A stretch of DNA of 45,594 nt, taken from the NCBI GenBank assembly GCA_947565635.1, contig CANOGU010000016.1, positions 1 through 45,594 on the forward strand, written 5' to 3'. Origin of the DNA: an uncultured Lactobacillus sp. Its GTDB lineage: Bacteria; Bacillota; Bacilli; Lactobacillales; Lactobacillaceae. Under the pieces are notes generated by a model. That model was not told the origin of the DNA. It worked only from the letters and a program-made list of their open reading frames with translations, and did not search any database. The position numbers and the translations under genes were made by a program. This document shows, in pieces, positions 1 through 45,594 of this stretch (its first letter is position 1; every line of letters starts with the position of its first letter).

Positions 1-3000
1 AGCGTCCGAATCAATTTGATCCTTGGCTGCTTGCTTTTGCTCATCAGTTAAGTTGCTATCTTGATCGATTGCCTTCTTCGCTTCATCAACAGCAGTATTA
101 AGATCACTTGTTGCTTGCTCCTTAGCATCTGACTTAGTTGGTATTTCAATAGAATTAATTGCTTTAATACCATTATCTTCTGCTTCGGTTACTGCGGCAT
201 TGGTAGTTGCGTTATCAATGGCAGTATTGGCAGCATTTTGTCTATCAGCAACTTTTTGCTTCAATGCAGCTTTTTCTTCAGCTGTTAAGTTCGAAGAATT
301 GATTGCATTGTTCTTGGCTTCAGCTGCTTCTGCTACTGCCTTCTTAGCTGCTTCTTTGGCTGCTGATTCGGTAGGTACAGTAACATTATCAATTGCTTTA
401 ATACCATTGTCTTGCGCTTCAGTTACTGCAGTGTTTGTAATTGCAGCATCTATTGCTCTATCTGCTGCGTTTTGTGCATCAGCAACTTCTTGCTTCAATG
501 CAGCCTTTTCTTCATTTGTTAAGTCTGAAGAATCGATTGCATTGTTCTTGGCTTCTGCAGCTTCTGCCACTGCCTTCTTAGCAGCTTCTTTAGCTGCTGA
601 CTCAGTTGGTACTTTAGTATCATTGATATTCTTAATACCATTTTCTTGGGCAGTAGTTACAGTTTCTGGAGTAGTGGCAGCCTTAATTGCTTCTTTAGCA
701 TCTTTAGCCTTTTGATCGACTTCATTGTTTAAATCAGCTTTTTCTTCAGATGTTAAGGATGATTTAGAAATTTCTGCTTTCTTACCAGCAACTGCATTGT
801 CGATTGCTGCATTAGCAATATCTTTATCAATGGCAAGCTTACCATTATCAACAGCACTATTAACCTCATCATCAGTCGTAGCATTATCAATTGCTTCTTG
901 CGCTTTCTTAGCATCAGAATCAATTTGATCTTTAGCTGCTTGCTTCTCTTCATCAGTCAAGTTGTTGTCTTGATCGATTGCCTTCTTAGCATCATCAACA
1001 GCTGCATTAAGGTCAGTTGTTGCTTGTTCCTTAGCAGGTGACTTAGTTGGAATTTGAATGTCTTTAATTGCTGCGATGCCGTTTTCTTTAGCAGTTGTTA
1101 CTGCTTCATCAGTTGTTGCGCTGGTGATATTTGATACGGCATTACTGTATTCTGCTTGAACTTTATCTTTCAAGCTGTTCTTTTCATCAGTAGTTAAATC
1201 AGCAGCATTATCAATTGCGCTATTCTTAGCATCACGGGCTGCATTCAACTCTTCAATCGCCTCTTGTTGCTTCTGAACTAGAGTTGGAATAGTGATGTTA
1301 TTAATGATATCTAAACCTGCTGTTTCTGCGCTCTTGACTTCATCATTAGTTTGAGCAGCGTTGATTGCCTTAGTTGCCTCATCAGCAGCTTTATTGGTTT
1401 GATCAACCAAAGCTTGCTTTTCTTGATCAGTTAAGTGAACAGCGTTGTTAATGTCATTTAACTTAGCATTCTTAGCACTTTCAATTGCATTAAGAGCATC
1501 AGTTTGCGCACCGTCTAGAGTTGGAATAAATAGATCAGTAATTTGCTTGATTGCGTCATCACGGATTGCAGTAACTGCATCATTGGTAGTAGTTGCTGCA
1601 TCATTAATCTTAGCAATTGCATCGTTAGCAATTTTGTCTACTTGATCACTTAATTCTTTTTGCTCTTTAGCACTTAAGTTAGATGCAGCAGAGATTTGCT
1701 TATTCTTAGCATCTTGAACTTGTTTAATTGCATTAATTGCATCTTGTTTAGCTTGAGCTAAGCTTGGAACAGTCACATTAGCAATATCTGCAATACCCTT
1801 ATTCTGTGCGTCAGTCACAGCATCATTGGTAGTGGCATTGTTGATATTGTCTTTTGCATTTTTAGCTGCTTCACTTGCTTGATTGATTAAGTCTTGCTTT
1901 TCTTCAGTACTTAAGTTAGATGCATTATTAATTTCATCTGTCTTAACTTGCAAAGCATTGTCAATTGCAGTGTTTGCTGCATTTTTAGCATCTTCTAGTG
2001 AAGTAAAGGTAATACCTTTAATGTTATCAATTCCAGCATTAGCTGCATCGCGAGCATCATCGTTGGTAGTGGCCTTTTCAACATTATTCTTAGCAGTAGT
2101 TGCTGCTTCAGTTGCCTGATCAACTAATTTTTGCTTTTCAGTATCATTCAAGTTAGAAGCATTGTTAATCTCATTTACTTTAGAGTTTAATGCATCATCA
2201 ATAGCTTGGTTAGCGTTCTTCTTAGCATCATCAAGAGTTGGAATAGTGACATTTTCGATGTTTTGAACACCAGTAGTGGCAGCAGCTTTAGCATCATCAT
2301 TTGTTTGAGATTCGTTGATGTTGTTAATTGCTTCAGTTGCGGCATTAGTTGCATCATTGATCAAACTTTGCTTTTCATCTTGAGAAAGGTTAGAAGCATT
2401 ATTGATTTCAGCAGTCTTAGCATCTAAAGCCTTGTTAACGAGATCAATGCTTTCCTTCTTAACATCAGACAAGTTTGGAACTGTTACATCAGCAATTGCT
2501 TTTTCACCATTTGTTTGGGCAGTATCAACATCGGCATTAGTAGTGGCGTTGTTGATATTGTTCTTAGCAACATTTGCTGCTTCAGTTGCCTGATTAATTA
2601 AATCAGTCTTTTCTTGAGGATTGATGTTAGAGGCATTGTTGATTTCATCAGTCTTATTTTGTAATGCTTTATCAATTGCCTTAATAGCATCGTCCTTAAC
2701 TGTAGAAGTAATTGGCACTTCAATCTTGTTAATTGCATCTACGCCACTGTTTTGTGCAGTAGTTACTTCTTCAACAGTAGTTGCATTAGCAATATTTTGT
2801 TTTGCATTAGTTGCTTCAGAGTTAATTAAATCAGTGTAAGCTTGTTTTTCTTCAGTAGTTAATGGATCTTGGATCTCCTTAAGCTTACCAGCAACTGCAT
2901 TGTCGATAGCTGCATTAGCAACATCTTTGTTAATGGCAACCTTACCACTGTTAACTGCATTGTTTACGTCATTATCAGTCTTTGCATTGTTGATGGCATC

Positions 3001-5680
3001 TTGGGCAGTCTTAGCATCAGAATCAATTTGATCTTTAGCTGCTTGTTTTTGTTCATCAGTTAAGTTGTTATCTTGATCAATTGCCTTCTTAGCGTCATCA
3101 ACAGCCGTATTAAGATCAGTTATGGCTTGTTCCTTAGTAGCTGATGTAATTGGAACTTCAATGCCGTCAATTGCACTAATACCATTGTCTTTAGCTTCAG
3201 TTACGGCTGCGTTGGTAGTTGCATTATCGATAGCGTGATCTGCGCCATTTTGTGCTTCAGTAACTTTTTGTTTCAATGCAGCTTTTTCTTCATCTGTTAA
3301 GTTTGACGAGTCGATTGCACTGTTCTTGGCTTCTGCAGCTTCTGCTACTGCCTTCTTAGCTGCTTCTTTAGCTGTTGATGTAGTTGGTACGGAAGTTGCA
3401 TTGATATTCTTAATGCCATTTCCTTGTGCAGTAGTTACTGCTTCTGGAGTAGTTGCATTGTTAATTGCATCTTTAGCACTATTTGCCTTTTGATCGACTT
3501 CATTGTTTAAAGCAGTCTTTTCTTCGTCTGTTAATGATGAGTTAGAAATTTCTGCTTTCTTACCAGCGACTGCGTTATCAATGGCTGCATTAGCAACGTC
3601 TTTATCAATTGCTAATGTACCGTCATCAGCTGCCTTCTTAACATCATCATTAGTCTTTGCATTGTTGATGGCATCTTGAGCATTCTTAGCATCAGAATCA
3701 ATTTGATCTTTAGCTGCTTGTTTTTCTTCATCTGTTAAGTTGCTATCTTGATCAATTGCTTTCTTAGCATTATCAACAGCAGTATTAAGATCAGTTATGG
3801 CTTGTTCTTTAGCATCTGATTTATTCGGTACTTCAATACCATTAATTGCATTCACACCATTGGTTTGAGCTTCAGTTACTCCAGCGTTGGTAGTTGCATT
3901 ATCAATTGCTTGATCTGCAGCTGTTTGTGCTTCAGTAACCTTTTGCTTCAAAGCTGCTTTTTCTTCTTCGGTTAAGTTTGAAGAATCAATTGCTGCATTC
4001 TTTTCATCAACTGCCTTAGCCACAGCTTCCTTAGCTGCTTGTTTTGCTGCTGATTCAGATGGCACTGAAGTTTCATTAATGTTATTAACACCACTGTCTT
4101 GAGCAGTTGTTACTGCTTCTGGAGTAGTGGCATTATTGATTGCTTCTTTAGCCTCTTGAGCTTTTTGATCTACTTCATTGTTCAAAGCAGTCTTTTCTTC
4201 ATCTGTTAATGGGGTCTTGGAAATTTCGGCCTTCTTCCCAGCAACTGCGTTATCAATGGCTGCATTAGCAACGTCTTTATCAATTGCTAATGTACCAGCG
4301 TCACCCGCCTTCTTAACATCATCGTTAGTTTTGGCATTATTGATTGCTTCTTGTGCTTTAGTAGCATCCCTATCAATTTGATCCTTAGCTGCTTGCTTCT
4401 CTTCATCAGTCAAGTTACTATCTTGATCAATTGCTTTCTTAGCATCATCAACAGCCGCATTAAGGTCAGTTATGGCGTGTTCCTTAGTAGCTGATGTAGT
4501 TGGTACTTCAATACCATTAATTGCATTGACACCATTGGTTTGTGCTTCAGTCACTGCTGCATTTGTTGTTGCATTGTCAATTGCTTGATCTGCAGCGTTT
4601 TGTGCTTCAGTAACTTTTTGTTTCAAAGCAGCTTTTTCTTCATCTGTTAAGTTTGAAGCATCAATTGCATTGTTCTTTGCAGTTGCTGCGTCGGCTACTG
4701 CCTTCTTAGCTGCTTCTTTAACAGTTGAGGTAGTTACTTCAATACCATTAATTGCCTTAATACCATTGGTTTGTGCTTCAGTTACTGCCGCATTTGTTGT
4801 TGCATTGTCAATTGCTTGATCTGCAGCATTTTGGGCATCAGTAACCTTTTGCTTCAAGGCAGCTTTTTCTTCATTTGTTAAGTTTGAAGCATCAATTGCA
4901 TTGTTTTTTGCAGTTGCTGCATCAGCTACTGCTTTCTTAGCTGCTTCTTTGACTGCTGATTCAGTTGGAACTTTAATGCCATCAATTGCACTGACACCAT
5001 TATTTTGTGCTTCAATTACAACATCATTAGTCGTTGCATTAGTAATTTCTTCTTTTGCCTTATCTGCAGCTGTATTGGCTTCTTGTGTTAATGCAGTCTT
5101 TTCATCAGTAGTTAAATTATTAGCTGAATTAATTTCTTCTAATTTCTTAGTTAAAGCATCGTCAATTGCTTTATTTGCATCAGATTTTACAGTATCTAAG
5201 CTTGTTGGAACAATGTTCTTAATTGCATCCACACCAGCTTGGCCTGCTTTAGTTGCTTCGTCATTAGTTGTAGATTTTTCAATAGCATCCTTTGCTGTGG
5301 TTGCAGCATCAGTTGCTCCTTTAATTAACTGATCTTTAGTTGTTTGATCAATATTTTCAGCATCAGTGATTTCCTTGGTTTTATCAGTTAATGCTTGATC
5401 AATTTCTTTGGCTGCGTTAGTTTTAGCATCATCTAAACTTGGAATTTTTACATTGTTAATCTTAGTAATTCCTTCAGTTTTAGCAGTGTTAACTGCATTT
5501 GCATTGGTTACTTGATTAATAGCAGTATTAGCATCCTCTGCGGCTTTCTTAGCATCGGCAATTAATTGATCCTTAGTAGCTTGATCAATATTAGTAGCGT
5601 CAGTGATTTCGGTAGTCTTAGTATCTAAAGCCTTTTGAATATCTTCAGTAGCAGCATTCTTTGCATTTGCAAGGTTAGTA
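1..5680 (-). repeat. About 25 DUF1542-like repeats with a three-module super-repeat
   Basis: I count 25 occurrences of the L(T/S)..EK..L motif at about 75-80 residue spacing; the last is cut by the window edge. Three modules recur in a fixed order. Type A carries LTDEEKAALKQKV, type B carries LTDEEKQAAKDQID and type C carries LTDEEKTALNNEV. A-B-C cassettes of about 690 bp recur near 2.85-4.75 kb and again at 1-1.1 kb, nearly identical at the protein level. A more diverged block (about 1.1-2.85 kb) lies between them. This pattern implies cassette duplication by homologous recombination. Confidence 0.8.
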
Positions 5681-8600
5681 TCACCATTCAAGCCATTGAT
5701 TGCATCAGTAATAGCCTTTGCCGCATTGTCTACTTCTGCCTGAGTTGCATTAGTATTCTTTAAAATCTCTTGCCCAGCATTAATGGCATTATTAAGAGCT
5801 TCTTGATTTGCTTGGTCAGCGTTAGCATAGTTACCAGTTTCCTTAGCATTATTAGCATTAGTTAAAGCTGTTTCCAAAGCTTCAGTACTAGTAGTCTCAC
5901 CTTTAAGGTTATCTTTTGCTGCATTAATTGCATCTAAAGCATTCTTAACGTCACTTGCAAATGGATTTGTTTCATTCAAAACTGCTTGCCCAGCATTAAT
6001 GGCATTATTATATGCTGTTTGGGCTTCTTTACTACCGTTGTAGTATGCAGGCGTATTTCTTACATTTGGCGCATCCTTAACAGCAGCTTCTAAGGCAGCC
6101 TTGTTTGCAGCTTCAGTCTTAGCATCCCCATTTAGGTTATTATTTGCAGTTTCAAGATCTTGAAGAGCTTGGTTTACTTCTGCTTGAGTTGCATTAGTTT
6201 TATCTAAAACTGTTTGTGCAGCTGTAACTGCATTATCATATGCAGTCTTTTGAGTTTCGTCTGCATTAGTATAATTATTGCTTTCTTTTACAGTTGCAGA
6301 ATTGTCAACTACTTTTTGAAGCACTGACTTATCAGTTGCTTCACCCTTAAGATTACCCTTAGCAGTATTAATGGCATTTAAAGCATCAGTAATTTGAGTA
6401 GCAGTTGCATCTGGATTATCTAAAACTGTTTGACCTGCACTGATTGCATCGTCATAAGCAGTTTTAGCTTCAGCAGAACCATTGTAGTATGCTGCATCAT
6501 CTGATTTTACAGTAGGTGCTTCATCAACTGCCTTTTGAAGAGCTGCCTTACTTGCTGCTTTCTTAGCATCACCATTCAAAGCCTCTTTTGCATTATTAAT
6601 GGTGGTTAATGCATTATCTACTTCAGATTGAGTGACATTTTCTTTATTTAAAACTGTTTGACCTGCGCTAATTGCATCAGTGTAGGCTTTTTGTAAATCA
6701 GCATCCGCATTAGTGTAGTTATCGCTTGATTCTACCGTTGATGCTTGGTTAATAGCATCTTGAAGTTTAGTCTTGTTGGTAGGTTCACCAGTTAAAGCTT
6801 TTTGAGCTTTTTGAATGGCAGTTACGGCATTATCAACGTCAACTTGATCGTAATTATTTTGATTGGCGAGAATAGTTTTACCAGTTGAAATTGCATCAGT
6901 ATATGCCTTTTGAGCTTCTTCAGAGGCATTGTAGTAACTTGCTTTCTTTTCTTCGTCAGGAGCAGCAGCAACTAATTCTTGAAGAGTAGTAGTATTAAGC
7001 GCACGTAATGCTGCCACACTTTCAGTTTGAGCTGCTTCAACGAAATCTTTTGTAGCAGTCACTTTAACTTGCGTATCATCAGTCAAACTACTTGCAAGCT
7101 TGGATAAATTAATAGAGAAGTCACCACCAGTTGAAGCAGTTTTGGCAGCGTAATCAACATTGTTTGAAGTTACTGTGCCATTAGTATTGGTATTGGTATT
7201 GGTATTGGTGTAAACAGTGTAATAGTCGAGTACTGGCACATTAGTGCTTACTCCGCCAACGGTAACAGTTACATAAATTGGATTGTCACTACCACTTGAA
7301 GCTACAGTACCAGTCAATACATTATTCTTACTTAAATGAAGGTTAGATAGAGTAACATCTTCACCAGCCTTAACAAGATTAATCAAGTTCTTGTTAGCAA
7401 GACCTTCTCCAACTTGCTTAACAGTATCTTCATTTAAAGAAGTTATTGTATATGTCTTCGCATTACCATTTCTATCATAAGTTACATCAATTTTACCTAA
7501 AGGCTCTGAAGTAGTCCCATCAGTCGCCACTGTCTTCACACGACTAAAATTGATAGTACCGTTTTTAATTAATGATTTGCCAGTACTGGTATTTGCAGAA
7601 AGATCAATAGTAAATGAATCTGGTTGGTCTGAGGTGAATGTACTCCCAGATGATAAATTGATAGCAGTTAAAGCACCTGTACCGTCAGCACTAATCTTAA
7701 AGTTAGAGTGAGGCGCAAGTTTAACTGTTCCCTTACCAGAAATTGACATCAAATTATCGTTGTAACTTCCAGTATTAGTAGCACTTAAATTAAACTTACC
7801 ACCATTACCAACATTAATTGCTGCATTACCTGCAATGTATACGGGGTAACCATCATTTTTAGTACTGGGAGTACCGGTTGAATTGATATTCAAATCACCA
7901 TTTACATTAAGAGTGGCATCAGAATTTAAATATAAAGCACCAGCTACATCGCTATCACCGCTAGCTTTTTCAGTATTAATAGTTAAGTTAGCACCTTTAT
8001 CAACGTTAATTGTAGTATTGGCGTTTGAAGCAATCGCCCGGGCAATTGATCCAGTTCCAATACCATTACGATTTTCTGGATTTCCCTTAGAATGTGGGTT
8101 AATAGTTACATTAGCACCATTTTTAACGTCAATTGTAGCTGTACCACCATCAATTTCAAGTACATTTGAGTTGGTTGTCCCTAAGGTCACATTACTATTT
8201 TCATCAAAAATAATATGATTTGTTCCACCTACAAATTGAAGAATTTGCTGAGTATTACCACCTTGACTAGAACGTGATTCGCCATCAATTGGACTAGTAT
8301 ATGAGCCAACTGCAGTAGCCGTAACATTATTTTTAAATGTTAACGTAGAATTAATACTTGATTCAGTATAAATAAGCTGAGAACCTGCAAAGTTAACATT
8401 ATCAAATACATACCCTCCAGCATTATAAACAATACCCCAGTAACTACGCTCGTAAAGATCTAAATCCTTAAAGGTTACTGAGTTTTGAGTATTCATACTA
8501 AATGAATTTCCTGAGAAATCAATTGTATGTTTAACCCCAGGAGTAGCGGATTGAATCAAAATATCACGTTTATGACTAATAACTCTCTGTCTATAGTTAC

Positions 8601-9522
8601 CATCATATTCTGAAGCTAAGTTAAGATCATTTGCAACATTAATAGTAGTAGCAGTCCCATTTTGAATTGCATTAATAAATCCCTTAGCATCACTAACTGT
8701 TACTGCATTAGGATCTTCTGCTTCAGCTGCAAGTGCTCTAGTTGCCACTTTGCTTTCAGTAGCAGCTCGCGCACTAAGGAATGATGCATTCTTAACTGCA
8801 TCATTTACATTAAACGTATTAGTTGAAACCTCAGTAGTTCTATCAGTTACTGACTTATTCAAATCAGAAGAAGTATTAGTATCGGCAACTTTTTCTTCAT
8901 CAGTCTTTACAGTTTGAGTCTCAGTAGTCTTAGTATCTACATTAGGAGTAGCAGCTTCAGTCTTTACATTTTCTACTACTGTTTTATTAACATCAGCATT
9001 AGTATCTGTCTTAGCAACTGCTTCATCATTTTTCTTAGCTACATCATTAGTTGCATTGTTCTTTGTTTCTGCTTCCTTAGTAGCAGCTTCTTCAGTTTTA
9101 GCAGTTTCAGTAGTTGCAGCTTGCTTTTCATCTGACTTACTTTCAGTATTTTCACTACTATTATTAACCTCGCTAGCATTATTAGGAGTGTCAGCCTTGT
9201 AACTAGCAACAACAGTGCTGTGATCAAGATCATTAGTTACTGTACTTTGAGCTTGATTAGTATTTGTTTTATCTTCGTTATTTTGAGTATTAGTATCAGT
9301 ACTTTGTTTATTGTCTGTTTGTTCTTTATCGTGTGCATTTGCTACAACAGACTTATTGCCATTATCAACAGTATCAGCAGATGCTTGTTGTCCGTTATAT
9401 AAACTAAAACTTAGCCCGATTAAAACGGATGCAGCTCCCACACTAAATTTACGAATTGAGAAACGTTGTTTTTCGTCTCTCATTTTTTTATATTTCATTT
9501 CAATATTGTTTTTTGAAACCAT
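1..9522 (-). CDS. Giant YSIRK-type repeat adhesin (partial, C-terminus beyond window)
   Basis: The frame is open from the ATG at 9522 (SD GGAGG at 9528-9532) to the left edge, giving 3174 codons without a stop. Residues 21-36 read FSIRKFSVGAASVLIG, a YSIRK-type signal, and cleavage is likely after ASA at residue 49. Residues 50 to about 260 are a low-complexity T/E/N/K/D-rich stretch. About 280-780 is rich in short N/G/V/T strands, as in beta-solenoid (pectin-lyase-like) adhesin regions. FIVAR-like helical repeats span about 845-1285 and DUF1542-like repeats run from there to the edge. In this family the C-terminus normally carries an LPXTG sortase motif, but that part is not visible. The likely role is a cell-wall-anchored adhesin or stalk that holds the N-terminal head away from the wall. 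The binding partner cannot be inferred. Plus-strand open frames here are antisense shadows of the repeats. Confidence 0.93.
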   Translation of the reverse strand, partial: MVSKNNIEMKYKKMRDEKQRFSIRKFSVGAASVLIGLSFSLYNGQQASADTVDNGNKSVVANAHDKEQTDNKQSTDTNTQNNEDKTNTNQAQSTVTNDLDHSTVVASYKADTPNNASEVNNSSENTESKSDEKQAATTETAKTEEAATKEAETKNNATNDVAKKNDEAVAKTDTNADVNKTVVENVKTEAATPNVDTKTTETQTVKTDEEKVADTNTSSDLNKSVTDRTTEVSTNTFNVNDAVKNASFLSARAATESKVATRALAAEAEDPNAVTVSDAKGFINAIQNGTATTINVANDLNLASEYDGNYRQRVISHKRDILIQSATPGVKHTIDFSGNSFSMNTQNSVTFKDLDLYERSYWGIVYNAGGYVFDNVNFAGSQLIYTESSINSTLTFKNNVTATAVGSYTSPIDGESRSSQGGNTQQILQFVGGTNHIIFDENSNVTLGTTNSNVLEIDGGTATIDVKNGANVTINPHSKGNPENRNGIGTGSIARAIASNANTTINVDKGANLTINTEKASGDSDVAGALYLNSDATLNVNGDLNINSTGTPSTKNDGYPVYIAGNAAINVGNGGKFNLSATNTGSYNDNLMSISGKGTVKLAPHSNFKISADGTGALTAINLSSGSTFTSDQPDSFTIDLSANTSTGKSLIKNGTINFSRVKTVATDGTTSEPLGKIDVTYDRNGNAKTYTITSLNEDTVKQVGEGLANKNLINLVKAGEDVTLSNLHLSKNNVLTGTVASSGSDNPIYVTVTVGGVSTNVPVLDYYTVYTNTNTNTNTNGTVTSNNVDYAAKTASTGGDFSINLSKLASSLTDDTQVKVTATKDFVEAAQTESVAALRALNTTTLQELVAAAPDEEKKASYYNASEEAQKAYTDAISTGKTILANQNNYDQVDVDNAVTAIQKAQKALTGEPTNKTKLQDAINQASTVESSDNYTNADADLQKAYTDAISAGQTVLNKENVTQSEVDNALTTINNAKEALNGDAKKAASKAALQKAVDEAPTVKSDDAAYYNGSAEAKTAYDDAISAGQTVLDNPDATATQITDALNAINTAKGNLKGEATDKSVLQKVVDNSATVKESNNYTNADETQKTAYDNAVTAAQTVLDKTNATQAEVNQALQDLETANNNLNGDAKTEAANKAALEAAVKDAPNVRNTPAYYNGSKEAQTAYNNAINAGQAVLNETNPFASDVKNALDAINAAKDNLKGETTSTEALETALTNANNAKETGNYANADQANQEALNNAINAGQEILKNTNATQAEVDNAAKAITDAINGLNGDTNLANAKNAATEDIQKALDTKTTEITDATNIDQATKDQLIADAKKAAEDANTAINQVTNANAVNTAKTEGITKINNVKIPSLDDAKTNAAKEIDQALTDKTKEITDAENIDQTTKDQLIKGATDAATTAKDAIEKSTTNDEATKAGQAGVDAIKNIVPTSLDTVKSDANKAIDDALTKKLEEINSANNLTTDEKTALTQEANTAADKAKEEITNATTNDVVIEAQNNGVSAIDGIKVPTESAVKEAAKKAVADAATAKNNAIDASNLTNEEKAALKQKVTDAQNAADQAIDNATTNAAVTEAQTNGIKAINGIEVTTSTVKEAAKKAVADAATAKNNAIDASNLTDEEKAALKQKVTEAQNAADQAIDNATTNAAVTEAQTNGVNAINGIEVPTTSATKEHAITDLNAAVDDAKKAIDQDSNLTDEEKQAAKDQIDRDATKAQEAINNAKTNDDVKKAGDAGTLAIDKDVANAAIDNAVAGKKAEISKTPLTDEEKTALNNEVDQKAQEAKEAINNATTPEAVTTAQDSGVNNINETSVPSESAAKQAAKEAVAKAVDEKNAAIDSSNLTEEEKAALKQKVTEAQTAADQAIDNATTNAGVTEAQTNGVNAINGIEVPNKSDAKEQAITDLNTAVDNAKKAIDQDSNLTDEEKQAAKDQIDSDAKNAQDAINNAKTNDDVKKAADDGTLAIDKDVANAAIDNAVAGKKAEISNSSLTDEEKTALNNEVDQKANSAKDAINNATTPEAVTTAQGNGIKNINATSVPTTSTAKEAAKKAVAEAAEAKNSAIDSSNLTDEEKAALKQKVTEAQNGADHAIDNATTNAAVTEAKDNGISAIDGIEVPITSATKEQAITDLNTAVDDAKKAIDQDNNLTDEQKQAAKDQIDSDAKTAQDAINNAKTDNDVNNAVNSGKVAINKDVANAAIDNAVAGKLKEIQDPLTTEEKQAYTDLINSEATNAKQNIANATTVEEVTTAQNSGVDAINKIEVPITSTVKDDAIKAIDKALQNKTDEINNASNINPQEKTDLINQATEAANVAKNNINNATTNADVDTAQTNGEKAIADVTVPNLSDVKKESIDLVNKALDAKTAEINNASNLSQDEKQSLINDATNAATEAINNINESQTNDDAKAAATTGVQNIENVTIPTLDDAKKNANQAIDDALNSKVNEINNASNLNDTEKQKLVDQATEAATTAKNNVEKATTNDDARDAANAGIDNIKGITFTSLEDAKNAANTAIDNALQVKTDEINNASNLSTEEKQDLINQASEAAKNAKDNINNATTNDAVTDAQNKGIADIANVTVPSLAQAKQDAINAIKQVQDAKNKQISAASNLSAKEQKELSDQVDKIANDAIAKINDAATTTNDAVTAIRDDAIKQITDLFIPTLDGAQTDALNAIESAKNAKLNDINNAVHLTDQEKQALVDQTNKAADEATKAINAAQTNDEVKSAETAGLDIINNITIPTLVQKQQEAIEELNAARDAKNSAIDNAADLTTDEKNSLKDKVQAEYSNAVSNITSATTDEAVTTAKENGIAAIKDIQIPTKSPAKEQATTDLNAAVDDAKKAIDQDNNLTDEEKQAAKDQIDSDAKKAQEAIDNATTDDEVNSAVDNGKLAIDKDIANAAIDNAVAGKKAEISKSSLTSEEKADLNNEVDQKAKDAKEAIKAATTPETVTTAQENGIKNINDTKVPTESAAKEAAKKAVAEAAEAKNNAIDSSDLTNEEKAALKQEVADAQNAADRAIDAAITNTAVTEAQDNGIKAIDNVTVPTESAAKEAAKKAVAEAAEAKNNAINSSNLTAEEKAALKQKVADRQNAANTAIDNATTNAAVTEAEDNGIKAINSIEIPTKSDAKEQATSDLNTAVDEAKKAIDQDSNLTDEQKQAAKDQIDSDA
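5680..7000 (-). repeat. Six FIVAR-like repeats in the adhesin
   Basis: Six copies of about 70-75 residues share the pattern AY..AI..G..VL......V..AL..I..A...L.G. Two sub-types alternate: copies 1, 3 and 5 begin with YYN(A/G)S, while copies 2, 4 and 6 begin with Y(T/A)NAD. The block therefore looks like three duplicated dimers. FIVAR modules are helical bundles found in cell-wall proteins. Here they separate the solenoid-like head from the DUF1542 stalk. Confidence 0.75.
7183..7212. repeat. In-frame hexanucleotide microsatellite in the adhesin
   Basis: Tandem ggtatt units (one degenerate at each end) encode an alternating Thr-Asn run in the adhesin, at the edge of the solenoid-like region. 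Because the unit is six bases, changes in copy number would alter linker length without shifting the frame. Confidence 0.8.
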
Positions 9523-9597
9523 ATTTTCCTCCAACTTCAAAATTTAAGTTTGTTTAATTAGACAAGTTATTTATTCAAATTAGCTTAAATTTTAAAT

Positions 9598-9639
9598 CTA
9601 TTTAACCTTACTTTTATCATCCCTTTTACTACTTAACAT
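9598..9639 (-). CDS. Possible 13-residue leader ORF upstream of the adhesin
   Basis: ATG at 9639 is preceded by GAGGAG (9645-9650) at 5-nt spacing. It opens a short frame reading MLSSKRDDKSKVK and stopping with TAG at 9598-9600. The frame lies about 75 nt before the adhesin start, on the same strand. The SD is as good as that of the adhesin, so translation is plausible. It could be a leader peptide or a remnant, and no homolog is known to me. Confidence 0.35.
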   Translation of the reverse strand: MLSSKRDDKSKVK

Positions 9640-9908
9640 AAATGCTCCTCATCACTGTTAATGTACTATCATCAAAAATTAATTACAAGTTATATAGTAA
9701 CATGTAATCTTTTCTTATTCTATACTCTTAGATAATTTATATGACTTTCTTTAGAATTAAATCTTCCTATAAATAGTATTGTGCTAATAAGCATATTGCA
9801 TAATATTTAATTAATAATTTTATTAGTGCGTAATATTATTTCATTTAAATAACAAAAAGGGTCAACGCTTGCTTTCGTAATTTTATATTTTTGAAATCAA
9901 AATATTAT

Positions 9909-9938
9909 TACCGATTAAAAGTCATTTTCGACCGATGA
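9909..9938 (+). promoter_or_regulatory. Putative LytTR operator (21-bp-phased direct repeat)
   Basis: TACCGATTA (9909-9917) and GACCGATGA (9930-9938) share ACCGAT with a 21-bp period, two helical turns. LytTR domains (AgrA, ComE, HdrR/BrsR class) bind 9-bp direct repeats at about this spacing, just upstream of weak -35 regions. Here the -10 is TATAAT at 9972-9977 and no good -35 is present. The arrangement fits positive autoregulation of the downstream pair. Confidence 0.6.
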
Positions 9939-9998
9939 CTGACAAAACAAAGTAAAAATACCTCATATCGATATAATTTAACTTGAAAGGAGTAAGAA

Positions 9999-10433
9999 AT
10001 GAAATTTAAGTTATTTATTAATCCAAACAGTCAAGAAATTGTCGAAGCTACCGTCCATCGAAAAAGTGATTTTTCTACTCAATTAGAGCAATTCGTTTTA
10101 TCAAATGGCAATTCAAATGTGATATCAGCTTATGATGACAAAGATTTAATTATGCTTAACTTAGACAATATTATGATGTTTACAATTATTGAAAATAAGG
10201 TTTTTGCTATCTGCAATAATAAGCAATACCGCATCAGAAAAAGACTCTACCAAATCGAAGAAATCCTCCCCGCTAATTTTTGGCGTATCAATAAGTCTAC
10301 TATTATAAATCGCTTTTATATCCATGAATTTAAAGAAACAAAAACTTCTGGTGTGAATGTCATTATGAAAAATGGGTTAAGCGATTATGTTTCAAGACGA
10401 TGTTTTTCTAAAATTAGGAAGGAACTGAATTAA
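9999..10433 (+). CDS. LytTR-domain transcriptional regulator
   Basis: This 144-residue protein lacks a receiver domain. Its C-terminal half (about 45-142) is a LytTR DNA-binding domain, with the typical IRKRLYQIEEILP segment followed by FWRINKSTIIN and the end pattern VSRRCFSKIRKEL. The SD AAAGGAG (9986-9992) sits 6 nt from the ATG. Only one base separates its stop codon from the DUF3021 gene start, so the two are co-transcribed. In streptococcal LytTR regulatory systems such as HdrRM and BrsRM, a stand-alone LytTR activator is held inactive by its membrane partner. The same layout is inferred here. Targets are unknown, and the divergent adhesin is one candidate. Confidence 0.85.
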   Translation: MKFKLFINPNSQEIVEATVHRKSDFSTQLEQFVLSNGNSNVISAYDDKDLIMLNLDNIMMFTIIENKVFAICNNKQYRIRKRLYQIEEILPANFWRINKSTIINRFYIHEFKETKTSGVNVIMKNGLSDYVSRRCFSKIRKELN

Positions 10434-10434
10434 A

Positions 10435-10848
10435 ATGAAAGATTTTATCAAAAATTTTATTAAAAGTGGCCTGAAAGCTGCAGGATTTGGCCCCTTAATT
10501 CTTGTGATTTTTTATTACATTTATTCTTTTACCATTAACTTCCATACTATTTCAATTCAAAACGTAAATAAAAATATTCTTTCCAGTCTATTACTAGCCT
10601 TTATCGCAGGAGGTATCAGTGCAGTCTTTAAAGTTGAAAAAATCTCTCTTGGACTTGCAACTATGATTGATGCGATTGTAATTTACGTTGACTATCTTCT
10701 CTTTTATGTTTTTAACAATTGGATCGAGTTACAAATTATCCCATTTCTAGTTTTTACAGCACTGTATATCATCGGATACTTAATTATTTGGCTATGTATC
10801 TATCATCAAGTAAAAGTCCAAGTAAAGCAGTTAAATCATAAATTATAA
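10435..10848 (+). CDS. DUF3021-family membrane protein, partner of the LytTR regulator
   Basis: This 137-residue protein has about four transmembrane segments, near residues 17-34, 46-64, 71-92 and 103-125, and a short charged C-terminal tail. The size and topology match DUF3021 proteins, which are typically encoded directly downstream of LytTR regulators. Its SD lies inside the end of the LytTR gene (AGGAAGGAAC). By analogy with HdrM/BrsM it would act as a membrane-bound inhibitor of the regulator, but the signal it senses is unknown. Confidence 0.8.
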   Translation: MKDFIKNFIKSGLKAAGFGPLILVIFYYIYSFTINFHTISIQNVNKNILSSLLLAFIAGGISAVFKVEKISLGLATMIDAIVIYVDYLLFYVFNNWIELQIIPFLVFTALYIIGYLIIWLCIYHQVKVQVKQLNHKL

Positions 10849-10852
10849 AAAA

Positions 10853-10887
10853 GCAGATCACTACCATAATTAACGGTAATGATCTGC
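10853..10887. terminator. Bidirectional terminator
   Basis: A 13-bp stem (GCAGATCACTACC with GGTAATGATCTGC, one mismatch) is flanked by A and T runs. It lies between the converging DUF3021 gene and acetolactate decarboxylase gene and can serve both. Confidence 0.85.
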
Positions 10888-10891
10888 TTTT

Positions 10892-11608
10892 TTATCCTTC
10901 AGCCTTTTGGATTTGATTATGCATATCAGCAATATCCAAATCTTTGTTCAAAAATTCCTGATTATCCATTGGCAAATGCTGCTCAATAGTAGTAAATGGC
11001 TGTAAATAAACAGTTGCTTCTTTTATCTTGAAGTCTAATAAGTGTCCACCAATTGATTTATTATCTGCTAAAAAATGTAAATGGTATCCAGCAGCAGCCA
11101 TACCTTGGAACATCTTCGGTGCAAAATAACCTATAACGGTACCAGAAACATCAGTAGATTCAAAAACGGCTTGTTCATTTGCTACTTGCAATAAAGTCTT
11201 GTAAGGCCTTGTCTGCTTTTCAACTACTCTTGTTTTAACAGTTGAAAAAGTTCCCACAATTTTAACTGCAAAAAAGACATTTTTATAAGGGTAGTCAGCT
11301 AAAATCTTATCTTCTAATTCTTTTTGAGTTAAATTTTCGACCTTAAAACTATCTTTTATCTCTTCAAAATGAACTGTCGCAAATGGGACCTTTTCTTCTG
11401 GTTTTAGGATTCTAATTTCACCATTGCTTTGAGCTAAATACGGTACATGATCAAGTAAAATCATTTCACCATCAAGGCCGCTAGCTGTTCCAATGCCCCA
11501 GTCACCGTGTTTTAACAGATCTGCAACTGTCATTGTCCCTTCAAACAATCCTGGCACGAGCATCCCCAAAGTACCATGCTGATAAACCTTTCTTTCATAT
11601 TTTGTCAT
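10892..11608 (-). CDS. aldB: Alpha-acetolactate decarboxylase
   Basis: The enzyme converts 2-acetolactate to acetoin and CO2, the second step of the acetoin pathway. The protein begins MTKYERKVYQHGTLG and carries the family segments GTMTVADLLKHGDWGIGT, LDGEMILLD and HLHFLADNKSIGGHLLDF, including the zinc-ligand histidines. The start at 11608 gives 238 residues, the usual family length, and has GGAAGG upstream. An in-frame ATG at 11626 overlaps the synthase stop (TAATG) and would add six residues. The gene lies directly downstream of the synthase and is probably translationally coupled to it. Confidence 0.93.
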   Translation of the reverse strand: MTKYERKVYQHGTLGMLVPGLFEGTMTVADLLKHGDWGIGTASGLDGEMILLDHVPYLAQSNGEIRILKPEEKVPFATVHFEEIKDSFKVENLTQKELEDKILADYPYKNVFFAVKIVGTFSTVKTRVVEKQTRPYKTLLQVANEQAVFESTDVSGTVIGYFAPKMFQGMAAAGYHLHFLADNKSIGGHLLDFKIKEATVYLQPFTTIEQHLPMDNQEFLNKDLDIADMHNQIQKAEG

Positions 11609-11625
11609 AATTTTTCTACCTTCCA

Positions 11626-13305
11626 TTAATGCAGTTGGTCCTCTAAGATTGTCTTTCCTAATTCTTGATTAAAACTATAATCAACCGGTATATCAACAAC
11701 AGTTGGTCCATCTTCTTTAAAGGCCTTATCCAAAACCTTATCTAAATCAGCCGCCTTCTCTACACGGTAGCCCTTAGCACCAAAACTTTCTGCATATTTA
11801 ACAAAGTCTACAGGGCCAAATTTAACAGCTGCTGAATCGCCATACTTCAATTCTTCTTGGAATTTAACCATGTCATAATTTCCATCATTCCAGATAATAT
11901 GGACAATATTCAGACCTAGCCGAACAGCAGTCTCTAAATCTTGTGACGAGAACATGAATCCCCCATCCCCAGAAACGGAAACAATTTTGGTATTTGGTCT
12001 TACCAAAGCTGCTGCGACTGCCCAAGGAAGAGCGACTCCAAGTGTCTGCATTCCGTTACTAAAAAGCAAATGCCGTGGTTCATAACTTCTGAAGTGTCGC
12101 GCCATCCAAATGTAAAAACTACCCACATCTACTGTTACCGTCATGTCATCGGTAACTCTGTCTTGCAGAGCTTGGATAATACTCAAGGGATGACTCTTCA
12201 CTTGATCCTTAGTAACAGCGGGTGGTGTATCACGTTTTTGCAGGGTTTTACGCAACGAATCAAGATACTCTTTAGATTCACTTGGCATGGAATAGCCCTT
12301 CATATATGGTAAAAGAAAGTCTAAAGTTTGAGAAATATCTCCAACCAATTCTCGCTCAGGCTGATAATTTTTATCAATTTCTGCCCGCATCGAATCAATT
12401 ACAACGATATTTGCGCTTCGATCAGAATTCCAATTTCGAGGCTCATATTCGATTGGATCATAACCAATTGCAATAACCAGATCACTCTTTTTAAGCAATT
12501 GATCCCCTGGTTGGTTTCTAAACAAACCTACACGACCGAAGAAATCATCCTCTAGTTCACGTGGAATAATTCCAGCACCTTGAAAAGTTTCAACTACAGG
12601 TAGATGAGTTTCCGCAATTAAACGTCTGATAGCTCTGGTAGTTTCTGGATCAGATGCCCGCATTCCTAACAAAAGTACAGGAAGCTTTGCGGCTTTAATA
12701 CGCTGTGAAAGCAAAGTTGATTCAATTGGACTAGCTGGGCCTAGCTTCGGGGGCTCAAGTGGCGCGATCACGCTCGTTTTTACTTCTGCATCAGTTACGT
12801 CCTGCGGAACAGAAACAAAACTTGCTCCTTGCTTAGATGCTTCTGCTTCTTGATATGCGTTAGCAATCACCTCAGAAATGTTCTCAGGTTCTTGAACTTC
12901 GGCACTATATTTAGTAATCGGAGCAAATAAAGCTGCATTTTTCATACTTTGGTGAGTTAAACGCAAAAGATCAGTTCTCTGCACTTGGCCGGAAATAGCT
13001 AGTACGGGATCACCTTCTGCTGTAGCAGTTACTAAGCCAGTTGCTAAATTTGATGCACCCGGCCCTGAAGTAGTAAGGACAACACCGGGTTTTCCTGTAA
13101 TCCTTCCTACTCCAGCCGCCATGAAGGCCGCATTTTGTTCGTGCCGCGTTAAAACAAATTTAGGCGTACGTGGATCTTTAGAATGTTCAAGTAATTCAAA
13201 TACTCGATCAATTTTGGCACCTGGAATTCCAAAGACAAATTTAACATCATGATTAATTAAGCTATCAACAATTGCATTTGCACCGTAATATTTTTCTTCT
13301 GCCAC
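11626..13305 (-). CDS. alsS: Acetolactate synthase, catabolic type
   Basis: This 559-residue ThDP-dependent enzyme condenses two pyruvates to 2-acetolactate and CO2. Visible features are the catalytic glutamate in [10 protein letters not shown] near residue 55, the TSGPGASN segment, and the ThDP/Mg motif beginning [15 protein letters not shown] and ending IIWNDGNYD (about 445-480). The start is GTG at 13305 with AAGGAAG 7 nt upstream. Pairing with the decarboxylase and the absence of a regulatory-subunit gene point to the catabolic AlsS type used for acetoin formation and pyruvate/acid homeostasis, not branched-chain amino-acid synthesis. Confidence 0.93.
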
Positions 13306-13341
13306 AGCAATCTTCCTTCTTCCAATATAGGTTGTATATCT

Positions 13342-13384
13342 ACTTACAAATTAAAAGTATACTTACAAGCCATCATACTTTCAA
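13342..13384. promoter_or_regulatory. Repeated ACTTACAA boxes in the alsS upstream region
   Basis: ACTTACAA occurs at 13342-13349 and 13361-13368, and ACTTTCAA at 13377-13384, with a small AAGTATACTT palindrome between the first two. The boxes lie between alsS and the divergent split-barrel gene and could be an operator for alsS-aldB. No regulator is identified. Confidence 0.35.
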
Positions 13385-13493
13385 GTAAATATAATTATGG
13401 AAAACTTCGAATCAAATACTTCTAATATAGATATATCACAAATCCATTCTATAATAGAACTTGAATAAAAATAAATTTAAGTGAGGAATAGAC

Positions 13494-13952
13494 ATGGTTA
13501 GTATCTTAAATAATCAAACTAGTAATGAAGAATTTTTAGAATTTGCGACTAATGAAGTTCACAATGTTGATGTTGCTACGACACATCATGGTGCACCTTC
13601 TGCTCAAGTCTGTGATCTAGTTTTGAATAAAAATGGTAAGCTCTACATTGTTACCTCTAGTCAAAATCCCTTCTTTCAAGATTTGATCCATCAACCTAAG
13701 GTGATTATTAATGGGTACAAAGGAGATGGCACGATGGATTCATGTGGCTTTTCGATTCGGGGAACAATTAAAAATGTCGAACATGAATATATTGACGAGA
13801 TTTTTGAAAAAGATGATTATTTAAATGAAATATATGCAGATGATATTGAAGGTGCAAAAGAAGATCTGCGAGTTTTAGAAATTACACCAAAAGAAGCAGC
13901 CTACTTAGACCACCGTACTCACCCTATTTTTACAAGAAAATTTGAATTTTAA
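13494..13952 (+). CDS. Pyridoxamine 5'-phosphate oxidase-like FMN-binding split-barrel protein
   Basis: This 152-residue protein has the split-barrel fold pattern. It shows an N-terminal helix, then VATTHHGAPSAQVCDLV, GKLYIVTSSQNPFFQDL and PKVIINGY, as in general-stress and PNPOx-like proteins. Such proteins bind FMN or F420-type cofactors, and the substrate here is unknown. A TATAAT (13450-13455) and GTGAGGA SD precede the ATG at 13494. It is divergent from alsS and followed by a terminator, so it is probably monocistronic. Confidence 0.8.
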   Translation: MVSILNNQTSNEEFLEFATNEVHNVDVATTHHGAPSAQVCDLVLNKNGKLYIVTSSQNPFFQDLIHQPKVIINGYKGDGTMDSCGFSIRGTIKNVEHEYIDEIFEKDDYLNEIYADDIEGAKEDLRVLEITPKEAAYLDHRTHPIFTRKFEF

Positions 13953-13986
13953 TTAATCATTTTTTCACATATCTAAATAAGTAAAT

Positions 13987-14023
13987 AAAAATGGATAGGT
14001 TTCTTTTACCCTATCCATTTTTT
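13987..14023. terminator. Bidirectional terminator
   Basis: AAATGGATAGG pairs with CCTATCCATTT around an 11-nt loop, with A and T runs outside. It serves the plus-strand split-barrel gene and the minus-strand ABC-F gene. Confidence 0.85.
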
Positions 14024-14031
14024 AATATGGT

Positions 14032-15537
14032 TTAGTTAGCTAATTTAATTCTTTTATCGGCAACGTGTTCAATAAAATACTGATCGTGATCTATTAAAAG
14101 CATCGCTGGTTTTACCTCTTGTAGTAAGTTAATCAATTGATCTTGGTTGAAGACATCTAGATAGTTTGCTGGTTCATCCCATAAATACAAATCTGCTGGC
14201 TCAAGTAGTGATTTGGCCAAAGCGATTCTTTTCTGTTGTCCCATACTCATCTCTTCAATTGCCACATTAAAATTAGTACGAGGAAAGCCCATCTTTTTTA
14301 AAATATTAAGCAAATCCTCATAAGACAATTTTTGATGAAGCGCAAAATTTTTTAAACTCCCTTTATATATTGTGAAATCTTGCGGTAAATACGAAATTCT
14401 TAACCCATTAGTTAGCTCGCATCTCCCATTGCTATTTGCTGAGACCTTATTCAATAAGAATTTTAAAAAAGTAGATTTTCCAGATCCATTTTTACCTTCA
14501 AGGGCAATAATGCCATGATTTTTTACTATCAAATTCAAATTAGAAAATAGGTGTTTATCTCCTACCTTCAGACCTAAACCTCTAGTTTTAAGAAGAGTGG
14601 AATGATAATTAGATTGAAAATTCATCGTTAATTTTGGTATATCTTCAATATTAACCATCAATCCTTCTTTTTCTTCAATCTTTTTATCCATTCTATTTCT
14701 ACGTGTAATAGATTTCTTCATCATTTTGGCAGCTGCATGTCCAATCGCAGCCTTATTTACTCTAGCTCTACGGTTAAGAATATATTGTGTTTTTTGTCCC
14801 AAATTTTTTCTAGCTTCTATTTTTTGTGCCCAATGATAAAATTGCTCTTTTTGATTATGTAAATTTTTAATTTCGCCAGCTATTTTTTCATTCTTTTCAC
14901 GATTGAATTCATCACGTGCTTCTTTAATTTGTTCATATGTTGCATAAGTCCCTTGATATAAATGGATTTCAGTATTTTCAATTGCTAAAACATGATCAGT
15001 TACTTGATTTAAAAAATTACGATCATGACTTACAACAATATATCCTTTATGATGCTTAGTTAAATATTTACAGATTTCCTGACGACTTTCTTCATCTAAA
15101 TGATTTGTAGGCTCATCAATAAGAGGAAAAGAATTCTCATCAATAAATGATAAGGCTAATAAAATTTTGGTCTGTTCTCCGCCGCTTAAAGTATTAAATG
15201 ACTGCCAGATTAAATTTGAATCAACGTGCATTAAATTCAGCTCACGCTCTAGTTTCCATTGTTCAAACATAATTTGATCTTGTAATTCGTATAAAGTGAT
15301 ATTAGCTGGATCCTTAATCCTAATTGGATAATAGGAAAAATTCAATTTAGTTTGAATTTCACCTCTTCCAACTAATTTTCCCTGTAAAAGATTAAGAAAA
15401 GTTGTTTTTCCTCGTCCATTTCTACCAACTAATCCTAACTTCCAAGAGCTATCTAAGTCTAGATTTAAATTATTAAAAATATTGTTGCTGCTATCTTCAT
15501 ACCTAAATGATACATTCGAAATTTTAATACTACCCAT
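14032..15537 (-). CDS. ABC-F family ATPase, ribosome-protection (Lsa/Vga-like) type
   Basis: This 501-residue protein has two nucleotide-binding domains and no membrane segments. NBD1 has GRNGRGKTT near residue 38, signature LSGGEQTK and Walker B ending IDEPTNHLD. A charged linker (about 190-310) contains the coiled-coil interdomain region. NBD2 has GKNGSGKST, signature MSMGQQKR and WDEPANYLD. ABC-F proteins with this length and the SWKLGLVGRNGRGKTT pattern bind the ribosomal E site, and Lsa/Vga types displace lincosamide, streptogramin A or pleuromutilin drugs. The function here is inferred from family and from the attenuator in its leader. SD GAGGTG is at 15544-15549. Substrate specificity cannot be read from sequence. 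Confidence 0.85.
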   Translation of the reverse strand: MGSIKISNVSFRYEDSSNNIFNNLNLDLDSSWKLGLVGRNGRGKTTFLNLLQGKLVGRGEIQTKLNFSYYPIRIKDPANITLYELQDQIMFEQWKLERELNLMHVDSNLIWQSFNTLSGGEQTKILLALSFIDENSFPLIDEPTNHLDEESRQEICKYLTKHHKGYIVVSHDRNFLNQVTDHVLAIENTEIHLYQGTYATYEQIKEARDEFNREKNEKIAGEIKNLHNQKEQFYHWAQKIEARKNLGQKTQYILNRRARVNKAAIGHAAAKMMKKSITRRNRMDKKIEEKEGLMVNIEDIPKLTMNFQSNYHSTLLKTRGLGLKVGDKHLFSNLNLIVKNHGIIALEGKNGSGKSTFLKFLLNKVSANSNGRCELTNGLRISYLPQDFTIYKGSLKNFALHQKLSYEDLLNILKKMGFPRTNFNVAIEEMSMGQQKRIALAKSLLEPADLYLWDEPANYLDVFNQDQLINLLQEVKPAMLLIDHDQYFIEHVADKRIKLAN

Positions 15538-15550
15538 TTAAATCACCTCG

Positions 15551-15587
15551 AAAAAAGAGCCTGCACTTATGACAAGTACAGACTCTT
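15551..15587 (-). terminator. Leader (attenuator) terminator of the ABC-F gene
   Basis: On the minus strand, AAGAGTCTGTACTT pairs with AAGTGCAGGCTCTT around a short GTCAT loop and is followed by a U run. It lies only a few bases before the gene's SD, so it can stop transcription before the ORF. Confidence 0.85.
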
Positions 15588-15701
15588 CATGTTTTTACGT
15601 ATTAAAAGAAGATCATGTCCGTCTAATAATCTTGTCAAAAGTGCATAGTTCATCCCTTTAATAGAAAACGAATAATTTCAACTATGCTTAGTTTTGCAAG
15701 A

Positions 15702-15713
15702 TTAAAGACGCAA
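15702..15713 (-). CDS. Three-codon leader ORF (Met-Arg-Leu) in the ABC-F attenuator
   Basis: On the minus strand TTG CGT CTT TAA follows the SD GAAGGG (15720-15725) at 6-nt spacing. Initiated with fMet it encodes Met-Arg-Leu. Met-Arg-Leu is the core of the macrolide arrest motif known from the ErmD leader peptide. Its position immediately before pairing segment 1 is what a drug-sensing leader needs. Translation from the TTG is not proven. Confidence 0.5.
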   Translation of the reverse strand: MRL

Positions 15714-15827
15714 CAGCGACCCTTCTTTCTAAAGGTGAATTTCAATTGATATAATTAAGATATCATGAAAATCGATCAAAATCAATCATAAATAGTTAAT
15801 TTATATCTCAGTAGCGCTATCTATTAC

Positions 15828-16016
15828 TCAATATTCTTTGATGACTTTTATAATTTTATAAATAACACCAATAAACAACAGGCTTCCACCGATGATCAAG
15901 AAACTGGTCCAATATACACTTAAATTCTGATGATATACATTCACCAAGATTAAAAATATGAGTAAAACTAACATTCCAAATAACCGGTCCGTTCGTCCCT
16001 TATCAGATGAGGTGAC
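15828..16016 (-). pseudogene. Fragment of a small membrane protein gene
   Basis: This open stretch on the minus strand encodes two hydrophobic helices (GMLVLLIFLILVNVY and YWTSFLIIGGSLLFIGV) and a basic tail ending KVIKEY. It is open back to a stop at 16017-16019. The only ATG (15974) would give 48 residues and lacks a clear SD. It resembles the C-terminal half of a small two-helix membrane protein of the kind encoded beside HTH regulators. It is probably a truncated remnant, though a genuine small protein is possible. Confidence 0.35.
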
Positions 16017-16103
16017 TCATCAAAAGTTCTATGCCTGCAAAACCGAACTCGTCTTATGCCTTTAATTGAAAAATTGCAGGATCAATGGAGTAAATATGAT
16101 CAA
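16012..16103 (+). pseudogene. Possible remnant of a winged-helix (HxlR-like) regulator
   Basis: Plus-strand frames read VTHQKFYACKTEL and then, after a frameshift or deletion near 16050, RLMPLIEKLQDQW to a stop at about 16103. This resembles the end of an HxlR-type regulator, where a wing segment is followed by a LMP.I..L..W helix. It has no start and is frame-disrupted, so it is considered decayed. The match is by eye only. Confidence 0.25.
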
Positions 16104-16113
16104 ATGTAAAAAA

Positions 16114-16147
16114 GCCGATTGCTTGGTGAAGAAGCAATCGGCTTTTT
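16114..16147 (-). terminator. Terminator of the YeiH-type transporter gene
   Basis: An 11-bp perfect stem (GCCGATTGCTT with AAGCAATCGGC) is flanked by A and T runs, just downstream of the minus-strand stop at 16157. Confidence 0.85.
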
Positions 16148-16156
16148 ATCATTAAT

Positions 16157-17188
16157 TTAAAAGAATAACTTACTCATAATAATCATGAAGATCATCAAGC
16201 AAGTAGAACTAATTGCAGCAGCCCCAAATACGGTACCACCACGTTTGAAGATAACACTGAAGTTAACTGAAATACCTAAAGCGGCCATTGCCATCCCCAA
16301 AAAGACATATGCTGCTTGAACTAAGCCATCTAGAACTACTGGTGAGAATGGTAAGAAAGTACCTAAAATACTGGTTAAAATAAATCCGCCTAAGAACCAA
16401 GGAATTGGTAATTTCTTAGGTGCTTGTGTATGATCTTGCGCACTTTCTTTTACCAGTCTTCTTTGGTACCAGTATCCAATTATTAAAGCGACTGGTGCTA
16501 AAAGTAAAACACGCGATAATTTCATAATTAATGCACTATCTAAACTTGCCTCACCAAAAGCACTACCAGCTGCAATAGCATGGGCAATTTCATGAAGAGA
16601 TCCACCAGCAACAATACCAAATTGTGAATCTGTTAACCCAAGCATTGGTTTAATCACAATTTCTAAGAGTGTAAATACTGTTCCCATCACACAAACTACC
16701 GCAACAGCAAGTACCTCGTTTTCTCTTTTACGTTCTTCATCTCTACTCTCAATTTGAGGGGAAACGCCCATTACAGCAGCTGCTCCACAAATTCCGCAGC
16801 CACAAGCTGATAACACTGCTAGTTCATCTTCTGCCCCAAATTTTTTACTAAGCCAGTAAGTCAAAACAATCGTTCCACTTACCCCTAGCATTGCAACTAA
16901 AATTGTTTTAATACCAGCATCAGCTAACTTAGTAAGATTAAGTCTAAAACCCAGTAAAATAATTCCTAATCTCAAAAACTTATTAGAAATAAAACCAATC
17001 CCTGGTGCTGCTTCTTCTCTTACCCCAACTGGTAAAACCTGCAGTGAAATTCCCAATAAAAGTGCAATTACCAACGCACCAATCAAGTTAACATAGGGTA
17101 ATTTTGCTATAAAAATACCTGCCACGGAACAAATTAAAGTCATTGCAGCTGCAAGACCAAATGATTTACTCTTAACAATACTTATCAA
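16157..17188 (-). CDS. YeiH/YadS-family putative sulfate exporter (UPF0324)
   Basis: This 343-residue polytopic membrane protein has about ten transmembrane helices. Family hallmarks include LRLGIILLGFRLNL (about 72-85), SACGCGICGAAAVMGVSP (about 127-144) and GGSLHEIAHAIAAG (about 196-209). YeiH proteins are conserved inner-membrane proteins proposed to export sulfate or other small anions, and transport has not been shown for most members. The gene is monocistronic, with SD CTGGAGG upstream of the ATG at 17188 and a strong terminator downstream. Confidence 0.88.
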   Translation of the reverse strand: MISIVKSKSFGLAAAMTLICSVAGIFIAKLPYVNLIGALVIALLLGISLQVLPVGVREEAAPGIGFISNKFLRLGIILLGFRLNLTKLADAGIKTILVAMLGVSGTIVLTYWLSKKFGAEDELAVLSACGCGICGAAAVMGVSPQIESRDEERKRENEVLAVAVVCVMGTVFTLLEIVIKPMLGLTDSQFGIVAGGSLHEIAHAIAAGSAFGEASLDSALIMKLSRVLLLAPVALIIGYWYQRRLVKESAQDHTQAPKKLPIPWFLGGFILTSILGTFLPFSPVVLDGLVQAAYVFLGMAMAALGISVNFSVIFKRGGTVFGAAAISSTCLMIFMIIMSKLFF

Positions 17189-17371
17189 TAAAAATACCTC
17201 CAGTTTAATTACTTATTCCCACCCAGGAAAATTTACAGAATAAGCAATCATATAGTGTTTTTAAGTGATTCTTTCTCGAAAGCAAAATTCTTATATTACT
17301 ATAATATCCAATCCAATAATTAAAGTAAAATAATATGCTCACAAAATCACAAATATTTTTATTGATATAAA

Positions 17372-17404
17372 AAGGATGAAAGCCTAAATTGTACTTTCAT
17401 CCTT
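17372..17404 (-). terminator. Terminator overlapping the end of the 153-residue membrane protein gene
   Basis: AAGGATGAAAG (minus strand, within the last codons before the stop at 17384) pairs with CTTTCATCCTT downstream and is followed by a T run. The 5' arm is coding sequence. Confidence 0.8.
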
Positions 17405-17845
17405 CAATTTTGTGATATTATTCATAAAATCTTTCAAATCAATTACAGTCTCAAATGTTAAGAAAAACAATAAAGCTTTAATCCAAGATCGACTAAGTAA
17501 AAAGAAAAAGCAAATTGCTAATGCTATAAGCCCTATTCCCACAAACAAAGCTAAGGCAGTTAACTTTGCTCCAAATAAATTAACGACCTCCTTAAAACTG
17601 CTTGGCTCATTTTTAACTAATAAAGATAGGTCATGATATTGCTTACTAGTCCTTACTCGAAATGATAAAAAAGTAAATACGGTTCCAATAATAATTAAGC
17701 CGGCTCCAAGTAATTGAAATAAAAGGCTCAGTGGCGGCTGTCTAAAAATTAAAATACCACCAAGAATTAGCAAGATGTCTGCAAGCAAATTATAACGTAA
17801 ACGTTTATTTTCTAATTTAGTAAAAATTAATTCATTCGAATCCAT
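17384..17845 (-). CDS. Unrecognised membrane protein, 153 residues
   Basis: I do not recognise the family. The protein has an N-terminal charged segment and two hydrophobic hairpins. Segments at about 19-35 and 41-62 flank the first turn, and 94-116 and 120-131 form the second. A soluble loop (RVRTSKQYHDLSLLVKN) lies between the pairs. It ends in a polar tail, DFMNNITKLKDESTI. It appears monocistronic, with its own terminator whose stem begins inside the ORF. The function is unknown. Confidence 0.7.
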   Translation of the reverse strand: MDSNELIFTKLENKRLRYNLLADILLILGGILIFRQPPLSLLFQLLGAGLIIIGTVFTFLSFRVRTSKQYHDLSLLVKNEPSSFKEVVNLFGAKLTALALFVGIGLIALAICFFFLLSRSWIKALLFFLTFETVIDLKDFMNNITKLKDESTI

Positions 17846-17899
17846 ACTTCATATCCTTTAATATTCTTCTTTCTATCAGTATACTGGTTAAACTAAAAA

Positions 17900-17929
17900 T
17901 GACCAAGAGCAATTTTAACTCTTGGTCAT
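17900..17929 (-). terminator. Terminator after the 36-residue ORF
   Basis: TGACCAAGAG pairs with CTCTTGGTCA around a short AT-rich loop. On the minus strand a T run follows it (plus-strand AAAAA at 17895-17899), just past the stop at 17939. Confidence 0.8.
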
Positions 17930-17938
17930 CTAGGTCAA

Positions 17939-18049
17939 TTAACGTCCTTTATGAACTGTGTCATTTTCAACTGGAATTGGCTGGGCTTTAAGCTCAACTG
18001 CACCATACAAAATACCGATTAAACCGGCTATTACTAATAATTGGGACAT
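17939..18049 (-). CDS. Small membrane-associated protein, 36 residues
   Basis: ATG at 18049 is preceded by a strong SD, AGAGGAG (18058-18064), at 8-nt spacing. The frame encodes one hydrophobic helix (LLVIAGLIGILYGAVEL) and a polar tail (QPIPVENDTVHKGR). Its stop is followed by a strong terminator. It lies 63 nt downstream of the YdjM-like gene on the same strand and may share its transcript. The good SD, the terminator and the amphipathic layout argue for a real small protein of unknown function. Confidence 0.7.
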   Translation of the reverse strand: MSQLLVIAGLIGILYGAVELKAQPIPVENDTVHKGR

Positions 18050-18112
18050 ATTCAGGACTCCTCTCTTGGAAGCTTCTCCCCAGTACCTATCTTACAGGCT
18101 TAAGTCTACTTT

Positions 18113-18676
18113 TCAAAACAAAAAGACTTGTGTTGCAGGTGTCAAAGAAAGCCAAATCCAATAAAAAGTCATCATAATTACCGCTAAATAAGACATCATA
18201 GTTAAAAAGTTTTCAAAGCAGCCTCCAACTTTATAATGAATTGGTGACTTTCTTTTTTTCTTATAAAATGGCGCTAGCCACTCTACTCCTTGCTTACTGA
18301 AACTATCTTCAACTAGATGCAAAAAATAGCCAATTACCAGCCCAAACCAAAGCGCACTCCAATAATTCTGAGAAGTTAAGTTGTTGATATGAATAGGAAT
18401 AAATTTATTCATTAAATAATATAGACCACCAGAAAAAATGGCCCAGCCAAGGAAAGAATGAGTAATCCCTCGATGTTTAAGAAAAAGACTAAAATTGATC
18501 ACTGACTTCTTGCTTGCCGAACTGTTATATTCATCAATATCAGGTAAAGAAGCGCCAATCGCAGTCGCAGCCAGAATAATAATGTTGTTAACTGGATCGA
18601 TCAATAGACGATTAGTTAATAATAAGCTTAGTTCCACGATTGCAATACTGCAAATTCGATGTGACCTAGTTAGCAC
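18113..18676 (-). CDS. YdjM-like membrane-bound metal-dependent hydrolase family protein
   Basis: This 187-residue protein matches the DUF457/YdjM pattern. It has an N-terminal histidine (RSHRICS), GASLPDIDEY (about 42-51), KHRGITHSFLGW (about 67-78), and HLVEDSFSKQGVEWLAPF (about 120-137). The His/Asp clusters are the proposed metal ligands, and three or four hydrophobic segments lie between them. Members of this family are called metal-dependent hydrolases but their substrates are not established. The SD GAGAGGG lies upstream of the ATG at 18676. Confidence 0.85.
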   Translation of the reverse strand: MLTRSHRICSIAIVELSLLLTNRLLIDPVNNIIILAATAIGASLPDIDEYNSSASKKSVINFSLFLKHRGITHSFLGWAIFSGGLYYLMNKFIPIHINNLTSQNYWSALWFGLVIGYFLHLVEDSFSKQGVEWLAPFYKKKRKSPIHYKVGGCFENFLTMMSYLAVIMMTFYWIWLSLTPATQVFLF

Positions 18677-18762
18677 TTCTTTTCACCCTCTCTAGAACAT
18701 ATATTCTATTTTAACAAAATTCCCACCAGAATGGGAACTTGTATACGCCAAGGTATAAAAAA

Positions 18763-18783
18763 ACTCTAGTTTTGCACTAGAGT
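18763..18783 (-). terminator. Terminator after the LysR-ligand-domain gene
   Basis: A stem of ACTCTAGT with ACTAGAGT around a 5-nt loop is flanked by A and T runs, downstream of the minus-strand stop at 18828. Confidence 0.8.
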
Positions 18784-18827
18784 TTTTAAGTAATATCATT
18801 TTATAGCTTTACATAATTATTTTACTT

Positions 18828-19430
18828 TTAATTGATAGTTTCTTTTAATATCTTGCTCAATTCTTCTACTCGCTGATCTTCTGGTTTAGCAATAAAAGCA
18901 TATTCTTCAGTGAATTGTTTTCCATCTCGCAACAAGAACAACTTTTGTACTTGGTCATCATCAATGTGGGCTGCTGTTTTTTCATTCATAATTAAGTAGC
19001 CAGATCCGGATTCAACCATTAAAACAGCTTCTCCTAAGGTTTCAACCGCAAGTAAATCACTATCAACTTGAAGAACACCTTTTAAATAGTGGTATTCGCT
19101 CTTTTCTTCCTCTACTCCTGCTACCATAATGCAAGGCAAATTCTTTAGATCACTCACTTCAACAGTTTGTTGATATTTATTAAAATTACCTGCTTGCACC
19201 AAGGCCACTAAAGCAATCTTATCAACAGGAGAAGTAGCTAGTTGCTGATAGATAGTATATCTTGAATTAACTAAGACTGCATCTAACTCATTGTTTTGAA
19301 TCTTATCTTCAATCTCATCATATGAAACAGGCTCTAAACTCACCTTTTCATCTTTATGTAAAGTTTGCCATTTACCTGCTGCCTGTTCCAACTCATGTCT
19401 ACCTAAATTTTTTAAATATCCAATCTTCAT
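18828..19430 (-). CDS. Stand-alone LysR-type ligand-binding domain protein
   Basis: The 200-residue protein begins MKIGYLKNLGRHELEQA and has the two-lobe periplasmic-binding fold pattern of LysR effector domains: LDAVLVNSRYTIYQQL, VDKIALVALVQAG, LGEAVLMVESGSGYLIM. It has no helix-turn-helix. I chose the ATG at 19430, preceded by AGGTG. The longer frame from 19469 would start inside the terminator of the upstream epimerase gene. In intact LysR regulators an N-terminal wHTH of about 60 residues precedes this domain. The role of the free domain is unknown. It could be a truncated regulator or a ligand-binding accessory protein. Confidence 0.7.
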   Translation of the reverse strand: MKIGYLKNLGRHELEQAAGKWQTLHKDEKVSLEPVSYDEIEDKIQNNELDAVLVNSRYTIYQQLATSPVDKIALVALVQAGNFNKYQQTVEVSDLKNLPCIMVAGVEEEKSEYHYLKGVLQVDSDLLAVETLGEAVLMVESGSGYLIMNEKTAAHIDDDQVQKLFLLRDGKQFTEEYAFIAKPEDQRVEELSKILKETIN

Positions 19431-19447
19431 TTTTTCACCTGTATACA

Positions 19448-19483
19448 AAATAAGACCTTGATCTTTCAACCAAAGTCTTATTT
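19448..19483 (-). terminator. Terminator after the LacX-like epimerase gene
   Basis: AATAAGACTTTG pairs with CAAGGTCTTATT (one mismatch) around a 10-nt loop, directly after the stop at 19491. It separates the epimerase from the LysR-ligand-domain gene. Confidence 0.75.
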
Positions 19484-19490
19484 ATCTTAA

Positions 19491-20378
19491 TTACTTAGCT
19501 TTGTCATGAAACGCAATTGTAAAACCATTCTCCCAAACTTCATTTGGAGCAATATGATTCATGCCACGTTTATGTTCTAGTTGCCCATCACTGTCTAAAG
19601 TATCTGCAATTCCCCACCATGGTTCAATACAGATATAGTTGCCAGCCTTAGGATATTGTGACCACAAACCTACAAATGGTGCTTTTTCCATTTTGACATT
19701 AATGTGGTAGTCACTCTTATCAGTTCTAATAGAAATCTTGTTAGGTTGCTTTAATTCAAAGACCCAAGCATCATCCTTAAACAACTCATCACTAATTTCA
19801 AACAGTGAATCAGTTGCGAGCAAGGAACGATTTTCCCAGTCAAGATATGGTGCTTTTAAAGGAATCTTCACATGGTCCATTGAAGGATCAAACTTAAAGT
19901 AGTAATCATTCTTATTCAAACCATTATCAGTTGGCAAATTAAAGCCAGGGTGTCCCCCAATACCAAAGATCATTTCTTTAGTATCGGTATTTGTTACTGT
20001 AAAGTGTTCTTCCAGTAAATTATTCACTAAACTGTAAGATACTCTTAGTTCAAAATCAAATGGATACATTTTTTTAGTATCTTCATTAGACGTTAGAAGG
20101 AAAACAATGTGCTTATCATCTTGTTCTTCAACAGTAAATTGTGCATCCCGAGCAAAACCATGTTGTCCCATATGGTAAGTTTTACCATCATAAGTATATT
20201 GATCGTCCTTTAAACGCCCAACTACTGGGAACAAAATCGGAGCGTGACGTCCCCAAATTTCGGGATCTGCCTGCCACATGTATTCTCGACCACTGTTTAC
20301 ATCTTTAACACTTTGAATTTCAGCACCCTTATCAGAAAGTGTTACTGTTAAAAAATTATTCTTTAATTGATAATCCAT
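19491..20378 (-). CDS. Aldose 1-epimerase family protein (LacX/YeaD-like)
   Basis: This 295-residue protein has the galactose-mutarotase beta-sandwich pattern. Visible motifs are HAPILFPVVGRL (about 45-56), GQHGFARD (about 73-80), FGIGGHPGFN (about 139-148) and the likely catalytic glutamate in CIEPWWGIADT (about 255-265). The family interconverts anomers of aldoses or hexose 6-phosphates, and the substrate here is not determined. It follows hslU by 27 nt on the same strand, so it may be read through from the topA-hslU operon. Its own terminator follows. Confidence 0.85.
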   Translation of the reverse strand: MDYQLKNNFLTVTLSDKGAEIQSVKDVNSGREYMWQADPEIWGRHAPILFPVVGRLKDDQYTYDGKTYHMGQHGFARDAQFTVEEQDDKHIVFLLTSNEDTKKMYPFDFELRVSYSLVNNLLEEHFTVTNTDTKEMIFGIGGHPGFNLPTDNGLNKNDYYFKFDPSMDHVKIPLKAPYLDWENRSLLATDSLFEISDELFKDDAWVFELKQPNKISIRTDKSDYHINVKMEKAPFVGLWSQYPKAGNYICIEPWWGIADTLDSDGQLEHKRGMNHIAPNEVWENGFTIAFHDKAK

Positions 20379-20405
20379 AATTTAACTTCTCTTTATCTAC
20401 TAAAA

Positions 20406-21800
20406 TTACAAAATAAATTTTGTTAAGTCTTTATTAATAATTATATCACTCAATTTTTGATCAACATACTTCTGAGTAATAGTGATCTCACCCATGTTCA
20501 TATCTGGTCCTTCGTAAAGAACATCTTCAAGTAATTTTTCTAAAATAGTTGCTAAACGACGGGCACCAATGTTGTCAGTTCCTTGATTTACTTCAAAAGC
20601 TATTTGAGCAATTCGATCAATTGCTTCTTGAGTAAAGACTAATTTAATACCATCAGCCTTAAGAAGTGCAATATATTGCTTCAAAAGTGAGTTTTGTGGA
20701 TCCTTTAAGATCTTAACAAAGTCTTCTTGAGTCAAGGCATTTAATTCAACACGAATTGGGAAACGTCCTTGCAATTCTGGAATTAAATCGCTTGGCTTAC
20801 TTTCAGCAAAAGCTCCCGCTGCAATGAAGAGGATGTGGTCAGTAGATACAGGACCATACTTAGTTGAAACTGTTGAACCTTCAACAATTGGTAAGATATC
20901 TCTTTGTACACCTTCACGAGAAACTTCACCAGAGGTCTTCTTGTTACCAGCAGTGATCTTGTCAATTTCGTCGATAAAGATAATACCATTTTGTTGAGTA
21001 CGTTCAATTGCACGTTGGTAGAGAGAATCGTAGTTAATTAACTTCTTTGATTCTTCTTGAATTAATACTTCACGTGCATCTGATACTTTTAATGTACGCT
21101 TAACAGTCTTCTTAGGCATTAAGTCGCCCATCAAACTTGACATGTCAATTCCCATTTGGCCCATCATATCGCCCATTGGGTTTACCTTTGGAGCTTGTTC
21201 TACTTCGATGGTAACTTCACGATTTTCAAGTAATCCCTTATTAAGTTGATCAGCTACGCTAAGACGTTCATTACGAATATCATCAGTTACTTCTTCATTA
21301 TCTTGAGGTTGATTCATGTTGAAGTTACCAGAAAGCATTTGCATCATTTGTTGCATGGAATTTTCACGGTTTTCACGCTTAATTCCGGGCACAATTAACT
21401 TAACTAGACGATTATTAGCTTTCTTAGTAGCTTGCATTTTAACATGTTCAAATTGATCTTTTTCTTCCATTCGAACTGCTTCTTCAACTAAGTCACGGAC
21501 CATTGATTCAACATCACGTCCAACGTAACCAACTTCAGTAAACTTAGTTGCTTCAACCTTTACAAAAGGTGCATCAACAATTTTAGCAAGTCGACGTGCA
21601 ATTTCGGTCTTACCTACACCAGTAGGACCGGCCATTAACATGTTTTTTGGCGTAATATCTTGTTGCATTTGTTTTGGTAGTTGCAATCTACGATAGCGGT
21701 TATACAATGCAACAGCAACAGACTTTTTAGCTTCGCTTTGGCCAATAATATATTTATCAAGTAATTCTACAATTTGTTTTGGAGTTTTTTCTTCAGTCAA
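20406..21800 (-). CDS. hslU: ATP-dependent protease ATPase subunit HslU (ClpY)
   Basis: This 464-residue AAA+ unfoldase forms the hexameric cap on HslV. Visible are Walker [10 protein letters not shown] (about 57-65), the [14 protein letters not shown] pore-loop region, the long I-domain (about 105-245) with a Met/Gln-rich segment, Walker [10 protein letters not shown], and the sensor region ending [11 protein letters not shown]. The C-terminus TKFIL matches the tail that docks on HslV. The start is TTG at 21800 with AGGTGAA upstream. Ten bases separate it from hslV. Confidence 0.95.
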
Positions 21801-21810
21801 AATATTTCAC

Positions 21811-22335
21811 CTAGATTTCATCAGTAGTAATGTGGTCATCTGTAAACACATCAATTCCGGAAGCAATCTTAACAGCTTCTTTAGCAATTTCACTTGCGCT
21901 CATCCCATTACTGTGGCGAGTCATAGCAATTGCAGCTGCTTGAGCAAAGTTACCACCAGAACCAATAGCCACCACGTCTTCATCTGGTTCAAGTACTTCA
22001 CCATTACCAGAAATTAATAATAAGTCTTTATCATTAAAAGCAATTACCATAGCTTGTAATTTAGCTAAAGTTGGATCTTTACGCCAGCTTTGAGCCATTT
22101 CAACGGCAGCTCTACGTAAGTCACCTGAATAAGTTTCAAGCTTTCCTTCAAGCATATCTTGTAAGCTAACTGCATCTGCAACACCGCCAGCAAAGCCGAT
22201 TACCACTTGATCATGATAAATTCTTCTAATTTTTTTAGCAGTTGCCTTAGCAATAACTTTTTCACCTAAGGTAACTTGACCATCTCCAGCGATGGCTGTT
22301 TTATTGTTATATCTAACAGAACAAATTGTTGTCAT
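21811..22335 (-). CDS. hslV: ATP-dependent protease proteolytic subunit HslV (ClpQ)
   Basis: The 174-residue proteasome-like peptidase begins MTTICSVRYNNKTAIAGDGQVTLG. Removal of Met exposes Thr as the N-terminal nucleophile. GFAGGVADA and the C-terminal SGIDVFTDDHI segment are typical. SD GAGG lies within the xerC end, and the intergenic gap to xerC is 4 nt. It works with HslU in cytosolic protein quality control. Confidence 0.95.
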   Translation of the reverse strand: MTTICSVRYNNKTAIAGDGQVTLGEKVIAKATAKKIRRIYHDQVVIGFAGGVADAVSLQDMLEGKLETYSGDLRRAAVEMAQSWRKDPTLAKLQAMVIAFNDKDLLLISGNGEVLEPDEDVVAIGSGGNFAQAAAIAMTRHSNGMSASEIAKEAVKIASGIDVFTDDHITTDEI

Positions 22336-22339
22336 ATTA

Positions 22340-23263
22340 TTATGCCTCGTCTTTCTTATCTTTTCTTGGGAAAAATTTTTGATAATCTGCTTGTAAATGC
22401 TTCATTGTGACATGGGTATAGATTTGTGTCGTTGACAAAGATTCATGCCCTAAAAGCTCTTGCACACTCCTTAGGTCTGCTCCATTATTAAGCATTTCAG
22501 TTGCAAAAGAGTGTCTAAGCATATGGGGATGAACCTTTCCACCAACTCCAGCTTTAATGAAAACTTGCTGCATAATGTATTCAATTCCGCGGCCAGTTAA
22601 CTTTTGTCCCCGGTTATTTAAAAATACATAGCCTAGATCTTCATTTTTACCTAGTAGAGCTAGTCGACTTTCATCACAATATTCTTTTAAAGCACTGGCC
22701 GCATCTTTTCCAAAGGGAACATAGCGGTCTTTATTACCCTTCCCATGAACTAAGATAATCTTTAAATCAAAATCAATCTGATCTAGCTTTAAAGATGCCA
22801 TCTCACTTAAACGCATCCCAGTCGCATAAAAAAGTTCAAACATTGCACGATTTCTTACTACCAACTTTTCATGACCAGCAAGACTATCAAAGACCTGCCG
22901 CATTTCTTTTTCATAGAAAAATTGTGGTAATTTCTTTTCGCCTAATCTTAAACTAATTGTCTGCATTGGATCATTCTCTAGCACTTCTCGCTTAACAAGA
23001 AAGCGATAAAAAGATCTTAAACTAGACATTTTACGCGCTTGAGTAGTTCTTGACCTGTTTTGTGTTGCTAAGTTTTGTAAGAAAATTTCAACATCGCGAC
23101 TTTTGACTTGATCCCAGCCGCTAAAGCCTCCATTTTCTTTAAAAAATTCCTTAGCTTCATTTAGATCATTTAAGTAAGAGTTTACAGTATTTTTACTATA
23201 ATTACGTTCATAGTTCAAGTAATCTTGAAATTGTTTGATTAATTTATCATTTTCTTTAGACAT
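22340..23263 (-). CDS. xerC: Tyrosine recombinase XerC
   Basis: This 307-residue recombinase has an N-terminal SAM-like core-binding domain (about 5-90) and a catalytic domain. The catalytic set is visible: Arg in ATGMRLSEM, Lys in HGKGNKDRY, His-x-x-Arg in HPHMLRHSFA, His in LLGHESLST and the Tyr nucleophile in QIYTHV. It resolves chromosome dimers at dif with a partner recombinase. Its position between trmFO and hslV is the conserved Firmicute arrangement, which supports XerC over an integrase. Confidence 0.93.
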   Translation of the reverse strand: MSKENDKLIKQFQDYLNYERNYSKNTVNSYLNDLNEAKEFFKENGGFSGWDQVKSRDVEIFLQNLATQNRSRTTQARKMSSLRSFYRFLVKREVLENDPMQTISLRLGEKKLPQFFYEKEMRQVFDSLAGHEKLVVRNRAMFELFYATGMRLSEMASLKLDQIDFDLKIILVHGKGNKDRYVPFGKDAASALKEYCDESRLALLGKNEDLGYVFLNNRGQKLTGRGIEYIMQQVFIKAGVGGKVHPHMLRHSFATEMLNNGADLRSVQELLGHESLSTTQIYTHVTMKHLQADYQKFFPRKDKKDEA

Positions 23264-23265
23264 TA

Positions 23266-24582
23266 TTAATCAAGCTTCTTCTCTTCCTTAAAGGCTTCAA
23301 GATCCTTCAATGCTCGTTTAGAAATTTCTAAGTGTCTTTCTTGCTTGTTTCTTACCTTGTAATCTAATTTTGGCAAGAGTGCATATGAAGCATTCATTGG
23401 TTGGAAATGCTTTGCGCTAGTGGTTGTGATGTAGTTGGCCATAGAACCCAAGGCAGTTGACTTAGGAAAGACTAAGGTTTCTTCTCCTAAAGCTTCTCTA
23501 GCCGCATTAATTCCGGCAACTAAACCAGAACCGGCACTTTCAACATAACCTTCTACCCCTGTCATTTGTCCTGCAAAGAAGAGACCAGTTTGCTTTCTGG
23601 CTTCATAATTTGCATTCAAAACTTCAGGACTAGCAATATAGGTGTTGCGGTGCATTTTACCATAGCGAACAAATTTTGCATTTTCAAGACCTGGAATCAT
23701 TGAAAAGACTCTCTTTTGCTCACCATATTTTAGATGAGTTTGGAAACCAACGATGTTATACATTGTGCTAGCTGCATTATCTTGACGTAATTGCACAACT
23801 GCATAAGGAGTTTTTCCAGTCTTAGGATCTTCTAAACCAACTGGTTTAAGTGGGCCAAAGAGCATTGTCTTTTCTCCTCTTTTGGCCATTACTTCAATTG
23901 GCATACAGCCTTCAAAGACATTCTTATCTTCAAAGCCATGTAAGGTAGCTGTTTCTGCTGCAACTAGATTTTTATAGAAATTATAAAACTCTTCTTTAGT
24001 CATTGGACAATTCAAATATGCAGCTTCACCCTTGTCATAACGTGATTTTTTATAAACAATATCACGATTAATTGAGCTAGCTGCCACAATTGGAGCAGCT
24101 GCATCAAAGAAATGAAGTGAATCAGTACCGCAGAACTCCTTAATCTGTTCTGCTAGTGTATCTGAGGTTAATGGACCAGTCGCAATGATCGTAATCCCAT
24201 CCTTTGGAATCTCAGTGATTTCTTCCTCATGAACATGAACATTTGGCAAGTCCTTCAAAGTTTTAGTTACAACTGCACTAAACTTATCTCTATCAACAGC
24301 TAGAGCTCCCCCAGCAGGTACTGCTGTTTCATCCGCTGCTTTCATAATTAAGGAATCCAGCTGCCGCATTTCTTCTTTTAACAAACCAACAGCATTTGAC
24401 AGTTGGTTAGATCTCATTGAGTTAGTACATACTAATTCTGCAAAGTTTGCAGTTTCATGAGCAGGCGTATTTTTCTTAGGTCGCATTTCATATAAATCTA
24501 CTTCAATGCCACGCTTAGCTAATTGCCATGCAGCTTCACTCCCTGCAAGACCTCCGCCAATTACGGTTACATTCTTTACCAT
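23266..24582 (-). CDS. trmFO: Methylenetetrahydrofolate-tRNA uracil-54 methyltransferase TrmFO
   Basis: This 438-residue flavoprotein forms m5U54 in the tRNA T-loop using methylene-THF and FADH2. It opens with the FAD-binding Rossmann motif [13 protein letters not shown] (about 7-19). It continues with the GidA/TrmFO-type [11 protein letters not shown] segment (about 49-59), with its conserved cysteine. The C-terminal [15 protein letters not shown] (about 333-347) is strongly conserved. SD GGAAAG precedes the ATG at 24582, and xerC begins 2 nt downstream. Confidence 0.95.
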
Positions 24583-24624
24583 GCAATCTTTCCTTTCTGC
24601 TCGACTCTTTCAAGTCTATATAAA

Positions 24625-24664
24625 AATGATATCATTAAACCGCTTTCGTTTTAATGATATCATT
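24625..24664 (-). terminator. Stem-loop between topA and trmFO
   Basis: A 15-bp perfect inverted repeat (AATGATATCATTAAA with TTTAATGATATCATT) encloses a 10-nt loop and, on the minus strand, is followed by a short T run. It could be a terminator or processing/attenuation site that sets the topA to trmFO expression ratio. Confidence 0.65.
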
Positions 24665-24679
24665 GATTTTTATTATAAT

Positions 24680-26761
24680 TTAATTTTCTTCTGGTTCTTC
24701 ACGGTAATCACCATTTGGACAAAGGATTACTAGTCCTTTCTTGTTCTTCTTTTGAACTAAGAAGTGACCATCATTTGGACAATTACGACCAATTGGTTGA
24801 TCCCATGAAACAAAATCACAATCTGGATAGCGTGAACAGCCATAGAATTTACGGTTGCGTTTTGATTTCTTTTCGATAACTTCGCCCTTACCACACTTAG
24901 GACAAGTTACGCCAATCTTCTTAACGATTGGTTTAGTATTACGACAATCTGGGAAGCGTGAGCAAGCATAGAACTTACCATAGCGTCCCATTTTGATAAC
25001 CATTGGCGCTCCACAAATATCACAGTTAAAGCCTGCAGGTTCGTCTTTAATTTGAACCTTTTCAATTTGTTGGTCGGCTTTATCTAACTCTTTAGAAAAT
25101 GGCTTGTAGTATTCATCAACTACTTTAATCCAGTTCTTCTTCCCTACTTCAACCCCATCTAGGTCATTTTCAAGTTGAGCTGTAAAGTCAACGTTAACAA
25201 TGTCAGGGAAAAATTCTTCGATTAACTTATCTACAATTTCTCCTAATTCTGTAGGTACAATTGATCTACCTTCAAGTTTTACGTAGTAACGTTTTTGAAT
25301 GGTATCAATTGTTGGTGCATAAGTTGATGGACGACCAACACCATTTTCTTCAAGAGCACGAACTAAACTAGCTTCTGTATAACGTGCAGGTGGTTGAGTA
25401 AAGTGTTGACGATCATCAGTCTTCTTAAGTTTAACCTTATCGCCTTCATTCAACTCAGGAAGTTCATTACTCTTTTCTTTTTGGTTATCGTATACCTTCG
25501 TAAAACCAGCAAATTTAAGTTTTGAGCCAGTTGTTCTAAAGGTTACATCATTTTGCTCAATATCAGCTCTAACTGTGTCGTAAACAGCCGGAGTCATTTG
25601 ACTAGCAATAAATCTTGACCAAATTAAAGTATATAGTCGATATTCTTCAGTTGTTAAATACTCTTTTACCGAAGCTGGAGTTCTAAAAGCTGAAGTAGGA
25701 CGAATTGCTTCGTGGGCATCTTGAGCATCCGCATCATTTTTAAAATGTTGCGGCTTAACTGCTGCGTAATTTTCACCGTATTCTTCATGAATAAATTTTG
25801 AAGCTTCATGCTTTGCTACATTAGCAATACGCTTTGAGTCAGTACGCATATAAGTAATCAAGCCGACAGATCCCTTACCAAGGTTCACACCTTCATAAAG
25901 AGATTGGGCAATTCTCATTGTTCGACGAGTTCTGTAGCCTAAGCGCTTGTTTGCTTCTTGTTGCATAGTTGAAGTAGTAAAAGGAGCAGCAGGTTGACGT
26001 CTTCTTTCCTTTTTAACTACTTTTGTAACTTCAAAGTTTTTCCGCTTATCAATTCGCTTTAAAACATCTTGAACTGCTTCGTTATTTGGCAACTCTTGCT
26101 TTTTGCCTTTAATGCCATAAAAAGCGCCCTTAAACTTTTCTGAGCCCTTTTCAAAATCAGCATCAATAGTCCAGTACTCTTCTGGCTTAAAGTTCTTGAT
26201 TTCATTTTCACGATCAATTACTAACTTCAAGGCAATCGATTGAACACGTCCAGCTGACAAACCTTTCTTTACCTTTTGCCACAAAATCGGACTAATTGAA
26301 TAACCAACCAAACGGTCTAGGACACGACGCGCCTGTTGAGCATCAACAATATCCATATCAATAGTTCTTGGATTCTTAAAGGCATTCTTAACAGCATCTT
26401 TAGTAATTTCGTTAAAAGCAACGCGGTTATGTTCTTTTGGATCTAGATTTAATGCATGAGCAACGTGCCAAGCAATCGCTTCTCCTTCTCGATCCGGGTC
26501 GGAAGCAAGATAAACATATTTTGCTTTTTTAGCTTCGCTCTTTAATTCTTTAATCGTATCGCCTTTTCCACGAATGGAGATATATTTTGGTTCATAGTCA
26601 TGTTCTACATCCACTCCCATTTGAGACTTGGGTAAATCACGAATATGGCCTTTTGAAGCGATAACATGATAATTTCTTCCTAAATATTTTTCAATTGTCT
26701 TAGCCTTATGAGGAGACTCGACAATAACTAAATTCTTTTTATTTTTTCGTTTAGTAGGCAT
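24680..26761 (-). CDS. topA: DNA topoisomerase I
   Basis: This 693-residue type IA topoisomerase relaxes negative supercoils. The Toprim domain starts [18 protein letters not shown] (about 11-28), with metal-binding [14 protein letters not shown] near residue 90. The active-site Tyr is in [13 protein letters not shown] (about 300). The C-terminus has two intact four-Cys zinc ribbons (CDICG...CSRFPDC and CPKCG...CSRYPDC) and a third, reduced one (CPNDG...CPN). SD AAGGAAGGGG precedes the ATG at 26761. It heads the trmFO-xerC-hslV-hslU group. Confidence 0.95.
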
Positions 26762-26826
26762 AGAATGCCCCTTCCTTGCACAATTTCTACCAAATTCTAA
26801 AATACCAAAAATTTTACTCTTGTCAA

Positions 26827-27672
26827 CTAAAGCAAATTTTTAAAATCAGCATTAACCAATGGATAAGCACCAGCGGCAATTAACTCATTAGGGCCTTCTG
26901 ACAAGGGACTTGAGACTGGTCCCGGAACTGCAAAAATATTGCGATTTTCTTCTAAAGCAATATTTGCAGTAATTAAGGAGCCCGATCTTTTTCTAGCTTC
27001 AGTCACAATAATATTTTTGCTTAAGCCCGCAAGTATTCTATTGCGCTCAGGAAATCTATAAGGTCTTGGCGGAGTATCCGGTAAATATTCACTGATCAAT
27101 AGTCCCTTCGCCATAATTTCTTCCTGGAGCATTTTGTTTTCTTGCGGATAAAAATGGTTGAGTCCATTTCCAATGACGGCAATTGTCTTACCGTGATTTT
27201 TTAATGTTTCTTGATGAGCAATTCCATCCACTCCGCGTGCTAAGCCACTAGCAATAACAAAATCTTGCTGTAGCAGCTGCGGAATTAATTGTTTTAAGAC
27301 AAAACGACTATAATTTGTCGGCTGTCTTGCGCCAACTATAACTGTAATCTCCTTTTTAAGCAAGGATAAATCTCCTCTAGTAAAAAGAAGTGTTGGTGCA
27401 TTATACATTTCACGGAGTGCATTTGGATAGATTGTATCAAAAATAGTGATAACATCACACTGTAATTCAATTCTTTCAATCCAAGAATTAAACTTATCAT
27501 TTTTCATTGCAGCTAAAACAAGATTTTGGATATTTGATTTTAATGATAAACTCTCTATTTTGTCAACTGTTACTTCTTCACCAGCAGTAAAATTCGCTAC
27601 AATTTTTCCTATAGTAGTAATGCCAAGACCTTGCTGTAATTTTAACCTTAAACAAAATTCTTTCAAATTCAT
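26827..27672 (-). CDS. dprA: DNA-processing protein DprA
   Basis: This 281-residue protein loads RecA on incoming ssDNA during transformation. The Rossmann core is visible: [13 protein letters not shown] (about 111-123), [13 protein letters not shown] (about 142-154), [14 protein letters not shown] (about 166-179), [11 protein letters not shown] and the [14 protein letters not shown] end motif. It lacks the C-terminal winged-helix found in some DprA proteins. The SD GGAGG (27683-27687) lies in the 3' arm of a stem-loop that starts just after rnhB, so access to it is probably regulated. Confidence 0.93.
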
Positions 27673-27682
27673 ATAAATAAAA

Positions 27683-27712
27683 CCTCCACTATCATGTACG
27701 CAAAAGTGAAGG
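27683..27712 (-). promoter_or_regulatory. Stem-loop masking the dprA Shine-Dalgarno (possible attenuator)
   Basis: On the minus strand CCTTCACT (27705-27712) pairs with AGTGGAGG (27683-27690), one G-U pair included, with further A-T pairing outside and a 14-nt loop. The 3' arm contains the dprA SD and is followed by TTTTATTT. It may act as a weak terminator after rnhB, a translation block on dprA, or both. Confidence 0.6.
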
Positions 27713-27724
27713 TTTATTTTTTAA

Positions 27725-28477
27725 TTATTTTTCGTATTCACTAACTGGAGCAAAAGATCTCCGATGAATCGGGGTTGGACCGTATTTTTCTAGAGCCTCC
27801 ATGTGCTCACGGGTTCCGTAGCCTGCATTATGTTTAAAATCATATTCTGGATAGAGCTCACCATAAGCATCCATTAAGTTATCCCGAAACACCTTAGCTA
27901 CAATACTAGCGGCAGCAATTGAGTTAGACTTAGCATCCCCATGAATTAATTTAACTTGAGGAATGTTTAAAGGTACATTCATCGCATCAACTAATAAGGC
28001 ATCCGGCTTTACTTTTAGACCTTGAACAGCATGAGCCATCGCTAAACGATCCGCTTCATAAATATTAATCTGATCAATTACATCATTATTAGCTAAGCCG
28101 ACACTAACACTGACAGCTTTTTCTAGAATCTTTGGAAAAAGCGCCTGCCGCTTCTTAGGTGATAATTTTTTTGAGTCATTAACATCAATTAAATCAAAAT
28201 CATGTGGCAAAATAACTGCAGCTGTAACTACAGGCCCAGCAAGCGGTCCACGCCCTACTTCATCAACCCCAGCAACAAGTTGATCTTTTTGCCAAAATTC
28301 TTTTTCATAAGAAAAACGAGATTGAAATTGAGCTAATGCTTTAGCATATTTAGCTTGTCTTTTTTCATAGCTAATTAAGAGCTTTTGGACGCCCTTTCGT
28401 TCATCAGCTTTTAATTCTTCTAATTGCTCTTTGCTTACTTCTCCTTGAAGTAAGTTCTTTATCTCAGTAATCGTCAT
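27725..28477 (-). CDS. rnhB: Ribonuclease HII
   Basis: This 250-residue enzyme removes RNA from RNA-DNA hybrids and misincorporated ribonucleotides. Catalytic acidic residues are in [17 protein letters not shown] (about 69-85) and [10 protein letters not shown], with the [12 protein letters not shown] segment near 190. An N-terminal extension of about 65 residues matches long Firmicute RNase HII proteins. The ATG overlaps the rbgA stop (ATGA), giving translational coupling. Confidence 0.95.
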
Positions 28478-29313
28478 CTAAGATCGAACGTAATCCTTCC
28501 CAATTTTCCCTTGCGTAAACGTTGAAGCATAAAGAGTGAAAACTTATCATAGTCATCTCGCATACCGTATTTATTGGTCATTGCTAACAATAAATCTGGA
28601 TTAGACATACTGTCCATCTCTTCACTTGAAATTCGTGCAAATTTAACAAGATCATCGCGATAATTTTGCTTCAAAAATTCAATCACAAATAAGGCAACAT
28701 CATCGGGATGAAAAATATCCGCCTTAATTGCCCCGCAAGCTGCTAATTTGTAACCTACTTCTTGATCAGAAAACTTAGGCCACAAAATCCCTGGTGTATC
28801 TAAAATCTGAACATTAGTCTTTGTCTTTAACCAACTTTGTCCACGTGTTACACCAGGCTTATCACCAACAATTGCAGCATTTCTTCCAACCATACGATTA
28901 ATAATAGTAGATTTACCACAGTTTGGAATTCCTGCAATAGCTACTCGAATCATTGGATTTGATGCACCTTTTGCAATTAATTTATCTGTCTTTTCCTTAC
29001 CAGCCAACTTGATAATTTTAAATAGACTAGTCATGTTTGTAGTATGCTGGGCATCCATCGAAATCACGAAGTTACCCTCATCTTGATAATAATGAGTCCA
29101 TTTTTTAGTTTGAATTGGATCAGCCAAATCAGCCTTATTTAAAACAATAATATGCGGTTTCTTCTTTGTTAATTGTCCAATCATTGGATTACGAGAAGAA
29201 ACTGGTAAACGCGCATCTAAAACTTCAATTAAGACATCAATCAGGTCTAGATTATCTTCTAACTGATTTTTAGCCTTATTCATATGTCCTGGATACCATT
29301 GAATAGTTGCCAT
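28474..29313 (-). CDS. rbgA: Ribosome biogenesis GTPase RbgA (YlqF)
   Basis: This 279-residue protein is a circularly permuted GTPase. G4 NKADLAD (about 58-64) precedes G1 GIPNCGKST (about 129-137) and G3 DTPGILWP (about 172-179). The N-terminus [12 protein letters not shown] is the family hallmark. It acts late in 50S subunit assembly. SD GGAGG lies just before the ATG at 29313. It follows the S41 protease gene by 2 nt and overlaps rnhB. Confidence 0.95.
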
Positions 29314-29315
29314 TT

Positions 29316-30767
29316 TTAATCCTCCATATCCTTTAGATTTAAGCTCATTGCCTTCTTTAAAGCAGGATTATCATCTTGCAATTTTTGTGCAACTGCTAAA
29401 TAAAGTTGCGCTTGTACTTGCCCATTTACTATACCATCTGCTGTCAAGCCATGGGCTTTTTGAAACTCAATAACTGCATTCTTAGTTTCATCATCAAAAA
29501 CTCCTGTAACATGCTTTGGCATATAGCCTAAGGCAGTCAAATATTGCTGCAGAGTTGCCACATCAACACCAGTCATTGATTTCTTCAGAATACTCATGCT
29601 TTGGAATTGAGGTAGTTTAGCTAAAGAAGATTCAGGAACAGGATAAGTTGGCTTTAACCCTTTTTGGTTAATCCAAGTTCCATCGGGTGTAAGCCACTTA
29701 GCAATTGTATATTTATATTCTGAATCTTGCGTCTGCCCTACTTCTTGCACTGTTCCCTTACCATAGCTCGTTTGACCAACAGAAACTGCCCGGTGATTTT
29801 GAACAAGAGCTGCGGTAAAGATTTCACTGGCACTGGCTGTATTAGCATTAATCAAAATAATTGGCTTTAGGTTTGTATGGAAGCCACCAGAAAGCTTTTT
29901 ATCAGAGCGAATAACTTCTTTTTGCTTGCGATCCTGATATTGCATAATAATTTTATTATTTGGCAAGAAATACGATGCAGACTTCAAAGCAGCATCCATT
30001 GCACCACCAGGATTATCTTGCAAGTCAATAATTAACTTAGGATATTTTTTAGTATCAATTGACTTTAAAGCACTCTTTAAATCTTTAGCCGTATTAACGT
30101 CAAATTGTGTAATTGTAATAATTGTTGCATTACCTTCAGTTCGCTTAGTTAAGCTAGATTGGGAGATTTTAGCCCGCTTTAAGGTAACGTTAAAAGTAGA
30201 GTTAGCACGTCTAAGTTTCAAGGTGACTTTTGTACCAATTTTTCCTCTGACTAAAGGAGCTACTTTACTAAACTGAGCTGCACTTACTTTTTTATTATTA
30301 ACGGCAACAATCTCATCGCCAGGTTTAATAGTACTTTTTGAAGCTGGAGAGTCAGCAACAATAGAGTCCACAACAACTTTATTGTTGCGTACTGCCATCT
30401 GAATACCTACTCCGCCAAAACTCGAACCCTCTAAAATATTATTAACTTGTTCTTGGTTTGCTCCACTTAATCCCTCAGAAAAAGGATCGTTAAGACTATT
30501 AAGCATCCCGTTAATTGCCCCCTGGCGCAATGTTTGCGGTGAGACTTTTTTATAATATGAACCTTGTAATTGCTCATACACTTTTTCAACTTGATAAAAA
30601 GGTGACTTTAGTTCCTTAACTTCCATAATTCCAAAGGTCAAACCTGCACCAATTGCCGCACCAGCTATACCAGTTAACAAAAATTGAGCATATTTGGAAA
30701 GATGCTTCTTTTTATTATTTGAAATTTCTTTATTTTGATGAGAATTATTTGGTTCTACTTCTGCCAT
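29316..30767 (-). CDS. S41-family carboxyl-terminal processing protease (CtpA-like)
   Basis: The 483-residue protein has one N-terminal membrane anchor (about 28-46), followed by an extracellular part. A PDZ domain lies at about 118-200 ([18 protein letters not shown]). The S41 catalytic domain has the Ser in [11 protein letters not shown] and the Lys in [13 protein letters not shown]-terminal peptidoglycan-binding_1 domain (about 395-460) has [10 protein letters not shown] and [11 protein letters not shown]. It probably cleaves C-terminal regions of exported proteins near the cell wall. It is part of the row YozE-CtpA-RbgA-RnhB. Confidence 0.93.
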
Positions 30768-30774
30768 ATTAGCC

Positions 30775-31002
30775 TCAGTTCATATTATCTAAATATAATT
30801 TATATGCCTTGTCAAAAACGCTCATGCTTGGTAAATAGCCAGCATTTAATTCTAAATATTCTGACAATTTTTCATAGTCTTCTTCTTGTTTTGGAAAAGA
30901 ACTGTCATGTTGAGCATTGTTAGCAAATTCAGCAATATCATCTAAAGAATCAGGATTTCTTTGAGTCATTAAAAAACGATAAAAGCTCTCACGATAAGCC
31001 AT
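30775..31002 (-). CDS. YozE-like UPF0346 protein
   Basis: This 75-residue protein matches the YozE SAM-like family in length and pattern. It begins with [15 protein letters not shown], then [17 protein letters not shown], and ends [14 protein letters not shown]. Function is unknown. Its ATG shares a base with the degV-like gene stop (TAATG), and its SD GGAGG lies within that gene's last codons. Confidence 0.9.
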
Positions 31003-31859
31003 TAAAAGTCCTCCGTTGTATAGAATACTGCATAAGCACCCCTACCAGCATGCGTTGCAATAATTGGACTAGTAACACGAGTTAACACTTTAATATCAGG
31101 ATTAATTTCTTTAATTTTATTAGTCCAAACTTCCATATCTTCAGGCGTATCGACATAAGAAATTGCTACTTCTTTGATATCGTGTTTATGTTCTTCAATA
31201 TCCTTTAAAACACGTTTATCAAAGTTCTTAGAAAACTTCTTTCCCCGACCTTTTTTAGCAACGTCTAAATTTCCACCTGGCATATGCAATTCAATTCTAA
31301 TATTTAATAAAGTAGCAATTTTACCAGCTAATGGTCCAAGACGTCCACCCTTAATCAAGTTATTTAGGTTAACTACCATCATCTGTAATTTTTGCTTCTT
31401 TTTAAGGTCTTCAACATGATTTACAATTTCTTCAAGACTCTTGCCTGCTTGCGCATCCTTAGCTGCGGCCAGCACTTGATAAGCTTCTGCACGATCAGTT
31501 AGTTCAGAATCAATTAAAGTTACTTCTTTAGTCTTTCCAATTATGTCAGCAGCCTGTCTAGCAGCTTCAATTGTCCCGCTTAAAGAACGAGCAAGAAAAA
31601 TTCCTACTACTTGGCTTCCATCGGCAGTTAATTCTTCAAATACTTTTTCAAAAATTCCGATTGATGGTTGACTTGTCTTAGGTAATTCTTCAGACTCATC
31701 CATCTTCTTTACAAATTCTTCTCGACTGATATCAATGCCATCTGTGTAAGTCTTACCATCGATAGTAATAGTTAATGGAACGACTGTAATATCGTATTTA
31801 TCAATTTCTTCAGGAGTTAATTGAACTGAGGAATCAGTTACTACTTTAATCTTAGCCAT
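31002..31859 (-). CDS. DegV-family fatty-acid-binding protein
   Basis: This 285-residue protein has the DegV pattern: [13 protein letters not shown] (about 6-18), the conserved TSQPSIGIF (about 60-68), the [10 protein letters not shown] region and [14 protein letters not shown] (about 163-176). DegV/FakB proteins bind a fatty acid and present it to the FakA kinase for phospholipid synthesis. No fakA lies nearby. It is the first gene of a row running through YozE, CtpA, RbgA and RnhB. Confidence 0.9.
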
Positions 31860-32003
31860 TCTAAGTGCTATCCCCTATTCTTCTATAATTATTATTCTAT
31901 GTTAGAATTTATTAAGTACAATCTCAAGTATATCAAAAATACAAAAATGAGTTAAAATTTATTAAATAGATTATAAAGTTATTATATAAGGCGGAATAAA
32001 TGA

Positions 32004-32669
32004 ATGTCTTTTAAACAATTGTGGCAAGAACCTAAAAATCGGTCTAAAACCTATAACATTTTGAACAACATTTTTAGTGCTATTACTCATGGAATTGGCT
32101 TTGGACTAGCTGTTGCAGGATTGGTAGTTCTAATTGTGAAAGCTGCCCATACAGGAAGTGCCCTGAGGGTAACAGCCTTTACTCTTTATGGCTCTAGTTT
32201 GGTTATCCTCTATCTTTTTTCAACACTCTATCATAGTTTAATTTTTACTCGAGCCAGGCGAGTGTTTCAAATATTCGATCACTCTTCAATTTTTACTTTA
32301 ATTACTGGAACCTACACCCCCTATACCTTAGTCGCAATTGGCGGGGTAAAGGGATGGGTAATGTTTGGTATTATTTTAGCCCTAGCCATTTTTGGCATTT
32401 TATTTTATATCTTTAATCAGGGAAAACATGTTGTTTTAGATACTATCCTTTACGTATTAATGGGCTGGATTGTGATTATTGCTTCCAGTACCCTTTACCC
32501 AGTTCTTGGGCCAACTGGATTTTGGCTCTTAGTCTGGGGCGGAATTGCCTATACCGTCGGTGCTATTTTATTTTCAATGCGCGGCGTTCCTTATATTCAT
32601 GTGATTTGGCACATGTTTGTTTTATTAGGTTCAATTCTGATGTATTTTTCAATTCTATTTTATGTTTAA
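32004..32669 (+). CDS. Hemolysin III (YqfA/PAQR) family membrane protein
   Basis: This 221-residue protein has seven transmembrane helices. The conserved polar residues of the HlyIII/PAQR family are present: ITHGIGFGLAVAG (about 26-38), STLYHSL (about 73-79), FDHSSIFTLITGTYTP (about 90-105) and VIWHMFVLLGS near the end. The clustered His and Asp are the proposed metal site. The physiological role in bacteria is unclear, since hemolytic activity was shown for few members. The start ATG at 32004 follows GGCGGAATAA. It is divergent from the degV-like gene. Confidence 0.88.
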   Translation: MSFKQLWQEPKNRSKTYNILNNIFSAITHGIGFGLAVAGLVVLIVKAAHTGSALRVTAFTLYGSSLVILYLFSTLYHSLIFTRARRVFQIFDHSSIFTLITGTYTPYTLVAIGGVKGWVMFGIILALAIFGILFYIFNQGKHVVLDTILYVLMGWIVIIASSTLYPVLGPTGFWLLVWGGIAYTVGAILFSMRGVPYIHVIWHMFVLLGSILMYFSILFYV

Positions 32670-32676
32670 AAAAGAA

Positions 32677-32707
32677 GCAGACAGTGAACACAATTATCAC
32701 TGCCTGC
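32677..32707. terminator. Bidirectional terminator
   Basis: GCAGACAGTGA pairs with TCACTGCCTGC (one mismatch) around a 9-nt loop, flanked by A and T runs, between the converging hemolysin III-like and cca genes. Confidence 0.85.
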
Positions 32708-32715
32708 TTTTTTAG

Positions 32716-33912
32716 TTAATGATTTGAAGAAATAAATTCAGTAATCGCTGCTTCGTTATTACTAATTACTCCCTCTAAAACGGCTTTTTTGATTTCTTCT
32801 AATAAAAGCCCAACTCTTGGTCCAGCTGGGATACCATTTTTCAATAAAAAGTGGCCATCTATCACTAGGTCACGATTATTCTTAATTGGCAATGCTTCGT
32901 AACTATCAACCAAGGCACTCCCATTGATTGGTTGGCCCAAAATATGAGCTAAATCGATTGTTGAAACAATTGTTTCTAAACCAGCTTTATACAGATCATA
33001 ATTATTTGGAGCATGTGAACTAATTAAGTCAAAGAAAGCAACAATATCAGCTACTTGACGCTCCATTGCATTAGAATTCTTCCACATCCGCATAAAGTGA
33101 GGAATCTTGTCATTTGGTAATTTTAATAAAATAATCATCAAAGCCCATAGATTAGCTTCAGTAGTAGGGCTAAAATTAAGTTGAGGATAAAGAGCTAAAT
33201 TCTCTTTTTTGCCCCTAAAACCAGGTACTTCTTCTGATAAACCAGTATCTAAAAAGATTTGGAATGCCTTTTGGCTGCCAGGAGCAATCCCCATTTTTAC
33301 GAATTCATCTCTGATACGTTCAACAGAAATTTTACTTAGTAACTCATGATTGTCACTGATTGCCTGTTCTGTTTCTGGTTCAAGCGTAAATTGCAATTGA
33401 CTCATAAATCGAACTGCACGCATCATTCTCAAGGCATCTTCATGAAAACGATTCTCAGCTTTTCCAACTGCACGGATCAAATGCTTTTCTAAGTCACCTA
33501 GTCCGTCAAAGTGATCAATAATATTTCCATCGACGTCCATTGCTAGAGCATTAATAGTAAAATCACGCCGCTTTAAATCTTCTGATAAGTTTTGGACAAA
33601 AGTTACATGGTCAGGTCTACGGAAGTCTTGGTATCCTGATTCAGTTCTGAAAGTTGTAATTTCATAGCTTTCACCTTCATAAAGAACAGTGACAGTTCCG
33701 TGCTTAATCCCGGTATCAATTGTTTTCTTAAAAATTTGCTTAATTTCCATCGGATAGGCGCTAGTTGCAATATCGACATCATGAATGTGCCGATTTAAAA
33801 GCAAGTCTCGCACACTCCCGCCGACAAAATAGGCCTCATACCCCGCCTCATTAATCTCTTTTAAAACTGGAAGCGCGGCGGTAAAAACTTCCGGTAAATT
33901 ATTAATCTTCAT
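32716..33912 (-). CDS. cca: CCA tRNA nucleotidyltransferase
   Basis: This class II nucleotidyltransferase adds or repairs the 3' CCA of tRNAs. The head domain has [12 protein letters not shown] and the catalytic HDVDIATSA. The [12 protein letters not shown] motif and the [12 protein letters not shown] segment follow, with an alpha-helical C-terminal body. The start at 33912 ([10 protein letters not shown]) has an AGGGA SD and gives 398 residues, typical for Gram-positive enzymes. A GTG start at 33939 would add nine residues without a good SD. Confidence 0.94.
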
Positions 33913-33968
33913 ATATTCCCTATTCCCCTTAATTTTCACACTTCTTAATATAGAAAGAAGGAAGTAAC

Positions 33969-34859
33969 ATGACTAAATTATTTAATAAACGACTCTTTAA
34001 ACAAATCTTCTTCATTACTCTAGGCTGTAGCATATATGCCTTTAGCTTAGATGCCATCAGCATCCCTAACAAACTTGCTGATGGCGGGATTAGTGGTATT
34101 GCCCTTTTACTTCGGTATTGGTTCCACATCAATCCAGGTTTATCCACGTTACTTCTAAATATCCCCCTAATTATAATCGGATATCGCTTTATGGGCAAAC
34201 GGCTCCTTGCCTTAACAATCTGGGGCACACTTTGCCTATCCTTCTTCTTATCCTTTTGGCTTCATCTTCCTATTATAAACCAATTAAATTTAGACCATGA
34301 TCTTTTTATTGCTGGTGTACTAGCAGGTTTGTTTTCTGGTGTTGGAATCGGTATTGTATTTAAATACGGCGGAACCACGGGTGGAACAGATATTATTGCC
34401 AGAATCTTAGATTTAAAATTAGGTATTCCAGTTGGAAAATCTTTGCTAGCTCTTGATGCATTTGTCTTAACGATTTCTCTTAGTTATCTTGATATTAAGC
34501 ATATGATTTATACTTTGCTAGCTAGTTTTGTTTTAGCGAGAATTACTGATTCTATTCAAGCTGGTTCCTATGCTGCACGGGGATTGTTTATTATTTCTGA
34601 TAAATATGAACAGATCGCTAAAATGATTGATGTTCAGCTAGATCGAGGATATACCTTCATAAATGCAGAAGGCGGATTTGATCGATCAGCTAAAAAAATT
34701 ATTTACTGTGTAATTTCACCGCGGGAAATTAGTCAGGTTAAAGAATTAATCTTGCGTGAAGATCCTAATGCCTTTGTTTCAGTTATCGATGTTCATGAAG
34801 CCCTAGGTCAAGGTTTTACTTATGAAAGAAAAAAGAGACATATTTTCTTTAGAAGATAG
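33969..34859 (+). CDS. YitT-family membrane protein (DUF161 + DUF2179)
   Basis: This 296-residue protein has five or six transmembrane helices in the first 200 residues. It includes the paired glycine-rich segments [14 protein letters not shown] (about 36-49) and [14 protein letters not shown] (about 127-140). A soluble DUF2179 domain (about 215-285) contains [13 protein letters not shown] and [13 protein letters not shown]. Function is unknown; members are widespread in Firmicutes. SD GAAGGAAG precedes the ATG at 33969, and a long palindromic terminator follows the stop. Confidence 0.9.
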
Positions 34860-34883
34860 GATCTAAAAATTATTCGTATCATC

Positions 34884-34917
34884 AAAAAACGGTCGATTAG
34901 CTAATCGACCGTTTTTT
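34884..34917. terminator. 34-bp perfect palindrome, bidirectional terminator (copy 1)
   Basis: The half-site AAAAAACGGTCGATTAG meets its exact inverse at 34900/34901. A and T runs at the ends let it end transcription of the plus-strand YitT gene and the minus-strand channel gene. A near copy is at 36834-36863, with a compensated base-pair change. Confidence 0.85.
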
Positions 34918-34939
34918 CAACCGTTTTGTGTGCGATTAA

Positions 34940-35685
34940 TTACTTTTCGTCCGCTTTTTGTTTTAATTCTTGGATTTCTGTTTTTAGTTCTTGATTCTGC
35001 TTTTCAATATCATTTAGCTTTTGGATAATTTTTTCTAATTGGTCATCTTTTTTATTGGCATTTTTACTATCTTCTCTAATAAAGTAGGTCGTAATTGAAC
35101 TAGTCAAAGTTCCGATCACGCCGATCCCTACTAGCATTAAGACTAGAGCAACTATTTTTCCAACAAAAGTATGCGGTGAAATGTCCCCATACCCAACAAT
35201 GGTTGCAGTCGCAATCGCCCACCAAAAAGCCTGCGCTAATGAAACATGCTCAGTAATTGAATAAGTGATCGCTCCAATGATTAATAAACTAAGACTTGTA
35301 TATAACAAATAAACTAGCCCGTTAGTATACAGAATTTTCCGGAGTCTGCCGGTTAAACCAACTAGGCGCAGAACTCTAAGAAGTCTTGTAATTCTAGCAA
35401 CTCTTCCAATACGCGCAATTCTGAAAAATGCGAATAATCCATTGACTGGAATAATTGATAAAAGATCGAAAATATTATGCTTGACGAAACTCCCCTGTTG
35501 TCTGCCCTATACAGCCGGTAGAAGTAATCAATAGCAAAAATAAGCAGAATACTATCATCGATCCACATCCATATGCCGTTTGTTAGATTAATCACTGAAA
35601 CATAATCTAAAATTACTAGTATAATTGAAATCACGGCTAGAATTGCCATGCTGAAGTGATATATTTTTTCTTTTTTCGACATCAT
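34940..35685 (-). pseudogene. Potassium channel family gene, frameshifted
   Basis: The two halves of a voltage-gated-like channel are in different frames. The first (from ATG 35685) covers S1-S3 and continues until YRLYRADNR. The second covers an arginine-rich S4-like helix (RIARIGRVARITRLLRVLR), S5, the pore with filter TIVGYGD, S6 and a C-terminal coiled coil (EKIIQKLNDIEKQNQELKTE). Adding one base to the GGGG run (plus-strand CCCC, 35492-35495) joins them into 248 residues. So this is a one-base deletion, a sequencing error or a phase-variable run. An intact gene would make a cytoplasmic-membrane K+ channel. Confidence 0.85.
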
Positions 35686-35819
35686 TTTTTATTACAATGA
35701 ATAATTCCTTGTTATCAATTTTAACTGTAGCATCTTTCCTCACGAGTAAATATTTTACAACAAGTTCAGTAGAAATGCTGGGGAACATGCTTAACATAAT
35801 TTAAAATATGAAATAAATT

Positions 35820-35850
35820 AAAAAGCTGATCTTTAAAAATCAGCTTTTTT
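35820..35850. terminator. Terminator after the 304-codon surface protein gene
   Basis: AAAAAGCTGAT pairs with ATCAGCTTTTT around a 9-nt loop. It lies just beyond the minus-strand stop at 35868. Confidence 0.85.
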
Positions 35851-35867
35851 GACCTATTAAAGAAGAA

Positions 35868-36770
35868 TTATTTTGAATGACGACCCTTTCCACCAAAAAT
35901 TTTTCTCCAAAATTTCTTAGGGATAAAAAATATCCCAACCACTATACCTATTACTACAATACCCAAGTAAAACAAGCTACTATGGAAAACACTACTATGA
36001 GTATTTTCAACTTTATTTTGACTAGATGATCTTTTTCTTTCGTTAGTATTTTTCTTGTTAGAGTCCTTTGATTTTTTTGATCTATTAGTAGACACAGCTT
36101 GTTCTTGATCTTCCGGATCACTTACATTATCTATGCTTTGATCTTCTGTATCTTCCTTGTCTTCAGAAGACTGGTTTTTAGGATTTATTTTTCTTTCTCT
36201 AGGCATATGATTTTTCTTACACCATTCATCTACCGTCATCATCCCATGAAATTCGTTATTATCATCATAGTATCCTGGAGCTATATAACCATCACTTGTT
36301 CCATGGTAACCCTTATATTCCATCAAAGTCGTATTAATAATACCTTGTTGTTTTGGATCACCCCATCCAAAATTATTTTTTGAACGTTCTTCATATGCTT
36401 CTGCATCATAATATCCAGCCTTAAGATAAACAGCACCACTTTTATTATTAGGATCGACTTCTAAATCACGTCCGCCCCATGGATTACCTGCTATTTCAAG
36501 ATTGCCAATTTTCTCTGGTAATCGTCCCATATGAAAAAATTGTCGCTCTGGCACACCATTAACAACTTTAACAGTATCAACTTTGATTGTTTTTAAAAGC
36601 TCCCCAGTATCTTGATTAATACATTCCCAATATAAAGTTTGGGTAGTTACTTCTTTCTTTTCAATTTGCTGATCACTATTTTCATCAGCAAAAGCTATTT
36701 GACTAGGTGCAAAATTAATCAAACATAATAAAGATGAAATTACGGCTACTCCTCTAACTATTTTTTTCAT
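35868..36770 (-). CDS. Unrecognised secreted, C-terminally membrane-anchored protein
   Basis: The start at 36770 (MKKIVRGVAVISSLLC) follows GAGG with 6-nt spacing; alternative starts at 36776 (ATG) and 36782 (TTG) lie on the SD itself. Residues 1-28 form a signal peptide ending AFA. The extracellular part (about 29-175) is rich in Trp, Gly and Tyr (AGNPWGGRDLEV, KAGYYDAEAYEER, GYIAPGYYDDN). Its two cysteines (WEC, EWC) could form a disulfide. A Ser/Asp/Glu/Lys-rich stalk (about 185-255) leads to one transmembrane helix and a basic tail (KKFWRKIFGGKGRHSK). No LPXTG motif is visible. I do not recognise the family. Confidence 0.75.
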   Translation of the reverse strand: MKKIVRGVAVISSLLCLINFAPSQIAFADENSDQQIEKKEVTTQTLYWECINQDTGELLKTIKVDTVKVVNGVPERQFFHMGRLPEKIGNLEIAGNPWGGRDLEVDPNNKSGAVYLKAGYYDAEAYEERSKNNFGWGDPKQQGIINTTLMEYKGYHGTSDGYIAPGYYDDNNEFHGMMTVDEWCKKNHMPRERKINPKNQSSEDKEDTEDQSIDNVSDPEDQEQAVSTNRSKKSKDSNKKNTNERKRSSSQNKVENTHSSVFHSSLFYLGIVVIGIVVGIFFIPKKFWRKIFGGKGRHSK

Positions 36771-37060
36771 TACCATCCTCAATCATTTAAATTACTTCTT
36801 ATATTTTTTGTTATATAACTGCAATTATATCAAAAAACGGGCGATTAGCTAATCGCCCGTTTTCAACCGAAAATTATAATTTCTCCACAATCTTATCTGC
36901 TGCAATTCTACTTTTTTCACTAATTTACAAATATTACTATTTTTTCAAATTCATTAGCTTTATCATTCAAAGTACTTTAGCCTAAAACAACTTATCAATG
37001 ATCTGACTATTTAATACCATATTCATATCATCAAAAGTTGTTGATTATTATTGCCTTTTA
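36771..37060. other. Intergenic region with palindrome and possible gene remnant
   Basis: This holds copy 2 of the palindrome (36834-36863). To its right, minus-strand codons read EKSRIAADKIVEKL to a stop near 36876. They look like the tail of a degraded coding sequence, but no start or open frame leads into them. The rest is AT-rich with no recognised gene. Confidence 0.35.
36834..36863. terminator. 30-bp perfect palindrome (copy 2), likely terminator of the SIR2 operon
   Basis: The half-site AAAACGGGCGATTAG meets its exact inverse. Read on the minus strand it is followed by TT then GATATAATT, about 200 nt after the SIR2-protein stop. It matches copy 1 except for one position, which is changed in both arms (T-A to G-C), and shares the flanking CAACCG. 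Confidence 0.75.
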
Positions 37061-40000
37061 TTAATTTCGTAAATATTTTACTTCTAATTCCTTTTGATCT
37101 TCTGGCAAGAGAAATTGCTTAGTCACCTCTAAAAAATCTTTGATTAAGTCTTGGTAATTATTTTCAGCCATTTTTTTAACTACTTCGGAACAATTAAAAG
37201 TCAAAGAATGACTAATGACTAATAACCCATTTATAAAAAGACCTTCAATTACTTTAGCCATTAATCTTAGACTGTCTTTTGAATAACTCCTATCTTCTCT
37301 AAAATAGATATACGACATCTCATATTTTTTATTAATATATTTTCTATTTTGCAGTATTTCTTTAAAGATGAGCTCACAAGCAGAAGTATTATTTATATTT
37401 CTAGAGATTGCATTTAATACAATTTTTAATGCATCAGGTATATTTCTTAAATACCACCTAATCCAATCTAATACATTATTTTTTTCTTCCAATTCCTGTT
37501 CTTGTTTTAAAAAATAATTAATCATAGAACTAAATAAAAGATTCTTATATGATTCAGCTTTAATTGGTTTCTTTATGTTAGCTTGCATGGGCTTTATACA
37601 ATATATTAGTGTTAAAATGATGTTTTGTTTACAAAACTCATCTGAAAATTCCGTGTTAAGCAGTCGAGTTACTGCGTTTGTAGCCCTATTTGCTATATTT
37701 TCATTAATTCGATAACTATGAGAAAAGCCAATAAATTCATCTTCTGTAATAGGATTATCTTTTTCAAAGAAAATATAAAAACGACCTTTCATATATTCTC
37801 GTTCATGCTTAGATAACCTTAAAATAGTATCTTTAAATTTACTTTTATAATTTTTTTCAAAGTAACCCCTATCATTTTTTATCATATCATCAACTAATGA
37901 TACGTATTGATATGCTACAGTATTTACAAAGTCTTCTAAAGATATCCATTTAGTTTTATTTTCCTTATTATAGTAAAAATCAGAATTTTTAAGTTTAAAA
38001 TCATTGAATAAGTAATCGTATAATATTTTCTTTTGTTTAAGAGTGCCATTTATAGATATATATTTTAAAAATTCAAAATTATTACCAGGTAACACTGATT
38101 CTAAACAAAAATTAAAGCGGTTAAAATATTGTTTAACTATGTCAAATTCTAACTTATTAGTCTCTGCACCAGCAATCAGGATTTTATTTATCTCATTCAA
38201 ATAGTTTTTTAATATCGTATCATCACTGATTGCTTCTTCTAAAAAATAGTTATTAATGTGACTAAAATTTTTCCAACTCTCACTATTTTTTAAAACTTTG
38301 AGTAATTGTTCTTTTTGCCCAATTATATTTTTATCATCTTGTTTAGATTTTAAATTTAATGCCTCTTTCAAATTTTTAATAATCTTTTTTACATCTCTTT
38401 GATCAGTAGGTTGTTGCACTTCAAAAAACGGTCTATCTGGCGTTAAAGTCATATCAAAAGTATACCAACCATCAATATAATAATTCGATTTTATGTTCCT
38501 ATCTTTTGCAAACTTTTGAACAAATTTGTTCATTTCCTTGCCCATTAATTTATCATTAAAATCTATATTATTTAATAATTGGTCAAAATCAAATACTTTT
38601 GGAAAATTATCGCTTAAACTAAGATTTATCAATAACCTTTGAATCAATTTACTATCTCTATAGAAATACTTTGGAAAGGCACCAGATTTATACACAATCC
38701 GATTTTTCATAAACAAATACTCGAGTACTTTAATTGGTTCGTTCTCTAAAATCTGTTCAATTGATGTCTGTAATAACATTTTTTTCTTGTTCAAAATTTC
38801 TATTAACTTTTTCAAAGCTGCAGAAGAAAAGTTAAAAAGTATATTCTCATTTAATTCATATTCAACTAAATTATCAAAAGTATAAAAAATACTATTCTCT
38901 TCTAAGTTGACCAATAACCAAATTACTCGAGCTTCATTACTTGAGATATTGATTGGATAATATACTCGATTTAAAAATTTCTTACCATTTTCATATAAAT
39001 AATCAAAATCATTACGATATTTATACAAAATATTCATTGTATTTTCATCACCAAAAAATTCAGATGATTTTTCTATAATTTTTATTATTTTGAATCTAGT
39101 TTTCTCGTTTAGTTTTGAAAATTTTCTATTTACTTCACTCCAAAAATTGTGATAATACTTTCCCTTATTTAATTCGTTTACAAATTTACTATTATTGACG
39201 AGCAAATTAATACTATCTTTATTTAACCTATTTCTAAAGCAATCATCTATAAAAGTTTCCTCATTGAACAAAGCTCTAGTTATGTCTTTATTTAATTGAT
39301 CCAAATTATTTTTATCTATGTCGTCAATAAGCTCCTTGGCAGAAACAAATGCATGCTTTTCCTGATACTTATCGCTAATATCTTTATTCATTTTCTGCAA
39401 GAAAATTGGTAAATCAGAATAGTTATGCCCATACCATATAATTTCTATATTTTTCTCTTCTCTATAGTACTCTTTCACTAAATTAGCCTGATCTTCAGAA
39501 ATATCATCCCTAAGTTGCATCAACGCATACTTTTTTAAATTTAAACTATCTGATGAAAAGAGATTTAAAACCTCTTCTTCTTGAAGACTTGAACCAATAA
39601 ATAATAGCACATGTGCATTTTGTTTTATCAATTGCGTTTCTATTTTTTTCTTAGCATTATTATTATTCAAATATAATTGATTATATGAATCAGATGAACT
39701 AACTAATAAAACTCCAGGAGTAACAGGTGTTCCATGCATATGTAAAATAGATTTATCAGCTAATTTGTCAATATTTTCCAAAGCATTGATGTCTTTTAGA
39801 ATATTTGGACGTGATTGAAATGTCGCTTCATATGCTTTTTCTATTTGATTATCATAATTCGTAGTAATAAAAATCGCACTCAAATTAAGAACTTGATCAA
39901 TTATCTCATTGATCTTTTTTATTGGATTTATTTCAAGAAAATAATATTTTTCAAAATCGTTTACATGTTCTAAATATTTAGTTTTCTCTTCATCATTCTG

Positions 40001-40360
40001 AGCCATGGATTTACTCTTACAATACTTTTTGATCATATGATGAACCATATCAACTTTTCTTTTATTAGAATAGCCACTTCTATCATTTAGCCAGTCTAAA
40101 AAGCTAATATCAGTTGCCTGTACTGATGAATAAAATGAATTTTGTCCTAATAAATCTTGTAAATGGGTCTTCCAATACTGGATAAGATCTTGAACATACC
40201 CATTCCAATCTTTATATCCCTGAGAAATAGATGTTCCAGCTCCAAGAAAACACACAAGTGCATTATCTTCTTTGGTCGAAGCGAGTACATCAATAAAATT
40301 ATTATATTCTGCAGATGAATTTATTTTGGTTGAAACTAGGTTTTCAAACTCTTTATCCAT
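37061..40360 (-). CDS. SIR2-like NADase-type domain protein with long C-terminal region (candidate defence effector)
   Basis: This is a 1099-residue protein. The N-terminal domain (about 30-320) has the SIR2-like pattern: FLGAGTSIS (38-46), ITTNYDNQIE (165-174), ILHMHGTPVTP (205-215) and LLFIGSSLQEEEV. In ThsA and other defence SIR2 proteins the Asn of TTNYD and a downstream His are needed to hydrolyse NAD. The remaining 770 residues are helix-rich, very Lys/Asn-rich and match nothing I recognise; they may be a sensor or oligomerisation region. SD GGAG precedes the ATG at 40360. It starts 19 nt after the GIY-YIG/helicase gene, so the two form an operon. The inferred role is abortive anti-phage defence. 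Its high AT content supports transfer. Confidence 0.8.
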   Translation of the reverse strand: MDKEFENLVSTKINSSAEYNNFIDVLASTKEDNALVCFLGAGTSISQGYKDWNGYVQDLIQYWKTHLQDLLGQNSFYSSVQATDISFLDWLNDRSGYSNKRKVDMVHHMIKKYCKSKSMAQNDEEKTKYLEHVNDFEKYYFLEINPIKKINEIIDQVLNLSAIFITTNYDNQIEKAYEATFQSRPNILKDINALENIDKLADKSILHMHGTPVTPGVLLVSSSDSYNQLYLNNNNAKKKIETQLIKQNAHVLLFIGSSLQEEEVLNLFSSDSLNLKKYALMQLRDDISEDQANLVKEYYREEKNIEIIWYGHNYSDLPIFLQKMNKDISDKYQEKHAFVSAKELIDDIDKNNLDQLNKDITRALFNEETFIDDCFRNRLNKDSINLLVNNSKFVNELNKGKYYHNFWSEVNRKFSKLNEKTRFKIIKIIEKSSEFFGDENTMNILYKYRNDFDYLYENGKKFLNRVYYPINISSNEARVIWLLVNLEENSIFYTFDNLVEYELNENILFNFSSAALKKLIEILNKKKMLLQTSIEQILENEPIKVLEYLFMKNRIVYKSGAFPKYFYRDSKLIQRLLINLSLSDNFPKVFDFDQLLNNIDFNDKLMGKEMNKFVQKFAKDRNIKSNYYIDGWYTFDMTLTPDRPFFEVQQPTDQRDVKKIIKNLKEALNLKSKQDDKNIIGQKEQLLKVLKNSESWKNFSHINNYFLEEAISDDTILKNYLNEINKILIAGAETNKLEFDIVKQYFNRFNFCLESVLPGNNFEFLKYISINGTLKQKKILYDYLFNDFKLKNSDFYYNKENKTKWISLEDFVNTVAYQYVSLVDDMIKNDRGYFEKNYKSKFKDTILRLSKHEREYMKGRFYIFFEKDNPITEDEFIGFSHSYRINENIANRATNAVTRLLNTEFSDEFCKQNIILTLIYCIKPMQANIKKPIKAESYKNLLFSSMINYFLKQEQELEEKNNVLDWIRWYLRNIPDALKIVLNAISRNINNTSACELIFKEILQNRKYINKKYEMSYIYFREDRSYSKDSLRLMAKVIEGLFINGLLVISHSLTFNCSEVVKKMAENNYQDLIKDFLEVTKQFLLPEDQKELEVKYLRN

Positions 40361-40379
40361 AAATACTCCATTTCATTTT

Positions 40380-42200
40380 TTACTTACTAGCCTCTTCTAA
40401 TGCTTTTTGTAACTCTGGATCAACTGCATGAATGTATAGTCCATGAACTCCACGCGTCATTAACACATTAAATTCATTTTTTAGCAGAGTGTCTGCATAA
40501 CTTTTAGTAGAATCACGTTTCTGAGTAGCTTTACTATTGGAACTCTCTAGTGGATCATGAATAATATGTCCATTTCGATATTTTACAGATGGACCTAATT
40601 CCACACCCACATAATTAAGATCAAATCCTTGCACCGTATAAGTAGATCCGATCTCATCTATTGTGTAATCTTTTTCAGCCCATGACTGCTCACTATACTT
40701 TACAGATTTATGCGCTCTATGCTTACTTTCATACTTGTCTCTTCTATTTATTTCATAATTCCATGGCATATGCCATTTCCCTTCAGAGACTTCCCAGTAT
40801 CTTTGATTATCAGGTGGCTGTGTCTTTCCGCCAGAATAGTCCCAGTCAAATGTAGCAACCATTCTACTTATTCCATTTTTTTGATCACTATTCTTTTCTT
40901 GAATAGCTTTTTGCATTTCAGATGGATCTTTAAAAACCTTTATTTGGTAATTATCATCTTGAGGTACTTTATTAATCACACCATTATCTATTACATTTCG
41001 AATCCAATCTATTGTCGCCTGGGATGCATCAATTCTCATCTGATTGCTCAAATAGATAATATTATTTTTTCCTGCTTTTTCTTCTAATTCAGCAAAGTCT
41101 TTCTTTTCCCAAACTGAAGCCGTAGATAAAACCTGTCCCGGATCATATACTGCCATAATTACTTTGGCACGTTTCATAATATCTTTTAACATATTATTGC
41201 CATATTTGGCATAGGCTTGGTTTTTCTGTGTAAGTAATAAATGTGCTTCATCAATCAAGGCGATGTCTATCTTATTCTCAGGATCAACTTGCTTTATAAA
41301 AGTAGCAGGCTTTGCAACTTGTACTTGATCATCCTTATCAAAAAGTTTTTTCGATATTTCTTTATATACCTTGAGTTGTTCATCTTGATTAACTATCATT
41401 GCAACAGATAATCTTTGAGAATTGTCATCAATTTTTTGCTCATTAGCCGATATCTGATCTTCATGCACTAGATCGTAAAAAATATTACTCATCAAAACAG
41501 TTTTACCTGATCCAGCATTACCTTCGACCAAAATAAGCGCCCCTTCATCCAATTTTTGATTTTTCTGTTTAAAGAGTTCTTCATTTATATTATCTATAAT
41601 TTTTGCCTTCGCATTTAATTGTTCATTGGTCAGTTTATTAAACGGAGATGCCTTAAAAATAGCTGATGATTCAATTATTTTACGAGCTGGAAACAAAATT
41701 TGGTTTTTCTTTCCTAATTTTTTCCAAATGAGATTAAATAAATCATCAAATTCATCAGAATCATAATATCTATTTTGCTCATTATGACGTTTATTATTTA
41801 GACGATATACTGCCGGTACACTGCTAAGATATTGCATCATTCTATTTTCAATATCAAGAGTCATAGATTTATTAAAGTGTTCGTGTCCAATTACAAACAT
41901 ACTTACATTTTTTGAATTCTTTAAATGAAAAAAATCGTCTCTTTTAGCGGGATCTGAATCCAAGTGTTGCAATGTACGCCTTTGAATATCATTTGTTTCA
42001 CCAACATATACTGCATATTGTGAGTTATTTTTATTCATAGGATCATTTATTACATATACAGTAGGAAATTCTGTCAATAATACTTGCTTTTTTTCATCTG
42101 AAGCATATTCTTGATTAATCTTATCATTTAGCTGACTAGCGGTTTGAACATTATAGCTAGTTTCATATATGATGGGTGCTTTCAATTCTTTATTTACCAA
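40380..42200 (-). CDS. GIY-YIG nuclease-like domain fused to DUF2075 (Schlafen-type) helicase
   Basis: This 606-residue protein has a GIY-YIG-like module at about 45-120: TVYVIN, YAVYVGETNDIQRRTLQH (62-79), and a possible catalytic Glu in LDIENRMM. Then comes an SF1-like ATPase of the DUF2075/Schlafen-group-3 type. Visible are Walker A EGNAGSGKT (226-234), Walker B ALIDEAHLL (DEAH 317-320), AVYDPGQVLS, LSNQMR, TVQGFDLNYVGV and NVLMTRGVHGLYI. The start is probably TTG at 42200, since an in-frame TAA lies just upstream. A strong SD 44 nt away faces other short frames. It is the first gene of an operon with the SIR2 protein. The inferred role is recognition or processing of foreign nucleic acid. 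Confidence 0.82.
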   Translation of the reverse strand: MVNKELKAPIIYETSYNVQTASQLNDKINQEYASDEKKQVLLTEFPTVYVINDPMNKNNSQYAVYVGETNDIQRRTLQHLDSDPAKRDDFFHLKNSKNVSMFVIGHEHFNKSMTLDIENRMMQYLSSVPAVYRLNNKRHNEQNRYYDSDEFDDLFNLIWKKLGKKNQILFPARKIIESSAIFKASPFNKLTNEQLNAKAKIIDNINEELFKQKNQKLDEGALILVEGNAGSGKTVLMSNIFYDLVHEDQISANEQKIDDNSQRLSVAMIVNQDEQLKVYKEISKKLFDKDDQVQVAKPATFIKQVDPENKIDIALIDEAHLLLTQKNQAYAKYGNNMLKDIMKRAKVIMAVYDPGQVLSTASVWEKKDFAELEEKAGKNNIIYLSNQMRIDASQATIDWIRNVIDNGVINKVPQDDNYQIKVFKDPSEMQKAIQEKNSDQKNGISRMVATFDWDYSGGKTQPPDNQRYWEVSEGKWHMPWNYEINRRDKYESKHRAHKSVKYSEQSWAEKDYTIDEIGSTYTVQGFDLNYVGVELGPSVKYRNGHIIHDPLESSNSKATQKRDSTKSYADTLLKNEFNVLMTRGVHGLYIHAVDPELQKALEEASK

Positions 42201-42249
42201 AATATTAAAGTCTCTCTTTTATACATAATCTTTATTACATACTCTCCTT
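42194..42249 (-). promoter_or_regulatory. Unusual leader of the GIY-YIG/SIR2 operon
   Basis: A strong SD (AAGGAG, 42244-42249) is followed 3 nt later by ATG-TAA (start-stop), then by a 10-codon frame (MYKRETLIFW, 42226-42194). The end of that frame overlaps the TTG start at 42200. This may couple or limit translation of the operon. Confidence 0.4.
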
Positions 42250-42342
42250 AAAAGATATCATAATTGTGTCTGTTGAGATATATTAATTCTATGTTTTTTG
42301 ACTATTTTACATAATAAAAAATATGAACAAAACAAAAAAAAC

Positions 42343-42363
42343 TGGCCAACAAGCCAGCTTTTT
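42343..42363 (-). terminator. Terminator after the TPR protein gene
   Basis: CTGGC pairs with GCCAG around a short loop. On the minus strand a run of T follows (plus-strand A run at 42333-42341), just past the stop at 42367. Confidence 0.7.
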
Positions 42364-42366
42364 CTA

Positions 42367-43626
42367 CTACTCTTCACTATTCAATTCATCTAACATATCT
42401 TGCATATCAAGATCATCTGGTTGAATTTGCAGATACTTCTTAATCAATTCCTTAGTTGTTGGAATTTCACGCAATTCATAGAACAAGCTAATCATCTGTC
42501 TCAAGAAGCTTGCATTATTTTGAAAGGCTGGATAGGCAAGTAAGAATTCACTCTTAGCCTTATCATAATCTTCAAGTCTTTGATAAGAAACAGCCAAATT
42601 CCAGTGAGCTTGTGGCTCTAACTCTTCATCATCAAGATCCTTGAACAAGCTAATATTAGCCTCATCTTGATGCTGGTGAAGGTATAAGTTAGACAACTGC
42701 AAGCGCAAATCACTGTTATCAGGAGCAACCTCAAGTCCCTTTTTAAGCAAGCGTTCTGCTTCATCCAATTGATTCAAGTTAGCAGCAGCTTTGGCACCTA
42801 GACTATACAAAACTTCATCCAATTCGTTATAAGATAGACCAGTTTGCGCAGTTCTGAGCACTTCCTCATTATTGTCTTCTGCGGCATAAGCTTGGGCAAG
42901 AAGTGGATAGGCATTTACATAATCAGGTTGAGTTTCGATTACTTGGTCTAGGTACTTAATTGCAGCCTTATTATCGTTAGCAGAAAGCATAATTAAGCCA
43001 GCTTCATAAAGAGCATCAATACTTAAAATATCATTTTCATGACTCTTAATTTCATTTGCTGCTTCTTCATACTCACCTAATTTAGCAAGACAAGCTGCAA
43101 TTCTTTGACTTAAAACTACTTCACCAAAAGTCTTATTATTTTTAGCTAATTTCCGGTATAAGTCTAAGGCTTCGCTGTAGTCACCGCTAAGATAGTCTAA
43201 TTCAGCCAAGCCAAAGTTAATGGCATCTTCATCAGGAGCTAATTTATGGGCTTCTAAGAGTTTTTGATGGGCTGTTTCAATTAGTCCATTACTTTGATAG
43301 TAATCAGCTAAATCAAGCAAACTTTCAAGGTAAGCATCACTATCTGGCTTTACATCATAAAGGAGCTGCAAGCCATCGTCTTCATCCCCATCATTTAACA
43401 AAATTTCAGCTAAATAGACCTTAAACAAGTCTTCTTTAGGAAACTGTCCAATCAAAAAGCGGTAAACTTCTTTAGAAAGATCAGTAAAACCAAGATCAGT
43501 TAAGTTTTCAGCTAAAGAAGCAAGGATTTCTGGGTCATCATTATCCAACGCCTTTTTCAAGAGAATTCGATTATCAGAAAAATCATGATTTTGAATTGCA
43601 TCTAATAGTTGTTCAGAATAAGTCAT
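42367..43626 (-). CDS. Tetratricopeptide-repeat protein
   Basis: The 419-residue cytosolic protein begins MTYSEQLLDAIQNHDF and consists of about ten TPR units, such as APDEDAINFGLAELDYLSGDYSEALDL-type helices and AHWNLAVSYQRLEDYDKAKSEF-type helices. It is very acidic. I chose the ATG at 43626. The longer frame from 43668 would begin at a GTG inside a probable -10 (TACAAT, 43660-43665). The protein is conserved next to hup and der in lactobacilli. The role is presumably protein-protein interaction; partners are unknown. Confidence 0.88.
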   Translation of the reverse strand: MTYSEQLLDAIQNHDFSDNRILLKKALDNDDPEILASLAENLTDLGFTDLSKEVYRFLIGQFPKEDLFKVYLAEILLNDGDEDDGLQLLYDVKPDSDAYLESLLDLADYYQSNGLIETAHQKLLEAHKLAPDEDAINFGLAELDYLSGDYSEALDLYRKLAKNNKTFGEVVLSQRIAACLAKLGEYEEAANEIKSHENDILSIDALYEAGLIMLSANDNKAAIKYLDQVIETQPDYVNAYPLLAQAYAAEDNNEEVLRTAQTGLSYNELDEVLYSLGAKAAANLNQLDEAERLLKKGLEVAPDNSDLRLQLSNLYLHQHQDEANISLFKDLDDEELEPQAHWNLAVSYQRLEDYDKAKSEFLLAYPAFQNNASFLRQMISLFYELREIPTTKELIKKYLQIQPDDLDMQDMLDELNSEE

Positions 43627-43670
43627 TTTTTCACTCTTTTCATTTGTGCTCTCACAATAATTGTACACAA

Positions 43671-43706
43671 AAAACGTGCCAAGCTATACAACTTAGCACG
43701 TTTTTA
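43671..43706 (-). terminator. Terminator of the HU gene
   Basis: AACGTGCTAAG pairs with CTTGGCACGTT around an AT-rich loop with a T run, just downstream of the stop at 43727. Confidence 0.85.
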
Positions 43707-43726
43707 TTTTGCTAGTAACTGAACAA

Positions 43727-44002
43727 TTACTTAACAGCATCCTTAAGAGCCTTACCTGGCTTGAATGCAGGAACCTTAGAAGCTGGGATTTCGATTTCAA
43801 CCCCAGTTTGTGGGTTACGACCCTTACGAGCTGCACGGTGACGTACTTCAAAAGTACCGAAACCGATCAATTGAACTTTTTCACCCTTAGCAAGATCTTC
43901 TTGAATAGAGTTAAAGATTGCATCAACTGCAGCAGCAACTTCTTTCTTGGTTAAGTCAGTTTTAGCAGCAACTTCAGAAACTAATTCTGCCTTGTTTGCC
44001 AT
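43727..44002 (-). CDS. hup: DNA-binding protein HU
   Basis: This 91-residue histone-like protein begins [20 protein letters not shown] and has [21 protein letters not shown], the DNA-binding beta-arm, and a typical C-terminal [13 protein letters not shown]. It bends and compacts DNA as a dimer. SD GGGAGGTG precedes the ATG at 44002. A likely promoter with TTGCAA (44118-44123) and TAATTT (44094-44099) lies upstream, and a strong terminator follows. Confidence 0.96.
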
Positions 44003-44165
44003 TCCACTTCACCTCCCAAAATGAACTAATAATATTTTTAAACAAAACCTTTGAAAATAAGAAAAATGAGTTATTCATTTATTCCCTGCAATAAAATTAG
44101 CACACTAAGACGCTTAGTTGCAAGCTTTTTCGCAGATATATCCCTATTTTTTTGAAATTTAAGGC

Positions 44166-45473
44166 TTATTTACGTTTTCTAGCTAAGATTTTAATTGGTG
44201 TTCCCACAAAATCAAAGTTTTGTCTTAATTGATTAATTAAAAATCTCTGGTATGAGAAGTGAAGCAACTCTGGATCATTTACAAAGACAACAAATGTTGG
44301 CGGAGTTACTGCCACTTGGGTCATGTAGTAGATTCTTAATCTCTTTCCATTAACAAGTGGAGTTGGTGTAATTCTAGTTGCTTCAAGAAGTAAATCGTTC
44401 AAGACACTAGACTGAATTCGACGAGTTTGATCTTCATGAACTTCTTTAACAAGCTTCAAGATATCTGGAACTCTTTGACCCGTCTTAGCAGAAACGAAAA
44501 TAATTGGAGCATAGTCTAAGTATTGGAACTCTCTTCTGATTGTATCTTCAAAGTCCTTCATACTTCTACTGTCTTTTTTAGGTAGATCCCACTTATTTAC
44601 AACAATAATTACACCGCGGCCTGCGTCATGAGCATATCCAGCTACGTGCTTATCTTGTTCACGAATACCAGTACTTGCATCTAAGACTAAAAGTGTAATG
44701 TCACTTTCTTCAATAGCACTGATCGCTCTTAAGACAGAATACTTTTCAGTCTTCTCATAGACCTTACCACGCCGTCTGATACCGGCTGTATCAACGATAG
44801 TATACTTTTGCCCATCATTGGTAAAAGTCGTGTCAATGGCGTCTCTAGTCGTTCCTTCGATATTAGAAACAATTACACGTTGTTCACCTAAAATAGCATT
44901 TACAAGTGAAGATTTACCGACATTTGGACGTCCAATCACACTAAAGCGAATTGAATCATCTTCATGTTGGTTAGCCTTGTCTCCAAATTCACCAACAATA
45001 GCATCTAGTAAATCACCCATTCCAGTTCCATGACTACCAGAAACTGGGATTGGATCACCTAAGCCTAAGCTGTAAAAATCATAAATATCTGTTCTTTGCT
45101 CAGGATTATCAGCCTTATTAATGGCCAAAATAACTGGCTTTTTAGTTCGATAAAGCATTTTAGCAATTGTTTCATCCATGTTAGTCATATGTTGAGTAAC
45201 ATCCCCTAACATCACAATTACATCTGCTTCATCAATGGCAATTTCAGCTTGTGCCTTAATTTGTTCTTCAATTTCACCAGAGTCTAGAGTAATACCACCA
45301 GTATCAATCAGGATAAATTCATGACCCATCCATTCAGCACGGGCATAAATTCTATCTCTAGTAACTCCAGCCTTATCTTCAACAATAGCTACACGAGAAT
45401 TAATAATTCTGTTAAAAATAGTCGACTTACCAACATTTGGACGTCCAACTAATGCAACTACGGGTAATGACAT
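44166..45473 (-). CDS. der: Ribosome assembly GTPase Der (EngA)
   Basis: The 435-residue protein has two tandem GTPase domains and a C-terminal KH-like domain. Domain 1 shows [13 protein letters not shown] and NKAD. Domain 2 shows GRPNVGKSS near residue 182, [10 protein letters not shown] and NKWD. The KH-like part (about 350-435) ends [12 protein letters not shown]. It is needed for 50S subunit maturation. SD AAAGGGG precedes the ATG at 45473. The order rpsA-der-hup is conserved in lactobacilli. Confidence 0.96.
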
Positions 45474-45510
45474 ATTATTTCTACCCCTTTCTATACTAAT
45501 GAAATAAAAA

Positions 45511-45535
45511 AAGCTGACCGGAGTCAGCTTTTTTT
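45511..45535 (-). terminator. Terminator between rpsA and der
   Basis: AGCTGAC pairs with GTCAGCT around a 4-nt loop, with A and T runs on both sides, downstream of the rpsA stop at 45549. Confidence 0.85.
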
Positions 45536-45548
45536 AGACTAATGACGA

Positions 45549-45594
45549 TTAATCCTTATCTTTAAGTTGATCACCAATAATGTCACCTAAAGCA
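45549..45594 (-). CDS. rpsA: 30S ribosomal protein S1, C-terminal end (partial)
   Basis: The last 14 codons on the minus strand read ALGDIIGDQLKDKD and stop with TAA. LGDIIGD.LK is the usual C-terminus of Firmicute S1-type proteins, and the position upstream of der agrees. The rest lies beyond the window. Confidence 0.75.
   Translation of the reverse strand, partial: ALGDIIGDQLKDKD

Follow-up and report, generated by a model that had tools for sequence, protein, structure and literature searches.

The two minus-strand open reading frames described by an earlier note on this DNA, which we call HEL and SIR, were confirmed with the positions and spacing given in Table 1 (the window is the whole 45,594-nucleotide stretch of Lactobacillus DNA that was analysed). 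The segment is AT-rich, as that note had said, with GC contents of 0.321 for HEL and 0.259 for SIR against 0.347 for the whole window.

Table 1. Positions of HEL, SIR and surrounding features in the window
Feature	Position	Strand	Description
Right flank of the hotspot	33969..34859	+	Membrane protein, presumably DUF161/YitT-like; directly behind the TPR gene in L179, L182, L184 and L187
SIR	37061..40360	-	1099 aa; SIR2 domain ~30-330, then ~750-residue C-terminal region
HEL-SIR gap	40361..40379	-	19 nt, HEL stop to SIR start; GGAG before the SIR ATG
HEL	40380..42200	-	606 aa; start codon as called TTG; GIY-YIG domain ~48-136 and SLFN group 3 (DUF2075) helicase 221-594
Promoter-like site before HEL	42257..42286	-	9/12 matches
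Terminator-like hairpin and T-run	42331..42368	-	Between HEL and the upstream TPR gene
Left flank of the hotspot	42367..45473	-	Conserved TPR protein, HU and Der (names presumed from sequence)

The claim that HEL fuses a GIY-YIG module to a Schlafen-type helicase held up in Pfam, where residues 48–122 match GIY-YIG (PF01541; E = 3.6e-6, 27.6 bits against a cut-off of 22.6) and residues 221–594 match SLFN-g3_helicase (PF09848, which we take to be the former DUF2075; 1.4e-88, 298 bits against a cut-off of 24). We surveyed 109 distinct full-length HELs, taking one genome per species, mostly Bacilli. In the GIY-YIG part Y49, Y65, G67, R75 and E118 are present in 100% of these homologues, and H79 and N136 in 99–100%; the GIY/YIG tyrosines, the arginine and the glutamate are presumably the expected catalytic residues of such nucleases, and by these residues HEL is a putative GIY-YIG nuclease. 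In the helicase part G227, G230, G232, K233 (a residue singled out in the earlier note), D317, E318, H320, R389, Q524, G525, R583 and G584 are kept in 99–100%, so that both the profile score and the motor motifs place HEL among the SLFN group 3 helicases. PADLOC matches of HEL are weak (PDC-S14 at 3.5e-6 over the GIY-YIG part and mad8 at 4.2e-5). HEL matches occur in 247 of 301 genomes of the family at E ≤0.001, many covering the helicase part only, and the close nuclease-fused form is patchy, being found in 13 of 75 congeners (1e-60). Twelve plasmid records cover at least 80% of the query, and four phage records match, each with <60% identity. From its domains and neighbourhood a defence role for HEL is plausible.

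The SIR2-like N-terminus proposed for the second gene is borne out by a match of SIR residues 163–308 to SIR2_2 (PF13289, 5.8e-13), and the motifs GAGTS (40–44), TTNYD (containing N168) and HMHG (207–210) are present as described; G40-A41-G42, N168, D170, H207 and H209 are invariant across SIR and five relatives. Its C-terminal region has no Pfam match over the cut-off, and a profile of that region finds no PDB entry at E ≤1. In PADLOC SIR matches ThsA1 at 5.9e-12 and none of the Dsr models at E ≤10, and a relative in L070 (23% overall identity) matches Dsr1 at 5.3e-15. Among solved structures the best match of the SIR sequence is FAM118B (1.7e-8, residues 97–330), with ThsA (PDB 8wc0) at 0.0067; the SIR profile matches 7uxt, FAM118B, ThsA and, remotely, KomC (3.7e-7). 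The L070 relative lies beside ResIII/Eco57I genes and one in L073 is adjoined by two GmrSD_N genes; the neighbourhood of one in G469 holds SufB/D-type genes rather than known defence genes. One relative was found on a plasmid, from Enterococcus, with no HEL seen beside it, none in phage records, and none in genome_contigs and viral_contigs by scans requiring a short conserved pattern.

Transcription and genomic setting

Promoter-like sites show no excess over shuffled sequence (36 found, 38.9 expected), and four terminator-like sites occur on both strands of 36700–42500 against 0.9 expected from shuffles. On the minus strand of that interval no terminator-like site separates the two genes or follows SIR, and they are probably co-transcribed. 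The direct neighbours of SIR are HEL and a 304-aa protein with no Pfam match at 1e-4.

The site behind Der-HU-TPR is a chromosomal hotspot of Lactobacillus and, from its cargo, probably one for defence genes. In 16 further congeners it holds type I restriction–modification genes by Pfam in three (R, M and S in G037; M, an integrase and R in G257; an SNF2 helicase and M in G124), same-sized genes in three (G347, G070 and G357), nothing in seven and other genes in three. The segment had been called accessory, and we keep the term because related genomes carry other cargo or no insert there.

Genes beside HEL in other genomes

The most frequent HEL neighbour in the sampled Bacilli is a small MazG-like protein, found beside 63 of the 109 HELs and none of 20 helicase-only paralogues (Fisher p = 3.5e-7, the one HEL at a contig edge being excluded). 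The paralogues were hand-picked from the HEL match list and checked within three genes, one locus being short, and the MazG-like label was given in both sets by the same profile, built from 13 HEL neighbours. This profile matches 4qgp at 1.2e-27 and dCTP pyrophosphatase 1 at 4.2e-16, and the protein keeps glutamate and aspartate residues invariant. The idea that the link is common to DUF2075 helicases at large was rejected on its absence from the paralogues, and the idea that HEL is always partnered on the 42 of 109 HELs that lack both kinds of gene, MazG-like and SIR2, within two genes and 500 nt. The window's HEL and its nine nearest relatives in the tree have no MazG-like gene beside them.

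A SIR2 gene adjoins only three of the 109 HELs, all in one Lactobacillus clade, so that recurrence of the pair across genera, which the earlier note had proposed to check, was not seen in this sample. Two SIR2 families, 25% identical in the SIR2 domain only, lie at the same site behind orthologous HELs, and both also occur without HEL; the long type does so at 11 of 13 loci and stands beside HEL at two, the window included. In G192 the SIR copy is broken by several stops and HEL is open, and in G171 the SIR2 gene is split into two ORFs, compared with a 41%-identical single-ORF relative in G334 that lies ~570 kb from that genome's HEL; sequencing error is possible in both the broken and the split copy. 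An RNAIKH stretch, which we take to be HEPN-like, suggested a third effector in the 198-aa gene that follows HEL in G148, but searches of Pfam, PADLOC, PDB and plasmids gave no match over a cut-off, and we make no such claim.

At 1e-15 PADLOC recorded 108 families among 123 HEL neighbours, drawn at random from the 297 eligible ones at 82 loci, against 14 among 123 control genes, taken from 208 in 15 arbitrary 20-kb regions. This enrichment is only indicative: families rather than matching members are counted, there is overlap between related models, the control set includes generic matches (mad3 in 7), Pfam was applied to HEL neighbours only and genes were called by a simple longest-ORF caller. 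The sampled neighbours include Cas9 (3), ResIII (4), NOV_C (3), GmrSD_N (2) and type IV restriction enzymes (2), and ordinary metabolic genes are common among them.

Relation to known systems

Searches with PADLOC, Pfam and NCBIfam did not place the HEL and SIR pair in any named system, in agreement with the earlier note. Like DSR1 and DSR2, SIR is one protein of more than 1000 aa with an N-terminal SIR2 domain, bearing the NAD-site residues, and a large C-terminal region, but no solved structure is detectably related to that region and the Dsr profiles do not match. SIR shares its SIR2 domain with ThsA of Thoeris and differs in its far longer C-terminal region, in having no TIR gene directly beside it and in having no Pfam SLOG domain. 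FAM118B, whose similarity to SIR is noted above, is a human antiphage-like sirtuin (PMC12700824); its chains of 298–371 aa lack the long C-terminal region. A SIR2 protein adjoins a motor ATPase here as in SIR2-HerA, but the window's motor is a GIY-YIG-fused SLFN-g3 helicase, not of the HerA/FtsK type. In Kongming, too, a SIR2 effector is linked with a protein resembling nucleotide pyrophosphatases, and its KomC is the remote match of the SIR profile; in the window's clade, however, no MazG-like gene is adjacent, and the Pfam matches of HEL differ from what we take to be the KomA and KomB types.

The MazG-like neighbour of HELs outside the window resembles dCTP pyrophosphatase 1, one of the all-alpha DCTPP1/RS21-C6 enzymes, but is bacterial, lies beside a nuclease-helicase and has dCTP only as a putative substrate; the window's HEL, having no such gene adjacent, falls outside a HEL and MazG-like cassette. 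HEL differs from Schlafen proteins in carrying only the group 3 helicase and no Slfn/AlbA_2 core RNase domain (Pfam, E up to 10). In the literature searched, with preprints and most subscription papers outside its scope, we found five papers that name DUF2075, each outside title and abstract, no pairing of DUF2075 with GIY-YIG or SIR2, and neither the HEL-SIR2 nor the HEL-MazG-like pairing.

Interpretation of the locus

We lean towards the reading that HEL and SIR stand side by side in a Lactobacillus defence hotspot as two anti-phage genes, each competent on its own and the two probably co-transcribed, and think it somewhat probable. HEL would load on and unwind foreign DNA and cut it with its GIY-YIG domain, and the MazG-like enzyme, where present, would lower or clean the dCTP pool. 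SIR would work alone as both sensor and effector, as the DSR proteins do: its C-terminal region would detect a phage component and free the SIR2 domain, and NAD hydrolysis by that domain would halt the infected cell. The slot behind HEL would have been occupied at least twice by different SIR2 genes, in a clade where no MazG-like gene is found next to HEL. We count for separate genes the hotspot cargo, HEL conservation, the MazG-like link, the invariant NAD-site residues and profile matches of SIR, the restriction-type neighbours of its L070 and L073 relatives, the SIR relatives mostly without HEL and the decay in G192, and against them the two-family placement and similar dS (below), the missing Dsr model, the G469 context and the metabolic neighbours of HEL.

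It is possible, though rather unlikely, that HEL and SIR2 form a true two-gene system in which HEL would act on phage DNA, by recognising or processing it, and would activate the NADase, the SIR2 part being exchangeable. The same-strand spacing is 19 nt in the window, 7 nt in G192 and 25 nt in G171, two SIR2 families share one slot, and DNA similarity of the window to G148 and G171 stops within 16 nt of the HEL ORF end. Between the window and G192 dS is 0.34 for HEL, 0.23–0.43 for SIR and 0.19 for the TPR gene, the similar HEL and SIR values being consistent with joint travel. Within the genus a HEL directly precedes three of the 11 SIR2_2 genes, although only 13 of 75 genomes have HEL at 1e-60. 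Random placement of two SIR2 families directly behind HEL has P of ~4e-7 over 1900 genes, 0.006 with 15 defence slots and 0.03 with six, the slot numbers and 10 independent SIR2 gains being assumptions. Against such a system stand the rarity of SIR2 beside HEL, the broken and split copies, the distant G334 relative and the members of both families that have no HEL beside them. For the two-gene defence system first proposed we find support in that each protein is a plausible defence protein, that congeners carry restriction–modification genes in the hotspot and that no terminator-like site on their strand separates the genes, but none for a conserved pair; some HEL-SIR2 link is favoured by the two families behind orthologous HELs and disfavoured by the G192 copy broken beside an open HEL.

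We find it quite improbable that HEL, with its MazG-like partner where present, is a DNA-repair or nucleotide-pool maintenance cassette and SIR alone serves defence. Enzymes of the MazG/DCTPP1 type are described as housecleaning or pool-balancing in the abstracts of PMC7162842 and PMC10014863, HEL is under strong purifying selection (dN/dS 0.06–0.09) and metabolic genes are many among its neighbours, but its patchy distribution, its plasmid copies and its Cas9, ResIII, NOV_C, GmrSD_N and type IV restriction neighbours argue otherwise. Chance adjacency in a crowded hotspot, with SIR already decaying in this lineage, would fit the broken G192 and split G171 copies and the low GC of SIR, but is very improbable: in the window SIR is open over its full length, and its piecewise dN/dS of 0.15–0.43 points to past constraint.

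DUF2075 helicases are common, yet we found no study of a nuclease-fused form in the literature searched. HEL and the dCTP-pyrophosphatase-like gene linked to it are a directly testable two-gene defence candidate. A wider idea, which we judge unlikely, casts HEL as the sensing and processing hub of a defence family not yet described, whose small-molecule effectors would be exchangeable: a MazG-like enzyme of dCTP-pyrophosphatase type (nucleotide starvation) in many Bacilli, replaced by SIR2 NADases of two families (NAD starvation) in one Lactobacillus clade. Whether the metabolite destroyed by a defence hub can be exchanged for another would show in the SIR2 slot of Lactobacillus.

The gene pair and its conserved residues

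The window is the entire contig C16 of a parent genome of 1.64 Mb with an estimated completeness of 80%. The earlier note had described a GIY-YIG module joined to a Schlafen-type helicase (HEL, 606 aa), separated by 19 nt from a gene whose product carries an N-terminal SIR2-like domain (SIR, 1099 aa), and the adjacency, the gap and both domain assignments were borne out; SIR has no Pfam family above cut-off beyond SIR2_2, and the gap contains no terminator-like hairpin on the strand of the two genes.

Features of the window around HEL and SIR, with side observations
Feature	Position	Strand	Remarks
SIR	37061-40360	-	Pfam SIR2_2 in N-terminal third
HEL	40380-42200	-	Pfam GIY-YIG, SLFN-g3_helicase
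Upstream of HEL TTG start	42200-42260		AAGGAG, then ATG-TAA, then another tiny ORF; the tiny ORFs are possibly a leader
Terminator-like hairpin	42331-42368		sets HEL apart from TPR gene
Ion-channel-like gene	34940-35685		two ORFs (107, 122 aa); one 242-aa ORF in G148 (L051)
Open frame	1-9540	-	3180 aa, reaching past contig end

Among 109 distinct full-length HEL sequences (143 before filtering for distinctness over the last 400 residues), Y49, Y65, G67, R75, E118 and N136 of the GIY-YIG part are invariant and H79 is 99% conserved, and G227, G230, G232, K233, D317, E318, H320, R389, Q524, G525, R583 and G584 of the helicase part are all invariant. SIR and five relatives share G40-A41-G42, S44, T166, N168-Y169-D170, H207, H209, G210, G256 and S258. 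The closest solved relatives of SIR are FAM118B, 7uxt, KomC and ThsA, and in the profile alignment the lone histidine of the LHG motif of 7uxt pairs with the second histidine of its HxHG, which makes H209 the more probable catalytic residue. From residue 380 onward SIR has no PDB match at E up to 1. This C-terminal region behaves as a module in its own right, because G516 (L143), G564 (L192) and G608 (L191) encode it apart from the SIR2 domain, in an ORF of 762-763 aa that overlaps a SIR2 ORF of 357-365 aa.

SIR2 genes beside HEL and the site they share

The co-occurrence survey called for in the earlier note went against a regular pairing: in a non-random sample of HEL loci (best family hits, hits within the genus, 29 loci at class level with flanks of 1.5 kb, 10 genome_contigs loci, some of them conspecific, and 2 plasmids), a SIR2 gene lies within two genes and 500 nt of just 3 of the 109 HELs, a MazG-like gene adjoins 63, neither adjoins 42, and one is at a contig edge. 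The long SIR2 type, to which SIR belongs, was found at 13 loci (6 genomes among 301 of the family and 9 among 395 of the order, three being shared, plus one plasmid; G380 and G516 were judged from short flanks), and HEL adjoins it at two, the window and G192. Among the 75 genomes of the genus, 10 carry SIR2_2 genes, 11 genes in all, of which three lie behind HEL, and HEL itself is present at 1e-60 in 13 of the 75. Locus L099 contains a tandem of HEL-like genes of 580 and 569 aa, and the latter shares only 22% identity with HEL of the window.

G192 carries, at the site that HEL and SIR occupy in the window, a 93% identical HEL and the same SIR2 gene, which is broken by a change of frame and several stops that sequencing error could also explain. 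G171 has an 83% identical HEL followed by a different SIR2 gene of 600 aa (25% identity to SIR, confined to the SIR2 domain) and a 364-aa ORF; these two ORFs jointly match a single unbroken 985-aa frame of G334, so the G171 gene is split, through mutation or naturally. In G148 (HEL 83%) the next gene is unrelated (198 aa, L051:8517-9113) and has no family match above cut-off; its product contains an RNAIKH stretch, which resembles a HEPN motif. DNA similarity of the window to G148 or G171 spans HEL and ends 12-16 nt short of its ORF end, and with G148 it picks up again at the ion-channel gene. Between the window and G192, dS is 0.34 for HEL, 0.23-0.43 for SIR pieces and 0.19 for TPR, and dN/dS is 0.06-0.09 for HEL and 0.15-0.43 for SIR pieces; HEL and SIR of these two genomes seem to have a common history, and HEL is retained where SIR was lost.

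All but two of the 75 genomes sampled from the genus (73) have the TPR gene, and 16 further TPR regions were compared. It is followed by HsdR-HsdM-HsdS in G037, by HsdM, an integrase and HsdR in G257, by an SNF2 helicase and HsdM in G124, by genes equal in size to those of G037 in G347, G070 and G357, and by other genes in L185, L186 and L188; the right-flank membrane protein gene follows immediately in L179, L182, L184 and L187, and the gene beyond it in L180, L181 and L183. These varied fillings, among them HEL-SIR, identify a hotspot that some congeners use for defence genes.

For an assumed ten independent gains of SIR2 genes, the probability of two behind HEL is ~4e-7 for landing anywhere, and 0.006 (15 slots) or 0.03 (6 slots) when landing is restricted to assumed defence slots. 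On balance we favor, with some reserve, the reading that HEL and SIR are two genes sharing a hotspot; that they form a dedicated pair seems rather doubtful.

The MazG-like neighbor of HEL

The recurrent association is that of HEL with the MazG-like protein, not with SIR2. The 63 loci (L056, L069, L131 and 60 more) are mostly from Bacilli; the MazG-like gene lies up- or downstream of HEL, on the same strand in 53. Its product is ~105 aa long, with PF12643 in both members scanned and E35, E38, E63, D66 and K89 invariant in all 63 sequences, and its profile matches 4qgp (1.2e-27) and dCTP pyrophosphatase 1/RS21-C6 (4.2e-16 to 4.7e-15). No such gene lies within three genes of 20 helicase-only DUF2075 paralogues, or beside the 10 HELs of the window's clade. 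Literature searches found no paper on this association.

Judging from domains, residues and neighborhood, HEL would unwind and cut invading DNA, the MazG-like enzyme would act on dCTP, possibly modified, and the C-terminal region of SIR might sense a phage component, upon which SIR would hydrolyze NAD. The GIY-YIG/SLFN-g3 helicase with its DCTPP1-like MazG protein constitutes a recurrent two-gene cassette that merits separate study.
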